Assembly (NCBI GenBank): GCA_900466575.1
Contig: UBMP01000003.1
Location: 1 to 59,073, forward strand
DNA from: Hyphomicrobiales bacterium
Lineage (GTDB): Bacteria; Pseudomonadota; Alphaproteobacteria; Rhizobiales; Rhizobiaceae
Reading direction: 5' to 3'
DNA length: 59,073 bases
Shown: positions 1-59,073 of the stretch, in pieces
Layout of the letters: every line of letters begins with the position of its first letter
Numbering within the stretch: the first letter of the stretch is position 1
Program-made: the position numbers and the translations under genes
The notes under the pieces: generated by a model
Seen by the model: only the letters and a program-made list of their open reading frames with translations
Told to the model about the DNA's origin: nothing
The model's database searches: none

Positions 1-1
1 C

Positions 2-754
2 AATCAGGCGGTTTCGGCAGTGCGCGCGGGTGCCCGGACGGAGATGATCGGGGCCGTTGCCGATGACGATTTCGGCAGGACGCTGATCGCCAATCTCTCC
101 GCCAAGGGCGTAGGACATGCCCATGTGCGCCGGGATGCGGAGCGGTCCACCGGCATGAGCGTCGCCATCTTCGATGCCGATGGCGACTACGGGGCCGTTA
201 TAGTGTCGGGTAGCAATCTGACACTGGGAGATGCAGATGTGGAGGCCGCGGGTGAGCTACTGGCATCAAGCGCGGTGCTCGTGCTGCAGAACGAGATACC
301 GGATGCCGCGAATGTCGCGGCGGCCAAGCGTGTGCGGGCTGCCGGGGGCGAAGTCCTCCTCAATGCGGCACCAGCGCGCACCCTCTCTTCCGACCTTGCC
401 GCTCTCGTTGACGTCCTGGTCGTGAACGCGATCGAGGCGGAAATGCTGTCCGGGACGGATGTGGTGGAAACGTTGGAAGGCGCATTAGCCGCCGCAAGAC
501 GTCTCGCCGGAAGCTATCCGCATGTCGTCGTCACTGCCGGTGGCGCGGGCGTCGCCTACGCGAATGCGCAAGGGAAAACACTGACACTCGATCCGATCCG
601 CGTCACTGTCGCCAGCACACATGGCGCAGGTGATGAGTTCATCGGCGTTCTTGCCGCTTCGCGCGCAAAAGGACTTGGTTTTCCGGAGGCGCTGGACCTC
701 GCCAATCGTGCCGCAGCGAAGCTTGTCGGGACACCCGAAGACCAAAGGGTCTAG
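2..754 (+). CDS. PfkB/ribokinase-family sugar kinase, 5' end outside window
   Basis: The reading frame is already open at the first bases and reads NQAVSAVRAGA before the first possible start (GTG at 20), so the gene begins before the window and about 250 residues are seen. Ribokinase-like features are the N-Q-A...RAGA substrate-side stretch, MIGAVADDDFG, and the C-terminal GAGDEF anion-hole/catalytic-base motif (usually GAGDxF). The family phosphorylates ribose or related sugars in the cytoplasm using ATP. The Asp of GAGD is kept, so an active kinase is possible. It converges with the recombinase gene, whose stop lies 10 bases further on. The exact sugar cannot be told. Confidence 0.85.
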   Translation, partial: NQAVSAVRAGARTEMIGAVADDDFGRTLIANLSAKGVGHAHVRRDAERSTGMSVAIFDADGDYGAVIVSGSNLTLGDADVEAAGELLASSAVLVLQNEIPDAANVAAAKRVRAAGGEVLLNAAPARTLSSDLAALVDVLVVNAIEAEMLSGTDVVETLEGALAAARRLAGSYPHVVVTAGGAGVAYANAQGKTLTLDPIRVTVASTHGAGDEFIGVLAASRAKGLGFPEALDLANRAAAKLVGTPEDQRV

Positions 755-763
755 CTGTTATCC

Positions 764-1909
764 TTACAATAACCTCGCCGCACGTCCGCTTCTACGTGTC
801 GCGCTGTTATAATATTCCGAGGCCTGCTGAACCGAGCGATGACGGGATTGCTCCATGGCCTCGGGCAGCGGAATGCCCAGATTGGCCGCCTCTGTCAGAT
901 AGCCCGACCGGAGGCCATGCGCGGAAAACTCCGCAGGCTCCAGCCCTGCTTGTCGCGCACGCTGCTTGACAATGTCATTCACGGCCTTGGGATCGAGCGC
1001 GCGGGCCGACACATTGCCCCAGCGATCAATCCCCCGAAACACGCTGCCGCTCTCGATCCGTGCGACTTTGAGCCAGAGCTTCAACGCCTCCACAGGCCGA
1101 CCAGTGAGATAAACCACTTCATCATGATCGGCACCGCTCGTTTTTGTCCGCCCGAGATGAATGGACAGCGAGGGGAGGGGGGTGCCCCCCTCGACGGCAA
1201 TCGGGTCTTCGTCAATCAGTTGTTCCTTGCGCATGCCCGCCATTTCGCTGCGACGACGGCCACCGGAGGCGAAAGCGACCATCAGGATCGCCCGATCGCG
1301 AAGATCGCGCAGACTGCCGCTTTCACATGTTTTGAGGAGACGGGCGAGAATCTCGCCTGTCACGGCTTTGGCGCTCTTGCGCTTGCGCGGACGCGGGGTG
1401 GCACGCACCGCAAGCCGAATGGCAGACTTCAGCCTTGGCGATGCAAATACGCCTTCCAGCCCGCGCCATTTTGTCAGCGTCGACCAGGTGGCGAGCCGCC
1501 GGCGCACCGTATCGGGCGCATGCGGGCCGGTGGCTCGGAGGAACCCTTGAACGCGAAGCTGGTCTTCGACATCCACGGGCATTCCGTGCTGCGGATCCGC
1601 GAGACGCTTTTCCGGGTCCCATAGATGATGCGCCACGAACTTCAACAGAAGCGCTTCCGGCGCCGGCCACGGAAGAGGGCCGCCGGTCGCAGCAAAAGAC
1701 CAAGCCTGAAGATAGGCCAGATCGGAGGTGAGCGCCCGCAGCGTATTCTCACCCATCCCCTGATTGACCAAATGCCGCAGCGTCTCGACATCCTGGTCGG
1801 TCAACAGGTCCGCCAACGTGTCGCGACGCCCTATCGGCAGGACCGAGGCGACCGTATCAAGGGCCGCCAAACGGCGATCCAAAGGACTGTGGCGCTCTGA
1901 GCTGCTCAT
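764..1909 (-). CDS. Tyrosine recombinase (phage-type integrase), last gene of vapBC-integrase chain
   Basis: A 381-residue protein with the full tyrosine recombinase catalytic set in order: Arg in SGGRRRSE (about 218-220), HGLR (H331, R334), H357 in SRHRS and Tyr in EYYNSA (366/367). An N-terminal core-binding, all-helical region precedes it. The start at 1909 is chosen because the ATG overlaps the vapC stop as ATGA; a longer ORF to 2014 only runs back through vapC. The enzyme would cut and rejoin DNA at specific sites. Translational coupling to a toxin-antitoxin pair suggests the three genes move or are maintained together. No att repeats were found. Confidence 0.85.
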   Translation of the reverse strand: MSSSERHSPLDRRLAALDTVASVLPIGRRDTLADLLTDQDVETLRHLVNQGMGENTLRALTSDLAYLQAWSFAATGGPLPWPAPEALLLKFVAHHLWDPEKRLADPQHGMPVDVEDQLRVQGFLRATGPHAPDTVRRRLATWSTLTKWRGLEGVFASPRLKSAIRLAVRATPRPRKRKSAKAVTGEILARLLKTCESGSLRDLRDRAILMVAFASGGRRRSEMAGMRKEQLIDEDPIAVEGGTPLPSLSIHLGRTKTSGADHDEVVYLTGRPVEALKLWLKVARIESGSVFRGIDRWGNVSARALDPKAVNDIVKQRARQAGLEPAEFSAHGLRSGYLTEAANLGIPLPEAMEQSRHRSVQQASEYYNSATRRSGRAARLL

Positions 1910-2310
1910 CCCGATGATGACGCCGGATGCAGTTTCAGGTCGGTCTGCGAGAAGTCGCGACCCTTGAACAGCAAGGGTGCCTTGGCCACCGCTGAGACTG
2001 CGTACGAAAAGCAATCACCCATGTTGAGGCCTGCGGGATGGCGGCCGCGACCAAAACGCTCAAAGGCGTCTTCTGCCGCACGAAAATGCTTTTCATCGAA
2101 AGCAACGGTGGTGACATTCGGTGTTTCGGCGAGCCGTCGGATCATCTTCGCGGCGCTGGCGAACCCCTTGCCCGTCAGAACCATTCTTGCCTCCAGCAGC
2201 GTCGGCCAACCGATGATGACCGGTTCACGTCCGACGAGCACGCGGAACGTTTCAGCTTCAGGCTCTTGCATGGAAATGGCAATGATGACCGACGTATCCA
2301 CTGCGATCAT
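1906..2310 (-). CDS. vapC: PIN-domain toxin, VapC family
   Basis: 134 residues, the usual VapC length. It opens with MIAVDTSVIIAI, giving the first catalytic Asp (residue 5), and keeps a Glu in PTLLEARMVL and a late Asp in NMGDCFSYAVS, the acidic residues that bind metal in PIN nucleases. VapC proteins are site-specific RNases acting on tRNA or rRNA and are neutralised by VapB. The start ATG overlaps the vapB stop (ATGA at 2307-2310), and the stop overlaps the start of the recombinase gene, so all three are translationally coupled. Confidence 0.88.
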   Translation of the reverse strand: MIAVDTSVIIAISMQEPEAETFRVLVGREPVIIGWPTLLEARMVLTGKGFASAAKMIRRLAETPNVTTVAFDEKHFRAAEDAFERFGRGRHPAGLNMGDCFSYAVSAVAKAPLLFKGRDFSQTDLKLHPASSSG

Positions 2311-2564
2311 ATCGGCAGCCCGTTCTCATCATAGAAATCATCGTGGGCGGATGTCGTGCCCGGCGGGATATTCGGTCGATCTTCCGCGGCCATATCCCAA
2401 ACAGCGTCCATTGGATAGCGAACCCTGCCGTCTTGCAGTTCCTGTTCGTATCGTTCGAGCGCCTGTTCGATGAGCTTGTTGATTGGTTGGCCGGTGCGGC
2501 GGGCGAGTGCATGCGCGAGATCCCGCGCCTTGCTGCTGCGGATGGACAGTTGCGGTTCGGACAT
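2307..2564 (-). CDS. vapB: Antitoxin, VapB family (Rv0623-like)
   Basis: 85 residues with the N-terminal pattern MSEPQLSIRSSKARDLAHAL and the TGxxIxxLIEQALERYE helix, typical of the Rv0623/PSK-type VapB antitoxins. The N-terminal part should bind DNA as a dimer, while the acidic C-terminal tail (DDFYDENGLPI) should wrap the toxin. It lies directly before vapC with a four-base overlap. An inverted repeat 91 bases upstream of its start is a candidate operator for autorepression. Confidence 0.85.
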   Translation of the reverse strand: MSEPQLSIRSSKARDLAHALARRTGQPINKLIEQALERYEQELQDGRVRYPMDAVWDMAAEDRPNIPPGTTSAHDDFYDENGLPI

Positions 2565-2654
2565 GATTCAGGCTCCCGGCACAGACTTCATAGGGCCAAA
2601 GATAGGAAATTGCCGCCATGATAGCAAGATAAGAACATTCTGATGGCTATTCTT

Positions 2655-2673
2655 CGATAAGGGTTACTTATCG
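2655..2673. promoter_or_regulatory. Inverted repeat upstream of vapB
   Basis: Perfect 7-bp arms CGATAAG / CTTATCG separated by GGTTA lie in the 214-base gap between the Fic gene end and vapB. It could be a VapBC operator or part of a Fic transcript terminator; there is no U-rich tract in the Fic direction, so the operator reading is slightly favoured. Confidence 0.35.
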
Positions 2674-2778
2674 TGAGTGATAGAGGCGTAAACCACTCAT
2701 CATATCCTATGAAAGTAAAATCCACATTCGCCACATGTATTGTAATTTTTCTATTTAAATACAATTTGTTGAGGAACC

Positions 2779-3954
2779 CTATTTGGGCATTGGATCGGTT
2801 CCTTCGCTCAGGATTGCGAGATAGCGTCGGTAACCAAAGACCCGGTCCCGCTTGCGCCCTGTGATCTCATCGATGATGCCCAAACGCTCCAGGTCAGCCA
2901 GCGCCGCGTTCACCGTGGGCGCGGACAAGCCGGTCTCACGAACCAGCTGATTAGAGGTCAAAAATGGCGCTTTCTGAAACAGATCATAAATCCGCAGGGC
3001 CGATCCAGCCCGCTCACTTTCCGTGGCGATGCGCTCACGATCCCGCCTGAACAGTTCCGCAATTTCGGTGGCGGCTTCAAATGCCTGGTTCGCCGTCTCA
3101 GCTATCCCAGTCAGAAAGAAATCAAGCCAGGCTTCCCAGTTTCCATGCTCGCGCACCTCCTGCAACAGCCGGTAATAGTCGGCGCGATGTGTCTTGAGAT
3201 AGAGACTGAGATAAAGCAGCGGCTTGCGCAAAACCCCGTTGACACACAGATAAAGCGTCACCAGCAGCCGGCCGATACGGCCATTGCCGTCCAGAAATGG
3301 ATGGATGGTTTCGAACTGGACATGCAACAGCCCCGCTTTGATCAGGGCGGGCAACCGCGACCGGTCTTCATGCATGAAGCGTTCGAGTGCATCGAGACTT
3401 TCCTGCATTTGGGTGACCGGTGGCGGCACATAAAGCGCGTTGCCCGGTCGAGTTCCCCCGATCCAGTTTTGGGAGCGCCTGAATTCGCCGGGATTTTTAG
3501 TGCCGCCACGGCCGCTTTGCAGCAGGCGGGCATGCATTTCACGGATGAGGCGGAGGGATAAGGGGAGCTCTTCCAGCCGCTCAAGGCCATACATCATCGC
3601 ATCGACATAGTTCGACACCTCGCGGAGGTCATCGATTGGCTGTCCTGCCACTGCCTCGGTTTCAAAGCGGAGCAGATCCGATAATGTCGATTGTGTGCCT
3701 TCGATCTGGGAAGAAAGCACGGCTTCCTTTCGGACATACATATAAAGGAAGAGTTCTTGCCGCGGCAGCAGCATCGTGATGCCATCCAGCCGCCCCAGCG
3801 CCCGTTCGGCAAGACTGAGCCGTTCCAACAACGCCAGAACATCAATGGTAGGCTCCGGCGGCAGGGGAGGGGGTACGAAGGCACGCACGGTTTCGCCGGC
3901 AACAGAGGTTTCGACAAAGCGGCCAAGCCGCGACTGGAAAGTGGAATCGGACAT
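2779..3954 (-). CDS. Fic family protein (class II, self-inhibited) with C-terminal winged helix
   Basis: 391 residues. The catalytic Fic loop HPFLDGNGRIGRLL is intact (His218), so AMPylation or a similar nucleotide transfer is expected. An N-terminal SSQIEGT (81-87) matches the inhibitory (S/T)xxxE(G/N) helix of class II Fic proteins. The last 70 residues (SNQLVRETGLSAPTVNAALADLERLGI) form a DNA-binding winged helix. Such proteins usually stand alone and may autoregulate. The upstream region carries two direct CGGCTATTT repeats close to the start codon. The target protein cannot be inferred. Confidence 0.9.
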   Translation of the reverse strand: MSDSTFQSRLGRFVETSVAGETVRAFVPPPLPPEPTIDVLALLERLSLAERALGRLDGITMLLPRQELFLYMYVRKEAVLSSQIEGTQSTLSDLLRFETEAVAGQPIDDLREVSNYVDAMMYGLERLEELPLSLRLIREMHARLLQSGRGGTKNPGEFRRSQNWIGGTRPGNALYVPPPVTQMQESLDALERFMHEDRSRLPALIKAGLLHVQFETIHPFLDGNGRIGRLLVTLYLCVNGVLRKPLLYLSLYLKTHRADYYRLLQEVREHGNWEAWLDFFLTGIAETANQAFEAATEIAELFRRDRERIATESERAGSALRIYDLFQKAPFLTSNQLVRETGLSAPTVNAALADLERLGIIDEITGRKRDRVFGYRRYLAILSEGTDPMPK

Positions 3955-4721
3955 GAAGGGAATATGTACAAAGTCGGCTATTTAAACAATCGGCTATTTG
4001 TTAAAATAGAGAACGAGTTAAGCTAAGCGCTCTTAAATAGCGGTGCCGCAGGCATCGTTCTCGACCTGCTAGTACAGAGCAGCCATACGTGTGCAGAAAG
4101 CGGACACCTGTGGCGCGCCGATCCGCAATCTAGAATCCGAAGCGTTCCGGCCAGAGGTGTGGGGCCGAATAGTTATTACGATCCTCGGCATGGCAGCGCA
4201 CATGGACTCACCAACTCATGACCTCGATCAGCTAGTTCTGTATATCGTATGCTTTATCATCAGCACGATGACAAGGAAGACGTTCTGGTAGTCGACAATG
4301 TCGATGGCACCTTTCCGATGCTGGCCCGGATAGCGGTGCCAAAACGATGTCGCTCCGATCCCGCTTTGAGATCAATTGGTTCCTTGCCAGGCAGATGTAA
4401 AATACTGCTCGACATGCCCGATATGCAGAGACAGCGATGCGGCGTGTGTCTGGTCTTGCCGTTAGATGCGCTCCGTAGTGGACCTGATGGCAGCGTCTGT
4501 TCTTCTGCAATTGTTGCTGCGCAGGCGGGCTCCATGAAAACGGCCCTATCAATCATCCGGCAGCCAAGCTGAGCGCGAGCACGCATCGAACTTCTCGACC
4601 GATATCCCCGGAAGCACGCTGATTGTGAGATTTACCATTCACTCGACCTTTGATTGACTTGGCGACGAAAGCGAACGATGCTTGCAACGCTTCGTATTGC
4701 GTTGCTTAAGGTTGTGCCGCT
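3955..4721. other. Gene-poor region between Fic and the MmeI-like gene
   Basis: About 770 bases with no ORF that looks real. Short overlapping frames on both strands between 4230 and 4590 (for example a plus-strand stretch reading LYHQHDDKEDVLVVDN) have coding-like composition but no family I recognise and no sensible start; this is probably the decayed remains of a gene. The last 100 bases should hold the promoter of the downstream gene. Confidence 0.4.
3975..3999. repeat. Direct repeat in the Fic gene promoter region
   Basis: Two copies of CGGCTATTT at 3975-3983 and 3991-3999, 16 bases apart, lie 20-45 bases upstream of the Fic start codon (which reads to the left). Their position suggests an operator, perhaps for the protein's own winged-helix domain. 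Confidence 0.35.
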
Positions 4722-6919
4722 ATGAGTTTTGATGCCGGCGTTCTGACACCCGTTTCATTTGTTCACAAATGGAAGAATGCATCGCTCAACGAGCGTCAGG
4801 CCGCTCATGAGCATTTTCTGGATCTTTGTGCGCTTTTTGATCATCCCACACCGAATGGCACAGATCCGCACGGCGACTTCTTTGTCTTTGAAAAAGGTGT
4901 CGGCAAGAGTGGGGCGGCCGCGGGTTTGCCGACGTTTGGAAAAAGGATCATTTCGCCTGGGAATACAAGCGCAAGAACGGCAATCTCGATGAGGCGCTGC
5001 TTCAGCTTGTCCGATACGCAGCGGCACTGGAGAACCCGCCGCTCCATGTCGTCTGCGACCTCCACCGATTTCGCATCCACACCGCTTGGACGAATACGGT
5101 GCCCTCAGTCTACGAGATAAGTCTCGACGATCTCCTGGAGCCTGGTCCGCGTGAATTGTTACGAAATGTATTCTACGCACCGGAAAAGCTGAAACCGGCA
5201 AAGACACGGGCCGCGATTACAGCGGAGGCCGCCGACAAGTTCTCGACGATTGCCTTGCGATTGCAGGGACGGGGTACAGCGGAAGAGATCGCCCATTTCG
5301 TCAATCAGCTTGTGTTCTGTTTCTTCGCGCAGAGCGTCAAACTGCTACCGGAAAATCTGTTCACCAAACTTCTGAGGCGTTCGCTGCAGCGACCGGAACA
5401 GGCGAAAGCCTATCTGGACAAGCTCTTTGAAGCGATGGAAAGCGGCGGGGATTTCGACCTCACGGAAATTGCCTGGTTCAACGGCGGTCTTTTCGATCGC
5501 CGCAGGGCTCTTCGCCTTGATGAGGGTGATCTTGGCCTGCTCGTCGCGGCCGACAGCCTCGATTGGGGAATGATCGATCCAACGATTTTTGGCACCCTGT
5601 TCGAGAGGTTCCTCGATCCCGACAAACGAGCCCAGATCGGTGCCCACTATACCGATACGGACAAGATCATGAAGCTGGTCGATCCGGTAGTGCTGCGGCC
5701 TTTGCGAGCGGAATGGGAAACTTGCAAGCAGATGATCGTTGGCTTGCTGGATGGCAGCATCAAACCGCCGATGCGCAAGACGACGCGCCGGCGAATGACG
5801 CCGACCGAAGCCGCAGAGGAAGAGCATTCGCGTTTCGAGGAGCGCCTTCGCGCCTTAAGAATTCTCGACCCTGCCTGCGGCTCTGGCAACTTCCTCTATC
5901 TCGCCCTGCAAGGGGTGAAGGACATCGAATATCGCGCCAATCTGGAATGCGAAATGCTGGGTCTGCATCCGCGCCTTCCGCTTGTCGGGCCGGAAATTCT
6001 CCGCGGGATCGAAATCAACGCCATGGCCGCCGAACTGGCGAGGACGACCATCTGGATCGGCGACATTCAGTGGCGGCTGCGCAACGGCATTCATTCGAAG
6101 CCAGTCCCGATCCTTCGGAAACTTGAAGCCATAGAAACGGCGAACGCCCTGGTAACGCAGCCCTTGCAGCTTCGGCATGGGCCAGAGGACACGACGTCTG
6201 CGAAACCTGTAGAACTGGACCTCCTGCCATCACATCCGGAACAGGTGAATGAAAGCAGGGAAGCTGTGTGGCCCCAGGCGGAATTCATCGTCGGTAACCC
6301 GCCTTTTCTGGGCGCCAAACTTCTCCGCCAGCATCTTGGCGACGACGTGGTTGAGGATCTCTTCCAGACGTTCGACGGACGCGTGCCGAAGGAGGCCGAT
6401 CTCGTCTGTTACTGGTTCGAGAAGGCGCTGGATGCCGTGCAGTCAGGCAGATCGAGCCGCGTCGGCCTCGTCAGCACCAATTCGATACGGGGTGGCGCCA
6501 ATCGCAGGGTGTTGGATCGCATCGGCGCCCAGAGCCGCATTTTCGAAGCCTGGAGCGATCAGCCGTGGGTCGTGGATGGGGCTGCGGTGCGTGTATCCCT
6601 CGTCTGCTTCGGGCAGGGAGCGGACGAACTGCGGCTGGATGAAAAGCAGGTCGCAGTCATTAACACCGATCTCACGGCGGGTGCCATGGATTTGACGAAG
6701 GCCCGCAGGCTTGCCGAGAATCTCGGCGTGGCATTCATGGGAGATACCAAAGGCGGCGCGTTCGATGTGACAGGCGATCTTGCGCGTGCCTGGTTGAAGC
6801 TGCCGCTCAACCCCAATGGCCGGCCAAACTCGGACGTGCTTCGCCCCTGGCGCAACGGCATGGATACCGAAGCTGTTTGCCTGGAACTGGCTCACACTGG
6901 GCCATTCCAAGGTAAGTAA
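4722..6919 (+). pseudogene. MmeI-like fused restriction endonuclease-methyltransferase, frameshifted and 3'-truncated
   Basis: MmeI-type (type IIL) enzymes carry an N-terminal PD-(D/E)xK nuclease, a helical linker, a gamma-class N6-adenine methyltransferase and a C-terminal specificity domain in about 920 residues. Here frame 1 (4722 to about 4912) reads FVFEKGVGKSG, then coding continues in another frame as GRGFADVWKKDHFAWEYKRK (nuclease D...ExK). The shift fits loss of one G in the GGGG run at 4911-4914. Motif I DPACGSGNF (about 5869) and the catalytic NPPF (about 6298) are intact. Similarity to the family fades after LRPWRNGMD (about 6863) and the frame stops at 6919, so the specificity domain is missing. 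Likely inactive. Confidence 0.8.
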
Positions 6920-7069
6920 TTGCCCAGATTGGGAAATTTAATGCGGGAGTAGCCTAATAATAACGGGGGCAGCGGTTCGAATCCCTTCACATCAGGATTT
7001 TTGTCAATCGTTCATTCGAGTGGCATCGAATTTCTCTTTCGTAGGCGGATCCACGGTCTGAGCCCATAG
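6920..7069. other. Junction between truncated MmeI-like gene and IS110 flank
   Basis: Non-coding. It contains GCGGGAGTAGC (6943-6953) and GGTTCGAATCCC (6974-6985), which resemble the 5' end and T-arm of a tRNA, but the T-stem does not pair well and the body is absent. At most this is a tRNA relic; I do not call a tRNA. Confidence 0.25.
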
Positions 7070-7291
7070 CAATTACCGGCCCGGTTCTCGGGCCTATACA
7101 ACCTCACATCCGGTCGCCGCTCTCACGCGGCTGCACCATTATCCCGCATTCGACGGGCACGGGCTCAGGAGAACGGGACCAAACTCAAGATCGGCATTTA
7201 TAGGCCAAAAGGATTCCCGGTCCGTTCACCTGGATCCGTCAGGGCTGATCAGGCCCTGAGGATTAGAAACTGTGTCGCAGCAGTTTGTGTT
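7070..7291 (-). ncRNA. Structured non-coding stretch next to IS110 transposase, candidate bridge/seek RNA region
   Basis: Downstream of the transposase stop are three clear hairpins within 190 bases: GGCCCG-gttct-CGGGCC (7078-7094), GCCGC-tctcac-GCGGC (7116-7131) and CAGGGC-tgatcag-GCCCTG (7240-7258). IS110/IS1111 elements are known to encode a structured RNA in a non-coding end that guides target choice. Only 98 bases separate the other side of the transposase from narR, so this side is the likelier location. The element ends are not defined, so this is inference. Confidence 0.3.
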
Positions 7292-8449
7292 TCAGGCGGT
7301 TTTCATGATCGCGCCTTCGATCACGACGCCGGAGCTCACATATTTCCAAAGGGCCACGAGCAGCTTACGCGCGAGTGCAACAATCATCGGCGTCTTTAAG
7401 CGGCCGGCGTTCTGCGCGATGCGCTCTTTGAACCATAATGTTAACGCCGATTTCGGTTGATGCCGTAACCATAGCCAGGCGAGCTCGACCATGGTGGCTC
7501 GCAAACGCGGATTACCCGCCTTAGACACGCCCTGTTCGCGATTGACGTTACCGCTTTGCCAGGGGGAGGGCGCAAGGCCCGCATAGGACGCGATTTGCCG
7601 TCGATTGTCGAAGTGTCGGAACAGCCCTTCGGTGTAGAGTATCGTAGCGAACTCTGGGCCTATTCCTTTGATGCCTAAAAGCGCGGTCGCTTCTTTCGGC
7701 GTTTCCTGAACGATCAAGGCTTCTCGCTCGGCTTCAACAGCCTTGATCTGGGTGATCAACAATTCGAGGCGATCGAGTTCTCTGCAGATTTCTGCTTTCA
7801 AATGTTTTGAGAGCGGCCGACCATCGCCAGTCTGAAGCTCCTCCAGACGCTGGCGGCGATCTCGATTGACAGGTTGGTAATCCCGAATTCCTTGCGTGAA
7901 GAGCAGCCCCTTTATGCGATTGACGTGGAAGACACGTTCGGCAATTAGCGTTTTCCGCTCCCGTCCAAGCCGTCGGTTGTCGTCTTCCTCCGGTGTAAGG
8001 AGCTTGACCATTGAGCACGCACGGGGCTCACCACGTTTCCATGCCATTAAGGCGCGGATCAGCGTTTCGCCGTCGATACGGTCGGTCTTCGCCCGACGAT
8101 GACGGCGTGGCATGGCAATGGATGCGGCCTCTACAATGTGGCTCTCGATCCAGGCTTCCTTGCTGAGAACTCGCCCCAGCCAGAAGCCATCAAGTCCGGC
8201 CTCCTGGATCACGACCAGCGGGTATAGCCTCTCTTTGCGCCGCTGTGCCTTCTGGCGAAGGGCGTCAAAACACGAGAACAAGCCGGCAATATCGCCTCCA
8301 GTGACGGTATGGCGAGACATCTTTTCACTTCCCGGCGATAGAGCTGTCACGAGCCATGTCGATTTGCTCATTTCCAACGACACAAAAATTGCGCCAAGAT
8401 CGACGGGGGTAGTGGTCTGCGCTTGGGTTTGATCTGCTGTTATCGGCAT
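7292..8449 (-). CDS. IS110-family transposase
   Basis: 385 residues with the two IS110 parts: an N-terminal DEDD (RuvC-like) domain starting DLGAIFVSLEMSKSTW and containing RRAKTDRIDGETL, and a C-terminal Transposase_20-type region (LLGIKGIGPEFATIL ... ASYAGLAPSPWQSG ... SKAGNPRLRATMVELAWLWLRHQP). The length is normal and the frame is unbroken, so it may be active. IS110 elements lack classical terminal inverted repeats, and I could not fix the ends. It sits between the truncated MmeI-like gene and narR, 98 bases beyond the narR stop. Confidence 0.92.
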   Translation of the reverse strand: MPITADQTQAQTTTPVDLGAIFVSLEMSKSTWLVTALSPGSEKMSRHTVTGGDIAGLFSCFDALRQKAQRRKERLYPLVVIQEAGLDGFWLGRVLSKEAWIESHIVEAASIAMPRRHRRAKTDRIDGETLIRALMAWKRGEPRACSMVKLLTPEEDDNRRLGRERKTLIAERVFHVNRIKGLLFTQGIRDYQPVNRDRRQRLEELQTGDGRPLSKHLKAEICRELDRLELLITQIKAVEAEREALIVQETPKEATALLGIKGIGPEFATILYTEGLFRHFDNRRQIASYAGLAPSPWQSGNVNREQGVSKAGNPRLRATMVELAWLWLRHQPKSALTLWFKERIAQNAGRLKTPMIVALARKLLVALWKYVSSGVVIEGAIMKTA

Positions 8450-8547
8450 GATTGGCCTCCAGAGAGTTTTCTAGCGACCTCACTCTGCCACGGTGCAGGC
8501 CGCTACTCACCCCTGATGGGATCTCAAGGCGAAGGACTATAAAATCG

Positions 8548-9264
8548 TCAGCTATTGTGGTCGGGTTCATCGATCAGCGGTGTTGGGTGGGCCAAAGCCT
8601 CCAACGCACCACGATCTGTGATGATGATACGTTGACCATCAATCTTGGCGCCCACCTCCCTCAGTGACTTCATAACCCGCGATAGGCTTTCAGGTGTGAC
8701 GCCGAGAAGTGAAGCAAGCAATCGCTTTTCGATGGGTAGAGTAAAGCTGACGTCATTGGTCGCAGACTTTGTTTGACGCAGAATATAGGCGGCAAGTCTT
8801 TCGCGCGCATTTCGCAGCTTGAGGTCCTTGGTGTGTCGCACCGAACTCCGGTAACACGCAGCAAGTTCGGTAATCGTTGCCATCGCGAATTCGGGATCAA
8901 TTTTGAAAATTGCGCGCAAATCGACGCTCGGCACAAGGATTACGCGGGTTTTTTCAAGGGTACGTGCCGACATCAGATACGGCGCGTCTTTGATGGCGGC
9001 CGCGAGAATGAAGGTGGAAATGGGTCTCACCACTCCCATTGTGGTTTCTCGGCCCTCCCATCCAGCAAAAAGTTCGACAGATCCTTCCACAACAATGTGT
9101 AGAAAGTCAGCCAAAGAACCTTCGTCGATTAGCTTTATCGACGCTGGGAACGTCTGGTCATAGGCGGAACGGGTCAACGCATTGAAATTGGCCTCGTCCA
9201 TCGTGCGGAACAAGGGCAACTGACGAATATATGGACGTTCGACCTCACGCAAGAATAGCCCCAA
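8548..9264 (-). CDS. narR: Crp/Fnr-family regulator, NarR type
   Basis: 238 residues: an N-terminal cyclic-nucleotide-type beta roll (FLHIVVEGSVELFAGWEGRET), a dimer helix, and a C-terminal winged helix with LASLLGVTPESLSRVMKSL. The N-terminal cysteine cluster of FNR is absent, so it is not an O2 sensor of that type. In Paracoccus, NarR is a cysteine-free FNR relative encoded divergently from narK and needed for nitrate/nitrite induction of nar genes; position and sequence fit that. The frame opens with TTG at 9264 without a good ribosome binding site; TTG at 9252 is an alternative. A perfect inverted repeat lies just upstream. Confidence 0.8.
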   Translation of the reverse strand: MGLFLREVERPYIRQLPLFRTMDEANFNALTRSAYDQTFPASIKLIDEGSLADFLHIVVEGSVELFAGWEGRETTMGVVRPISTFILAAAIKDAPYLMSARTLEKTRVILVPSVDLRAIFKIDPEFAMATITELAACYRSSVRHTKDLKLRNARERLAAYILRQTKSATNDVSFTLPIEKRLLASLLGVTPESLSRVMKSLREVGAKIDGQRIIITDRGALEALAHPTPLIDEPDHNS

Positions 9265-9277
9265 AGCAAAAGTGTAC

Positions 9278-9295
9278 GCTTATCAAATGATAAGC
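9278..9295. promoter_or_regulatory. Perfect inverted repeat at narR start, candidate operator
   Basis: Arms GCTTATCA and TGATAAGC are perfect complements around a central AA, 14 bases upstream of the narR start. The half-site order differs from an FNR box, so an autoregulatory NarR or another factor may bind; the role is inferred from position only. Confidence 0.45.
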
Positions 9296-9415
9296 CTAGA
9301 CTTGATCCTTGTCCAGAAATGATCCGGCTTTTTCACCTTATTGCATTAACAATTTTCGGGTGCATTTTCGCACTAGATCAAATCGGGTTCGAATCTCAAG
9401 ACATCTCGTAAACAT

Positions 9416-9429
9416 TTGATCTGTATCAA
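9416..9429 (+). promoter_or_regulatory. FNR/DNR-type box upstream of narK
   Basis: TTGATCTGTATCAA is an exact match to the FNR-family consensus TTGAT-N4-ATCAA. Its centre (about 9422) would place a class II promoter start near 9464, leaving a leader of about 35-40 bases before narK. FNR-type factors or NarR would activate the nar operon from here under low oxygen or with nitrate/nitrite. Confidence 0.8.
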
Positions 9430-9499
9430 TTCTCTGGCCCCCTGCATTGGTTGACCTAATCCGAAAGCGCGCGGAAAGTGCCCGCGCCGGAAACGGAGA

Positions 9500-12229
9500 A
9501 TGTCAATGCTGGACAAGGCGAATGTAGCTATCGGCGACCGCAGTCGCGCGCTGGCCCTCAGTACGGTTGCGTTCACAGCTTGCTTTGCGGTCTGGACGAT
9601 CTTTTCGATAATCGGTGTGGCGATCAACGCGGAACTGAGGCTCGACGAATTCGAGTTCGGCCTGCTCGTCGCGACGCCGGTGCTGACCGGATCGATTACA
9701 CGGCTCTTCCTGGGAGTTCTGACCGAAAAATACGGTGGCCGGATCGTCTTCACCTCGCAGATGCTGTTGACTGCGCTGGCAACGTGGATGCTTACTTGGG
9801 TGACGAGCTATACAATGTATCTGATCGCAGCGCTTGGGATCGGGCTTGCTGGTGGATCATTTATCATTGGGGTAGCCTATGTGTCCCGCTGGTATAGCTC
9901 GGGCAAGCAGGGTTCTGCGCTGGGGATCTTCGGCGCTGGCAATGTGGGTGCGGCTGTCACCGCCTTTGTCGCGCCATTCTTCATGGTTGCCTATGGCTGG
10001 CACGGAGTTGCCCACGTCTGGGCGGCGGCGCTCGCGCTGATAGCGATAGCATTCTTCATATTTGCCAAGGACGATCCAGAGCTGGTCGCCCGCCGCAAAA
10101 ATGGCAAGATGGCCCCCACGCTTGCTGAACAATTTGCGCCCTTGAAAAACCTGCAGGTCTGGCGCTTCGCGGTCTATTATTTCTTCGTTTTCGGCGGGTT
10201 CGTAGCAATTGCGCTTTGGACGCCGCATTACCTCGTCAACGTCTATCATGTCGATATCCGTACTGCGGGTATGGCGGCCGCTGCGTTTGGACTGTCCGCC
10301 TCTCTCTTCCGCGCTTATGGCGGCCACCTTTCGGACCGCTTCGGCGCTCGTTCGGTGATGTACTGGAGCCTAGGTTTCTCCGCCATCCTGCTGTTCATGC
10401 TGTCCTATCCGGCCACGGATTATGTAATTCAAAGCAAGAATGGTCCGATCGCGTTTTCAACCCAGATGGACTTCCTGCCCTTTGTCATAGCGCTTTTCGT
10501 GCTCGGATTCTTCATGAGCCTTGGTAAGGCAGCAGTATTCAAGCACATCCCGGTCTATTACCCTGAGAACGTTGGAGCAGTCGGCGGGTTGGTCGGTATG
10601 ATCGGCGGCCTTGGCGGTTTCATTCTGCCGATCCTGTTCGGGGCGGCTCTGGATCTGACAGGGATCTACACGTCCAGCTTCGCGTTGCTATTCCTTTTGG
10701 TCAGCGTATCGCTTGCTTGGATGCACTTGGCTATCCGGCATATGGAGCGCTCTGCCCATGGAGCAGCATTAGACCAGTTGCCACAATTGCCCGAAATGCA
10801 GGGTATGCTCGTCTCCGAAGCGGCCGTCAGTCCTCATACACTGGAAGAATGGAAACCGGAAGATTCAGCATTCTGGGAAGCCAAGGGTCGCCGCATTGCG
10901 CGTCGCAATCTCTGGATATCCATCCCGGCGCTTCTTCTGGCCTTCAGCGTCTGGATGGTTTGGTCTGTGGTGGTGGCGCGGCTGCCAGCGATTGGATTCA
11001 CGTTCACGCCGGAGCAACTGTTTTGGCTCGCAGCATTGCCAGGGCTTTCGGGCGCAACATTCCGGATATTTTACAGCTTCATGGTGCCGATATTCGGCGG
11101 CAGGCTCTGGACGACACTTTCGACCGCGTCGCTGTTGTTGCCGGCCATGGGCATTGGCTATGCGGTGCAAAATCCGGAAACGCCATACCTGATCTTTTTG
11201 GTTCTGGCGCTGCTTTGCGGCTTCGGTGGCGGTAATTTCGCGTCGTCAATGGCCAATATCGCCTTCTTCTATCCGAAGGCCGAGAAGGGCAATGCGCTTG
11301 CTTTGAACGCGGGTTTGGGCAACCTCGGTGTCTCGGTCATGCAGTTCCTCGTCCCTATTGTCATTACCTCCAGTGTTTTTGGCATCATGGGCGGCGATGC
11401 GCAGACGATGACCAAAGGCGGCCAACTTTGGATGCAGAACGCGGGCTTTGTCTGGGTGCCATTTATCATACTGTCGACCGTCGCAGCGTGGCTCGGGATG
11501 AATGATATTGCCGATGCCAAGGCGAGCTTCAAGGAGCAGGCAATCATCTTCTCGCGCAAGCACAACTGGATTATGTGCATTCTTTACACTGGAACGTTCG
11601 GCAGTTTCATCGGCTATTCTGCGGGCTTCCCCCTGCTGGCCAAGATGATGTTCCCTGATGTGAACTCGCTGCAGCTTGTATTCTTTGGGCCGCTGGTGGG
11701 CGCACTTAGCCGCGCGGGTACTGGCTGGATCTCTGACCGCTTCGGCGGCGGGCGCGTGACCTTCTGGACCTTCGTCGGAATGATTGCGGCGGTGTTCGGT
11801 GTGATCTTCTTCCTCGGCATCAAGGACCAACCGGGCGCCTTCGCAGGCTTCTTTGCGGCCTTCATGGCGCTGTTCTTCCTGACCGGGGTCGGCAATGCCT
11901 CCACCTTCCAGATGATCCCTGCGATTATGGGGCGGGAAGTACCGCGTCTTATGCCAGGGCTCAAAGGTGACGACTTGCGCAAGCAGGCCGATCGGGAAAG
12001 TGCTGCGATCATTGCCTTCACGTCAGCAATTGCCGCCTATGGCGCGTTCTTCATCCCCAAGGCTTACGGCAGCTCTATCGCCATGACTGGCGGACCATCG
12101 GCTGCGCTCTGGGGCTTCCTTGCCTTCTACTTCCTCTGTGCGGTCCTGACCTGGGTCTACTACACCCGGCGCGGTGGCCTCCTCTACTCCGCGGAACGTG
12201 GCGCACGCGCGACCGCCGTCAAAGCCTGA
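9500..12229 (+). CDS. narK: NarK1-NarK2 fused nitrate/nitrite transporter
   Basis: 909 residues made of two complete major-facilitator domains, about 12 membrane segments each, joined by a soluble linker near residues 420-480 (HMERSAHGAALDQL ... EDSAFWEAKGRRIARRNLW). In Paracoccus and Brucella, NarK is such a fusion: the first half resembles nitrate/proton symporters (NarK1) and the second nitrate/nitrite antiporters (NarK2). Inner membrane. It is the first gene of the nar operon, 18 bases before narG. ATG at 9506 has better spacing from the GGAG at 9494 than ATG at 9500, so the true start may be six bases later. Confidence 0.95.
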   Translation: MSMLDKANVAIGDRSRALALSTVAFTACFAVWTIFSIIGVAINAELRLDEFEFGLLVATPVLTGSITRLFLGVLTEKYGGRIVFTSQMLLTALATWMLTWVTSYTMYLIAALGIGLAGGSFIIGVAYVSRWYSSGKQGSALGIFGAGNVGAAVTAFVAPFFMVAYGWHGVAHVWAAALALIAIAFFIFAKDDPELVARRKNGKMAPTLAEQFAPLKNLQVWRFAVYYFFVFGGFVAIALWTPHYLVNVYHVDIRTAGMAAAAFGLSASLFRAYGGHLSDRFGARSVMYWSLGFSAILLFMLSYPATDYVIQSKNGPIAFSTQMDFLPFVIALFVLGFFMSLGKAAVFKHIPVYYPENVGAVGGLVGMIGGLGGFILPILFGAALDLTGIYTSSFALLFLLVSVSLAWMHLAIRHMERSAHGAALDQLPQLPEMQGMLVSEAAVSPHTLEEWKPEDSAFWEAKGRRIARRNLWISIPALLLAFSVWMVWSVVVARLPAIGFTFTPEQLFWLAALPGLSGATFRIFYSFMVPIFGGRLWTTLSTASLLLPAMGIGYAVQNPETPYLIFLVLALLCGFGGGNFASSMANIAFFYPKAEKGNALALNAGLGNLGVSVMQFLVPIVITSSVFGIMGGDAQTMTKGGQLWMQNAGFVWVPFIILSTVAAWLGMNDIADAKASFKEQAIIFSRKHNWIMCILYTGTFGSFIGYSAGFPLLAKMMFPDVNSLQLVFFGPLVGALSRAGTGWISDRFGGGRVTFWTFVGMIAAVFGVIFFLGIKDQPGAFAGFFAAFMALFFLTGVGNASTFQMIPAIMGREVPRLMPGLKGDDLRKQADRESAAIIAFTSAIAAYGAFFIPKAYGSSIAMTGGPSAALWGFLAFYFLCAVLTWVYYTRRGGLLYSAERGARATAVKA

Positions 12230-12246
12230 CTTGAAAGGATTGCAAC

Positions 12247-15200
12247 ATGAGCCATCTTCTCGACCGCCTGAATTTCTTCAAATCCAACCGGGTCGACACT
12301 TTCGCGGATGGCCACGGCCAGACTACGATCGAGAGCCGGGACTGGGAGGACGTCTATCGTGACCGTTGGCGCCACGACAAGATCGTGCGCTCCACTCACG
12401 GGGTAAACTGCACCGGGTCCTGTTCCTGGAAGATCTACGTCAAATCCGGCATAGTGACTTGGGAAACACAGCAGACCGACTATCCACGTACTCGGCCCGA
12501 CATGCCCAATCACGAGCCGCGCGGTTGCGCGCGAGGGGCAAGTTACAGCTGGTACCTTTATTCGGCCAACCGCGTGAAAACGCCGCTGATCCGAGGTCGT
12601 CTCATGCGGCTATGGCGCGAGGCGCGGACAACAATGAGCCCAGTCGCTGCATGGGCCTCGATCCAGGCCGATCCGAAGAAACGGGCGAGTTATACAAAGA
12701 CACGAGGCAAGGGCGGGTTCGTGCGCGCCTCATGGGATGAGGTGACCGAGATCATCGCGGCAGCAAATGCCTATACCGCGAAAAACCATGGCCCCGACCG
12801 CGTTTTCGGTTTTTCGCCGATCCCGGCAATGTCGATGGTTTCTTACGCTGCAGGCGCGCGCTATTTGTCGCTTCTGGGTGGCACATGCCTATCCTTCTAC
12901 GATTGGTATTGCGACTTACCGCCAGCCTCACCGCAGACCTGGGGCGAGCAGACAGACGTACCTGAAAGCGCGGACTGGTATAATTCGAGCTTCATGATCC
13001 TCTGGGGTTCCAATGTGCCGCAGACCCGCACCCCGGATGCGCATTTCTATACCGAAGCACGCTATCGTGGCGCAAAATCGGCCGTGGTCAGCCCCGATTA
13101 TTCGGAGGCTGCGAAGTTCGGTGATATCTGGCTGAACCCGCAGGCCGGGACGGATGCAGCTCTAGCCCTGGCCATGGGTCACGTGATCTTGCGGGAATAT
13201 CACCTCGATAGACAGGTGCCCTATTTCGAGGACTACACGGGCAAATATTCCGACTTCCCCTTGCTGGTGAAGCTAGAGGAAAAGGGCGGCAAATATATTC
13301 CCGGGCGGATGGTGCGTGCCTCCGATTTCACCGACGCACTGGGCGAGGAGAACAACCCCGACTGGAAGACGGTTGGACTTGACGCCAAAAGTGGCAACGT
13401 GGTGGTGCCAAACGGCTCGATCGGGTTCCGCTGGGGCCAGGATGGACAGTGGAACCTCGAGAAGAAGGCAGCCGGGGCAGGGGTTGATCTGAAGTCGACG
13501 CTGATCCTTGAAGAGGACCGCGACGATGTGGTCGGCGTCGATTTCCCATATTTCGGCGGCGAGGCGCACGCGCATTTCGTATCCGACGACCGTGGTACGG
13601 TGCTGACGCGCAACATTCCCGTCAAGCGGATGAAGCTGAACGACGGCGAGACACTGGTGACAACAGTGTTTGACCTGTTCTGCGCCAATTACAGCCTTGA
13701 TCGCGGGCTGGGCGGCGACAACGTCACAACCTCGTTCGACGCAGATGTGCCGTTCACTCCGGCCTGGGCGGAAAAGATCACCGGTGTCAGACGCGACCGC
13801 ATCATCGCCGTCGCACGTGAGTTTGCAACCAACGCCGAAAAGACCAACGGCAAGTCGATGGTCATTCTCGGCGCCGGCATCAACCATTGGTACCATATGG
13901 ACATGACCTATCGCGGCATCATCAACATGCTAGTGATGTGCGGATGCGTGGGGCAGTCGGGCGGCGGCTGGTCGCATTATGTCGGTCAGGAAAAGTTGCG
14001 TCCACAGACAGGCTGGACTGCGCTTGCATTCGCGCTCGATTGGTCGCGGCCACCCCGGCAAATGAATGGAACCAGCGCATTCTATGCTCACACTGACCAG
14101 TGGCGCTATGAAACTGTGTCGGCGGGGGAGATATTGTCGCCAACCGCTCCCGCTGGAAATTGGGTCGAGCGCAGCCTCATCGACTATAACATTCAGGCCG
14201 AACGTATGGGCTGGCTGCCTTCAGCCCCCCAACTCAAAACCAACCCACTGGACGTTGGTCGCGCGGCGAAGGCAGCAGGCAAGACAGCGGCAGAGTATGT
14301 CGCTGCGCAATTGAAAGCCGGGTCATTGCAAATGTCCTGCGAAGACCCAGATGCGCCGGAAAACTGGCCGCGCAACCTGTTTATCTGGCGGTCAAACCTA
14401 TTGGGATCGTCGGGCAAGGGGCATGAGTATTTCCTGCGCCATCTGCTGGGCACGGACCACGGAATACAGGGCAAGGATTTGGGCGAGGAGGGACGCCAGA
14501 AGCCGCTTGAGGCGAAATGGCATGACGAGGCGCCGGAAGGAAAGCTTGACTTGCTGGTTACGCTCGACTTCCGCATGTCGACGACCTGTGTCTATTCCGA
14601 CATCGTGCTGCCGACGGCAAGCTGGTATGAAAAGGATGACCTTAACACCTCAGACATGCATCCGTTCATCCATCCTCTGCAGGCAGCGGTGGATCCGGCC
14701 TACGAGTCCAAGACCGACTGGGAAATCTTCAAGCTGATTGCCACTCGGTTTTCGGATATTGCGCCCGAAGTTCTTGGGGTGGAAAGCGATGTTGTCGCTT
14801 GGCCATTGCAGCACGACACGCCCGCTGAACTGGCGCAGTCCGTCGTTGCTGACTGGAAAAAGGGCGAATGCGACCTTATCCCCGGCAAAACCGCGCCGAA
14901 TTACATCGAGATCGAGCGGGATTATCCCAATCTCGGCAAGAAATTCGTCTCGATGGGCCCCCTGATGGAAAAGATCGGCAATGGTGGCAAAGGCATCGCC
15001 TGGGACACCAAGGAAGAGGTGCATCACCTGCAGGCGTTGAACGATCGCGTCAAGGACGAGGGTGTGACCAAGGGTTTGGCACGTCTCGATACCGCAATCG
15101 ACGCGGCCGAGATGATCCTGATGCTTGCTCCAGAAACCAACGGTGAAGTTGCGGCGAAGGCCTGGGCCGCGCTGGAAAAGATCACCGGGCGCGAACATCG

Positions 15201-15981
15201 CCACCTTGCTGAGGCCAAGCGCGATGAAAAGATCCGCTTCCGTGATATCGCGGCGCAACCGCGCAAGATCATTTCGTCGCCAACCTGGTCCGGGATCGAG
15301 AGCGAGGAGGTCAGCTACAATGCGGGTTATACCAACGTTCATGAATTGATCCCTTGGCGCACACTGTCGGGACGGCAGCAGCTCTATCAGGATCACGAAT
15401 GGATGCGCGCCTTTGGCGAGGCCCTGGTCACCTGGCGCCCGCCAGTCGATCTGAAAACCATCGCTCCGGCGATAGGTCTTGCCGGGGATTCGAAAACAGT
15501 CGTGCTGAACTTCATCACGCCACATCAGAAATGGGGCATCCACTCGACCTATACCGACAATCTCCTCATGCAGACGCTCAGCCGTGGAGGGCCAATCGTG
15601 TGGATTTCCGAGGTCGATGCCAAAAAGGCGGGGCTGGTCGACAACGACTGGGTCGAAGTTTTCAACGCCAACGGGGTGCTGACGGCGCGCTGTGTGGTCA
15701 GTCAGCGGATCAAGGAAGGTAACCTGTTCATGTATCACGCGCAGGAGAAGATCCTGAACACGCCAGGCAGCCAAATCACCGGCAAACGCGGCGGCATCCA
15801 CAACTCGGTCACCCGTACGGTGATCAAGCCGACGCATATGATCGGTGGCTACGCGCAGCTTAGCTACGGGTTCAACTACTACGGCACAGTTGGCTCGAAC
15901 CGAGACGAGTTCGTGATCGTGCGCAAAATGGAGAAGGTCGATTGGCTTGATGCCCCGGCCAAGGTGGAGGCAGCAGAATGA
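12247..15981 (+). CDS. narG: Respiratory nitrate reductase, alpha subunit
   Basis: 1244 residues, normal for NarG. The N-terminal FS0 cluster ligands are present as His51, Cys55, Cys59 and Cys94 (THGVNCTGSCSW ... EPRGCARG). The molybdenum-ligand region reads FYDWYCDLPPASPQTWGEQT, with the Asp near residue 219. NarG reduces nitrate to nitrite at a bis-MGD molybdenum centre on the cytoplasmic face of the membrane, taking electrons from NarH. No Tat signal is seen, as expected for this cytoplasm-facing form. The stop overlaps the narH start (ATGA at 15978-15981). Confidence 0.98.
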   Translation: MSHLLDRLNFFKSNRVDTFADGHGQTTIESRDWEDVYRDRWRHDKIVRSTHGVNCTGSCSWKIYVKSGIVTWETQQTDYPRTRPDMPNHEPRGCARGASYSWYLYSANRVKTPLIRGRLMRLWREARTTMSPVAAWASIQADPKKRASYTKTRGKGGFVRASWDEVTEIIAAANAYTAKNHGPDRVFGFSPIPAMSMVSYAAGARYLSLLGGTCLSFYDWYCDLPPASPQTWGEQTDVPESADWYNSSFMILWGSNVPQTRTPDAHFYTEARYRGAKSAVVSPDYSEAAKFGDIWLNPQAGTDAALALAMGHVILREYHLDRQVPYFEDYTGKYSDFPLLVKLEEKGGKYIPGRMVRASDFTDALGEENNPDWKTVGLDAKSGNVVVPNGSIGFRWGQDGQWNLEKKAAGAGVDLKSTLILEEDRDDVVGVDFPYFGGEAHAHFVSDDRGTVLTRNIPVKRMKLNDGETLVTTVFDLFCANYSLDRGLGGDNVTTSFDADVPFTPAWAEKITGVRRDRIIAVAREFATNAEKTNGKSMVILGAGINHWYHMDMTYRGIINMLVMCGCVGQSGGGWSHYVGQEKLRPQTGWTALAFALDWSRPPRQMNGTSAFYAHTDQWRYETVSAGEILSPTAPAGNWVERSLIDYNIQAERMGWLPSAPQLKTNPLDVGRAAKAAGKTAAEYVAAQLKAGSLQMSCEDPDAPENWPRNLFIWRSNLLGSSGKGHEYFLRHLLGTDHGIQGKDLGEEGRQKPLEAKWHDEAPEGKLDLLVTLDFRMSTTCVYSDIVLPTASWYEKDDLNTSDMHPFIHPLQAAVDPAYESKTDWEIFKLIATRFSDIAPEVLGVESDVVAWPLQHDTPAELAQSVVADWKKGECDLIPGKTAPNYIEIERDYPNLGKKFVSMGPLMEKIGNGGKGIAWDTKEEVHHLQALNDRVKDEGVTKGLARLDTAIDAAEMILMLAPETNGEVAAKAWAALEKITGREHRHLAEAKRDEKIRFRDIAAQPRKIISSPTWSGIESEEVSYNAGYTNVHELIPWRTLSGRQQLYQDHEWMRAFGEALVTWRPPVDLKTIAPAIGLAGDSKTVVLNFITPHQKWGIHSTYTDNLLMQTLSRGGPIVWISEVDAKKAGLVDNDWVEVFNANGVLTARCVVSQRIKEGNLFMYHAQEKILNTPGSQITGKRGGIHNSVTRTVIKPTHMIGGYAQLSYGFNYYGTVGSNRDEFVIVRKMEKVDWLDAPAKVEAAE

Positions 15982-17498
15982 AAATACGCGCGCAAATCGG
16001 CATGGTGCTGAACCTCGATAAATGTATCGGTTGCCACACCTGTTCCGTCACCTGCAAGAATGTCTGGACCAGTCGCGACGGCGTTGAATACGCGTGGTTC
16101 AACAACGTCGAGACGAAACCCGGCATCGGCTATCCCAAGGATTGGGAAAACCAGAAACGCTGGAACGGCGGGTGGGAACGCACGAAGGCGGGCAAGATCC
16201 GCCCCAAGCAGGGAGCCAAATGGCGTATCCTTGCTAATATCTTCGGCAATCCCAACCTGCCCGAGATAGACGACTACTACGAGCCGTTCACCTTCGATTA
16301 TGACCATCTGAAATCCGCCCCCGAGATGGAGGCATTTCCGACCGCGCGCCCGCGTTCTCTGATATCGGGGGAGCGGATCGAGAAGATCAAATGGGGCCCG
16401 AACTGGGAGGAAATTCTCGGCGGCGAATTCTCAAAACGCTCGAAGGATTACAACTTCGAGGGCATCCAGAAAGAAATGTACGGTCTGTATGAACAGACCT
16501 TCATGATGTATCTGCCGCGTCTGTGCGAGCACTGTCTCAACCCCGCTTGCGTTTCGGCATGTCCATCGGGCGCGATCTACAAGCGCGAGGAAGACGGCGT
16601 GGTGCTGATCGACCAGGAGAAATGCCGTGGCTGGCGTATGTGTGTATCGGCCTGTCCCTACAAGAAGATTTATTACAACTGGTCGAGCGGCAAGTCGGAG
16701 AAATGCACCTTTTGCTATCCGCGTCTGGAAAGCGGCCTGCCCACGGTCTGTTCGGAAACTTGCGTGGGGCGCATTCGCTATATTGGCGTGATGCTCTATG
16801 ACGCTGACAAGATTGCTGAAGCAGCCTTTGTCGAGAACGAAAAAGACCTTTATGAAGCGCAGCTTGGCGTATTCCTCGACCCGAATGACCCGGAAGTGAT
16901 TGCGGCGGCGCGCGCGGAAGGCATCCCCGAAGACTGGATCAAGGGTGCGCGTAACTCTCCGATCTGGAAGATGGCGATGGAGTGGAAGATCGCCTTTCCG
17001 CTGCACCCCGAATATCGCACCTTGCCGATGGTCTGGTATGTCCCGCCGCTGTCACCGATCCAGAATGCCGCCGAGGCTGGGATGATCGCTGCCGAAGATG
17101 GGATGCCAGATGTCAAGAGCTTGCGCATTCCGGTGCAGTATCTTGCAAACCTTCTGACGGCCGGCGACGAGGCCCCCGTGGTCTCAGCATTGGAACGCAT
17201 GTTGGCGATGCGGGCTTATATGCGGTCGAAAACCGTAGACGGCGTCATCAACCTTGGCGTTGCCAAACGTGTCGGTATGACGCCACTGCAGATCGACGAG
17301 ATGTATCAATTGATGGCAATCGCCAACTACGAGGATCGTTTCGTCATCCCAACGACGCACCGCGAGGTGGTCGAAGATGCGTATGATCTCAGATCGGAAT
17401 GCGGCTTCACCGATGGCAACGGCTGCTCGGCAGGTGTCAGTTCGGGCAAGTTGTTTGGTAGCAAAAAACACGTGACACCAAAGGATGGTTGGCAATGA
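15978..17498 (+). CDS. narH: Respiratory nitrate reductase, beta (iron-sulfur) subunit
   Basis: 506 residues with four cysteine groups: CIGCHTCSVTC (about 15-25), CEHCLNPACVSACPSG, CRGWRMCVSACPY and CTFCYPR. The Trp in CRGWRMC is the NarH hallmark that leaves one cluster as 3Fe-4S, so the set is three 4Fe-4S and one 3Fe-4S. It passes electrons from the haems of NarI to NarG. Coupled to narG upstream and to narJ downstream by four-base overlaps. Confidence 0.98.
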   Translation: MKIRAQIGMVLNLDKCIGCHTCSVTCKNVWTSRDGVEYAWFNNVETKPGIGYPKDWENQKRWNGGWERTKAGKIRPKQGAKWRILANIFGNPNLPEIDDYYEPFTFDYDHLKSAPEMEAFPTARPRSLISGERIEKIKWGPNWEEILGGEFSKRSKDYNFEGIQKEMYGLYEQTFMMYLPRLCEHCLNPACVSACPSGAIYKREEDGVVLIDQEKCRGWRMCVSACPYKKIYYNWSSGKSEKCTFCYPRLESGLPTVCSETCVGRIRYIGVMLYDADKIAEAAFVENEKDLYEAQLGVFLDPNDPEVIAAARAEGIPEDWIKGARNSPIWKMAMEWKIAFPLHPEYRTLPMVWYVPPLSPIQNAAEAGMIAAEDGMPDVKSLRIPVQYLANLLTAGDEAPVVSALERMLAMRAYMRSKTVDGVINLGVAKRVGMTPLQIDEMYQLMAIANYEDRFVIPTTHREVVEDAYDLRSECGFTDGNGCSAGVSSGKLFGSKKHVTPKDGWQ

Positions 17499-18199
17499 TC
17501 CGCACATTCAAAGCGCTGTCAGCGCTGCTGAGTTATCCATCCGCCGATCTGCAAGCGGCGATCCCTTTGATACGTAAGGTGCTTGTCAGCGAGGCGCTGT
17601 TGACATCTGCCCAAGCGGAGGCATTGCAGCCACTGTTGCGACGCATGGCTACGGACGATTTGTTTGATCTGCAAGAGGCCTATGTCCTTATTTTCGACCG
17701 CTCTCGCACATTGTCGCTCAACCTTTTTGAGCATATCCACGGTGAAAGCAGGGACCGAGGCGGTGCAATGGTGGATCTTTTGGAAACCTATCGCGCCGGC
17801 GGCTTCGATCTTGTCGGGCCGGAGCTTCCCGATCATCTGCCGGTATTGCTGGAATTCCTTGCAACCCAACCAATCGCGACTGCGAGGGAAATCCTCGCCG
17901 ATGCGGGGCCGATACTTGCAGTACTGACTGAGCGCCTGACGCGCCGCGAGACACCCTACGCGACGATCCTTGCTGCTCTGGCCGATCTTGGCAAGGGTGC
18001 TCTCGAGGGTGAGGTAGCGGCAGCATTGCTGGCCGAGCCCGACGACAACCCGGAGGATCTGGCAGCGCTCGATACGGTATGGGAGGAGGCACAAGTGACC
18101 TTCGCGCCTGACCCCAACGCAGGCTGTCCGGTGTCACGTGACATCCTCGCCAAAATGGACGTTCCCCTTCCTCCGGCACGCGCCGGAGCTACCCAATAG
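17495..18199 (+). CDS. narJ: Nitrate reductase assembly chaperone
   Basis: 234 residues, a helical NarJ/TorD-family protein (MIRTFKALSALLSYPSADLQ; LFDLQEAYVLIFDRSRTLSLNLFEHIHGESRDRG). NarJ binds the NarG N-terminus and is needed for cofactor insertion and membrane docking; it is not part of the finished enzyme. The ATG at 17495 overlaps the narH stop as ATGA; an in-frame ATG at 17489 is less likely. Twelve bases separate it from narI. Confidence 0.95.
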   Translation: MIRTFKALSALLSYPSADLQAAIPLIRKVLVSEALLTSAQAEALQPLLRRMATDDLFDLQEAYVLIFDRSRTLSLNLFEHIHGESRDRGGAMVDLLETYRAGGFDLVGPELPDHLPVLLEFLATQPIATAREILADAGPILAVLTERLTRRETPYATILAALADLGKGALEGEVAAALLAEPDDNPEDLAALDTVWEEAQVTFAPDPNAGCPVSRDILAKMDVPLPPARAGATQ

Positions 18200-18211
18200 A
18201 GGAGACCCGTG

Positions 18212-18910
18212 ATGCACGGCTTTATCTTCGGTATCTACCCCTACATTGCGCTCAGCGTATTGCTGATCGGTTCAATCGCGCGCTATGAGCGCGACCCGTT
18301 CACCTGGAAATCGTCCTCGTCGCAACTCTTGCGACGCAAGCAACTGATATTCGGCTCGGTCTTGTTCCACGTCGGTGTGTTGACGATCTTTTTCGGCCAC
18401 CTTTTCGGCCTTCTGACACCATTGCCTCTGATCGAGGCGTTGGGCATTAGCCATGAGGCCAAGCAGATCCTTGCCGTCGTAGTTGGTGGAGTGGCTGGGG
18501 GTATGGCGCTTGTGGGCGGGATCATCCTTATACACCGGCGTCTCATCGATCCGCGTATTCACGCAACGTCGAGCGCAATGGACATCATCATCCTCTCGCT
18601 ACTGCTGTTGCAGCTTTGCCTTGGTTTGCTGACGATCATTATTTCTGTGCAGAACATTGACGGCGTAGAAATGGTGAAGTTCATGCAATGGGCGCAGGCT
18701 ATTTTCACCTTTGACACGCGCGCTGCAAGCTACACCGAAGGCGCGCCACTGTTGTTCCAATTGCACATCTTCCTTGGACTGACAGTATTTACCCTGTTCC
18801 CGTTCAGCCGCCTGGTTCACATGCTGTCGGTGCCGGTCCGCTATCTATGGCGGCCAGGCTACCAGATCGTGCGCACCAGAAAGCACAGCCCGAAATATCC
18901 GGTGGAGTGA
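18212..18910 (+). CDS. narI: Respiratory nitrate reductase, gamma (cytochrome b) subunit
   Basis: 232 residues with five hydrophobic segments, beginning MHGFIFGIYPYIALSVLLIG. Histidines in the second segment (FHVGVLTIFFGHLFG) and the last (LFQLHIFLGL, SRLVHMLSVP) are placed to bind the two b haems. NarI takes electrons from quinol on the periplasmic side and passes them to NarH. A GTG at 18209 in frame is an alternative start, but ATG at 18212 follows GAGGAGACCC with better spacing. Confidence 0.95.
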   Translation: MHGFIFGIYPYIALSVLLIGSIARYERDPFTWKSSSSQLLRRKQLIFGSVLFHVGVLTIFFGHLFGLLTPLPLIEALGISHEAKQILAVVVGGVAGGMALVGGIILIHRRLIDPRIHATSSAMDIIILSLLLLQLCLGLLTIIISVQNIDGVEMVKFMQWAQAIFTFDTRAASYTEGAPLLFQLHIFLGLTVFTLFPFSRLVHMLSVPVRYLWRPGYQIVRTRKHSPKYPVE

Positions 18911-18915
18911 CCCTG

Positions 18916-19710
18916 ATGGCATCTTTTCTTTCGAAAGTGACAGTAAACGGCGAAATAATCTCTGCCGAGGCGATAGCCGACGAGGCGCAAAATCATCCCG
19001 CGCCGAAGTCAAAGCCCGGCTTGGCCTGGACTGCGGCCGCAAGGGCCTTGGCGATCCGAGCGCTCCTTTTGCAAGAGGCTCGACGGCGTGGGCTTGTGCC
19101 GGACCCCCAGGAGGTGAGTGAGGGAAAGATCGAGACCCCGGACGAAGCGCTCGTTCGCCAAGTTGTTGATCTAGCTATCGAGCCCGACGTGCCGACAGAT
19201 GCTGAGGTTCTTGCAGCGTATGAAGAAGCCCCTGACTGCTGGAGAGCGCCAACGCTCTATGAGGCGGCCCATATCCTGTTGCCGGTTCGTCCTGACGATC
19301 CTGTGGGTTTGACAACCGCTCAGGCACAAGCCGAAGCCCTGCTGGTCGAGATCCGGCGTAATCCTCGCTCTTTCGACGCGTTAGCTCGTGAGAACAGTGC
19401 TTGTTCTTCGCGTGATGCGGGCGGACGGCTGGGCCAATTGATCTCGGGCGATACGGTGCCAGAGTTCGAAGCGGCGCTGGATGCCCTGACTGAAGGTGCC
19501 ATTTCAGAACTACCCATCTTGAGCCGCTATGGTCTGCACATCATCCGGCTGGATGCGCGTGCGGAAGGTGCTGTGTTGCCGTTTGAGGCGGTGGCTTCAA
19601 GCGTCCGCGAAATGCTGGAAAAAGCTGCTTGGGCCAACGCAGCTCGGGATTTCGTGGCTGAACTGGTGACTGGAGCAGACGTTACGGGTGTCAAGCTGAA
19701 AGCCGCATGA
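18916..19710 (+). CDS. PpiC-type peptidyl-prolyl isomerase (parvulin) of the nar operon
   Basis: 264 residues from the ATG at 18916, five bases after the narI stop; the longer frame from 18847 overlaps narI and is not used. A parvulin domain covers about 125-225 (YEAAHILLPV ... FDALARENSACSSRDAGGRLGQLISG ... SRYGLHIIRLDAR). There is no signal peptide, so it acts in the cytoplasm, like NifM. Related ppiC genes follow narI in Pseudomonas and several alphaproteobacteria and are thought to help nitrate reductase mature; that role is known only by association. Confidence 0.9.
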   Translation: MASFLSKVTVNGEIISAEAIADEAQNHPAPKSKPGLAWTAAARALAIRALLLQEARRRGLVPDPQEVSEGKIETPDEALVRQVVDLAIEPDVPTDAEVLAAYEEAPDCWRAPTLYEAAHILLPVRPDDPVGLTTAQAQAEALLVEIRRNPRSFDALARENSACSSRDAGGRLGQLISGDTVPEFEAALDALTEGAISELPILSRYGLHIIRLDARAEGAVLPFEAVASSVREMLEKAAWANAARDFVAELVTGADVTGVKLKAA

Positions 19711-19753
19711 AGAGAGCCATAGACTATGGTCGGCTCGATGGAAGGATGTGAAA

Positions 19754-21043
19754 ATGGCTGACGCTTTGGCAAAATCATGTGATTGCGACGCAGTGGATCA
19801 GTTAAGCCAACTTGTTCCGGTTCGTCTTGCATTGGAAATTGCGCGCGGCCTTGTCAGGCCAATTACGGAGTTTGAATCGATTGATATTCGCAATGCCGTA
19901 GGGCGGGTCACGGCAATCGACTTATGCGCGCCAAGAGCGATGCCATTTTTCAACAATTCCGCGATGGACGGTTTTGCCGTCAGGACAAGTCAACTGACGG
20001 GAAATGGTCCGCAGTGTTTGCGCCTTCTTGGCACGGTAGCCGCCGGTTCTGCAAATCATACCATCGATGAGAGACCAGGCGCTTATCGCATTTTTACCGG
20101 GGCGCCGATTCCCCACGGCTTTGATGCGGTTATCATGCAAGAACACTGCTTATCTGATGGCAGTACCGTCACATTGCGCACTCGTCCGGCTGTCGGCGAC
20201 AATATACGCTTTCGAGGTGAGGATATCGCTGAAGATGATATTATTGTCCGGGCGGGAACACTGCTCGAAGCGAGACATATTGGGTTGCTTGCTGCCAATG
20301 GTATCTATTCCATCCCGCTAGTCCGCAAACTGAGAATTGGCATCCTTTCTACGGGCGATGAACTGGTTCGCGGAAACGTGCTGACCGGAGCTTCCACGAT
20401 ATTCGATGCTAACGGTCCAATGCTACATGCCTTATGCGCCGGGCCGATATTTGAGGTGACCGATCTTGGTATTTTGCCGGACGAAATGGCTCCGTTGGTC
20501 AAATTCCTGGGTTCGCTTGATGGGCGCTTTGATCTGATCATTTCGACCGGGGCGGCATCGACGGGTGAGCGCGACATGCTGCGTGAGGCGTTAATCATTT
20601 CTGGTGGGACGATTGACGCTTATCGTGTGGCGTTAAAGCCCGGCAAACCCGTATTTTTTGGCAAGCTTGGCGCCGCCTTATTTACCGGGTTACCTGGCAA
20701 TCCACTTTCGGCCTATGTCGGGTTCCAACTGTTCGTAGCGACGCAGATTGCGGCACTCACGGGCCGTCAGTTCTCGGCCTCCTTTTCTGGAAGCGCTATT
20801 TGCGCAATCGACGTTCGCCACAAAGTGGGGCGCACCGAATACCTACCGGCGCGCATTGTCGGAATAAAGGATCAACTGCCTGTTGTTGAACCGGTAGGTC
20901 ACGGCAGTTCCGCAACACTTTTCCCCCTCAGTTTTGCCGATGGCATGTGTGTGATCCCGGCCGACTCTGACGGATTTGAAGAGGGAAATATTCTCCAATG
21001 GGTGCCATTTCACTCGGCACCGGCTTTGAGTGAGGTAAATTAA
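19754..21043 (+). CDS. moeA: Molybdopterin molybdenumtransferase
   Basis: 429 residues with the MoeA signatures NNSAMDGFAVR, GAPIPHGFDAVIMQE, LSTGDELV, DLGILPDE and FTGLPGNPLSAYVGFQ. MoeA inserts molybdate into adenylylated molybdopterin, producing the cofactor NarG needs. The ATG at 19754 has GAAGGA eight bases upstream; GTG at 19748 is possible. It follows the nar genes on the same strand after 43 bases and its stop overlaps the next start (TAATG). Confidence 0.95.
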   Translation: MADALAKSCDCDAVDQLSQLVPVRLALEIARGLVRPITEFESIDIRNAVGRVTAIDLCAPRAMPFFNNSAMDGFAVRTSQLTGNGPQCLRLLGTVAAGSANHTIDERPGAYRIFTGAPIPHGFDAVIMQEHCLSDGSTVTLRTRPAVGDNIRFRGEDIAEDDIIVRAGTLLEARHIGLLAANGIYSIPLVRKLRIGILSTGDELVRGNVLTGASTIFDANGPMLHALCAGPIFEVTDLGILPDEMAPLVKFLGSLDGRFDLIISTGAASTGERDMLREALIISGGTIDAYRVALKPGKPVFFGKLGAALFTGLPGNPLSAYVGFQLFVATQIAALTGRQFSASFSGSAICAIDVRHKVGRTEYLPARIVGIKDQLPVVEPVGHGSSATLFPLSFADGMCVIPADSDGFEEGNILQWVPFHSAPALSEVN

Positions 21044-21588
21044 TGACCCAGAGTTTTGCACAACTAGCGGCAATTGAATTTGCACAAGATGAGGCAGCTG
21101 ACACTTTGCTTGAGGACGTTGCCCGCCAATTGCAGAAGCGGGGGATTAAGGTCGTCGGCCTCATTCAACGTGCACAGAGCGAGGAAGGCCAGTGCTGCGG
21201 AGCAGTTTTCGTTGAAGATATTGTCTCCGCCAAGAGTTGGCAGATCATGCAACCATTGGGGCAGCATGCAAGGGGTTGTCGACTGAACCCACAAGAATTG
21301 GCGAGTGTTTCAGTTTGGGCGTTGAACGAGTTGCAAAGGAAACCCGACATTCTGTTTCTCAACCGCTTTGGTAAAGGTGAGGCAGATGGAGGTGGCCTAC
21401 GATCTGTTTTTGAGGCTGCAAGCCTTGATGGCATTCCAGTCCTGACCTCTGTCAAGGAAGCTTATGTGCCCGCGTGGGATGACTTTGCGGCGGGGCTTGC
21501 GGTGAGTTTGCCTCCTGAACTGCCAGAAGTGTTATCGTGGTGCATTACAGCAATCGAGGAGGCGAGGTTGAAGACGAGTGCTGCATGA
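21043..21588 (+). CDS. DUF2478 protein, putative molybdenum-linked nucleotide-binding protein
   Basis: 181 residues. The pattern (GIKVVGLIQR ... CGAVFVEDI ... CRLNPQEL ... DILFLNRFGKGEADGGGLRSVFEAA ... GIPVLTSVKEAYVPAWDDFA) matches DUF2478, a family often encoded with molybdate transport and cofactor genes and distantly like MobB/THEP1 P-loop proteins, though no clear Walker A motif is visible. It starts one base inside the moeA stop, so it is translationally coupled to cofactor synthesis. The biochemical role is unknown; a part in delivering or sorting cofactor is only a guess. Confidence 0.75.
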   Translation: MTQSFAQLAAIEFAQDEAADTLLEDVARQLQKRGIKVVGLIQRAQSEEGQCCGAVFVEDIVSAKSWQIMQPLGQHARGCRLNPQELASVSVWALNELQRKPDILFLNRFGKGEADGGGLRSVFEAASLDGIPVLTSVKEAYVPAWDDFAAGLAVSLPPELPEVLSWCITAIEEARLKTSAA

Positions 21589-21647
21589 ACGGACACAACA
21601 AGTGCGGCCGAAGGAATTGACCATCATATATTGGTGGAGAGGATGAC

Positions 21648-22169
21648 ATGGAAATTGTAATCGTAACTGTTTCAGATCGCGCCAGCAGAGGCGAATATGA
21701 GGATTTGAGCGGGCCTTTGATTGAAGATTGGCTGAAGAAGACAGTGACGTCTTCTTACAAGTTGACCAAGAAGGTCATTCCAGATGGCTTTCAATCTGTT
21801 CGTGACACTTTGATCGATTTTTGCGATCAGGACAGAGTTGATCTGATCTTGACGACGGGAGGAACGGGGCCCGCACCACGCGATGAGACCCCTGAGGCTA
21901 TGCGCGCTGTAATGATCAAGGAGCTTCCGGGATTCGGCGAAATGCTCCGTCGCGTCAGCCTCGACCAAACGCCAACGGCGATCCTCTCGAGGCAAACTGC
22001 CGGTACGCGCGGCCACACACTGATTATCAACCTCCCTGGGAATCCTGCAGCAATCCGGATCTGCCTTGACACAATTTTCCCGTCCGTGCCGTATTGCCTC
22101 GATTTGATTGGCGCGGGGCGGATCGAAACCGATCCAACCAAGGTAAAGAGCTATCGCCCGGTCGGATAA
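21648..22169 (+). CDS. mogA: Molybdopterin adenylyltransferase
   Basis: 173 residues with the MogA/MoaB fold: IVTVSDRASRGEYEDLSGP, LTTGGTGPAPRDETPEAM, SRQTAGTRGHTLIINLPGNP. MogA adenylylates molybdopterin, the step before MoeA. It lies 59 bases after the DUF2478 gene and closes the nar-moe cluster, converging with the minus-strand NsrR operon. A GGAGAGGATGAC stretch just before the start provides the ribosome binding site. Confidence 0.95.
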   Translation: MEIVIVTVSDRASRGEYEDLSGPLIEDWLKKTVTSSYKLTKKVIPDGFQSVRDTLIDFCDQDRVDLILTTGGTGPAPRDETPEAMRAVMIKELPGFGEMLRRVSLDQTPTAILSRQTAGTRGHTLIINLPGNPAAIRICLDTIFPSVPYCLDLIGAGRIETDPTKVKSYRPVG

Positions 22170-22321
22170 GATGGCTTCCTGCAGGTTGTCGCCTCTAAAT
22201 ATCGACCAGATACTACGAGACATTGGAGGACCGTGATTGGTGCCCGCCTCATGGTTGGCGCTGCGGGGCTGCCTACCGACAACAGGTAAAGTCGGCGATG
22301 AAACTGCCTAACGGGGCCCTG

Positions 22322-22606
22322 TCAACGCCGCTTTAAGGGGACGATATCAAACTCCTGACCGATAATTCTGCCATCCTGCTGAACTGTAACGCGCCATCGA
22401 CGGTTGCCGCTTCGCACAGAGAGCCGCCATTGGCCACTATCTTCACCTTCTCCGCATTCTACGTTGGACGCGACAAGACCACGGTGCATCATCTCCTGCA
22501 GTGTCTGAATCGACCAGCCGAAGCGTTCGGCGAGCAATTCGGCTGGAATTTGAAATTGGCCGGCGCCATCCCGGATCAAGGAATTCTGGCCTTCAATGGC
22601 ATTCAC
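22322..22606 (-). CDS. Small DUF6522-like protein, end of NsrR operon
   Basis: 94 residues starting at GTG, which overlaps the globin stop (GTGA). The sequence (QFQIPAELLAERFGWSI ... QWRLSVRSGNRRWRVTVQQDGRIIGQEF) resembles the short DUF6522 proteins found beside NO-related genes in rhizobia; I make this link by recall and not by search. It has no membrane segment, cysteine motif or catalytic motif. Its place as the last coupled cistron after a globin suggests a role in NO or redox handling. Confidence 0.65.
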   Translation of the reverse strand: MNAIEGQNSLIRDGAGQFQIPAELLAERFGWSIQTLQEMMHRGLVASNVECGEGEDSGQWRLSVRSGNRRWRVTVQQDGRIIGQEFDIVPLKRR

Positions 22607-23118
22607 AATGGTTCTCCTGTACGCGATATGGCGGATATGGTGCCCGGTCCGCAGCGCAAGTCAGCGCTAGTAATAGGCGTCAATGCGATGGAGCTCTCTC
22701 CGCGATGGAATGCGATAGCCAGCCGGAATGAATGCGCGATGCGCATTGCCCTATCAAGGAACAATGCAGCAATGTCAGGTGGACATATCCGCTCGACCGT
22801 TTCCCGGAAAAGCGAAAGCCATCGGCGAAAGTGCTCATCTTTGAGCTCTGTCATGGCTAGGTGAGGAGGCAGCGGGCGACCGTCATATCGGCCCGTACGC
22901 AGCAATGTTGCCGACCAGAAGTCGCACATTCGGGCGAGATGCCGAGGCCAATTTTCGGCCGGGATGACCCGGTTGAAAATCGGCCCCAACAAATCGTCTG
23001 TGCGGATACGGTTGTAAAAAGCGTAGACAACGGTCTGGATCATGGCGTCATCCAGCGTCGCGGGTAAGGGTTTGCCGTCAATAACAATAGTTCGTTGTGG
23101 TGAGGGTCGACCTTTCAT
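22603..23118 (-). CDS. Group III truncated haemoglobin
   Basis: 171 residues with the group III truncated globin pattern: VVYAFYNRIRTDDLLGPIF, then WPRHLARMCDFWSATLLRTGRYDG and DEHFRRWLSLF, whose His is the likely haem ligand. The last 40 residues extend beyond the usual globin end. Such globins bind O2 or NO and are found in NO-detoxifying clusters. Translation is coupled at both ends: ATGA with the 70-aa ORF upstream and GTGA with the DUF6522-like gene downstream. Control by NsrR is strongly suggested by the operon. Confidence 0.88.
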   Translation of the reverse strand: MKGRPSPQRTIVIDGKPLPATLDDAMIQTVVYAFYNRIRTDDLLGPIFNRVIPAENWPRHLARMCDFWSATLLRTGRYDGRPLPPHLAMTELKDEHFRRWLSLFRETVERICPPDIAALFLDRAMRIAHSFRLAIAFHRGESSIALTPITSADLRCGPGTISAISRTGEPL

Positions 23119-23327
23119 CCGCTTGTCTCCTTTATTGTCTCGGTCGCTGGTGCACTTGGCACTGCGATTTGGGCATCAATCATGCTTCTGACCAAGTGCC
23201 TTCGAATGCCGTTCCGACCGACCGTTATGGCTGCGTCGACAAGAGTGAGTGCGGCGGGCTTTGTTGCACCAATTGCCGGTTTGAAAATGCGAGCAGGGAC
23301 ATCACTGGATGGTTGCTCCTCGTTCAA
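23115..23327 (-). CDS. 70-aa coupled ORF between nsrR and globin, unknown function
   Basis: The frame starts with TTG at 23327, whose last bases overlap the nsrR stop (TTGA), and ends in an ATGA overlap with the globin gene. This exact fit between two coupled genes argues that it is translated. The product (VPARIFKPAIGATKPAALTLVDAAITVGRNGIR) is rich in Ala and Pro with no recognised domain, signal peptide or membrane helix. Confidence 0.55.
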   Translation of the reverse strand: MNEEQPSSDVPARIFKPAIGATKPAALTLVDAAITVGRNGIRRHLVRSMIDAQIAVPSAPATETIKETSG

Positions 23328-23770
23328 GCCGCTTGGATATCAATGCCGAGCAAAGGGCCGAGCTCGGACCTGTTTCTCAGGATGTCGGCCAGGGTATATT
23401 TGTCGAGGACTGCCAGGAAGGCGGCGAGTGCTTCATGAAGCATTCCCTTAAGCTTGCAGGCAGGTGAAATTGCGCAAATGCGCCCCTGCGACTGCATGCA
23501 TTCAGCCAAGAAAAGGTCCTCTTCCGTAGCATGGACCAACGCCCCAATGTTGATTTTGTCAGGTGACATTGCCAGGTGGATACCTCCGGCGCGCCCGCGC
23601 GTTGTCGTGATCAGATTGAGATCGCGCAGGGTTTGGGCAACCTTGATGAGGTGATCGCGAGAAAGCCCGTAGGCCTCTGCGACGTCACATGTGGTGCATG
23701 TACTGTCGGAACACGTCGCCACGTAAACAAGCAGCCGCAACGCGTAGTCGGTATGCAGTGTCAGGCGCAT
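23324..23770 (-). CDS. nsrR: Rrf2-family NO-sensing repressor, NsrR type
   Basis: 148 residues starting MRLTLHTDYALRLLVYVA, the Rrf2 winged helix, with Cys91, Cys99 and Cys105 in the ECMQSQGRICAISPACKLKG segment. NsrR proteins bind a 4Fe-4S cluster through three such cysteines; NO destroys it and relieves repression. Additional cysteines at 20, 25 and 28 are unusual. It heads the four-gene operon, and a 27-bp palindrome like the NsrR site lies 30 bases upstream, pointing to autorepression. Confidence 0.9.
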   Translation of the reverse strand: MRLTLHTDYALRLLVYVATCSDSTCTTCDVAEAYGLSRDHLIKVAQTLRDLNLITTTRGRAGGIHLAMSPDKINIGALVHATEEDLFLAECMQSQGRICAISPACKLKGMLHEALAAFLAVLDKYTLADILRNRSELGPLLGIDIQAA

Positions 23771-23799
23771 CCAAATACCTCACAAGCCGATGGATGATT

Positions 23800-23826
23800 A
23801 TAAGTGGTATTACAAATACCATTTAT
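23800..23826 (-). promoter_or_regulatory. NsrR-like operator upstream of nsrR
   Basis: Arms ATAAGTGGTATT and AATACCATTTAT match at 11 of 12 positions around ACA. The layout AAG-N3-TATT-N3-AATA-N3-YTT agrees with the known NsrR motif (AAGATGYATTT and its mirror). Confidence 0.75.
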
Positions 23827-24007
23827 AATGGAAAAACATTCACGATGAAAGTGTCATCGAGTCGCAGCCCTTGGTTTTTGCATGTCGGAATAGCAAATCG
23901 GAGATTTGTTACGTGGCCAACAGGCGTTCGACGGTGGCGAATTCCGATGCGCCAGACCATTCAATCCATGCGGTCACTGCAAGCTATAGACAATTGTCAA
24001 ATTTAAA

Positions 24008-24040
24008 TGTATCGGCTCCAATTAAATTGGAACCGATACA
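24008..24040. promoter_or_regulatory. 33-bp palindrome at the MarR start, likely MarR operator
   Basis: Left arm TGTATCGGCTCCAATT and right arm AATTGGAACCGATACA are mirror images with one mismatch around a central A. It ends two bases before the ATG at 24043, so a bound repressor would block transcription start and perhaps the ribosome site. Position and symmetry suggest autoregulation of the MarR-CLC pair. Confidence 0.75.
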
Positions 24041-24042
24041 TA

Positions 24043-24519
24043 ATGACTGACGGTGAACTTTCTATCTCAGAGGCGCAAGCCATCATGGATTCCCTTCGCC
24101 GCATCGTGCAGGCGTTGCGACGGGCATCAACACAATACGAAGGCTTTACGAGCGCGCAGATATTTGTCCTGCGAACGCTGGATGCATCGGAAGGCGCATC
24201 TGTCAATGATCTTGCCGCTTTGACGCATACACATCAAAGCACCGCATCGGAGATGGTTACGCGTCTTGAAGCGAACGGTTTGATCGAACGGAAAACTGCC
24301 GAAGCCGATCGTCGACGGGTTGAACTCTATCTTTCTGCAGCGGGTCGCAACGTTGTTCGAGATCAAGCAAAGACGCCGCAGGAGGAGATCGTCGAAGCAA
24401 TCACCGCACTGTCGAGTGAGGACCGTACGGCTCTGGCTCAGGGCCTGAAGGCGCTGATCCAAGTAGCGGGTCTGAGTGAGGCAGCACCACAGCTTTTCTT
24501 TGAAGGGACCGAAGAATGA
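24043..24519 (+). CDS. MarR-family transcriptional regulator
   Basis: 158 residues from the ATG at 24043. The MarR winged helix is clear (SAQIFVLRTLDASEGASVNDLAALT; STASEMVTRLEANGLIERK; DRRRVELYLSAAG). The upstream reading frame to 24007 runs through the palindromic operator and is not used. There is no Shine-Dalgarno sequence because the palindrome reaches the start, so the message may be leaderless. The stop overlaps the CLC gene start (ATGA), so this regulator probably controls that channel. Confidence 0.9.
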   Translation: MTDGELSISEAQAIMDSLRRIVQALRRASTQYEGFTSAQIFVLRTLDASEGASVNDLAALTHTHQSTASEMVTRLEANGLIERKTAEADRRRVELYLSAAGRNVVRDQAKTPQEEIVEAITALSSEDRTALAQGLKALIQVAGLSEAAPQLFFEGTEE

Positions 24520-25931
24520 GTTCTCATGATGTTGAGAAGGCTTCGACGACCTCAGGCCTGCCGCTATCCGCCGGACTTGCCCCGTTGATCGAAAATGCAC
24601 AGGTCGAGAAGCATCCCCGTGCATTGGATGGGCGCAGCCTGCTGATATGCGCACTTTGCATGGTCGTTGCCGCCTTGGTGACCGTCGTTGCGCGTCTTCT
24701 CGTTTATCTCATTGGCCTTGTAACCAATGTCGCCTTTTACGGACGCCTTGCGGGCGATCTCGTATCACCCGCCAACAATCATCTCGGTGCCTGGGTTGTC
24801 CTTGTCCCGATCATTGGTTCGGTGATCGTGGGTTTAATGGCAAAGTACGGTGTCAAGGCTATTCGCGGTCATGGTATTCCAGAGGCCATGGAGCAAATCC
24901 TCACGAATGACAGCCGCATTCCCGTTCGCATGACATTTTTGAAGCCATTGTCGGCGGCGATTTCAATCGGCACAGGCGGACCGTTCGGCGCAGAGGGCCC
25001 CATTATCGCCACAGGTGGAGCACTCGGCTCGCTATTTGGCCAACGGATTCACGTATCGGCACACGAACGAAAGGTGCTTCTGGCTGCAGGGGCTGCGGCA
25101 GGCATGACCGCAATATTCGCAACCCCATTTGCTGCAGTCTTGCTGACCATCGAACTGCTGGTCTTTGAATTTCGTCCTCGGTCCTTCGTGCCTATTATTC
25201 TTGCCGTCCTGGTCGCCATGGCAATACGCCCCTTGTGTTTCGGGGTTGCGCCAGTCTTCATCGTACCCAACATGCCCCCGGCAACGCAAGAAATGCTGGT
25301 GACCTACGCACTTGAAGGGCTTGTGCTCGGGGCTTTCTCCGTTCTCATCACAAAAGCCGTCTACCTCATCGAGGATCTGTTTGAAAAACTACCGGTTCAT
25401 TGGATGTGGTGGCCGGCAATCGGCGGCTTCGTCGTGGGTCTGGTTGGATTTCTGTCGCCAAATACGATGGGTGTCGGCTACGACAATATTGATCGTATTC
25501 TTAGCGGCAATTTCGTGGGAAACGCCCTTGCTATCTTCTGCCTCCTGAAGTTTGTTTCGTGGGCCGTGGCACTTGGCAGCGGGACGTCCGGCGGCACGCT
25601 CGCGCCCATATTTACAATTGGTGGCGCGCTCGGAGTCCTGCTTGGCCAAGGACTTGAGATGCTGGGACTGACGGTGGACCTGCGCATGGCAGCGCTCGTT
25701 GGTATGGCGGCCTGCTTTGCCGGGGCTTCGCGTGCGCTCTTTGCGTCGATCCTGTTTGCTCTGGAAATCACCGGGCAGTTCAATACTCTGCTGCCGCTCA
25801 TCACCGGCTGCGTTGCGGCCTTCTTGATTTCCGCAGTCTGGATGAGAACAACAATCATGACAGAAAAACTGTCGCGCCGCGGTACCCGTGTCCCCGACGA
25901 GTATGTTCCGGCCTCCGTTCCCAATCACTGA
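24516..25931 (+). CDS. CLC-family chloride channel or Cl-/H+ antiporter
   Basis: 471 residues, about 10-12 membrane helices. The gating motif is GAEGP, with Glu160 kept, which favours coupled Cl-/H+ exchange. The first selectivity motif reads GHGIPE, with His in place of the Ser of GSGIP, a change that may alter anion choice. A later GSGTSGGTLAP is also typical. There are no C-terminal CBS domains. Translationally coupled to the MarR gene. Members of this type help cells survive acid stress; nitrate transport is known in some CLCs, but nothing here proves it. Confidence 0.92.
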   Translation: MSSHDVEKASTTSGLPLSAGLAPLIENAQVEKHPRALDGRSLLICALCMVVAALVTVVARLLVYLIGLVTNVAFYGRLAGDLVSPANNHLGAWVVLVPIIGSVIVGLMAKYGVKAIRGHGIPEAMEQILTNDSRIPVRMTFLKPLSAAISIGTGGPFGAEGPIIATGGALGSLFGQRIHVSAHERKVLLAAGAAAGMTAIFATPFAAVLLTIELLVFEFRPRSFVPIILAVLVAMAIRPLCFGVAPVFIVPNMPPATQEMLVTYALEGLVLGAFSVLITKAVYLIEDLFEKLPVHWMWWPAIGGFVVGLVGFLSPNTMGVGYDNIDRILSGNFVGNALAIFCLLKFVSWAVALGSGTSGGTLAPIFTIGGALGVLLGQGLEMLGLTVDLRMAALVGMAACFAGASRALFASILFALEITGQFNTLLPLITGCVAAFLISAVWMRTTIMTEKLSRRGTRVPDEYVPASVPNH

Positions 25932-26074
25932 GGGTGTGAGACCCGCTTTTTGGCAGTCGCCGAGACGAACGAAGGCGTGACTGTTGACCTTTAGGTGGTT
26001 GAATAGCACCCACGGAGGAGGAAATGCATCGTGTCGCACCTTCGATTTTCGGAGCCTCCGCCCATGAGGGGCGG

Positions 26075-26242
26075 TCAGAGCGCTTTCAGCCCATCCCTAC
26101 CATCGAAATCCTGCCCGGATCGTGCAAAGAAGGCTTTGTACCAGTCGGCGCAAAGCGATCGACGAACCGGGTTGAGGGCAATGCTGCCTATACCAAGCAC
26201 CTCAAGTTCCGCTGAGGATCGGAGATCGTCATCGTCACTCAT
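26075..26242 (-). CDS. Possible 55-aa ORF, unknown
   Basis: ATG at 26242, stop at 26075. The product begins MSDDDDLRSSAELEVLGIG and ends ARSGQDFDGRDGLKAL. Composition is protein-like, but there is no recognised domain and no strong ribosome binding site. It may be a real small gene or a remnant. Confidence 0.3.
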   Translation of the reverse strand: MSDDDDLRSSAELEVLGIGSIALNPVRRSLCADWYKAFFARSGQDFDGRDGLKAL

Positions 26243-26597
26243 GACGGCTGGGCTGAGTGCTCAGGGTGAGCATATCTGGTGGGCGTTCGATCAGACAATG
26301 TCCGCAGATCGTGCGATCCGGCAAGCTCTGGAGGCTTGGTTGCAACGACGTTAGCGGCCGCCAACCGAAGAGAGCCCAATCTCAGCCCAGACGCACTACG
26401 AAGGCGCAAGAGCGGCATGCGCTCCGGGAATCAGCCGCTGCAAGCTCGAAGACAACCATGCGCCTTCATCCATCCCGTACCGGTCGCGGTCGTGGAACCT
26501 AAAACCAGCCGTTCACTGGGATCCGATTGAAGGCACAGAGTGCGGGACACAACGGACGCCCTGTCCCCGCGACGGAAGACAATCGCATCTTGAATAC

Positions 26598-26615
26598 ATA
26601 CCAACTAGTCGGTAT
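26598..26615. promoter_or_regulatory. TetR-type operator palindrome
   Basis: ATACCAACTAGTCGGTAT, an 18-bp near-perfect palindrome (ATACC and GGTAT arms around ACTAGT), lies 24 bases before the TetR start. Sites of this shape are typical of TetR/AcrR autoregulation. Confidence 0.7.
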
Positions 26616-26638
26616 TTTCTGTCTAAAGGGAGAATGGC

Positions 26639-27253
26639 ATGTCCGACAACGCGGCAAAACCGAATGCCAAAGCTAAATTGCTGGATGCTGCACTCGCGGT
26701 AATCCGTGCCACAGGTTATTCCGCCACCACGGTGGACGAACTTTGCACGGCAGCGGGCGTCACCAAGGGGGCTTTCTTCCACCACTTCAAAAGCAAGGAC
26801 GATCTTGGGGTGGCTGCTGCCGACCATTGGTCGGAAACAACCGGCGCGCAGTTCGCCAAGGCACCGTATCACACCCTTACTGATCCACTTGAACGGGTCA
26901 TTGGTTATCTCGAATTCCGCAAGAAACTTCTGCAAGGTGCCCTGTCAGAGTTCACCTGTCTTGTCGGCACAATGGTCCAAGAAACCTACGACACAAGCCC
27001 AGCCATTCGCGAAGCCTGCAACCGGAGCATTAGTGAGCATGCCGCCAGGTTAGAATCGGACATCGAGCAGGCCATAACCGCACGGGGCATTTCGCCAGAT
27101 TGGTCTGCCCAATCGCTAGCCCTTCATACCCAAGCGGTTTTGCAAGGCGCCTTCGTCCTCGCCAAAGCCAGAGGCGGCCCTGAAATCGCTGCTGAGAGCA
27201 TCGATCACCTAATTCGCTATGTGAACCTTCTGTTTAATCGGTCAGTTGGGTGA
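26639..27253 (+). CDS. TetR/AcrR-family transcriptional regulator
   Basis: 204 residues. The N-terminal helix-turn-helix (AKLLDAALAVIRATGYSATTVDELCTAAGVTKGAFFHHFKSKDDL) is canonical, and the rest is a helical ligand-binding domain. The ATG follows AAGGGAGAATGGC with good spacing. The gene is followed after 28 bases by a RibD-like reductase gene, a common TetR partnership in rhizobia, so it probably controls that gene as well as itself. Confidence 0.92.
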   Translation: MSDNAAKPNAKAKLLDAALAVIRATGYSATTVDELCTAAGVTKGAFFHHFKSKDDLGVAAADHWSETTGAQFAKAPYHTLTDPLERVIGYLEFRKKLLQGALSEFTCLVGTMVQETYDTSPAIREACNRSISEHAARLESDIEQAITARGISPDWSAQSLALHTQAVLQGAFVLAKARGGPEIAAESIDHLIRYVNLLFNRSVG

Positions 27254-27281
27254 CCGAAAATCAATTCACGGAGGATTTCAA

Positions 27282-27646
27282 ATGACTATCGTCACCCTAA
27301 CCATGAGCATGTCGCTGGACGGCTTCATGCAGGCCGCCAATCCCACAGCTGAAAAGCCCTTGGGACTTGGCGGAGAACTGCTTCACGAATGGGCTTCGGC
27401 AAATGATCCGGAAAATAACAAATATCTGGCAGATGCCATCGACAGCATCGGTGCGGTCATTGCGGGCAGGCGGACTTATGACACGTCATTGCCGAGTTGG
27501 CGAAGCGACGGGCCCACTGGCCCGACACGGCTGCCGGTTTTCGTGGTCACTCACAAGGCGCCGAAGACGATGCCAGAGAATGGAGTCTATCAATTTTCCA
27601 CAAAGGGTGTCGCGGCCGCGGTTGCAGAGGCAAAGATCACTGCGGA
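27282..27646 (+). pseudogene. RibD C-terminal/dihydrofolate-reductase-like protein, 3' end lost to IS6 insertion
   Basis: Starts at ATG 27282 after GGAGGATTTCAA. The first 120 residues match the small RibD_C family (TLTMSMSLDGFMQAAN; AVIAGRRTYD; PVFVVTHKAP) of NADPH-dependent reductases, which normally run to about 190-210. The match ends at ITADG, exactly where the IS6-family inverted repeat begins. The missing half includes much of the nucleotide-binding fold, so the product is unlikely to work. Confidence 0.82.
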
Positions 27647-28461
27647 TGGCGTCGCCTTAACCGCATTTGAGACGTGATAGTCCCTTGGGCCGACATTTCA
27701 CGCATGAATCGACAAGGCAATTTGCCGCCATGTTGCGATGGCGTTGGAACGAAGCATTCGATGATCTGCGGCGGTGAGATGTTTGCGGTGAAGAAGGAAG
27801 AGATTGGCGATCTGGCCATGTGTTGAGACGAAACGCTGGCATTGCCGGGCCGACTTGAGGCGCATCATACGTCGCTCTCGTCGCCGCACGGGAAGATGTG
27901 AATTCTCGGCGCGATTGTTGAGCCCCTTGTGTGACCGATGCTCGATACCCGGCATCAATTCGGCCTTTGCTGCAGAGTAGGAGAGCAGCTTGTCGGTGAC
28001 CATGACCCGTGGGGTGGTACCCTGAACCTTGAGCAGCTTGCGCATGAGCCGCAGGGCTGCCCGCTTGTTCCTCCGGCTTTGCAAGAGCGCATCGAGGACG
28101 TAACCGTTGGCATCGACGGCGCGCCATAGCCAGTATTTCTTTCCCTTGATCGTCACCACCATCTCATCGAGCTGCCACTTGTCGGCAAAGTGACCACGTG
28201 AACGTCGCCGCAGCTGATGAGCGAATTTGAGGCCAAACTTCGCCGCCCATTCCGAAACGGTCTGAAACGAGACTTCAATGCCACGCTCGGCCAGCAGATC
28301 TTCGACATCGCGAAAGCTTAGTGGAAAACGATAGTAGAGCCAAACCGTATGGGCGATGATCTCGGCTGGAAAGCGGTGGCGTCTGAAGTGGGCGTGCGGG
28401 GCTTCGGTCATGACAATCCGAATATCAAGCCCATCCCAACCATGCGGATAAGGCGACGCCA
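27647..28461 (-). mobile_element. IS6-family insertion sequence, about 815 bp
   Basis: One transposase gene flanked by terminal inverted repeats: GGCGTCGCCTTA at 27648-27659 and its complement at 28449-28460, with the similarity extending to about 21 bp and two mismatches. The size fits the family. The eight bases outside each end do not match, so no target duplication is seen. That suggests the element lies at a recombination or deletion junction: its left side cuts a RibD-like gene and its right side cuts the last gene of the nnrS operon. Confidence 0.8.
27698..28411 (-). CDS. IS6-family transposase
   Basis: 237 residues from ATG 28411 (MTEAPHAHFRRHRFP). The upstream part of the long open frame to 28882 belongs to flanking DNA. 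DDE catalytic residues are present: Asp in WQLDEMVVTIKGKKYWLWRAVD, Asp in MVTDKLLSY and Glu in NRAENSHLPVRRRER. Normal length, intact. Confidence 0.93.
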   Translation of the reverse strand: MTEAPHAHFRRHRFPAEIIAHTVWLYYRFPLSFRDVEDLLAERGIEVSFQTVSEWAAKFGLKFAHQLRRRSRGHFADKWQLDEMVVTIKGKKYWLWRAVDANGYVLDALLQSRRNKRAALRLMRKLLKVQGTTPRVMVTDKLLSYSAAKAELMPGIEHRSHKGLNNRAENSHLPVRRRERRMMRLKSARQCQRFVSTHGQIANLFLLHRKHLTAADHRMLRSNAIATWRQIALSIHA

Positions 28462-28594
28462 CCCGCGTCATGCCCTTCGCAAAGTCGCTGAACGCGCAAC
28501 AGACAATACCATCCCCGGCCGCACCCGGGGATGCATCGATGCGGAGAACAGGCTGGTCTTTGCCGGATCTGTCCCGCCAAGGCCTCAGGGCCAT
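28462..28594 (-). pseudogene. Fragment of an unknown gene downstream of nnrS, cut by IS6
   Basis: From ATG 28594, 17 bases past the nnrS stop, the frame reads MALRPWRDRSGKDQPVLRID and then about 25 more residues before running into the IS6 end. It would be the next gene of the nnrS operon. It contains two adjacent cysteines (IVCCAFSDFAKGM). I do not recognise the family. Confidence 0.4.
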
Positions 28595-28611
28595 ATGGAT
28601 CGAGCTGCCGT

Positions 28612-29814
28612 CTAGCCGATCCTCTTGCGCAGCAACATCGGTCCGTACAGAACGGCAAAGCCCAGGAATGCGGTGATCCACAGCACGCCGGCAAGCGGCA
28701 GCAGCACCATCATATGGTCGGGCGCGATGGCCGCGGCGAGCCGCGCCAGCGTCGCAAATACAATCGGAATGAAGATCACGAGCACATTGGAGATCGGCGC
28801 CTGCAGCGACTGGCCGGCATGACCCCGCGTCGCCCGGGCCATCACGGCAAGCGTCATGGTGCCGATTGCGCCGGCCGTCCATGCATGGACGCCGGCCGTC
28901 CGCAGGCCGCTATCGTCCAGCAGCAGGGCAAGTCCGGTCAGCACAAAGCCGAGCGGTACGAAGACGAAAGCGACATGCAGGATCGTCAACAAGGGTTCGG
29001 CCAGCGTGCGCTCTGGCGCCCAACGGCATTGGCGGATGAACTGGGCGATCCCCGCACCGATCATCAGCACGCCGGCAAGCGGCGCCAGGCTTTCGATGCG
29101 CACCGTCACGGGCCACGCGATCAGCGCTGCGATCGACAGGGCCATCACCGCCTGATCGAAACCCGCAAACGGCCGCGGCATGGGTCCGGGATTGTTCTGC
29201 TGCAGCCAGTTGCCGGTGAAAGCCGGGATGATGCGGCCGCCGATGATCGAGATCAGCAGGATAATGGTGGCAATGGCGATGCGGTCGGCGAACTCGATGC
29301 GGCCGAAGCGGTTGAACTCGTAGTGAAAGACTATTTGCGCGGCAAAGAGCAGGCCGAGCACCGCGACGACCTTGTAGTTGCGCCGGTTGCGGGCCGCGAC
29401 CAGTTCCCGCAGAGTCAGCACTGCCAGCACCGGAAGGAAGGCGCCGGCAGCCACGACAGCGGTCGAAAGGCCGATATTCTCCGAGCACGAAATGGCCAGT
29501 CGCCCGGCAAGCCAGAGGGCGAACAACAGGCCGAGCGGCAGGCCGCGCAGCGGCTTGCGTCCTGTCCAGTTGGGCACAGCCGTCAGCAGGAAACCGGCGA
29601 TGATCGCCGGCACATAGCCGAACAGCAGTTCGTGCTGATGCCAGGCAATCGGCGATAGCGCCGTCGGCACATGCAGGAGACCGAGAAACCAGGGCACCCA
29701 CAGGGCGATCATCAGCGCCGCGTGCAGCGCGCCGGACAGGAAGAAGGGACGAAACCCACCGGAAAAGACATGGGCGAGCCAGGATCTGGAGCCGTTCGCA
29801 AAAGGATGTGCCAT
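28612..29814 (-). CDS. nnrS: NnrS-family haem/copper membrane protein (second copy in operon)
   Basis: 400 residues with about 12 membrane helices, starting MAHPFANGSRSWLAHVFSGGFRPFF. The NnrS features are FSGGFRPFFLSGALHA, WHQHELLFGYVPAIIAGFLLTAVPNWTG and HAWTAGAIGTMTLAVMARATRGH, with conserved His residues for haem/copper binding. NnrS proteins are induced by NO and protect against nitrosative stress, apparently by limiting formation of iron-NO complexes. The start at 29814 is two bases after the preceding nnrS stop; the longer open frame to 31074 only overlaps that gene. Confidence 0.93.
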   Translation of the reverse strand: MAHPFANGSRSWLAHVFSGGFRPFFLSGALHAALMIALWVPWFLGLLHVPTALSPIAWHQHELLFGYVPAIIAGFLLTAVPNWTGRKPLRGLPLGLLFALWLAGRLAISCSENIGLSTAVVAAGAFLPVLAVLTLRELVAARNRRNYKVVAVLGLLFAAQIVFHYEFNRFGRIEFADRIAIATIILLISIIGGRIIPAFTGNWLQQNNPGPMPRPFAGFDQAVMALSIAALIAWPVTVRIESLAPLAGVLMIGAGIAQFIRQCRWAPERTLAEPLLTILHVAFVFVPLGFVLTGLALLLDDSGLRTAGVHAWTAGAIGTMTLAVMARATRGHAGQSLQAPISNVLVIFIPIVFATLARLAAAIAPDHMMVLLPLAGVLWITAFLGFAVLYGPMLLRKRIG

Positions 29815-29816
29815 TG

Positions 29817-31037
29817 TCAGCAGCTTTCGGTGTCGAGGGTCAGGGGCGACCATAGGAGCGGCAGGTAGGCCCTGAGCCAAAGGATGAGGGAAAGGCCCCA
29901 GCACAAGGCCGCGACGGCGTGCGGGCCGCCGGGCAGCGTCAAATCGGGCAGGAACTCCGGAGCGACGCGCAGTATGACGGCCACCACCATCAGCAGAAGG
30001 CCGAGCTTTGCGACTGCCGGGATACGCAAAGGCTGGCTCGTATGCAGCAGCCCGGCAATGGATAGCACGGCAAGCAGGCCGAGCCCAAGGCCGCCCATCG
30101 ACATCAGATGCAGGGCGGCGATGAATGAGAGCGGTAGCCCGACGAGCGACAGTCCGCCGACGATGAGGCCAGCGCCGGCAAACCCGCTCGATAACGATAA
30201 GGTGGCAAGTTCTGCCCGCAACGATTCTCGCCCGACAAAGCCCTCGGCGACGCGATCGAGGAAAGCGGCGCCGGCCGCCACCATCAGATAGCCGCGCACC
30301 GGCTCGGACAGCCCGGTGATTTCCGCCACGAGCAGCAGGCCGATGAGGCCCGGCGCAAAGTTGAGCCGGCCGGGATGCGGGCGATAGGGCGAGGTGACCT
30401 CGGTCGGATCCAGCACGAGATTGGTGACCGGGACGGTGATCCGCGACAGGGCAAGGCCGAGCAGGCCGAGAAAAGCGAAGGTGGCGAGCCGTATCGCAGT
30501 CTCGCCGGCGTCGACATCGCCTTGCAGCATGGCGAGACGCAGCAACCCGGCAGCGACCGCGAGGGCGGAAAGGAAGAGGATGAAGCCGAGCAGCCCTGTG
30601 GTGCGGCGGCGCCAGGAGAGGTGTAGCGCATAGGCGACCAGGAAGATCAGCCACGCCTGGTCGGCCAGCGCGGAGAAGAGGATCAGCATCTCGGCTCCGG
30701 CAAGGCCGGCCAGGCGGGCTACGCCCCACAGTCCGGCAAGAACGACGAGCGGCCTGCCGTGAAGGCGCGGCGTATCGGTCCATTCGGGCAGGGCGGAGGT
30801 CAGGAAACCGATCAGCGCGGCGCCGAACGAGCCGATGATCATCTCCTGTGCGTGCCATTGAGCTGGCATCGTGGTGTTGACAAAGGGCAGGTCGAAGCTC
30901 CAGACGACAGCCCAGAGCAAGGGCCAGAGTGCCGCATGCAGGGCGGCCAGTGGAAAGAACAGCCGCAATCCTTCGCCGGTCATGGCGTCGAGGCGACCGC
31001 GCCGGTCGATGGATGTTTCGAGAAGGGTGGCCGTCAT
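29817..31037 (-). CDS. nnrS: NnrS-family membrane protein (first copy in operon, divergent)
   Basis: 406 residues, about 12 membrane helices. It aligns with the downstream NnrS in layout: LRLFFPLAALHAALWPLLW, then WHAQEMIIGSFGAALIGFLTSALPEWTD and a late HLMSMGGLGLGLLAVLS. It is more divergent, with HAQE where the other has HQHE. Two NnrS-type proteins in one operon may form a pair or have different substrates. The start at 31037 gives an ATGA overlap with the ABC ATPase stop, so it is translationally tied to the ABC transporter. Confidence 0.88.
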   Translation of the reverse strand: MTATLLETSIDRRGRLDAMTGEGLRLFFPLAALHAALWPLLWAVVWSFDLPFVNTTMPAQWHAQEMIIGSFGAALIGFLTSALPEWTDTPRLHGRPLVVLAGLWGVARLAGLAGAEMLILFSALADQAWLIFLVAYALHLSWRRRTTGLLGFILFLSALAVAAGLLRLAMLQGDVDAGETAIRLATFAFLGLLGLALSRITVPVTNLVLDPTEVTSPYRPHPGRLNFAPGLIGLLLVAEITGLSEPVRGYLMVAAGAAFLDRVAEGFVGRESLRAELATLSLSSGFAGAGLIVGGLSLVGLPLSFIAALHLMSMGGLGLGLLAVLSIAGLLHTSQPLRIPAVAKLGLLLMVVAVILRVAPEFLPDLTLPGGPHAVAALCWGLSLILWLRAYLPLLWSPLTLDTESC

Positions 31038-31777
31038 GCCAGGCTCCTTTCGTCGCAATCGTTGACATGGGCAAACAGCCGGTCCCCGATCAGAAATGCC
31101 TGCGCGGTTTCGAACACCATGCGATCGTCGCGCATTCCCGGAGAGAGCGGGACCGTGCGGCTGCCGGCAATTCCACGGCCATGGCGCTCCATCACGACAA
31201 TGCGGTGGGCGATGCGCACCGCCTCGGAGAGATCGTGCGTTATGAAGAGGCCCGATTGCCCGGTTGCCGCCGCCGTGTCGATGACGATATCCTGCATCCG
31301 GCGCTTGAGCGCGACGTCGAGAGCCGTGAAGGGTTCGTCGAAAAAGACGAAATCCGGTTCCGCCACCAGTGCGCGGGCGATGGCGGTGCGCTGGCGCATG
31401 CCGCCGGAAAGCTGCGAGGGAAATTTCTCCAGATCGCGGGCATCCAGAGCGACGCGGTCGGCGACGGCCAAAACCTTCTGCCGACAGACCGATCGTTTGA
31501 AATGGTGGCGCCTGAGCCCGAAGGCGATATTGTCGCCGGCCGTCGCCCATGGCATCAGCCGCGGCTCCTGGAAAATCACGGCATGGCCACGATAGCCGCG
31601 GGTAACATGCCCCTGGCGAGGTTCGAGAAGACCGGCGGCGATATGGGCAAGGGTACTCTTGCCTGAACCGGACGGCCCGACCAGGGCGACGAGTTCGCCG
31701 GCCTCGACCTCAAGATCGATGGCGTCGAGCACCGTGCGCCCGAGAAAGGCATGACCGACATGATCGAGCCTCAACAT
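31034..31777 (-). CDS. ABC transporter ATP-binding protein, NitT/TauT type
   Basis: 247 residues from ATG 31777; an in-frame ATG at 31798 overlaps the permease gene. Walker A GPSGSGKST, signature LSGGMRQR, Walker B FVFFDEPFTALD and the switch His in ITHDLSEA are all intact. It resembles the SsuB/TauB/NrtD ATPases that drive import of sulfonates, nitrate or similar small molecules. It sits between its permease and the two nnrS genes and overlaps the first nnrS by four bases. Confidence 0.92.
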   Translation of the reverse strand: MLRLDHVGHAFLGRTVLDAIDLEVEAGELVALVGPSGSGKSTLAHIAAGLLEPRQGHVTRGYRGHAVIFQEPRLMPWATAGDNIAFGLRRHHFKRSVCRQKVLAVADRVALDARDLEKFPSQLSGGMRQRTAIARALVAEPDFVFFDEPFTALDVALKRRMQDIVIDTAAATGQSGLFITHDLSEAVRIAHRIVVMERHGRGIAGSRTVPLSPGMRDDRMVFETAQAFLIGDRLFAHVNDCDERSLA

Positions 31778-31779
31778 GT

Positions 31780-32589
31780 TCACCGCTTCACTCCCCATGG
31801 CCGTGCGGCCTCGCGCCAGGTTTCAAATTCGGAGCGCATCGGTTGCAGGATGCCATATTCGACGCTGATCAGGGCGGTGACGGACAACAGGATCCAGGCA
31901 AGGGCTGCCGCCACGTCAAGATTGGCGCGCGCCACCGCCAGTTCCTCGCCGACACCGCCGGCATTGGCGAGCAATTCGGCCATGATCGCTGCCTTGAACG
32001 CCGTGCCGAGAGCCATCACCAGGGCCGGGAAAAGGGCGTGCAGCATCTGGCGCAAGGCGATCTGGATCAGGCGCGTTACCGGATCGATGCCGGCGGCGCG
32101 GGCCATGTCGTCAAGGCCGCGGTCACGACCGGCAATGCCTTCGGCAGCGCCCACGAAGACGATCGGCAGGCAGGCGATCGCCGCTGTCGCGGTGACCGTG
32201 CCCGCGCCGTTGCCGAACCAGATCATCAATAGCACGATCCACGCGATCGGCGGCACGCCGAGTATCAGGGTGATCTGGGGGCGGGCAAGCCGCATCACGG
32301 CCGGATGATAGCCGGCCAGCACGCCGGCAAGCGTTCCAATCGTGGCGGCAACAACAAATCCCATCAGCGCCCGGCCGGCCGTGGCGCCAACCAGCCACCA
32401 GGTCTGCGTGTCGGCCAACAGGAGGGCCATGGTGGAAAGCGTCTCTGTTGGCGACGGCAGGATAAAGCTTCCATATGCTTCATGGCCCAATTGCCAGGCT
32501 GCGGCGAAGACCGAAAGTCCGGCAAGGCCTGCCCAGGCCGACCAGAGGAAGCGTCCGGTCCGTCCCGCACGAACGGCAATCAGCGACAT
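31780..32589 (-). CDS. ABC transporter permease, NitT/TauT type
   Basis: 269 residues with about six membrane helices and the cytoplasmic EAA-like loop (GAAEGIAGRDRGLDDMARAAGIDPVTRLIQIALRQMLHALFPAL), as in SsuC/TauC/NrtB. It forms the membrane channel of the importer. The stop is two bases before the ATPase start and the start lies ten bases after the binding-protein gene. Confidence 0.92.
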   Translation of the reverse strand: MSLIAVRAGRTGRFLWSAWAGLAGLSVFAAAWQLGHEAYGSFILPSPTETLSTMALLLADTQTWWLVGATAGRALMGFVVAATIGTLAGVLAGYHPAVMRLARPQITLILGVPPIAWIVLLMIWFGNGAGTVTATAAIACLPIVFVGAAEGIAGRDRGLDDMARAAGIDPVTRLIQIALRQMLHALFPALVMALGTAFKAAIMAELLANAGGVGEELAVARANLDVAAALAWILLSVTALISVEYGILQPMRSEFETWREAARPWGVKR

Positions 32590-32599
32590 TGGCTTGTCC

Positions 32600-33625
32600 T
32601 CAGAGATAAAGCGTTTCGTCCGGCATCCTGCCGCCGATCATTTTCGGATTGTCCCGGGCTATGGCGAGAAACAAGGCGTCCAGGTCGGGTCGCGCGGCTT
32701 TTGCCCGTATGGCGACAAGATTGGAAAAGGGAATTGCCTTTTCGATCACCGGCCAGGGCAGTTCCAGCGCGGAGGCGGCATGGCCTGCTGCCTCCGACGG
32801 ATCGGCGATCACAGCGGCGATGGCTTTCTCCAGGGCAATCAGCAGAGGTTCGACCTTGTCGGCATGATCGGCGAGAAACCGTGCATCGAGGGCAAGGCCT
32901 GCCTGCGGCATCACAGGGCCACGGCCGGTGACCTTGCCCCATTCGGGCTGCATGTCGATGCCCCGGTAGACGGTCTTGCCCGCGACCGCGGCTTTGACCA
33001 TGGCCGCCGTGGCCGCCGGTTCCGGCACCAGCGCGATGTCGATGCGCCCGGTGAGCAGCATCTGGATAGCCTCGATCGGCGTGCCGGTCCGGTCGACCTC
33101 GACATCGGTGCCGGCCACCATGCCATAGTTGCCGAGCACGGCGTCGAATACCAGTTCCGGCGTATCGTTGGGGAAGGGCACGGTGATCTTGCGGCCCTTC
33201 AGGTCGGCAATGGTCCGGATCGCCGGGTCGGTGGAAATGACGTAGAGAAGGCCGTTGGTCATCACATTGGCAAGCCTGACGCCAAGCCCGCGGGTATGCA
33301 GGTTGGCCGCCGCCGTCACCGGCATGACGACAACCTGCATGGATCCCGATGTGAGGCCTGCCCGCATCTCGTCGGGCGTTCGCCACGCCTTGAAGGTGAC
33401 CTTGTCGGCCACATCGCGCAGCAGACCGGCGCCGGCGGCGTAGGCAAGCGTGATCGAAGGTCCGGCCGGGGGGCCATAGAGGGTCAGTTCGGCAAGCGGT
33501 GCCGCCTCGGCGCGGCCGATGCAGGGAAGCGCCAGAAAGCCGGCAAGCCCCGCGCAGACGGTGCGACGCGACATCGTGGTGCCGGAACCAAGGAGTGTCG
33601 ACGGTCGGCGCGTGTCTCTGGTCAT
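32600..33625 (-). CDS. ABC transporter periplasmic substrate-binding protein
   Basis: 341 residues. A Tat-like signal is visible at residues 18-42: SRRTVCAGLAGFLAL followed by ALPCIGRAEA. The mature protein has the NMT1/OpuAC-like periplasmic binding fold seen in NitT/TauT systems (LYGPPAGPSITLAYAAGAGLL; TDPAIRTIADLKGRKITVPFPNDTPELVFD; LLTGRIDIALVPEPAATA). The ligand is unknown. AGGA lies eight bases before the ATG. An NnrR-like box is centred 73 bases upstream of the start, so the whole ABC-nnrS operon appears NO-controlled. Confidence 0.88.
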   Translation of the reverse strand: MTRDTRRPSTLLGSGTTMSRRTVCAGLAGFLALPCIGRAEAAPLAELTLYGPPAGPSITLAYAAGAGLLRDVADKVTFKAWRTPDEMRAGLTSGSMQVVVMPVTAAANLHTRGLGVRLANVMTNGLLYVISTDPAIRTIADLKGRKITVPFPNDTPELVFDAVLGNYGMVAGTDVEVDRTGTPIEAIQMLLTGRIDIALVPEPAATAAMVKAAVAGKTVYRGIDMQPEWGKVTGRGPVMPQAGLALDARFLADHADKVEPLLIALEKAIAAVIADPSEAAGHAASALELPWPVIEKAIPFSNLVAIRAKAARPDLDALFLAIARDNPKMIGGRMPDETLYL

Positions 33626-33644
33626 GATCCCATCCTCGCAATAA

Positions 33645-33665
33645 ACATGATTTAATTAGTCATGT
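33645..33665. repeat. Inverted repeat in the leader of the binding-protein gene
   Basis: ACATGA and TCATGT, perfect complements nine bases apart, lie between the NnrR-like box and the start codon. Possibly a second operator; it could also be chance in AT-rich promoter DNA. Confidence 0.3.
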
Positions 33666-33690
33666 AATATGGTGGCAGCTGCCGTCCTTC

Positions 33691-33706
33691 TTTGCGCCAG
33701 AGCAAA
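33691..33706 (-). promoter_or_regulatory. NnrR-like box, ABC-nnrS operon promoter
   Basis: TTTGCGCCAGAGCAAA, an inverted repeat of the type TTTGNG-N4-NNCAAA, 66 bases before the binding-protein start. One of four similar sites in the window, spaced as an activator site near -41.5 would be. Confidence 0.7.
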
Positions 33707-33757
33707 CAATCATGCGGACCGGTGGGGATGACACGGCGGCATCGGCATCGGCAGCGC

Positions 33758-34225
33758 TCAGGCAAGGATCTCCCGTCCTTCCGACTGGGCAGCCAGCAGT
33801 GCCTCGATCATCAGTTTTTCCGAGGAGACATGGCGGCGGACGCCTTCCAGGAAGCCGTGGAACATGTAGCGAAGGGTGTCGGCAGAAAGCTCGCACCGAT
33901 CCTCCGCGACAGCCTTGAGCGTCTGCACCATTTCCTCGCAGGCCAGCGCATCGCAGCGATGCTCCGCCTTCAGCCGCTCGATGACCATGCCGGCAAAGCG
34001 GGAACCGGCATTGCTGTCGAAGTCGGGAAACAGGACCTGCTCCTCAAGCAGATGGGCTTGCTTCAGCAGCGGGACCATGTCCCGTGCGACGTCGAGGCAA
34101 TCATCCTTGTCGACGTCGACGGGCAGGCTATCGGCAATCTCCTCGAGGGTGAGGCAAAGGCGCAGAAGCCCGTCGTGACTGCGCTCCAGCGTGGCAAGAT
34201 TTCCGGCGTTCAGTTTTGCGTTCAA
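33758..34225 (-). CDS. Small hemerythrin-domain protein
   Basis: 155 residues from a TTG start at 34225, chosen because GAAGGAGGA lies seven bases upstream; the longer frame to 34321 includes the ribosome site itself. A hemerythrin four-helix bundle is supported by ERSHDGLLRL, HLLEEQVLFPDF, LKAEHRCDAL and HVSSEKLMIEALL, which provide the His and Glu ligands of a di-iron centre. Such proteins bind O2 or NO or repair damaged clusters. It has its own NnrR-like box and lies between the TonB receptor and the ABC operon, all on the same strand. Confidence 0.85.
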   Translation of the reverse strand: MNAKLNAGNLATLERSHDGLLRLCLTLEEIADSLPVDVDKDDCLDVARDMVPLLKQAHLLEEQVLFPDFDSNAGSRFAGMVIERLKAEHRCDALACEEMVQTLKAVAEDRCELSADTLRYMFHGFLEGVRRHVSSEKLMIEALLAAQSEGREILA

Positions 34226-34306
34226 GGCAAGTCCTCCTTCAAGGCGGCAAAATCCCGGAATTGCCCGCTCCGCGGCAAAACCATGCCGCAGGTCGCAGCG
34301 CGTCTC

Positions 34307-34322
34307 TTTGCTCCGGCACAAA
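34307..34322 (-). promoter_or_regulatory. NnrR-like box, hemerythrin promoter
   Basis: TTTGCTCCGGCACAAA, 82 bases before the TTG start of the hemerythrin gene and beyond the TonB receptor stop. Same palindrome class as the three other sites. Confidence 0.65.
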
Positions 34323-34385
34323 CAATCCCGCGGCGCACCGATATAGGTGTGCCGCGGAACAAGGCGATGATCCGGCCGGGCCGCT

Positions 34386-36668
34386 TCAGAAGCGGCTTGT
34401 CACTCCGACATAGAAACCGCGGCCTTCTCCGGGAAGGAAGGCCGCCTGGTCCGGCGTTGCCTGATCAACGATCAGCGTCGACGAGGCATATCTCTCGTTG
34501 AACACATTGGTGATCTCGCCGAACAGCGACACATGATCGTTGATCCGGTATTCCGTCTTCAGATCGACCACCGCATAGGGATCGGCCCAAAGCGTGTTCA
34601 TGTTGTCGACCGGGGTCTTGTCCGGAACCCATTTAAGGCTGGTGCCAAGCGACCAGTCTTCGGTCGCCTGGTAGGAAAGGGAGGCATTGATGACGTGGCG
34701 AGGAGCGCCAGCCAGCTGGTTGTCGCCACGCAATAGATCATCGCGGAACCGGAAATCCTGGTAGGTATAGGCAAGGCGTCCGGTCACGCCGTCGTAAAGA
34801 TCGGCCGTCAAGCCAAGCTCGATACCGAAATGCGTCGTCTGGTCGGCATTGATCGCACCCAGCGAGGCGCCCGTTGCGTCGCGCAGGCTGAGCAGTTCGT
34901 TGTCGATCCAGGCATAGTAGGTCGTGGCGTCCCAGCGCAGGACGCCATGGCTGCCCCGCCAGCCGACCTCCACCGTGGTGGCTGTCTGCGCCTCCAGATC
35001 CGGCGTCGAGAAGACCGCTGCCGGCAGTGTCGGATTGCCGGGCGCCAGGCGTCCGGGGCTGCTGTTCGGCGTGCCGTTGACGGTGGCGAGCAGATCGTCA
35101 TGGGTCGGCGGCTCGAAACTCCGGCTGACGGCGGCAAACAGGATCTGGTCGGCGGCGGGCTCGAAGGTGAGCCCGAGGCTCGGGCTCCAGGCGTCGTAGC
35201 TGTAGTCGTAGTCGGTGCTGACCGTCGGAACGGCGCCGTCCGGCAGGCGGACCGTCGGATTGGCCGGATTGTAGGCGACCGTCGGCCGGGTCGCGGCCGA
35301 ATAGGTGTCGTCGCTTCTGCGCGTCGCATGGGCATAGGATATCGCCGGCGACAGGGTCCAATTGGCCGAAAGCGGGATGTTGAAGCCGGAATGCAGTGAG
35401 AGCGTCGAGGCGTCGAGATCGTTCGAACCGAACAGGTCGCCGCGCTTGCCCGATTCGTTCAGGTAGTAGCGCCGCTCCGCCGAACCGATAGTGTACTGGG
35501 CTGTGGTTTCGAACAGCGGCAGCAGACGATTGGCATCGGGCGTATAGGCATACCGCAGCATGCCGGTGAGGTCGCCGCCAACCGTTTCGCGGATGCCGGA
35601 CGAGACGGGAAAGCGGAACGTGTCGTCGGTATAGGTATAGCCGAAGCCTATGTCGATCTGGTGGTCGCCGAGATCGGCGGTGGTGCGCGAGCCGATAAGG
35701 TATTGGCTGGCGTCGCGCCGCGGCCGGTCCCGCTCGACGTTCGGGCCGGGATTGATCACGCCGGTCGGCGTGACTACCGGGCCCGAGGAGACCTGGGACG
35801 GATCGTCTTCGAGCGCCTCCTTGTTGATCGGCCCGGAGACATCGAAGCCCAGATCCGTGTAGCTGAAGAACAGCCGTGTCGTCACCGTATCGGAAAGTTC
35901 CGCTTCAATATTTCCGCCGATCTCGACGCGGTCGGATGCGTTGTAGTCGCGGAAACCGTCGCGGCGCGTCACATCGAAGTGAAGCGCGGCATCCAGGCCG
36001 TCGCCGTCGTATCCCGTCCGACCCGACGTGCCGACCTGACCGAAACTGCCGCCGCCAACGGTGAGTTCGGTGCCCGGCATTGTCACGACCGTGGGAGACA
36101 TGATGTTGATCGCCCCGCCCAGTACCGTGGCGCCCAGCCGGTTCGCCATGTAGCCGCGATAGACCTCGATTGCGTCGGCAGCCCCCGGATTGGCAAAGCC
36201 GACGATATACGATCCGTCGGCCCGGTTGATCGGCAGGCCGTCGCGCAGCATCAGGATACCGCGCTCGACCGGGTTCTGCTGCAGGCCGGAACCTCTGATC
36301 TGGACGCGCGGCTGGTCGTTCGCGCCGAAGAAATCCTGGACCACGACGCCGGGCACACCTGCCAAGGCGTCCGACAGGGTCGGTGCGACCAGAGACCCGT
36401 AGTCCTGTTTCGACACCAGCGACACACCGCCCGGCAGCAGCCAGAGCCGTTCTGCGATGACGCCGAGCGTTCCGTTCTCATCCGTCTGCACGACAATGGG
36501 GTCGAGCATCGTCGTGGCGCCGGGCGCTGCCGACTGAGCGAATGCCCCATTGAGGGCCGTCGAAGACATCAGGACGGCGGTCGCCAGGAGTTTTTCAAGA
36601 TGTGCGCGATGATCCGATCGCGGCCAGAACCTGGTCCGCCGCATGCTGTTACCCCATCTCCGAAACAT
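34386..36668 (-). CDS. TonB-dependent outer-membrane receptor
   Basis: 760 residues from ATG 36668, preceded by GAAAGGA; an ATG at 36710 lacks a ribosome site. A signal peptide ends near ALNGAFAQS. The plug domain follows (LSDALAGVPGVVVQDFFGANDQPRVQIRGSG ... RGILMLRDGLPINRADG ... AIEVYRGYMANRLGATVLGGAINI), then a 22-strand-type barrel ending in GRGFYVGVTSRF with the terminal Phe. It resembles FecA-like siderophore or metal-chelate receptors. Together with the nearby ABC importer it could form a full uptake route; the ligand cannot be told. An NnrR-like box lies 208 bases upstream of the start. Confidence 0.9.
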   Translation of the reverse strand: MFRRWGNSMRRTRFWPRSDHRAHLEKLLATAVLMSSTALNGAFAQSAAPGATTMLDPIVVQTDENGTLGVIAERLWLLPGGVSLVSKQDYGSLVAPTLSDALAGVPGVVVQDFFGANDQPRVQIRGSGLQQNPVERGILMLRDGLPINRADGSYIVGFANPGAADAIEVYRGYMANRLGATVLGGAINIMSPTVVTMPGTELTVGGGSFGQVGTSGRTGYDGDGLDAALHFDVTRRDGFRDYNASDRVEIGGNIEAELSDTVTTRLFFSYTDLGFDVSGPINKEALEDDPSQVSSGPVVTPTGVINPGPNVERDRPRRDASQYLIGSRTTADLGDHQIDIGFGYTYTDDTFRFPVSSGIRETVGGDLTGMLRYAYTPDANRLLPLFETTAQYTIGSAERRYYLNESGKRGDLFGSNDLDASTLSLHSGFNIPLSANWTLSPAISYAHATRRSDDTYSAATRPTVAYNPANPTVRLPDGAVPTVSTDYDYSYDAWSPSLGLTFEPAADQILFAAVSRSFEPPTHDDLLATVNGTPNSSPGRLAPGNPTLPAAVFSTPDLEAQTATTVEVGWRGSHGVLRWDATTYYAWIDNELLSLRDATGASLGAINADQTTHFGIELGLTADLYDGVTGRLAYTYQDFRFRDDLLRGDNQLAGAPRHVINASLSYQATEDWSLGTSLKWVPDKTPVDNMNTLWADPYAVVDLKTEYRINDHVSLFGEITNVFNERYASSTLIVDQATPDQAAFLPGEGRGFYVGVTSRF

Positions 36669-36875
36669 TACGGGTTCCTTTCCCCCAAAGCAGTTATGGC
36701 GATGTCGCACCGACCGCGGGGTGGAAAGGAAGGGGTCAAGACCGCGTCCTCAGGCCCCGGGCACCGGCAACTGCCGACAGAGGGGATAGAGCGACCGGAA
36801 AGGTCTCGCGGAGACGCACTTGGAGGTAAATCTGCATTTCATGCGTATCGCATAGCCTACATTTCGACCGTGTTC

Positions 36876-36891
36876 TTTGTGCCAGGACAAA
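36876..36891 (-). promoter_or_regulatory. NnrR-like box, TonB receptor leader
   Basis: TTTGTGCCAGGACAAA, upstream of the TonB receptor gene. The leader of about 200 bases between box and start is long and holds no ORF I trust. The left end of the IS91-type element begins only a few dozen bases beyond the box, so an original promoter neighbour may have been lost. Confidence 0.6.
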
Positions 36892-37040
36892 TAGGATCCA
36901 CCTAGAGTATCCGTATTTTTCAGAATCGGTTCGGATTGAACTAAGCCGCTGATCGCGGCGACTTGCGGCGGCCTTTGAGGAGAGGCTCCTGACTGAGAGG
37001 ATGGTTGTGTTGCAACCCACCCTTCAGACAGGAGGCCCCG

Positions 37041-37904
37041 ATGGCTGAGATGAGCCCTCTTCGCCGCCGGATGATTGAGGACATGACGATCCGCAATCTA
37101 TCCCCGGCGACCCAGCGATCCTATATTAATGCAGTCCAGAAGTTCAGCCGCTATTTTGGCCGATCGCCCGATCGGCTCGGTCCTGCCGAGATCCACACCT
37201 TCCAGGTTCACCTCGTGTCAACTGGGATATCGTGGGCATCGTTAAACCAGATCGTGTGTGCTCTTCGATTTTTCTATGGGATCACGCTTGGCCAGGACAA
37301 TATCCCGGATCGAATTCCCTATGCACGCGAACCACGCAAGCTCCCCATTGTTCTGTCGGCGGACGAGGTGGCACAATTTCTGGAGGCGGTCTCCAGCCTG
37401 AAGGCGCGCGTTGCGCTGACCACGGCCTATGCCGCAGGTCTTAGGATCGGTGAGGTTTGCGGACTGGAGGTCGAGGATATCGACAGCTCCCGGATGGTGA
37501 TCCATGTCCGCCATGGCAAAGGTGCAAAAGCCCGGTACGTCATGCTTTCAAACGAACTTCTCGGCGTCCTGCGTCGCTATTGGCGCCTGTCACGTCCCAC
37601 AACGTTCCTTTTTCCAGGACGTGATGCTGACAAGCCGATCGAGCCGACCGTTTTGAATGCTGCCTGTCGGTCGGCGGTTGCCGCGGCCGGCCTTGCAAAG
37701 CGGGTGACCGTTCATACCTTGCGGCATTCCTTCGCCACACACCTGCTGGAGAATGGAACCGATATCCGGATCATCCAGGTCCTGCTCGGCCATGCCCATC
37801 TATCAAGCACGGCACACTATACGCAGGTTTCCACCGACACGATCCGATCGACAGCCAGCCCACTTGATCGTTTGCAACTTGAGGTGACGCCACCGGAACC
37901 ATAA
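37041..37904 (+). CDS. Tyrosine recombinase of the IS91-type element
   Basis: 287 residues from ATG 37041 with GGAGG seven bases upstream. N-terminal SAM-like core-binding domain (RRRMIEDMTIRNLSPATQRS) and a full catalytic set: Arg135 in AAGLRIGE, H225-x2-R228 in HTLRHSFA, His251 in LLGHAHLSS and Tyr260. It precedes the transposase by four bases. Its exact part in IS91 transposition is unknown. Confidence 0.92.
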   Translation: MAEMSPLRRRMIEDMTIRNLSPATQRSYINAVQKFSRYFGRSPDRLGPAEIHTFQVHLVSTGISWASLNQIVCALRFFYGITLGQDNIPDRIPYAREPRKLPIVLSADEVAQFLEAVSSLKARVALTTAYAAGLRIGEVCGLEVEDIDSSRMVIHVRHGKGAKARYVMLSNELLGVLRRYWRLSRPTTFLFPGRDADKPIEPTVLNAACRSAVAAAGLAKRVTVHTLRHSFATHLLENGTDIRIIQVLLGHAHLSSTAHYTQVSTDTIRSTASPLDRLQLEVTPPEP

Positions 37905-37908
37905 TCGG

Positions 37909-39096
37909 GTGCGTCCCGCCTTCGAGGTTGCTGACATCTTTCGGCGACATGGGGGTCCTTACAGGCAAGAGAACGCCGGTCATCTTGGCCGCGGCGAACG
38001 ACGCGTCATGGGAGCGATAGAAGCTTGCCGGACGCCACAGCTCGGTGGACACGTCGATGCCTGCGATGACTGCGGCAAGACGCGCATCTCCTATAATTCC
38101 TGCCGTAATCGCCACTGCCCGAAGTGTCAGGGGGCTGCTCGCAAGGAGTGGGTCGACGCACGCATCGCCGATCTCTTGCCGGTTCCCTATTTCCATGTGG
38201 TCTTTACGCTACCACGCGACGTTGCTGAGATCGCTTTTCAGAACAAAGCGGTTGTCTATGGATTGTTGATGCGGATCTCGGCCGAGACCCTGCAGACCGT
38301 TGCGGCCAATCCCAAATGGCTGGGCGCTGAGATTGGCGTCACCGCCGTACTCCACACCTGGGGTCAGGCGATGACCCATCATCCCCATGTCCATTGCGTC
38401 GTGCCGGGCGGCGGTCTCTCGCCGGACAGGTTAAGTTGGGTTGCATCCCGGCCGGCCTTCTTTCTGCCCGTGCGCGTGCTGTCGCGGCTGTTTCGGCGGC
38501 TCTTTCTGACTGCTCTTGCTGAAGCCTTCGCTCACGGTGTACTCCGCTTCTCCAACGACCTCAGCCATCTCAACGACGACGATGCGTTCACCCGCCATCT
38601 CGCGCGTGCTCGCAGCGTCGAATGGGTCGTCTATTCGAAGCCACCATTCGGGGGGCCGGACCAGGTGCTCGCCTATCTCGGCCGCTACACCCATCGTGTC
38701 GCCATCGCCAATAGCCGCATCGTCGATGCCGATGACGACCATGTTGCCTTCCGATGGAAGGATTACCGTGGCAATGGTCGCGACCGTGAGAAGATCATGC
38801 GTCTTCATCCCCACGAATTTATCCGGCGCTTTCTCCTTCATGTGCTTCCTGACGGCTTCCACCGCATGCGCCACTTCGGCTTTCTCGCCAATTGCCACCG
38901 CCGTGATCGTATCGGGCTCTGCAGGAGCCTCTTCGGCCAACCAACATCAACAAGCGAGCAATCTCATTCGACCAAATCGCAGCAGGCAAATTCCTACGAA
39001 TGCCCCGACTGCCGGCGGCCAATGCGTCGAACTGGCGTCTCCTTGGCGCCTGTTGCACCACCGCGACCATCATCCTTCTGGTGCGATACGTCATGA
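37909..39096 (+). CDS. IS91-family transposase (HUH)
   Basis: 395 residues. A zinc-finger-like N-terminus (CDDCGKTRISYNSCRNRHCPKCQG) precedes the HUH motif THHPHVHCVVPGGG and the tyrosine region LAYLGRYTHRVAIANSR, all typical of rolling-circle IS91 enzymes. The frame opens with GTG at 37909; no better start is seen. The C-terminal CPDC motif is also typical. It looks intact. Confidence 0.92.
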   Translation: MRPAFEVADIFRRHGGPYRQENAGHLGRGERRVMGAIEACRTPQLGGHVDACDDCGKTRISYNSCRNRHCPKCQGAARKEWVDARIADLLPVPYFHVVFTLPRDVAEIAFQNKAVVYGLLMRISAETLQTVAANPKWLGAEIGVTAVLHTWGQAMTHHPHVHCVVPGGGLSPDRLSWVASRPAFFLPVRVLSRLFRRLFLTALAEAFAHGVLRFSNDLSHLNDDDAFTRHLARARSVEWVVYSKPPFGGPDQVLAYLGRYTHRVAIANSRIVDADDDHVAFRWKDYRGNGRDREKIMRLHPHEFIRRFLLHVLPDGFHRMRHFGFLANCHRRDRIGLCRSLFGQPTSTSEQSHSTKSQQANSYECPDCRRPMRRTGVSLAPVAPPRPSSFWCDTS

Positions 39097-39481
39097 TGCC
39101 CGACAAGCAGCCTCTCAGAGTATTCCCAGTCGTTCAGCGCGTCTTCGGCGAGCAATATCGCTCGACCGCAGCAAGCTCAAAAGGCTGCGGATCCCTTCCG
39201 ATATCGCAGCGAAGTCCTCGGCAAACCGCACAGGAAAGCATCATTCCCCGCTCAGCGCCGCTAGCAAAGCAGTCGGAACGAGATACGGCGGACTTCATCT
39301 CCGGCGGCATGGCTCTCAATTCCCCATAGAAGGTCAAACAACCCGCGTCTTAGTTCAATCCGGCTTACATGAGGCCGCCCGAAGTCGCCGCACCGTTCAT
39401 GCGACCTCAAATAACCCTCCAGATTCACGAATCGACTTTGTTCTGATTCACTGATGTTGGCTGGATGGAGGCCAGCATCTC

Positions 39482-39673
39482 ATGACAGCCCCTTTATTGC
39501 ATGATCTTCGTGAGCGTGTTGTAGCCGCCGTTTTGAACGACGAAAGTTGTCGTGTCGTGGCGGCGCGTTTCAAGGTTGCCGTCTCTTCGGTGGTGAAGTG
39601 GTCGCAGCGCTATCGCGTGACCGGATCGGTCCGTCCTGGCAAGATCGGCGGCCATCGCAAACGCATCGCCTGA
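39482..39673 (+). pseudogene. N-terminal fragment of IS630-family transposase
   Basis: 63 residues, MTAPLLHDLRERVVAAVLND followed by VVAARFKVAVSSVVKWSQRYR, the helix-turn-helix start of an IS630-type transposase that should run about 340 residues. It stops at 39673 and the DDE domain is absent. It lies directly after the IS91 end and before the RIC gene, so it marks another old insertion. Confidence 0.7.
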
Positions 39674-39765
39674 GCGACACAAGTCTATTTCGTAATGGAC
39701 CACAGCTTGCAAACTTCAGAGTTGTGGCGTCGGCAGGCCGCTTCAGTCATCTCCTTGGCAATGCG

Positions 39766-40434
39766 TCACGCCCGACCTGCCGCGTCGAAGCGCGGGAAAA
39801 GAACGCTGTTTTCCAGGTACATATGGGTTACCAGGTCGTCGACGAATTTGCGCAGCCCCGTGTAGAGTGCCGTCCAGGATCCGCAGGCGCCGACCGGCAG
39901 TGACAGGCTGTGGGTGACGTGCTCGACGGATTTCAACAATCGCGCCGTACCGTCGTGTTCATGCCGCATCTGCTCGATCGGATGGGCGATCATCTCGGTG
40001 CCGCCGCGCCGCATCATGGGAAACAGGACCTGTTCTTCCCGTGCCATATGACCGGTCAACTCGTCGCGCAAGGCAATCAGCGTATCGCTGAGACCAGCCG
40101 GCGCCATGTCGTGGCCGCCATGCACCCGCTCCACCTTCTGGGCCAGCGGGATCAGCCACTCCAGTTCGGCGCGATGGGTGTCGTGGTAGCGGATCAAGAT
40201 GTGATCGATCAGCGCCGCCGTGTCTTCTGGCGCGTCCCGTCCTGCCGCATTGGCCAGTTCCTGCAGGTCGCCAAGCAAGCTATCGGGAACGAGGCCGGCG
40301 CCAAGGGCCGCCTCTGCCAGCCGCACATTGCCGTCGCAACAGAAATTGATGCCCGCCCGGCGGAAAAGCTCGGCGGCACCCGGTAGGTCGGCGGCAATGG
40401 TGCGAACGGTCATGTCGAGGGAAATCGGGATCAT
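39766..40434 (-). CDS. Iron-sulfur cluster repair di-iron protein, RIC/YtfE/ScdA family
   Basis: 222 residues. The N-terminal ScdA domain carries the FCCDG motif (Cys32, Cys33), and the rest is a hemerythrin-like bundle with ligands in YHDTHRAELEWL, MAREEQVLFPMM, RHEHDGTARLL and HMYLENSVLFPRF. These proteins restore or protect Fe-S clusters after NO or oxidative damage and belong to NO regulons in many denitrifiers (DnrN, NorA, YtfE). A 69-aa ORF and an NnrR-like box lie upstream, giving a likely two-gene operon. Confidence 0.93.
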   Translation of the reverse strand: MIPISLDMTVRTIAADLPGAAELFRRAGINFCCDGNVRLAEAALGAGLVPDSLLGDLQELANAAGRDAPEDTAALIDHILIRYHDTHRAELEWLIPLAQKVERVHGGHDMAPAGLSDTLIALRDELTGHMAREEQVLFPMMRRGGTEMIAHPIEQMRHEHDGTARLLKSVEHVTHSLSLPVGACGSWTALYTGLRKFVDDLVTHMYLENSVLFPRFDAAGRA

Positions 40435-40491
40435 GGAGGGTCCTTTCTAGGTCGGCGGTCTGAAATGACGATCGCGGTCAGCGCGTCGCGA

Positions 40492-40701
40492 TCATCCAAG
40501 GTCGGCGGTTCTGAGCGGCCCGATCTGGCCGGAATGGCGGTTTCGCTTGGGCTCCGTTGCCGGTCTTGGCAAAATGCTCTGCACCCGTGCGCCATGCACC
40601 AGGAATTCCATGGTCTGGCATAGGTCATCCGGCAGGCCCGCCTGCGCGGTCAGCATTTCCATCAGGACATTACGGTAGTGTAGTGCTCTGTCGTCGCCCA
40701 T
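40492..40701 (-). CDS. 69-aa protein upstream of RIC, unknown function
   Basis: ATG at 40701, stop 57 bases before the RIC gene. The product starts MGDDRALHYRNVLMEMLTAQ, continues LPDDLCQTMEFLVHGARVQSIL and ends in a basic tail. It lies at the right distance (60 bases) from the best NnrR-like box of the window, which argues that it is a real gene and the first of the operon. There is one Cys and no known domain. Confidence 0.55.
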   Translation of the reverse strand: MGDDRALHYRNVLMEMLTAQAGLPDDLCQTMEFLVHGARVQSILPRPATEPKRNRHSGQIGPLRTADLG

Positions 40702-40760
40702 GGGGATTCCCGGCTATTCACGCATCATTGGGGGACGCTACGCCTGGCGGTGGTCCTGTT

Positions 40761-40778
40761 CTTTGTGCTGGCACAAAG
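40761..40778 (-). promoter_or_regulatory. NnrR-like box, best match, 69-aa ORF/RIC promoter
   Basis: CTTTGTGCTGGCACAAAG, a perfect palindrome apart from the two central bases. It fits the TTGTG-N4-CACAA pattern of alphaproteobacterial NnrR-type regulators. Its centre is 69 bases from the ATG at 40701, which suits an activator site at about -41.5. Confidence 0.75.
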
Positions 40779-41017
40779 ATAATCGAGACGGTCCGGATCG
40801 ATGTTCTAGCGTTATGGTGACGGACATATTGGTGGCCTGAAACGCAGGCGGTGCCGGGCAGACACTGATGGATTGCCGCTCTTAGAAAGAATCATGATGC
40901 AGATCGAACGCGATCCCAATGGCGATTTTATCCTGCAACCGGCCGATCTTGCCGAACGCTCAGGTTTCCCTTGGCTCGAGTGCTCCATCTCTCCGCACGG
41001 CTGCAGACGTCTTGGGC

Positions 41018-41977
41018 TTAAGACGCAAGCCCTGAGGCCGCATTGCGCGTGCGGGCGACGAAGGCGGCTCCGGCCTCGTCGTGAAAAAAGCCGTTCGACA
41101 GCGGCACGCCGGGATAGATCGTGCGCAGGCGCGCCAGCCCCTCCTCGCCGTCGATCTGGCCGGACAGCACGTCCTGATGGGCCTGCGCCACCGCCACCAT
41201 GTCGCAGTCCTGCGGCGACAGGCGGATGCGGCGGACGCCGATTGCCGACAGTTCGTCCAACTCGCCAATCAGCGCCTGGCAGGTGAACGACACCGTCTGG
41301 ACGCCGTTCAGCGCCAGGAACGGCTGGCGCGCCAGGGTGTGGACTGGCAGGCCGTCGGGATCGTTTGCGCAGATGAACTGGCAATTGTCCTTGGTGAGCC
41401 CCTTGGAGCGGGCATGCGCACAGCGCGCCGAGATCGCCAGCGGCATGCGTCCGAAGGCAAAAATCTCGAAGTCGGTGTCGGGAGCGCCCTTGATGATCTC
41501 GGCCACCGATGCCATCGGCAGTTCCGGTGGCAGGCAGATACTGAAGGCGCCGCGCGAGGAAAGCAGTCTGGCAGTGGCGGCGTTGTAGACATTGACCAGC
41601 GGCCCGATCGTGTGCGGGCGACCGTTCAGCACATGCAGCGCCGACAGGTCGCCCGCCTCCACCGGCCACAGGCTGTCTGCGGCCATGGCGCGCACATGCC
41701 GGCTCTCGCGCTCCAGCGTCACCATGGCGAGCGAAGCCAGATGCACGCGCTTGCCGGCCGCCTCGAGACGCTCGATGACATCGGCGGCAAAGGGCTCGGT
41801 AAAGTGCAGGCGCTTGGAACAGACGATTTCGCCGAGCGTCACATGGCTGACGGGCGCCTCGTCGGCGATGCGGAAATAGAAATCGCGCCATTTCGGGCCG
41901 TCCCAGAGATAGGGCACGGGGCCGAGGCTGAGGGTCGGGGCGGACGAGGATGGTTCGGGCTTTGATGAATCGGGCAT
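41018..41977 (-). CDS. ubiV: UbiV, U32-type hydroxylase subunit for O2-independent ubiquinone synthesis
   Basis: 319 residues from ATG 41977, preceded by TAGGA; the longer frame to 42010 overlaps ubiU. A U32 'peptidase' fold without protease function. Four cysteines match the 4Fe-4S ligands known in UbiV: Cys53 (GEIVCSKR), then Cys186-x12-Cys199-x3-Cys203. UbiV works with UbiU to hydroxylate ubiquinone precursors without O2, using prephenate as oxygen donor. Here ubiT-ubiU-ubiV form one operon, which would let the cell keep making ubiquinone while respiring nitrate. Confidence 0.93.
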   Translation of the reverse strand: MPDSSKPEPSSSAPTLSLGPVPYLWDGPKWRDFYFRIADEAPVSHVTLGEIVCSKRLHFTEPFAADVIERLEAAGKRVHLASLAMVTLERESRHVRAMAADSLWPVEAGDLSALHVLNGRPHTIGPLVNVYNAATARLLSSRGAFSICLPPELPMASVAEIIKGAPDTDFEIFAFGRMPLAISARCAHARSKGLTKDNCQFICANDPDGLPVHTLARQPFLALNGVQTVSFTCQALIGELDELSAIGVRRIRLSPQDCDMVAVAQAHQDVLSGQIDGEEGLARLRTIYPGVPLSNGFFHDEAGAAFVARTRNAASGLAS

Positions 41978-41984
41978 GGGGTTC

Positions 41985-42962
41985 CTATCTCCAGCGCTTT
42001 TCATAGGCACCGGACGTGGTGCGCTGGCCTTCGCTTAAGAGGTGCAGCCGCGACATCAGGGCTGGGCGTTCCAGCGGTCCGGCGGCAAGCGTCTTGCGCA
42101 GCGTCGAGACGACTTCTGCGACATAGGCCTTGCCGCGCTGGCGGCCTTCGATCTTCAGCGCGCTGACGCCGGCCTCGCGCAGCGCATCGATATGCGCCAT
42201 CACATCCAGCGACGCCGGGTCCTCGAAGGCATAGCCGCTGCTGTCGCCGACATCGAAGCGCCCCTTGCACAGCGTCGGATAGCCGGCGGCCTCGCCGGCG
42301 GGAAAGCGGTTGATGGTGAAGTCGCCGAGTTCGGAGACCAGATCCTTGCCGTCCTGGCGGTAGTGCACGTGGCTGGCTGGCGAGCAGACGCCGTTCATGT
42401 TCGGCGACTTGCCGGTGACATAGGACGACAGCGAACAGCGGCCTTCGGCCATGACGCACAGCCCGCCGAAGACGAAGACCTCGATCTCGCAGCTGATTTT
42501 CTTGGCCAGCTTGGCGATGTCGGGAATGGTGAGGATGCGCGGCAGGACGACGCGCTTGGCGCCAAACGCCTCGACCAGAAAATTGACGGCATCGGCGTTC
42601 GAGGCCGAGGCCTGCACCGAGACATGCAGCCGCGCCTGCGGATGGCGTTCCGCCGTGTAGGCCATCAGGCCGAAATCGGCAAGGATCAGAGCGTCGGCGC
42701 CCAGCCGCACGGCATCATCGACGGCGCCGTACCAAAGCGCCTCCTTACCGGCGCGCATAAACGTGTTGATGGCGACGAAGGTCATCACTTCTTTCGAGCG
42801 CGCATAGGCGATCGATTGCGCCAGTTCGTCGCGGCTGAAATTCAGGCCCGGAAAATTGCGGGCATTGGTTTCGTCGCGAAAGCCGCAATAGACGGCGTCG
42901 GCGCCGGCATTGACGGCTTCGTGGAAGGCGGACGGGGTGCCGGCCGGGCAGATTAGTTCCAT
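41985..42962 (-). CDS. ubiU: UbiU, U32-type hydroxylase subunit for O2-independent ubiquinone synthesis
   Basis: 325 residues. The four cluster cysteines fall at 169, 176, 193 and 232 (GGLCVMAEGRC; NGVCSP; TLCKGRF), the same numbers as in E. coli UbiU, so a 4Fe-4S cluster is expected. It starts inside the last codons of ubiT (overlap of ten bases) and stops seven bases before ubiV, so the three are made together. Confidence 0.95.
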   Translation of the reverse strand: MELICPAGTPSAFHEAVNAGADAVYCGFRDETNARNFPGLNFSRDELAQSIAYARSKEVMTFVAINTFMRAGKEALWYGAVDDAVRLGADALILADFGLMAYTAERHPQARLHVSVQASASNADAVNFLVEAFGAKRVVLPRILTIPDIAKLAKKISCEIEVFVFGGLCVMAEGRCSLSSYVTGKSPNMNGVCSPASHVHYRQDGKDLVSELGDFTINRFPAGEAAGYPTLCKGRFDVGDSSGYAFEDPASLDVMAHIDALREAGVSALKIEGRQRGKAYVAEVVSTLRKTLAAGPLERPALMSRLHLLSEGQRTTSGAYEKRWR

Positions 42963-43459
42963 GCCGGGGCCTCCTCCAAGAGCGCCTGCTCACGTACATA
43001 GCCCACGGCCCGCGTCACCAGCGGCCCGAACGGGCCGGCCATAGCGCCGAGATCGAGCGGCAGGTCGATATCGCAGTCGTCGAGCGCGTTGCGCAACGCC
43101 AGCATCGCCTCCATGTCGCCGGTGACGCTGAGGTCACGCGAAAAGAACAGCGCATCGGCGTCGTATTTGCCTTCGAGCAGCGCCAGCAGCAGATAGAGCG
43201 GCCCCTCGATCGCCGCGTCGGTCGTCACCGGCACCGAGCGGCGCAGCACGCTGATCATCGGTATCGACGGCTCGACGACGAAGGAGAGCGGCAGGTCGGT
43301 GGGAAGGAAACCGTAGCGTTTCGCCCCATGGTCCCCGAGCCGGTCGAGCAGTGCCGGGTGGCGCGCCATCACCTGCGCAAACACCAGCCCCACCGCTCGC
43401 TGGATGACGAACAGCGGCAGGAAATCGAACGGGGCAGCCATCGCTGGAGGGATTCGCAT
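42953..43459 (-). CDS. ubiT: UbiT, SCP2-domain lipid-binding accessory protein
   Basis: 168 residues from ATG 43459, close to the 174 of E. coli UbiT. It has an SCP2 sterol-carrier domain (LSFVVEPSIPMISVLRRSV ... GKYDADALFFSRDLSVTGDMEAMLALRNALDD). UbiT binds the prenylated intermediates for the anaerobic pathway. The longer open frame to 44470 lies under ubiD and is not used. An FNR-like box centred 74 bases upstream fits control by oxygen. Confidence 0.9.
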   Translation of the reverse strand: MRIPPAMAAPFDFLPLFVIQRAVGLVFAQVMARHPALLDRLGDHGAKRYGFLPTDLPLSFVVEPSIPMISVLRRSVPVTTDAAIEGPLYLLLALLEGKYDADALFFSRDLSVTGDMEAMLALRNALDDCDIDLPLDLGAMAGPFGPLVTRAVGYVREQALLEEAPAWN

Positions 43460-43524
43460 GGGCAATACCTTTGTTGAAGAGGCGGTCTCTGCCAGCAGTC
43501 TTAACGCCGCCATTGCCGCCGCCA

Positions 43525-43540
43525 TTTGAGCAAGCTCAAA
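43525..43540. promoter_or_regulatory. FNR-like palindrome between ubiTUV and ubiDX
   Basis: TTTGAGCAAGCTCAAA is a perfect palindrome with the FNR-family core TTGA-N6-TCAA. It lies in the 114-base divergent region. Spacing suits activation of ubiT (start about 43491); towards ubiD it is close to the start codon. Confidence 0.65.
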
Positions 43541-43573
43541 GACAGATGCGTTTTTCCGCGGCAGACAGACCGG

Positions 43574-45085
43574 ATGACCCAGATGATTCCCGCCGTCCGC
43601 CGCTTTTCCGATCTCCGCGATTTCATGGCCGAGCTCGAGCGCCGTGGCCGCCTCAAGCGGATTTCCGCGCCGGTGTCGCTGGTGCACGAGATCACCGAGA
43701 TCCACCGCCGCACGGTGGAAGCGGAGGGCCCGGCGCTGCTGTTCGAAAAGCCCGTGGATGCCGGGGGCAGGGTCAGCACGATCCCGCTTCTCGCCAACCT
43801 GTTCGGCACGCAGGAGCGGATTTCCTGGGGGCTTGGGCTGGAGGACGGCGGCATTCCCAAGCTTGCCGAAATGCTGGCCGACCTGCGCCAGCCGCAGGCG
43901 CCGGGATCGATCCGGGAGGCCTTTGACAAATTGCCGCTGCTGCGCGCCGCCCTGTCGATGCGCACCCGCAAGGTAGAGCGTCCAGCCTGCCAGCAGATCG
44001 TCTGGCGCGGCGAGGAGCTTGATCTCGGCCGCCTGCCGATCCAATGGTGCTGGCCGGGCGAGCCGGCGCCGCTGATCACCTGGCCGCTGGTGATCACCTG
44101 CGCGCCCGACGACCCCGCCGACATCAATGTCGGCATCTACCGCATGCAAGTGCTCGGCCCAGACCGCGTCATCATGCGCTGGCTTGCCCATCGCGGCGGC
44201 GCAAAACACCACCGGATGTGGCAGAAACTCGGGCGCGACATGCCGGTCACCATTGCCATCGGCACCGATCCGGCCACCATCCTGTCGGCGGTGATGCCGC
44301 TGCCGGAGGGCATGAGCGAACTCGGTTTCGCCGGGCTGCTGCGCCGCAGCCGTACAGGTGTGGCGCAGGGGCTGACCCAGCCGCTGCCGGTACCGGCCAA
44401 TGCCGAGATCGTGCTCGAAGGCACGGTATCGGTGAACGACACGGCGCCGGAAGGTCCCTATGGCGATCACACCGGCTACTATAACGCCGTCGAGCGCTTT
44501 CCGGTGATGACGCTGTCGGCGATCACCATGCGCCGGGATCCGGTCTATCTCTCGACGTTTACCGGCCGGCCGCCGGACGAGCCGTCGCGGCTGGGGGCGG
44601 CGATGACCGAGCTGTTCATTCCGCTGGTCAAGCGGCAGTTTCCGGAAATCACTGACCTGTGGCTGCCGCCGGAGGCCTGTTCCTACCGGATCATGGTGGT
44701 TGCCATCGACAAGCGCTATCCGGGCCAGGCGCGGCGCATCATGATGGGGCTTTGGTCGATGCTGCCGCAGTTCAGCTATACCAAGCTGATCATCGCCGTC
44801 GATCCGGATATCGACGTGCGCAGCTGGACCGACGTCATCTGGGCGCTGTCGACCCGGTTCGATGCCAGCCGCGACGTCATCACCATTGCCGACACGCCGA
44901 TCGACTATCTCGATTTCGCCTCGCCGAAGCCCGGGCTCGGCGGCAAGCTCGGGCTCGACGCCACCACCAAGATCGGTGCCGAGACCGACCGCGAGTGGGG
45001 CCAGGTGCTGAAAATGACGCCAGAAGTCTCGGCCAGGGTCGATGAAATCTGGGCGGGCCTCGGGCTGGCGGAGACGGGCGCATGA
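43574..45085 (+). CDS. ubiD: UbiD-family prenylated-FMN decarboxylase
   Basis: 503 residues from ATG 43574; an upstream TTG frame crosses the regulatory box. UbiD hallmarks include RFSDLRDFMAELERRGRLKRI, the EGPYGDHTGYY motif and GGKLGLDATTK. UbiD removes the carboxyl group of 4-hydroxy-3-polyprenylbenzoate in ubiquinone synthesis using prenylated FMN made by UbiX. The stop overlaps the ubiX start as ATGA. Next to ubiTUV it completes an anaerobic ubiquinone set. Confidence 0.95.
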   Translation: MTQMIPAVRRFSDLRDFMAELERRGRLKRISAPVSLVHEITEIHRRTVEAEGPALLFEKPVDAGGRVSTIPLLANLFGTQERISWGLGLEDGGIPKLAEMLADLRQPQAPGSIREAFDKLPLLRAALSMRTRKVERPACQQIVWRGEELDLGRLPIQWCWPGEPAPLITWPLVITCAPDDPADINVGIYRMQVLGPDRVIMRWLAHRGGAKHHRMWQKLGRDMPVTIAIGTDPATILSAVMPLPEGMSELGFAGLLRRSRTGVAQGLTQPLPVPANAEIVLEGTVSVNDTAPEGPYGDHTGYYNAVERFPVMTLSAITMRRDPVYLSTFTGRPPDEPSRLGAAMTELFIPLVKRQFPEITDLWLPPEACSYRIMVVAIDKRYPGQARRIMMGLWSMLPQFSYTKLIIAVDPDIDVRSWTDVIWALSTRFDASRDVITIADTPIDYLDFASPKPGLGGKLGLDATTKIGAETDREWGQVLKMTPEVSARVDEIWAGLGLAETGA

Positions 45086-45654
45086 GCCGGTTTCGCGTGG
45101 TCGTCGGCATATCCGGTGCCTCGGGTGCTGCTATTGCTGTTCGCATCATCGAGCGGCTGGCGGCACTGGAGGAAGTAGAAATTCATCTGGTCGTTTCCGA
45201 CGCGGCACGCCGCACCCTCGACCATGAGGTCGGTGCGGATGCGTTGACGCGGCTGGTCGCGACGGCGTTCCGGCACTACGGTATCGGCGATATCGGCGCT
45301 TCGATCGCCAGCGGTTCGTTTGCCACCGCCGGCATGATCGTCGCACCCTGTTCGATGCGCACGCTTGCGGCCATCGCCACCGGCCTGTCGGACAATCTGC
45401 TGGTGCGCGCCGCCGACGTGCAGTTGAAGGAGCGCCGCCGGCTGGTGCTATTGGCCCGCGAAACGCCGCTGCATCTGGGGCACCTGCGCAACATGTGCGC
45501 GGCAACCGAAATGGGCGCGATCGTCATGCCGCCGGTGCCGGCCTTCTACCACCTTCCGCAGACGGTGGCCGACATCGTCGATCAAATCGCTGCCCGCGCC
45601 ATCGACCTGCTGGCCCTGCCTTTACCGTCGCTGACAAGGGCCTGGGACGGATAG
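45082..45654 (+). CDS. ubiX: UbiX flavin prenyltransferase
   Basis: 190 residues with VVVGISGASGAAIAVRIIERL and the later APCSMRTLAAIATGLSDNLLVRAADVQLKERRRLVLLARETPLH, the FMN- and prenyl-phosphate-binding parts of UbiX. It makes the prenylated FMN that UbiD needs. Coupled to ubiD by a four-base overlap. Confidence 0.96.
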   Translation: MSRFRVVVGISGASGAAIAVRIIERLAALEEVEIHLVVSDAARRTLDHEVGADALTRLVATAFRHYGIGDIGASIASGSFATAGMIVAPCSMRTLAAIATGLSDNLLVRAADVQLKERRRLVLLARETPLHLGHLRNMCAATEMGAIVMPPVPAFYHLPQTVADIVDQIAARAIDLLALPLPSLTRAWDG

Positions 45655-45702
45655 CGTCTGCGGGCGATACTGCGGTGTACCCAAATGAGCGGCAGCACTC
45701 GA

Positions 45703-45949
45703 TGGCGAGCTGTCGCCGACCAGATCGGGTCGAAAGTGCCGAAGCTCGCCACCCATGGACAGCGCCGAAGAGGGCGCGCGATCCTACATGACCCTTCCCA
45801 TACAGCACTGGACCAAGCTTCACGGCACAAACCCCAATGGACGTCTCAACGGCGAGATCAATCGCTGAACCGGGGTCGTCGGCATATTTTCCAACAACGG
45901 TACTATCGTAGGGCTTGTCGGTACATTGCTCCTTGAGCACAACTGTTGA
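45703..45949 (+). pseudogene. C-terminal remnant of IS256-family transposase
   Basis: Read across several frame breaks and stops, the DNA gives WRAVADQI-SKVPKLAT, then MTLPIQHWTKLHGTNP, RLNGEI and VVGIFSNN-TIV-LVGTLLLEH, which follow the conserved end of IS256/MutA transposases (normally FP-HW-K-STNP-ERLN-EIKRR-VVGIFPN). No intact ORF remains. Confidence 0.75.
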
Positions 45950-45966
45950 TTATCCGGTGAGATTGA

Positions 45967-46068
45967 CCCGTTTTTTCATTTCGCCGTGATCCATCCAAAC
46001 CGACGTAACAAGCGGAATATAAACAAATATTTCGATTTAGGTGAATCACGGCGAAATGAAAAAACGGG
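45967..46068. repeat. 102-bp element with 24-bp perfect inverted repeats
   Basis: The left arm (45967-45990) begins CCCGTTTTTTCATTTC and the right arm (46045-46068) is its exact complement; the 54-base spacer is AT-rich and non-coding. It abuts the end of an IS3 orfA remnant. The form fits a miniature inverted-repeat element or the collapsed ends of an IS; a very stable transcription terminator is also possible. Confidence 0.6.
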
Positions 46069-46071
46069 CCA

Positions 46072-46174
46072 AATCGTGCTGAAGTTCAACAGCAGATCTC
46101 TGCGACAGGCACGCCGTCATCGCATACTTCAAAACGAACGCCTTCTGGGCGTCCGAGAACTTCGATGCCTTCAT
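46072..46174 (-). pseudogene. N-terminal remnant of IS3-family (IS407 group) OrfA
   Basis: From ATG 46174, after AAAAAGGAGCGGAAGC, the frame reads MKASKFSDAQKAFVLK, the standard start of IS407-group OrfA. A frameshift follows; the next frame continues GVPVAEIC before decay. The sequence ends at the 24-bp inverted repeat. Confidence 0.7.
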
Positions 46175-46426
46175 GCTTCCGCTCCTTTTTCCAGCCGGGA
46201 AATTACTGCGTAAAACTCTAATTATGAACGGTCCAGTTTTTGGGGATCAGAGCACTCATCAACTCCGATTGGCGAATAATGTCGGATCAGCTCCGCACGA
46301 TATCGTGCTACGCCAAACCGAAGAGAATTGAAGAAGGGAGCGGCCCATGCCAACCTCTCGGCACGATACCCATCCGGGGCTGCCGAGTCGATCCGCCGCT
46401 TCTGACAGCGCAAAGTGACCGCAGCC

Positions 46427-47140
46427 ATGCATCAGATCAATTTGAAATCGCACCTGTTCGACGCGCTCTTTGCTGTCTGGACCGCATTGTTCGCCTTGGG
46501 GGTGCCGGTCTTCTGGCTAGTTGGGTCGCCGGGGAAGGCAATTAGGGCTGCAACCCGTGTGTGGGTGCGAGGGGTACTGTTCGCGCTGAAGCATGTCGTA
46601 AGGCTGGACTATGTCGAAACTGGTCGTGACCTGATTCCGGCAGAACCCTGTCTTATCGTCTGCAATCATCAATCCACTTGGGAAACGCTCGCGTTTCTGG
46701 TTCTCTTCCCTGACGTTGCAATTGTTGCGAAGCAGGAACTGCTGCGGATTCCGATCATCAGCTGGTACTTGCGAAAATCACCGATGATCATCATCGATCG
46801 GGAGACCGGGTCCAAGGCACTGAAGATAATGCTGAACCAAAGTTGTGAAGCGCTCATCGGCGGTCGCTCGGTTCTCCTATTTCCAGAGGGCACACGCACG
46901 AAGGAGCTGGAACCAATTCAGTTCAAACGGGGGGTGGAGTTGCTCTATGCAAAGCTGGGGGTGCCCGTGCTGCCCGTCGTGGTGAACTCTGGCAAGTACT
47001 GGGGACCTGGACGATCGGGCAAGCGTAGCGGGACAATCACCGTATCATATCTGCCTCCGATCCCACCTGGGATGCCAGCCGAGTTGTTCGTTCGCAAGGC
47101 CGAGGCGCAGATGGAGGCAGAGCGATCGAGATTGATCTAA
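46427..47140 (+). CDS. plsC: 1-acyl-sn-glycerol-3-phosphate acyltransferase family
   Basis: 237 residues from ATG 46427 (GTG 46415 in frame is possible). An N-terminal membrane segment (ALFALGVPVFWLVG) is followed by PlsC motifs: NHQSTWE, a variant of NHx4D with Glu last, PIISWYLRKSPMIIIDRETG, and FPEGTRTK. It would add the second acyl chain to lysophosphatidic acid at the inner membrane. It stands alone between IS remnants, so it may be an accessory copy. Confidence 0.88.
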   Translation: MHQINLKSHLFDALFAVWTALFALGVPVFWLVGSPGKAIRAATRVWVRGVLFALKHVVRLDYVETGRDLIPAEPCLIVCNHQSTWETLAFLVLFPDVAIVAKQELLRIPIISWYLRKSPMIIIDRETGSKALKIMLNQSCEALIGGRSVLLFPEGTRTKELEPIQFKRGVELLYAKLGVPVLPVVVNSGKYWGPGRSGKRSGTITVSYLPPIPPGMPAELFVRKAEAQMEAERSRLI

Positions 47141-47337
47141 TCAGGCGCTTGTCTGGATCTGCTCCATAAAGCCGGACAGGATCAGACTTCTGTCTGAAGG
47201 TGTAAGAACTTGCGCGGGGACTCAATAGAGCATGGAGCCTGGGATATTGGCGTCTGATGTTGGCATGGAACGCCCGAAGATCCAATTCGCTGGATGCTTG
47301 TGCGAGACCCGGTCTTTTGCAGTGAGGCGCCACGTCG

Positions 47338-47346
47338 GGGGTGCAC
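47338..47346 (+). repeat. Left target-site duplication of IS4-type element
   Basis: GGGGTGCAC, repeated exactly at 48609-48617 on the other side of the element. Confidence 0.85.
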
Positions 47347-48608
47347 CACTACTGTCCGGTTTAAATTTGTGGACATGGCGCATGACATTGATTCTACTCG
47401 TATTTGAACGTTTGAGCGCGTTTCGGACACGAGCAAGGGATCAATGCCATGCAGCACCACAATAGTGTTTTTCACGCCGTTTTGAAGCAGGTTCCCTGGG
47501 GCGTCTTTGATCGCCTCGTCCGTCAACATGATGCCGATCACAGAGTCCGCAGGCTGTCCACAAAAAGTCAGTTCGTGGCACTGCTTTACGGTCAGTTGAG
47601 CGGTGCGGTGAGCCTGCGCGACATCGAGATAGGGTTGTCCAGCCACTGGCGTGGTCTCTATCACCTCGGCGCCAAGAGCCCGGCGCGCTCGACCCTTTCC
47701 GATGCCAATGCTCGCCGGCCGGCCGCCGTGTTCGAAGGGCTCTTTTCCGCCCTGGCGCAAGGCGCCGGTCGCGCTGCCCGCCGCAAGATCGGTGATGCGG
47801 TACGTCTCGTCGATGCGACGAACATCAGGCTTTCCGCCAACTGGGCCCACTTCTCCGCAAAAAGCTGCGCCGGCAAGATCCATGTCGTCTACGATCCCGA
47901 CGAGGCCTCGCCGGTCTACGCCGTCGTCACTGCCGCCAATGTCAACGACATCACGCCGGCGCAGACCATGCCGGTCGAGGCCGCAGCGACCTATGTTTTC
48001 GACCTTGGCTACTACGATTTCGCATGGTAGGACGAGCTGAAGGCAAAAGGTTGCCGCATCGTCACACGCCTCAAGACCCACACGCCGCTACAGATCATCG
48101 AGAGCCGGCCGGTCCCCGAAGGCGGCGACATCCTGTCTGACAGGATAGGCCATCTCAATCGCAGGATCGGATATGGGCGCCCCAATCCTTACGTCGATCC
48201 CGTTCGCGAGGTCATGGTCAGGATTTCCACGGGCAAGATCATACGCATCGTCACCAGCGACCTCGACGCACCGGCGCAAGAGATCGCCGCCCTCTACAAG
48301 AGGCGCTGGCAAATCGAACTGTTTTTCCGCTGGGTCAAGCAAACCCTGCGCATTCGTCATTTCCTCGGCACCTCGGAAAATGCCGTGCGCATCCAGGTCA
48401 TGGTCGCGCTCATCGCCTATATCCTCCTCGCCAGCCTCAAGAAGACCCAGGCCAGAATCGAAAGCCCGCTCGCATTCGCACGGCTGGTCCGCGCCAATCT
48501 CATGCATCGAAAGACAATCCAGAACCTCATCGAGCCGCCCAAAAAGCCGCCCGAAGATAACGCACAGATCTCCTTCGATCTCAGGCCAACTTAAACCGGA
48601 CAGTAGTG
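47347..48608 (+). mobile_element. IS4-family insertion sequence, 1262 bp, with target duplication
   Basis: Perfect 18-bp terminal inverted repeats: CACTACTGTCCGGTTTAA at 47347-47364 and its complement at 48591-48608. A 9-bp target duplication GGGGTGCAC flanks both ends, within the IS4 range. The intact ends and duplication indicate a fairly recent insertion, although the transposase has an in-frame stop. Confidence 0.9.
47449..48594 (+). pseudogene. IS4-family transposase with in-frame amber stop
   Basis: A single frame encodes about 380 residues: MQHHNSVFHAVLKQVPWGVF, a DDE domain with VRLVDATNIRLS (Asp) and the later KRRWQIELFFRWVKQTLRI (the YREK-like Glu region). One TAG codon at 48028-48030, after YYDFAW, interrupts it; a single change from TGG would explain it. 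Both halves are otherwise intact, so the copy is recently inactivated unless the stop is read through or is a sequence error. Confidence 0.85.
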
Positions 48609-48617
48609 GGGGTGCAC
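48609..48617 (+). repeat. Right target-site duplication of IS4-type element
   Basis: GGGGTGCAC, matching 47338-47346. Confidence 0.85.
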
Positions 48618-48671
48618 CGGGGTCTCACGTTAGCGACTTGGGCCACGAAGGCCGAACCAATCGGAGTTGAA

Positions 48672-48863
48672 ATGGACCTCCCGGATTTCTTTGCGGATGT
48701 TCCGACCATAACGATGCGCGATCCCGTAGCGGTTTTCCTTGGTGCCTGGGAAAGGGGGGTGATAACCTATACGTATGCCGATGTCGTGAAGCTTGCCGGC
48801 CACTCCATCGCGATCCGCGACTGCATTATATTGATTTGTCGTGAAATAGAGGTGTCATGTTGA
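48672..48863 (+). pseudogene. FmdE-like protein, truncated
   Basis: ATG 48672. The first 40 residues (MDLPDFFADVPTITMRDPVA ... YTYADVVKLAGHS) match the start of FmdE-family proteins (formylmethanofuran dehydrogenase subunit E-like), which should continue with the metal-binding GHSCP motif. Here the sequence changes right after GHS and stops 20 residues later, so the metal site and most of the protein are gone. The family name is from recall. Confidence 0.6.
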
Positions 48864-49252
48864 ATGATCGCATGCGGAAACTTCTGATTGATCAGGCTCA
48901 GACCGGGAGCCCCATAACCTATAAGGAACTTGCAAGTCGTCTGGGGCTGGCTCCGCCACAGATGATTCACCGTGTGACGCAGGAACTTGAAATCCTCATG
49001 GCGGCTGATGTCGCAGCGACCCGGCCTTTGCTAGCAACACTGTGCGTAAGCAGGTTAACCCGGGGTCTGCCCGCGAGGGGCTTTTTCGCAGTAGCCGAGA
49101 TGCTGGGCGTCTTTTCAGGCGATCCTGAAGGCCCGGAGGCCCGTGCGTTCTATAATCAAGAGTTTCAACGGGTGCTCATCTTCTATCGCCGATCAGACGC
49201 CGGTGCCTGCGCTGGTCGGTTTCAACAACCCGACCCTACCGATAAACATTGA
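48857..49252 (+). CDS. Hypothetical protein with winged-helix-like N-terminus
   Basis: 131 residues, ATG preceded by AGAGGTGTC. The N-terminal part (MRKLLIDQAQTGSPITYKELASRLGL-PPQMIHRVTQELEILMAAD) looks like a small MGMT- or winged-helix-type fold. The middle (ATLCVSRLTRGLPARGFFAVAEMLGVFSGDPEGPEARAFYNQEF) resembles a rhizobial hypothetical family. The last 20 residues look unlike the rest and may follow a frameshift. No function assigned. Confidence 0.6.
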   Translation: MLNDRMRKLLIDQAQTGSPITYKELASRLGLAPPQMIHRVTQELEILMAADVAATRPLLATLCVSRLTRGLPARGFFAVAEMLGVFSGDPEGPEARAFYNQEFQRVLIFYRRSDAGACAGRFQQPDPTDKH

Positions 49253-49609
49253 TGGCAACCGCACCGGCGACGGTCCCTTCCAGGGAAACGAACGTTGCTG
49301 GGCCTTTCGGCATTCAAGCGTGGGGCGGTTTTTGCCACCATCGACTCTGGAGTCGAAAAGAAGTATTCTAAATATTACTTTTAAAGCGAGATTCCGCCAC
49401 TTGAAGGTGCAACAGCGTCGCAGGTCCCAAAGCCGTGGCGATGTTGATCGTGTCTGTGTGTCCAGCAGGTTGAGCGACTTGCTCACATGCCGACCTTGCA
49501 GGCGGCATGGAGGTCTGGCAGGGACGTATCCATTCACGGGCGGTTCGATGGCCTGCAGGATGGGTTACTTTCGAAACTGGACTGCACAGTGAGCGCAGGA
49601 GGTTTGAAC
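49253..49609. other. Intergenic region with NsrR-like palindrome and rhodanese-like remnant
   Basis: No intact ORF. A 27-bp palindrome is listed separately. At about 49490-49540 a frame reads ADLAGGMEVWQGR, like the end of rhodanese domains (NLAGGMxxW), but stops nearby show that only a fragment remains. Confidence 0.4.
49356..49382. promoter_or_regulatory. Second NsrR-like palindrome
   Basis: AAAAGAAGTATT and AATATTACTTTT match at 10 of 12 positions around CTA. It shares the AAG-N3-TATT-N3-AATA-N3-CTT layout with the site before nsrR. The nearest intact downstream gene is the DUF488 gene, 228 bases away; a decayed rhodanese-like stretch lies between. Confidence 0.45.
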
Positions 49610-49957
49610 ATGCTGGCGCGGATCAAGCGCATCTATGACGAGCCCGAAGCGGAGGATGGCGAGCGTATTCTTGTCGATCGCCTTTGGCCACGCGGCTGCC
49701 GCAAGGAGAAAGCCAAACTGGATGCGTGGATGAAGGATGTCGCTCCGTCGGCGGAACTGCGACGGTGGTTCGACCACAAACCGGAACGGTGGGCGAAGTT
49801 TAAGGAGCGCTACCAGGCGGAATTGAAGGATAACCCGGCCCTTGATGGCCTGAGAGAACGTGCGGCGACCAAGACCGTCACGCTACTCTACGGCTCGAGC
49901 AACCGGAACCTCAACCAGGCCGTGGTGCTTGCCGAGTTTTTGGCTGATCGTTGCTAG
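49610..49957 (+). CDS. DUF488 (YeaO-like) protein
   Basis: 115 residues from ATG 49610, with AGGAGG seven bases upstream. It matches DUF488: KRIYDEPEAEDGERILVDRLWPRG, APSAELRRWFDHKPERWAKF, TLLYGSSNRNLNQAVVL. The function is unknown. It converges with lysR and the two stops share the palindrome CTAG (49954-49957). Confidence 0.88.
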   Translation: MLARIKRIYDEPEAEDGERILVDRLWPRGCRKEKAKLDAWMKDVAPSAELRRWFDHKPERWAKFKERYQAELKDNPALDGLRERAATKTVTLLYGSSNRNLNQAVVLAEFLADRC

Positions 49958-50793
49958 TCCGCTTCTGCCGCAGCAACACGCAAGCCCTCCCTCAGCCGCC
50001 GCAGAAGGGACGGATCAGCTTTCTCGGAAGAGACTAGATATGCCGGATAGGCAAAGGCCGGACTGTCGGGAACGATCTGCAAACGTCCATCCTCGAGGTG
50101 CCGCCGTATGAAGCCCTCGCGAAAGTATCCGGCGCCGCCGACTGCAAGGACGTAGTCAAGTGCGAGCGGGCCGTATCCGATGGAGACGGCCGGGCTTACG
50201 CTTTCAGGAAAAGTGGCACGAAGACTTGCAGCAAAGTCGGCACCCCAGTCAATTCCGATGAATTCCTTGTTGCCTGTCTGAGCCGGCGTTTGTGCAAACA
50301 CCAGACGCTCCTCAAACAGCAGTTCGGCGACCAGTCCGGGCCGGCGGGGAGCACCGTAGATGACGGCGGCGTCGAGCCCGCCCTCCTGCATCACCGCCAG
50401 CAGATGCTCGCCCGTATCGATCGCGGTGCGCACGGCAATATCCGGGCATTCGCGGCGCATCCAGAGGAGCCACTGGGAGAGCAAGGGGCTCCACAGGCTG
50501 AGTTCTGCGCCGAGGCTCACCAGAACCGATCGGCCCGGTGGAAGCGCCACGACATCCCGGGCTGTTTCCCAGACGCGAACCAGGCTTGAGGCGAAGGGGA
50601 GGAATTTCTCGCCAGCCGGAGTGAGCCTGGCACCAGCCTTGTTACGCACAAATACAGGACGCTCCAGTTGTTCCTCCAGGACGCGGATACGAGCACTCAC
50701 CGCCGTCTGCGAAATGTTGAGTGCCTCCGCGGCTCCGACAAAGGTGCCGGCTTTCACGACTTCCAGGAATGTACGAGCGATTGCATGGTCCAT
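49954..50793 (-). CDS. LysR-family transcriptional regulator
   Basis: 279 residues from ATG 50793; the frame extends to 50844 but the helix-turn-helix should start near MDHAIARTFLEVVKAGTFVG. The recognition region is AAEALNISQTAVSARIRVLEEQL, followed by a LysR substrate-binding domain. It is divergent from the cystathionine gamma-synthase-like gene with 118 bases between, the usual position for a LysR activator, so that gene is its likely target. Confidence 0.92.
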   Translation of the reverse strand: MDHAIARTFLEVVKAGTFVGAAEALNISQTAVSARIRVLEEQLERPVFVRNKAGARLTPAGEKFLPFASSLVRVWETARDVVALPPGRSVLVSLGAELSLWSPLLSQWLLWMRRECPDIAVRTAIDTGEHLLAVMQEGGLDAAVIYGAPRRPGLVAELLFEERLVFAQTPAQTGNKEFIGIDWGADFAASLRATFPESVSPAVSIGYGPLALDYVLAVGGAGYFREGFIRRHLEDGRLQIVPDSPAFAYPAYLVSSEKADPSLLRRLREGLRVAAAEAD

Positions 50794-50911
50794 GAGCTCT
50801 TGTCCGACGGAAATAAAAGCAAGAAAATTGCGGTTAAACTGCAATAGATTTCATTTGTCACAACTAATCAATCCGACCATCATTGCGGCTAGAATATGAG
50901 GAGCAGCAATA

Positions 50912-52084
50912 ATGTCCGAGCGAAGGACGGCTGAGTTCCACCCGGAAACGATCGCCGCGGCATATGGTGTTGCCAGCGATACCGCTTTTGGCGCGGTGGC
51001 GCCGCCTCTTTACCTTTCCAGCACCTACGAGTTTGCCGGTTTCGAGGAGCCCCGTACCTACGATTATGGCCGTGTCGGCAATCCCACCCGGGATCTCCTG
51101 GCCGAGGCGATCGCCAAACTGGAGGGTGGCGCGGGTGCGGTAGTGACACCGAGCGGCATGGCGGCGCTTGATCTTCTCATCGGTCGCCTCGCGGTTGGAA
51201 GCTTGGTCCTGGCGCCACACGATTGCTATGGCGGCACGATGCGGCTGTTGAACGCGCGCGCGCAACTCGGCCAGATCCGGCGCGCGCTGGTGGATCAGTC
51301 CGATATGGAGGCCTTTGAGGCGCAGCTTCGGGATCATCCGGCACTTGTCTTGATCGAGACCCCGAGCAACCCGCTTCTGCGGGTCGTCGATATCGCCATG
51401 CTTTCTGCCCGCGCAAGGAATGCAGGGGCGCGGGTGGTGGTCGACAATACCTTTCTGTCTCCTGCGCGGCAGCAACCACTGTCGCTTGGCGCGGATTATG
51501 TCCTGCACTCGACGACGAAATTTCTCAACGGCCATTCCGACGTGATTGCCGGTGCCGTGATTGCCGCAGAGGCGCAGGAGGTGAAGGCTTTGAAGCAGTG
51601 GGCCAATGTTACTGGTGCGATCGCCGCGCCGTTCGATTGTTGGTTGACGCTGCGGGGCCTTCGAACGCTATTCGCGCGCATGGCGGCTCAGGAACGCAAT
51701 GCCATGTTGATCGCAGAACGGCTGCGGATCCATCCTGCGGTCGCTCGCGTGCATTATCCGGGTCTTGTCGATCATCCCGATCATGTCCTCGCCTGTCGGC
51801 AGCAGAGCGGTTTCGGCGCGATGATGAGCTTCGAGCTCGTGGGCGACGTTCCCGCCGTGAAGCGCTTCGTGCACGCGGTGCGCGGTTTTACGCTGGCCGA
51901 GTCTCTTGGCGGTGTTGAGAGCCTGGTGGCCCATCCGGCGACGATGACCCATGCTGACATGGGGCCGGAAGCACGGGCCAATGCCGGCATTTGCGATGGA
52001 CTTCTTCGGCTTTCGGTCGGCCTTGAACATATTGATGACCTTGTTGCGGGGCTTGAGGCCGGCCTGCAGGCAGCAGAAGGCTGA
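50912..52084 (+). CDS. Cystathionine gamma-synthase-like PLP enzyme (Cys/Met metabolism family)
   Basis: 390 residues with the fold-type I trans-sulfuration features YGRVGNPTRDLLAEAIAKLEGG, TPSGMAALDL, VVDNTFLSPARQQPL and the PLP lysine in HSTTKFLNGHSD. The family makes or breaks cystathionine or O-acylhomoserine derivatives; which of these is not decided by sequence. The ATG follows GAGGAGCAGCAATA. It is followed after 14 bases by a folate cyclo-ligase gene, suggesting a one-carbon/methionine theme. Confidence 0.92.
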   Translation: MSERRTAEFHPETIAAAYGVASDTAFGAVAPPLYLSSTYEFAGFEEPRTYDYGRVGNPTRDLLAEAIAKLEGGAGAVVTPSGMAALDLLIGRLAVGSLVLAPHDCYGGTMRLLNARAQLGQIRRALVDQSDMEAFEAQLRDHPALVLIETPSNPLLRVVDIAMLSARARNAGARVVVDNTFLSPARQQPLSLGADYVLHSTTKFLNGHSDVIAGAVIAAEAQEVKALKQWANVTGAIAAPFDCWLTLRGLRTLFARMAAQERNAMLIAERLRIHPAVARVHYPGLVDHPDHVLACRQQSGFGAMMSFELVGDVPAVKRFVHAVRGFTLAESLGGVESLVAHPATMTHADMGPEARANAGICDGLLRLSVGLEHIDDLVAGLEAGLQAAEG

Positions 52085-52098
52085 TAGGAGGATGCTTG

Positions 52099-52770
52099 AT
52101 GGTTGACGACGACGCTCCACGCTCCTTTGCCTCACCGGCTTGCTTCCTGCACGAGGTTGATCCTGTTTACGCGGGTTTGGCCAATCCACCGGACTTGACC
52201 GCCTGGGCAGACGTCAAGCTCTGGCGCACGAACGAGCGTCGCCGGTTGATTGCTGAGCGTCTGGCGGTCCCTGCCGAGGTTCGCATTGCGGCTGCAGAAT
52301 CCATCGCGGCCTTGGTCCTCGCCGAGATCGGCAATGTCGAGGGCCGTATCGTCAGCGCCTATTGGCCATTCCGAGGGGAGCCTGACCTTCGTCCGCTGAT
52401 GCAGGAGATCGTCAGGCAGGGAGGCCATACGGCTTTGCCCGTGGTGATCGAAAAGGGACTACCGCTGGAATTCCATTTCTGGAAGGCGGGCCAGGCATTG
52501 TCGCGAGGGGTCTGGGGGATACCGGTTCCGGCCGAAAAGCGACCCTGCATTCCTGATGTGGTGATCGCGCCAGTCGTCGGCTACGATCATGGATGTTATC
52601 GGCTCGGCTATGGTGGAGGCTTCTTCGACAGGACCTTGGCTGCGACGCAAGCCAGGCCTCAAGTGGTCGGCGTCGGCTACAGCGCAGGCCGGCTTTCGAC
52701 GATCTACCCGCAAAAGCATGACCTTCCCATGGACATGGTCGTGACGGAGTCTGGAATAGCGCGACGCTAG
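52099..52770 (+). CDS. 5-formyltetrahydrofolate cyclo-ligase
   Basis: 223 residues; ATG 52099 has AGGAGG eight bases upstream (TTG 52096 in frame is less likely). Family motifs include LWRTNERRRLIAERLAVP, AYWPFRGEPDLRPLM, DVVIAPVVGYDHGCYRLGYGGGFFDRTLA and VGVGYSAG. It converts 5-formyl-THF to 5,10-methenyl-THF using ATP. The N-terminus is about 35 residues longer than in short family members. Operon partner of the PLP enzyme. Confidence 0.92.
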   Translation: MVDDDAPRSFASPACFLHEVDPVYAGLANPPDLTAWADVKLWRTNERRRLIAERLAVPAEVRIAAAESIAALVLAEIGNVEGRIVSAYWPFRGEPDLRPLMQEIVRQGGHTALPVVIEKGLPLEFHFWKAGQALSRGVWGIPVPAEKRPCIPDVVIAPVVGYDHGCYRLGYGGGFFDRTLAATQARPQVVGVGYSAGRLSTIYPQKHDLPMDMVVTESGIARR

Positions 52771-52930
52771 CTGGTCGTCTTTCCGATCGTGCCTATGCCA
52801 GCGGTCGCGTCAGAAGAAACGTGCCATTAGGGGGCGGATCGACGTGGCGGTCAACTGGCCAAGAAGTCGCTCCGACCGAACAACAACATACGAACCGTTG
52901 GTTCAACACGACGAACTTTAGGCAAGAGAG

Positions 52931-53299
52931 ATGGCGAGATTGGGTCCCACCAGCGCGCTATTCATTGAGCGCTATCTCGTCCCGGAGCTTAAAGCCTGGC
53001 GGGGCGAGATGTCCTTGGCTGGGGTTTTCTGGGTCTATGGCATCTTTGTGAGCGCCGAGCTCGCGATGCTGCATGTGATCGCCCTCTATCTCGACCAACT
53101 CTGGGTTCAGCAAGCTGCTATCCTTGCTTTTGCGCTATATACGCCCTGGATCCTTGTCGCCATCTGGCGCTGCGCCGGAAATGCCGCACCCTTCTGGGCC
53201 ACCATGGTCAGGTGGCTGAACGTGGCTTGGGCTCTGAACACCGCATTCATCTTGCTGTTTCTGCAGTTCGATCTGCTGTTGCGCTATGCGCAAGGATAG
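52931..53299 (+). CDS. Small integral membrane protein, unknown
   Basis: 122 residues with three hydrophobic segments (VFWVYGIFVSAELAMLHVIAL; AILAFALYTPWILVAIWRC; WALNTAFILLFLQFDLLL). The ATG follows GCAAGAGAG. No known domain is recognised. It stands alone, 160 bases after the cyclo-ligase gene. Confidence 0.65.
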   Translation: MARLGPTSALFIERYLVPELKAWRGEMSLAGVFWVYGIFVSAELAMLHVIALYLDQLWVQQAAILAFALYTPWILVAIWRCAGNAAPFWATMVRWLNVAWALNTAFILLFLQFDLLLRYAQG

Positions 53300-53563
53300 G
53301 CAGGTCACAGGGAAGGCCGCTGCCCCATGTTGGTCGAACCTGAAAATGTGGCCGTTTCAACTCGGTATGGCCTCTACAGCCAAGGGCGCGACTGCGTGAA
53401 CGAGCTATCCCTTGCGCCATCTGTTCGGAGCGATCATTGTGCGGCATCGGAAACTCTGTCGATCTGATACACGATCGACATTGCGTATTGGCCCAAAGAT
53501 CTGAGTGAAAGACAGGCATCGTAGCGTATAGTCCCCGTGACTAATGACGCAGGAGTGGCGGAA

Positions 53564-53959
53564 ATGGCAATGCAACACGTCCGGCCTGGTGAAGTTTTCG
53601 ATCTGGCACCATCGAGTTCGAGCCCAGGGAATGAGTTTTCAGTCGCGATCGTCAAGACGAAGATGTTCGAAGCTGTGCGTCTCGTCGTTCTTTCCGGAAC
53701 CTTTATAAAGGAACACAAGTTCGACGGTCCCATTATGCTGCAATGTCTGGATGGACGTGTTTTGCTTGGCCTATCCGAGTGCACGCGCGAACTCTCGGAT
53801 GGCCACTGGCTCTATCTTGACGGCGGCACCCCTCACTCGATCAGAGGAATTCAGGACGCGACTTTGCTGCTGACGATACTGTTCTCCCATCAGGACCGGA
53901 CCATCGCCGGGCAAATCACCTGCTCACAAGACCGCAACCCGACGGTTACGGCGTCGTGA
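53564..53959 (+). CDS. Cupin-fold protein
   Basis: 131 residues from ATG 53564 (AGGAG eight bases upstream); in-frame GTG 53537 and ATG 53570 are alternatives. A small single-domain cupin: IKEHKFDGPIMLQCLDGRVLLGL, then DGHWLYLDGGTPHSIRGIQDATLLLTILF. The metal-binding set is partial (His in KEH and TPHSI). Followed after 66 bases by the CBS-domain gene. Confidence 0.72.
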   Translation: MAMQHVRPGEVFDLAPSSSSPGNEFSVAIVKTKMFEAVRLVVLSGTFIKEHKFDGPIMLQCLDGRVLLGLSECTRELSDGHWLYLDGGTPHSIRGIQDATLLLTILFSHQDRTIAGQITCSQDRNPTVTAS

Positions 53960-54025
53960 CTGCGAGAATAGAACGCCAGGTGTCCCTTGGGCGAAGCACT
54001 AGGGAACTGGAAAAGGGAGGATGTA

Positions 54026-54469
54026 TTGAGAGTTGACAGCATACTGCAAGTGGCGCAAGAGCGGCTCGCCACCGTCGGTGACGATGCTCTGTTGATAGAC
54101 GCCGCCAGATTGTTGAACGGTCCACAGTTCAATCTCGTTGTCGTCTGCGATGGCAGCGGGAAGGCGGTCGGTGTAATCACCAAGACCGACGTGGTCAGCA
54201 GGATCAGTTATTGCACTGGATGCAGTTGCTCAATGCCGGCGACCCAGGTGATGACGACGGACATTGTGTCTTGCCGACCAAGCGATCTATTGAGCGATGT
54301 ATGGTCTGCACTTAAGGTGCGTGGCTTGAAAAACGTTCCGGTTTTGGATCAACAGTCGGCACCGATTGGTGTTGCAAATGCGAGGGACGTGCTTCAATCG
54401 CTACTGCAAGATGTCGAATATGAAGAGAAGATGCTTCATGATTACGTGATGGGTGTTGGGTATAGATAG
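54026..54469 (+). CDS. CBS-domain pair protein with CxxCxC insert
   Basis: 147 residues from TTG 54026, chosen because AAGGGAGG lies five bases upstream; an ATG frame from 53987 is possible. Two CBS motifs: VVVCDGSGKAVGVITKTDVVSRI and KNVPVLDQQSAPIGVANARDVLQSLL. Between them lies YCTGCSCSMP (Cys63, Cys66, Cys68), which may bind metal. CBS pairs usually sense adenine nucleotides. The role is not known. Confidence 0.82.
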   Translation: MRVDSILQVAQERLATVGDDALLIDAARLLNGPQFNLVVVCDGSGKAVGVITKTDVVSRISYCTGCSCSMPATQVMTTDIVSCRPSDLLSDVWSALKVRGLKNVPVLDQQSAPIGVANARDVLQSLLQDVEYEEKMLHDYVMGVGYR

Positions 54470-54829
54470 AGGATATATGCCGCGTAGTCGGTGGTTCAGA
54501 TGTCTCTCCGGGGCTCCCGGCTTTTTCGCTGAAGTCACTCCTGAGCCAGAGTCGGCCATATTGGCGCGCATCACCGCGTCCTCTGCCGTAACCGCCTCCA
54601 TCTGAGAACAATTGCTTGAACAACACGATGGGGTCAGCCGGGGCGCAACATGGTGATCGCAGCGGCTGCGCGGAGGATCAAAGAGGCGCATGTTGCGGCA
54701 ATACTTTGTCTGGCTGTTCTGGCCGCCTTCAAACTCCAACGCTCGGCATCGCCCTCACTGCCGCTCAAGGATCAATGATGCTAGCGATATCGTGATCGCC
54801 GCAATCGGCGGAACACGTCTGCGAGTTCT
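54470..54829. other. Intergenic region without clear genes
   Basis: No convincing gene. A 42-codon frame at 54650-54778 (MVIAAAARRIKEAHVAAILC ...) has a start but no recognised relative. Confidence 0.35.
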
Positions 54830-55561
54830 TCAGGAGATCGCTTCCCTCGGCGCATTCAGGCGGGATCCCCAGTCCTCCACCTCACCGCTTTGCAGACGGC
54901 GCTCGGCCAGATTGCGCCAGCTTTCCGGGAGCCCGGAAAGGGCGGCAAAAGCGGTCAGAGCCGGGCGATTGAGCTTGTCGTTGTAGAATAAATCGGTGAC
55001 CCGCGTGAGTGGCCAGTCAGGTGCGGGACGTTCCTCAAGTGAAGCATGGTCGCCCGCCTTGATCTGGTCCGGTTCTACGACGCGGAAATACCAGCCGGTG
55101 CGACCAGTCGTCTGCACCCGACGCGCCATGTCGGGCACCTCAAAGCGTATATTCAGTTTCCAGCAGGGCTGCCTGCCTTGGGAGACTTCCAGCAGTGTTG
55201 ACCCAATCCGCCAGCGGTCTCCCAGACAAAGGTCAGCCTCGGTCGCGCCTTCGACCACCAGGTTTTCTCCGAAGCCGCCGGTTCGGAATTGATCTGCGGC
55301 TTCCGGAAGGTCCTGCGCCCATTTGGGATAGTGTGTTGCGCTATAGGCATGGATTGCCTTATCTGCACCGCCGTGATGGCGAAGATCCGCCTGTTCGTCA
55401 CCTACCAGACCTAGCGCACTTGCCAGCAGCGGAGTTGTGACGGAGTGTTTGTCGATCGCCGACCGTGCTGTTCCTGGTCCAAAGGGCTTCGCTCGACCTA
55501 TTCTGACTTCAGCAATCGCAAACTGCCTTATCTGAGTGGGCAATTCCGTCTCTCCGGTCAT
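54830..55561 (-). CDS. MOSC-domain protein (YiiM-like)
   Basis: 243 residues from ATG 55561; the frame is open to 55831 and ATG 55597 is also possible. It contains the MOSC signature with the molybdenum-cofactor cysteine in EVSQGRQPCWKLNIRF, preceded by HHGGADKAIHAYS and GGFGENLVVEGATEADLCLGDRWRIGS, and a C-terminal helical 3-alpha domain. YiiM relatives are molybdoenzymes that reduce N-hydroxylated compounds. The cofactor could come from the moeA/mogA set at 20-22 kb. Confidence 0.9.
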   Translation of the reverse strand: MTGETELPTQIRQFAIAEVRIGRAKPFGPGTARSAIDKHSVTTPLLASALGLVGDEQADLRHHGGADKAIHAYSATHYPKWAQDLPEAADQFRTGGFGENLVVEGATEADLCLGDRWRIGSTLLEVSQGRQPCWKLNIRFEVPDMARRVQTTGRTGWYFRVVEPDQIKAGDHASLEERPAPDWPLTRVTDLFYNDKLNRPALTAFAALSGLPESWRNLAERRLQSGEVEDWGSRLNAPREAIS

Positions 55562-55680
55562 GTGTAATCTCACAGTCGGTTTTGCAGAAACCTGCATTTG
55601 AGTTCTTTGCGTGAAGACAAAGACCCTGCTCTCACCTGCTGCATTGTAGCCGCTGACCTGTGGAAGGGGAATTAAAACAA

Positions 55681-55809
55681 ATGCCATCGGCAAATGGAAA
55701 GAAATCCGTCGTGGACGCGTCTTCGGGTGAGCGCTGCTCTGACTGGGATCCCCGCAGCGCCGAGGTGCAGATCGACCAGATCCATGCCTATGATCATATG
55801 CGCAAAACC
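55681..55809 (+). pseudogene. N-terminal fragment of cytochrome P450, cut by IS66
   Basis: After a short polar start, the frame reads CSDWDPRSAEVQIDQIHAYD and HMRKT, then enters the IS66 terminal repeat. DWDPRS...DQI-AYD-MR-TCPVA is the usual start of a group of bacterial P450s, which are about 400 residues long. No continuation is found to the right of IS66. The family call rests on this short motif. Confidence 0.55.
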
Positions 55810-55860
55810 GTAAGCGCGAATTTCCGTGCACCTTTTGTCATTGAGCGCCGTGCTGCATGA

Positions 55861-55887
55861 GGTGTCCACCTAACGGAGGTGGACACC
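55861..55887 (+). promoter_or_regulatory. Hairpin covering the tnpA ribosome binding site
   Basis: GGTGTCCACCT and AGGTGGACACC are perfect 11-bp complements around AACGG. The Shine-Dalgarno GGAGGT (55875-55880) lies partly in the loop and partly in the right arm, so folding in a long read-in transcript would hide it and lower transposase translation. Confidence 0.6.
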
Positions 55888-55889
55888 AA

Positions 55890-56336
55890 GTGATTGAGAG
55901 TGACGAAGGTAAGCTGGTTATCCGGCGGATTTTGCGAAATGGGCGTCGGCGGTATGACGCTGGGTCGAAGGCACGCCTTGTTGCGGCGAGCCTGGAGCCG
56001 GGTGTGTCGGTTTCGCGGCTTGCGCTGGACAACGGGATCAATGCCAACCTTCTGAGGAAGTGGATCAAGCAAGCTACGGAGGCTGGTGGTGAACATCAGC
56101 CCTCGGCATCGGCGTTTGTCCCGGTTGTGGCCGCAGGATGCAGCCTGTCGACGGCGCTGACTGACCGGAATGGTGAAGAGCTTTCGGCGAAACCGGAAAG
56201 GACGGGCGCTTTATCCTCTCTTGTCAGGGTGAGCGTGGCGCTACCGAACGGTGTGAAGCTCTCGCTGGACTGCGGCGATATGGATGCGTTGACGGCGATG
56301 ATCGGGGCGCTTGGTCATGTTCCGCCTCAGCGCTGA
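55890..56336 (+). CDS. tnpA: IS66 accessory protein TnpA
   Basis: 148 residues from GTG 55890, eight or nine bases after GGAGGT; an upstream ATG at 55857 lies before the hairpin and is not favoured. A helix-turn-helix (GSKARLVAASLEPGVSVSRLALDNGINANLLRKWIKQA) matches the IS66 OrfA family. The 3' end overlaps tnpB by 20 bases. Confidence 0.88.
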   Translation: MIESDEGKLVIRRILRNGRRRYDAGSKARLVAASLEPGVSVSRLALDNGINANLLRKWIKQATEAGGEHQPSASAFVPVVAAGCSLSTALTDRNGEELSAKPERTGALSSLVRVSVALPNGVKLSLDCGDMDALTAMIGALGHVPPQR

Positions 56337-56670
56337 TCGACAAGTCTATCTTCATCGCGAACCGATCGACTTCAGGGCCGGGATCAACAGCCTCGCGGTT
56401 CTGGTCCAGGAGGAAATGGAGCTGGATCCGTTTGCGCCTGCGGTCTTTGCATTCTGCAATCGCCGCCGCGACCGGATGAAGCTGCTGTTCTTCGATCGGT
56501 CCGGTTTTGTGATGGTGCTGAAGCGATTGACAGAAGACAGGTTCCGATGGCCCCGTCGGGAAGCTGCGGTGGTGACGCTTTCGACCGAGCAGCTCCATTG
56601 GTTACTCGACGGCATCGACATCGACGCGATGGTCCGCCACCCGGTGCGACAATATCAGGTGGCTGGCTGA
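56317..56670 (+). CDS. tnpB: IS66 accessory protein TnpB
   Basis: 117 residues from ATG 56317. IS66 Orf2 pattern: VYLHREPIDFRAGINSLAVLVQEEMELDPFAPAVFAFCNRRRDRMKLLFFDRSGFVMVLKRL and WPRREAAVVTLSTEQLHWLLDG, all conserved. It is required with TnpA and TnpC for transposition in this family. Confidence 0.93.
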   Translation: MFRLSADRQVYLHREPIDFRAGINSLAVLVQEEMELDPFAPAVFAFCNRRRDRMKLLFFDRSGFVMVLKRLTEDRFRWPRREAAVVTLSTEQLHWLLDGIDIDAMVRHPVRQYQVAG

Positions 56671-56724
56671 CGCATCTCTGATCGAGGAGTTGACGCAGCG
56701 GCCTGCTTTCGATTCAAGAATCTG

Positions 56725-58314
56725 ATGAATCGAACCGGTGAACCGAGTGTTGCAGAGCTGATGGCGCAGTTGGCGGCGAATGCTGCCGAAATCGCTGCAC
56801 TCAAAGCCGAGAAGGAAGCGCTGAGCGCCCGCGTCATCAAACTCGAAGAAGAGCTTGCCCTGGCGCGGCTGCATCGGTTTGCGCCTCGCAGCGAAAAGCA
56901 CGTCGATCGCCTCTTCAATGAAGCCGAACAGATTGCCGGTGAGGATGACGGCGGCGAAGATAGCGACGTCATTGACCTGCCGGACACCGGATTGCCGCCC
57001 GCAGAAAAGTCGGAAGGCAAGAAGCGCGGTCGCAGACCCCTGCCGGAAAATCTGCCGCGCGAACGCGTCGAATATGACCTTCCCGACGATCAGAAGTCCT
57101 GTCCCTGCTGTCATCATCAGATGCATCGCATGGGCGAGGCCGTCACCGAGCAGCTTCATATCGAGGTGAAGGCCAAGGTCCTTCAGAATGTCCGGTTCAA
57201 ATATGCCTGCCGGAATTGCGACCGCACCGGCATCCACACGCCGGTCATTATTGCCCCGATGCCGGCGCAGCCGTTACCAGGCAGCATTGCCACGGCTTCG
57301 ACACTGGCCTTCGCGTTGGTGCATAAATATGTCGACGGCACCCCGCTCTATCGTCTGAGCCAGGCCTTCGAGCGCGCCGGCGTTCCCGTCAGCCGGGGCG
57401 CATTGGGCCATTGGGTGATCGGCTCGAGCCAGATGCATCTCACCCGCATCTATGACGCGCTGAAGCTCAAGCTTCGATCGCAGCCTCTCATCCACGGTGA
57501 CGAGACGACGGTTCAGGTGCTGAAGGAAAAGGGCAGAGAGGCGGCTGACACCTCGTATATGTGGGCCTATCGCAGTGGCATCGACAGTGACGAGTCCATC
57601 GTCCTCTTCGATTATCAGCCGGGCCGCGGTCAGATCCATCCGCAGACCTTCCTCGGCGACTACCGCGGCATCGTGATGAGTGACGGTTATTCCGCCTGGC
57701 GCACTCTGGAGGGGGCAACCCATATTGGATGCATGGCCCATTCACGAAGGCGCTTCGTTGACGCCCTCAAGACGAGAAAGAAAGGCGGCGGCCCGCCGGA
57801 GCAGGCGCTCAAGTTCTTCGAACAGCTCTACCGGATAGAAAGGCTGGCGAAGGACGAACCACCGAACGATGGCGAAACGCGGGCCGATTGCATTCGCCGC
57901 TTTCGCCAACAGCACAGCGTTCCCATCCTCAATGCCCTCAAGACATGGCTCGATGACATCGCGCCGAAGGTCTTGCCGGACAGCAAGCTCGGCGATGCCA
58001 TCTCCTATACCCTGAACCAGTGGGACTATCTGACCCGCTACGCGCAAGACGGCACAATGCCGATCGATAACAACCTTCTTGAGCGTGACATCAGGATTTT
58101 TGCAACGGGCAGAAAATCTTGGCTCTTCAGCGACACCGTTGACGGGGCCAGGGCCAGCGCCGTCGTCTACAGCATCATGCTGACATGCCGGGCTTGCGGC
58201 GTCGAACCTTTGGCCTACCTGCGCCATGTCCTCACCGAACTCCCGCAGCGCGCCAAAGACGCCGATATCACCGACCTGCTGCCATTCAACTTTCCAAAAG
58301 CCGCAGTCACCTGA
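56725..58314 (+). CDS. tnpC: IS66 transposase TnpC
   Basis: 529 residues. Leucine-zipper-like N-terminus (LMAQLAANAAEIAALKAEKEALSARVIKLEEEL), zinc-binding CPCCHHQMH region and a DDE core with HGDETTVQVL (Asp), VMSDGYSAW (Asp) and NNLLERDIR (Glu), followed by the C-terminal RHVLTELP segment. Normal length; appears functional. Confidence 0.95.
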   Translation: MNRTGEPSVAELMAQLAANAAEIAALKAEKEALSARVIKLEEELALARLHRFAPRSEKHVDRLFNEAEQIAGEDDGGEDSDVIDLPDTGLPPAEKSEGKKRGRRPLPENLPRERVEYDLPDDQKSCPCCHHQMHRMGEAVTEQLHIEVKAKVLQNVRFKYACRNCDRTGIHTPVIIAPMPAQPLPGSIATASTLAFALVHKYVDGTPLYRLSQAFERAGVPVSRGALGHWVIGSSQMHLTRIYDALKLKLRSQPLIHGDETTVQVLKEKGREAADTSYMWAYRSGIDSDESIVLFDYQPGRGQIHPQTFLGDYRGIVMSDGYSAWRTLEGATHIGCMAHSRRRFVDALKTRKKGGGPPEQALKFFEQLYRIERLAKDEPPNDGETRADCIRRFRQQHSVPILNALKTWLDDIAPKVLPDSKLGDAISYTLNQWDYLTRYAQDGTMPIDNNLLERDIRIFATGRKSWLFSDTVDGARASAVVYSIMLTCRACGVEPLAYLRHVLTELPQRAKDADITDLLPFNFPKAAVT

Positions 58315-58430
58315 TCAACCACCCATTCGAACTCGCGGGATCGAAATCGTCGCCCCCGTCAATGTGTGACGAAATGAGCGCTTACGGTGTTTGCAGCTTC
58401 CTGGCAACGATGCGGCTTTGCCGTCACTGA

Positions 58431-59072
58431 ATGTTTTCGACGATGAACTTGATGGTATCCCCAGAACACCGTTTGGTATCCCGGCCAATCGAGGGCGATC
58501 GGCGGAAAAGCGCGGCAGCAATGGAGATTTTCCCAATCGGCACGATACTCACGGCTACTGATAGCGCCGATGGACCATTCTATCACATCCACGAGGGATG
58601 CATTGTGCTTAGCCGGCTGGTCGCCAACAGCGTTGCGCAGATCGTTGACGTCTATGGTCCGGGCCGTATCTTTGTCCATCCCAGCGCGCCGACCTTGGCC
58701 GAAGTGCGCATAGAATGCCGGTACGAGGTGCTCAGCCTTCGCAAGCACGCCCGCATGATCCACGAATCTCTCGTCGAAAACCTTGATCGTTCCCAGCGGC
58801 ATGTCGCGCTCTTGTGCGGCAAGACGGCCGTTCAAAGGATCGCCACGGTCCTTATGGATCTCGCCCTGCAATTCGGTGTTGACCCGGTTTCTCGCGGAAC
58901 GCTGAGTCTGCCACTCACGCGGACCGAGATCGGCGATTGGCTCGGCTTGAGAGGTGAGACAGTCTCTCGCGTCTTCAGTCGGTTAGTCCAGCAGAGTGTT
59001 GGTTTCCGCGCAGAAGTGAGCCGGTTTTGGAGTGAACCCCTCGGGCTGGACCGCGGGGCACGGAAAAACTGA
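58431..59072 (+). CDS. Crp/Fnr-family transcriptional regulator
   Basis: 213 residues, starting 45 bases after the IS66 end. The sensor domain (FPIGTILTATDSADGPFYHIHEGCIVLSRL ... DVYGPGRIFVHPS) has no FNR-type N-terminal cysteine cluster. The winged helix is LTRTEIGDWLGLRGETVSRVFSRL, like FixK/FNR. The last 25 residues do not look like the usual Crp end, so a late frameshift is possible. It could be a regulator of the NnrR-like sites, but nothing in the sequence shows this. Several ATGs lie at the start (58431, 58443, 58452). Confidence 0.8.
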   Translation: MFSTMNLMVSPEHRLVSRPIEGDRRKSAAAMEIFPIGTILTATDSADGPFYHIHEGCIVLSRLVANSVAQIVDVYGPGRIFVHPSAPTLAEVRIECRYEVLSLRKHARMIHESLVENLDRSQRHVALLCGKTAVQRIATVLMDLALQFGVDPVSRGTLSLPLTRTEIGDWLGLRGETVSRVFSRLVQQSVGFRAEVSRFWSEPLGLDRGARKN

Positions 59073-59073
59073 T

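Follow-up and report, generated by a model that had tools for sequence, protein, structure and literature searches.

The window analysed here (the whole 59,073-nucleotide stretch, contig UBMP01000003.1) carries a block of genes preceded by palindromic boxes that are probably the sites of an NnrR-type, NO-responsive activator regulon and would drive class II promoters. By computation we found the boxes, their conservation before orthologous genes and a fixed spacing to a -10 element. In the proposed mechanism, the appearance of NO, or of nitrite yielding NO, would lead NnrR to bind ∼41.5 bp upstream of the transcription start point, and the bound NnrR would recruit RNA polymerase and switch on one cassette. 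The cassette would consist of an NO defence and repair part (NnrS proteins, hemerythrin and RIC), an oxygen-independent ubiquinone part (UbiT/U/V with UbiD/X) and a putative two-membrane importer made up of a TonB receptor and an ABC transporter, the latter encoded in the nnrS operon. We infer that NO is the signal, that binding is direct, and that one and the same solute passes through the receptor and the ABC transporter. The features of the block are listed in Table 1.

Table 1. Genes and palindromic boxes of the block (window coordinates; bits of boxes refer to the 8-box matrix described in the text)
Feature	Position	Strand	Remarks
NnrS paralogue B	28612..29814	-	PF05940 over cut-off; start chosen by eye
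NnrS paralogue A	29817..31037	-	PF05940 at 29844-30977, over cut-off; start chosen by eye
ABC importer ATPase	31034..31798	-	
ABC importer permease	31780..32589	-	
ABC importer substrate-binding protein (SBP)	32600..33625	-	NMT1/SsuA type
Box, ABC-nnrS operon	33691..33706	-	TTTGCGCCAGAGCAAA; NnrR-type, also fits FixK2; 18.4 bits
Hemerythrin-domain protein	33758..34225	-	155 aa, TTG start; PF01814 on longer frame
Box, hemerythrin gene	34307..34322	-	TTTGCTCCGGCACAAA; NnrR-type; 17.5 bits
TonB-dependent receptor	34386..36668	-	760 aa, PqqU/YncD-like fold
Box, TonB-dependent receptor gene	36876..36891	-	TTTGTGCCAGGACAAA; NnrR-type; 16.7 bits
Integrase/transposase insertion between TonB and RIC	37005-39096		Named by eye
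RIC/YtfE di-iron repair protein	39766..40434	-	TIGR03652 208.6 bits, cut-off 204.7
69-aa ORF	40492..40701	-	More plausible as RIC leader sequence than as a gene
Box, RIC transcript	40762..40777	-	TTTGTGCTGGCACAAA; NnrR-type; 18.9 bits
UbiV	41018..42010	-	NF047965 348.5 bits, cut-off 275
UbiU	41985..42962	-	NF047963 494.5 bits, cut-off 440
UbiT-like SCP2 protein	42953..43462	-	PF02036
Fifth box, common to divergent ubiT (-) and ubiD (+)	43525..43540	.	TTTGAGCAAGCTCAAA; fits NnrR or FixK/FNR
UbiD-family decarboxylase	43574..45085	+	TIGR00148 466.1 bits, cut-off 244.85
UbiX-family flavin prenyltransferase	45082..45654	+	TIGR00421 208.4 bits, cut-off 108.9

The genes for the SBP, permease, ATPase and two NnrS proteins follow one another head to tail, all on the minus strand. 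Upstream of this ABC-nnrS operon are the hemerythrin, TonB receptor and RIC genes, each with its own box; beyond RIC follow ubiV-ubiU-ubiT on the minus strand and then ubiD-ubiX on the plus strand. The RIC protein combines ScdA_N and hemerythrin domains. By family the genome reads as one of the Rhizobiaceae, and the nearest named SBP is that of Ciceribacter naphthalenivorans (96% identical).

The sequence-only reading had placed four palindromes in the block, each upstream of a minus-strand unit and three of them 60–82 bases before a start codon. All four were found where it had placed them, and the described arrangement holds: the box lies 66 bp from the SBP start codon, 82 bp from that of the hemerythrin gene (TTG start, 34225) and ∼61 bp from that of the 69-aa ORF, and the distance to the TonB start is 166 or 208 bp, depending on the start chosen. 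It had missed a fifth copy at 43525, between ubiT and ubiD; orthologous ubiT/ubiD gaps carry strong boxes. The 14-mer of the 33691 box is identical in Ciceribacter naphthalenivorans L129. The 40762 box is an exact fit to TTTGNNCCNGNNCAAA on the minus strand only, and its 16-mer is unaltered in the relatives G709/L256.

To score the sites we used a matrix of eight B. diazoefficiens boxes belonging to genes that are down in an nnrR mutant (PMC6710368), hand-picked from the 37 boxes found in that source, with TTGAT types left out. With this 8-box matrix the four sites ranked 1–4 in the window (16.7–18.9 bits; next, 14.2). Matches of at least 16.5 bits numbered 4 in the window, vs. a shuffle mean of 0.18 and a maximum of 2 in any of 200 shuffles. 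The fifth box scored 11.1 bits with the 8-box matrix and 16.5 with a 37-box matrix; under the latter the window ranks were 4 (SBP), 5 (hemerythrin), 8 (TonB), 6 (RIC) and 3 (fifth box), and the nar FNR box and one coding-region match scored above the four sites. PMC6710368 terms its own boxes putative FixK2 boxes and itself notes that a consensus for NnrR had not been defined there. The exact pattern TTTGNNCNNGNNCAAA, picked after the sites had been seen, was counted 9 times across the 5.14 Mb genome vs. 6 for the reversed control, and 5 of these 9 occurrences fall within the 59 kb contig.

Pattern searches taken singly were less selective. The pattern of the sequence-only reading, with two mismatches allowed, was not enriched in the window (20 matches vs. 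a shuffle mean of 17.05). The published consensus TTTGCGnnnnCGCAAA was matched by the four sites at 11, 10, 9 and 10 of 12 positions, and other places in the window also reached 10, so that this consensus alone does not single the sites out. Genome-wide, TTGNGNNNNCNCAA was barely enriched (38 vs. 30 for the control) and alone is not specific. The two window results speak for the palindromes being chance or unrelated repeats; we nevertheless regard that explanation as scarcely credible, given that two matrices show conservation before orthologues and that the distance to the -10 element is fixed, as described below.

Relatives of the importer were collected by an SBP-alignment scan, which found 207; the best 80 of these 207 were kept as loci, many of them from close relatives. 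Boxes were counted at a threshold of 8, each count covered only genes whose start fell within range, and 40 shuffles were made for each count. Sites were conserved upstream of the SBP, TonB, hemerythrin and RIC orthologues, and of ubiT and ubiD as well. Among the best 80 of 207 loci, a box preceded the SBP in 43/80 (8-box matrix) and 47/80 (37-box matrix), TonB in 29/38 and 32/38, and ubiD in 15/21 and 19/21, respectively; under both matrices it preceded hemerythrin in 16/18, ubiT in 17/17 and RIC in 11/11. All of these counts were above the largest shuffle. The operon-internal controls from the same best 80 of 207 loci stayed at shuffle level, none exceeding the largest shuffle: permease, 5/77 under both matrices; ATPase, 0/76 (8-box) and 3/76 (37-box); NnrSA, 7/76 and 11/76; ubiU and ubiV, each 0/21 and 1/21. 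With the 8-box matrix alone, boxes were counted before 6/40 NnrSB and 2/17 ubiX genes in these best 80 of 207 loci. At threshold 8 and with the 8-box matrix, 37 of the 80 SBP upstream regions (best 80 of 207 loci) had no box; the box-less loci include Paracoccus, Roseibium, Stappia and Roseovarius.

Gene content was partly shared among the same loci. In 76/80 (best 80 of 207) nnrS follows the ABC genes, and the other four end 166–1015 bases past the SBP, at a contig edge. TonB was present in 40, ubiD in 21 and RIC in 11 of the best 80 of 207 loci, and NorB- and NorD-like genes were both present in 16/80 (best 80 of 207). The locus NorB and NorD are 98% and 97% identical to annotated plasmid proteins; the other nor-like neighbours were named by neighbourhood, and at E ≤ 1e-20 no NCBIfam model was found for the NorB/C/E/D/Q-like neighbours. 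One annotated plasmid carries nor genes, hemerythrin-NnrU, ABC-NnrS-NnrS, UbiX-UbiD and SCP2-U32 within a 19 kb stretch.

The spacing between box and promoter was analysed in 65 non-redundant boxes out of 116, the five window boxes included, by scoring the match to TATAAT. The best match lay 22 nt past the box, with a mean of 2.71 of 6 compared with 2.14 at offset 19, the next best, and the second -10 position was A in 82% of the 65 boxes vs. 26% A overall. At offset 22 the window boxes are followed by TATTAC (33691), CATGGT (34307, weak), TATGCG (36876), TAGCGT (40762) and TAAGAC (43525), all five with A at the second position. For FNR-type promoters, a class II activator position near -41.5 is established. 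A -10 element at offset 22 therefore places the boxes near -41.5, in the class II position, and the predicted transcription start points are set from this spacing.

Eleven Crp-type HTH genes scored over the cut-off in the genome, and eight were inspected. One recognition helix reads TLHTVSR, four carry -ETVSR like FNR/FixK, and the three others differ again. The gene with the TLHTVSR helix (C37:83772-84473) is an nnrR homologue, whose product is 52% identical to an S. meliloti pSymA protein that goes by the name NnrR; the record of the latter carries no annotation. The homologue adjoins pseudoazurin, NosR-like and NosZ genes and a third nnrS, and the boxes in its neighbourhood (TTTGCGCTAACGCAAA, ATTGCGATATCGCAAA and TTTGCGCCAGCACAAC) are of the same kind as those of the block. 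An NnrR consensus of ctTTGcgnnnncgCAAag has been published (PMC1274295), and the NnrR group is described with its own motif and one recognition residue unlike that of FNR, FixK and DNR (PMC2908626).

No nirK or nirS was found in the genome. The four COX1-family genes are CtaD-like (twice), CyoB and CcoN, so that NorB was not found either. Failure to detect nirK, nirS and NorB leaves the cell with no evident NO source and was counted against the NnrR reading.

We compared the presence of the regulator with that of the box across one sample of 394 family genomes, in which the SBP was found in 14 (E ≤ 1e-60) and NnrR in 177 (E ≤ 1e-40). With the 8-box matrix, the SBP box scored at least 11.6 bits in 9/9 genomes that have NnrR, and in the 5 genomes that lack it no score exceeded 6.6 (Fisher p 0.0005; by genus 8/8 vs. 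0/3, p 0.006). In the nine genomes with NnrR the boxes lie 30–74 bp before the SBP. With the 37-box matrix the scores were 9.4–19.5 bits with NnrR vs. 2.2–10.0 without, and because these groups overlap, the regulator-box match is only suggestive and not proof. In four of the five NnrR-less genomes the gene ahead (pseudoazurin or TonB) is also box-less (2.9 twice, 6.6 and 3.2). The fifth NnrR-less genome, G402 (a draft, 85% complete), carries a site of 11.4 bits ahead of its divergently oriented TonB gene, which was counted against the match. Enrichment of nnrR in the SBP genomes was not significant (9/14 vs. 168/380 others, p 0.17). At E ≤ 1e-60 the SBP is missing from all five further genomes of the genus, and nnrR is present in four of these five; the operon is therefore patchy.

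An oxygen-responsive FixK/FNR paralogue might read some or all of the boxes, alone or together with NnrR, and the block would then be partly an anaerobiosis regulon. The four -ETVSR paralogues of the genome are candidates for this role, and two boxes, those at 33691 and 43525, conform to the FixK2 motif TTGA/C-N6-T/GCAA and rank 4 and 2 in the window with a matrix of TTGAT/TTGAC boxes only. In B. diazoefficiens, nnrR and nnrS are direct targets of activation by FixK2 (PMC6710368), the predicted DNR regulon in PMC2908626 includes NnrS, U32 and lipid carrier genes, and one half of the SBP box resembles an FNR/FixK site in 5/9 of the relatives with NnrR (G323, G577, G622, G626 and G768). However, the FixK2 motif is not matched by the other three boxes (34307, 36876 and 40762), whose ranks under the TTGAT/TTGAC matrix are 30, 99 and 138, and the narK-narGHJI operon, which also lies in the window, has its own canonical FNR box (ATTGATACAGATCAAA at 9415), distinct from these. 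Judged by their ranks, all five are good CRP/FNR-type sites, of which three are clearly non-FNR/FixK and two are ambiguous. We consider control by a FixK/FNR paralogue unlikely, but by no means negligible as a possibility. The prediction of NnrR as the reader is thus partly shown: it is clear for the hemerythrin, TonB and RIC boxes and ambiguous for SBP and ubiT/ubiD. The NnrR-type regulon of the sequence-only reading accordingly keeps its conserved CRP/FNR-type boxes, fixed -10 spacing and nnrR homologue, with the reservation that the SBP and fifth boxes also fit FNR/FixK.

The 69-aa ORF had been taken as a gene forming, with RIC, the unit headed by the 40762 box. In 11/11 relatives the RIC box lies 70–82 bp before RIC itself. 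Matches to the ORF were found in 10/394 family genomes (E ≤ 0.01), its own genome among them, and the one close match among the other genomes is G709 (88%). Against G709 the differences by codon position are 3/6/6, with 6 synonymous and 8 non-synonymous codons, vs. 9/2/22 by codon position for RIC. The ORF shows no coding signature in this pattern, and we rejected it as a likely protein, although one pair is thin evidence. More likely it is part of the RIC leader.

We next consider what the putative importer may carry. The SBP model (pLDDT 91.7) matched, in order, the folds of 3hn0 (uncharacterised), PqqT, Thi5 and TauA. PqqT is thus the closest fold of known function after 3hn0, the likeness consisting of fold and weak profile similarity; by full-length sequence profile SsuA is nearer than PqqT. 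SsuABC, TauABC and NrtABC ('NitT/TauT') belong to the same SBP, permease and ATPase families as the block importer, which however scores far under the curated family cut-offs and adds the constant nnrS linkage. For the TonB receptor model (pLDDT 79.1, residues 128–135 under 50) the best fold match was PqqU, followed by YncD, which is the same protein, and by FecA (ferric citrate). At 25% identity to PqqU, the receptor's residues P133, D118 and I155 stand in place of the PqqU plug residues Y99, Q84 and Q121. The Y/F/W at plug position 99 that marks PqqU (PMC12124388) was not found in the block receptor, where the aligned residue is the invariant P133. HMMER pairs PqqU R304 with the invariant R328, hhalign pairs it otherwise, and R365 was not placed.

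A PQQ importer was rejected as the main reading: the fold evidence speaks for it, while the plug residues and the lack of recognised pqq genes among the recurrent neighbours (named by eye) speak against it. PQQ-like cargo is kept as a lead only. In the fuller version of this idea, a conserved, NO-switched two-membrane importer, consisting of a PqqU-like TonB receptor and an ABC transporter resembling PqqT, would be transcribed together with the twin NnrS genes. It would provide a redox cofactor with an oxygen-requiring synthesis, for instance PQQ or a relative, next to the oxygen-independent ubiTUV ubiquinone genes and, in relatives, hemN heme genes that would replace other oxygen-dependent pathways. 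PqqC requires oxygen (PMC12423496), and a second pqqAED set of H. denitrificans responds jointly with nar, nor, nos, NitT, NnrS and ubiXDTUV (PMC12423496). We rate this proposal as improbable. The receptor and the ABC importer could instead take up iron or copper chelates for rebuilding NO-damaged metal centres, a possibility that we rate somewhat below an even chance. FecA as the next receptor fold after PqqU/YncD is consistent with such cargo, as is the presence of nosA, an outer-membrane copper receptor gene, in the Brucella melitensis NnrR regulon (PMC1274295); yet the receptor scored 30.4 bits with the NosA/OprC copper receptor model TIGR01778 vs. a cut-off of 472.45, the SBP is of the NMT1/SsuA type, and metal-homeostasis genes were not recognised among the recurrent neighbours, most of which were named by eye.

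The block shares with the alphaproteobacterial NnrR regulon the box type, nnrS, ubiT/ubiU-type genes, boxed nos and pseudoazurin genes and a CRP/FNR regulator, and differs, as far as the available sources describe that regulon, by the addition of the ABC importer and of the TonB receptor family to which the block receptor belongs. That nnrS is a regulon member, as the sequence-only reading had stated, is already published, and so is NnrR control of ubiT/U-type genes: bll7628-bll7627 (sterol-binding and U32) have a box and are listed with lowered expression in the nnrR mutant of B. diazoefficiens (PMC6710368). Brucella nosA, a predicted NnrR target (PMC1274295), is a TonB-type precedent, but the block receptor is not of the NosA model. 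Regulator mutants of Hyphomicrobium denitrificans show joint changes in Nar, Nor, Nos, NnrS, 'NitT' and ubiXDTUV (PMC12423496); that set was studied under SoxR/sHdrR, and its 'NitT' may or may not be the block ABC family. We found no description of the ABC-nnrS operon or the block TonB family as NnrR targets in the accessible parts of the open-access literature. Of the new regulon members that had been suggested, the ABC importer and the TonB receptor are apparently new, and the 69-aa ORF is unsupported as a gene.

The occurrence of NnrR-type boxes in a genome without detected nirK, nirS or NorB suggests that protection, and not complete denitrification, may be what the regulon is for. This reading puts a widespread transport system that has no name, and that shares its operon with nnrS, within the alphaproteobacterial NO/anaerobic response; in 16 of the best 80 of 207 loci, the importer adjoins NO reductase genes.

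Scanning the window with the matrix built from 37 B. diazoefficiens boxes (from one paper, PMC6710368) gave the FNR-type box of the nar operon as the highest-scoring site. The Crp/Fnr regulator gene is the terminal gene of the contig and adjoins transposase-like genes. Within the block, the integrase/IS91-like transposase insertion lies directly 5' of the TonB receptor's box and parts the receptor gene from RIC.

Coordinates of features in the window and elsewhere in its genome (G000; C31 and C37 are contigs)
Feature	Location	Remarks
FtrB-like regulator gene	8548-9264	flanks nar FNR-type box
Canonical FNR-type box ATTGATACAGATCAAA	9415-9430	gap separating FtrB-like regulator gene from narK-narGHJI
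Integrase and IS91-like transposase	37005-39096	named by eye
Crp/Fnr regulator gene	58431-59072	helix RGETVSR
TTTGAGCGAGGTCAAA	G000:C31:67733	5' of gene resembling ccmI (by eye)
nnrS, DUF2249-like gene, nosR, nosZ, pseudoazurin, nnrR cluster	G000:C37:72120-84473	

Two taxon labels among the matching records stood out. The block is borne by a contig labeled Arenimonas, a gammaproteobacterium (locus L153; substrate-binding protein 80% identical), which reflects either mis-binning or transfer. A Dysgonomonadaceae-labeled plasmid record equals a Martelella plasmid in length and match identity (pair H38/H39), possibly a labeling problem from co-culture.

A search of the genome found no nirK, nirS, or NorB; three boxes lie within the nnrS-nosR-nosZ-pseudoazurin-nnrR cluster. 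The site near the ccmI-like gene is either an additional regulon target or a chance occurrence.
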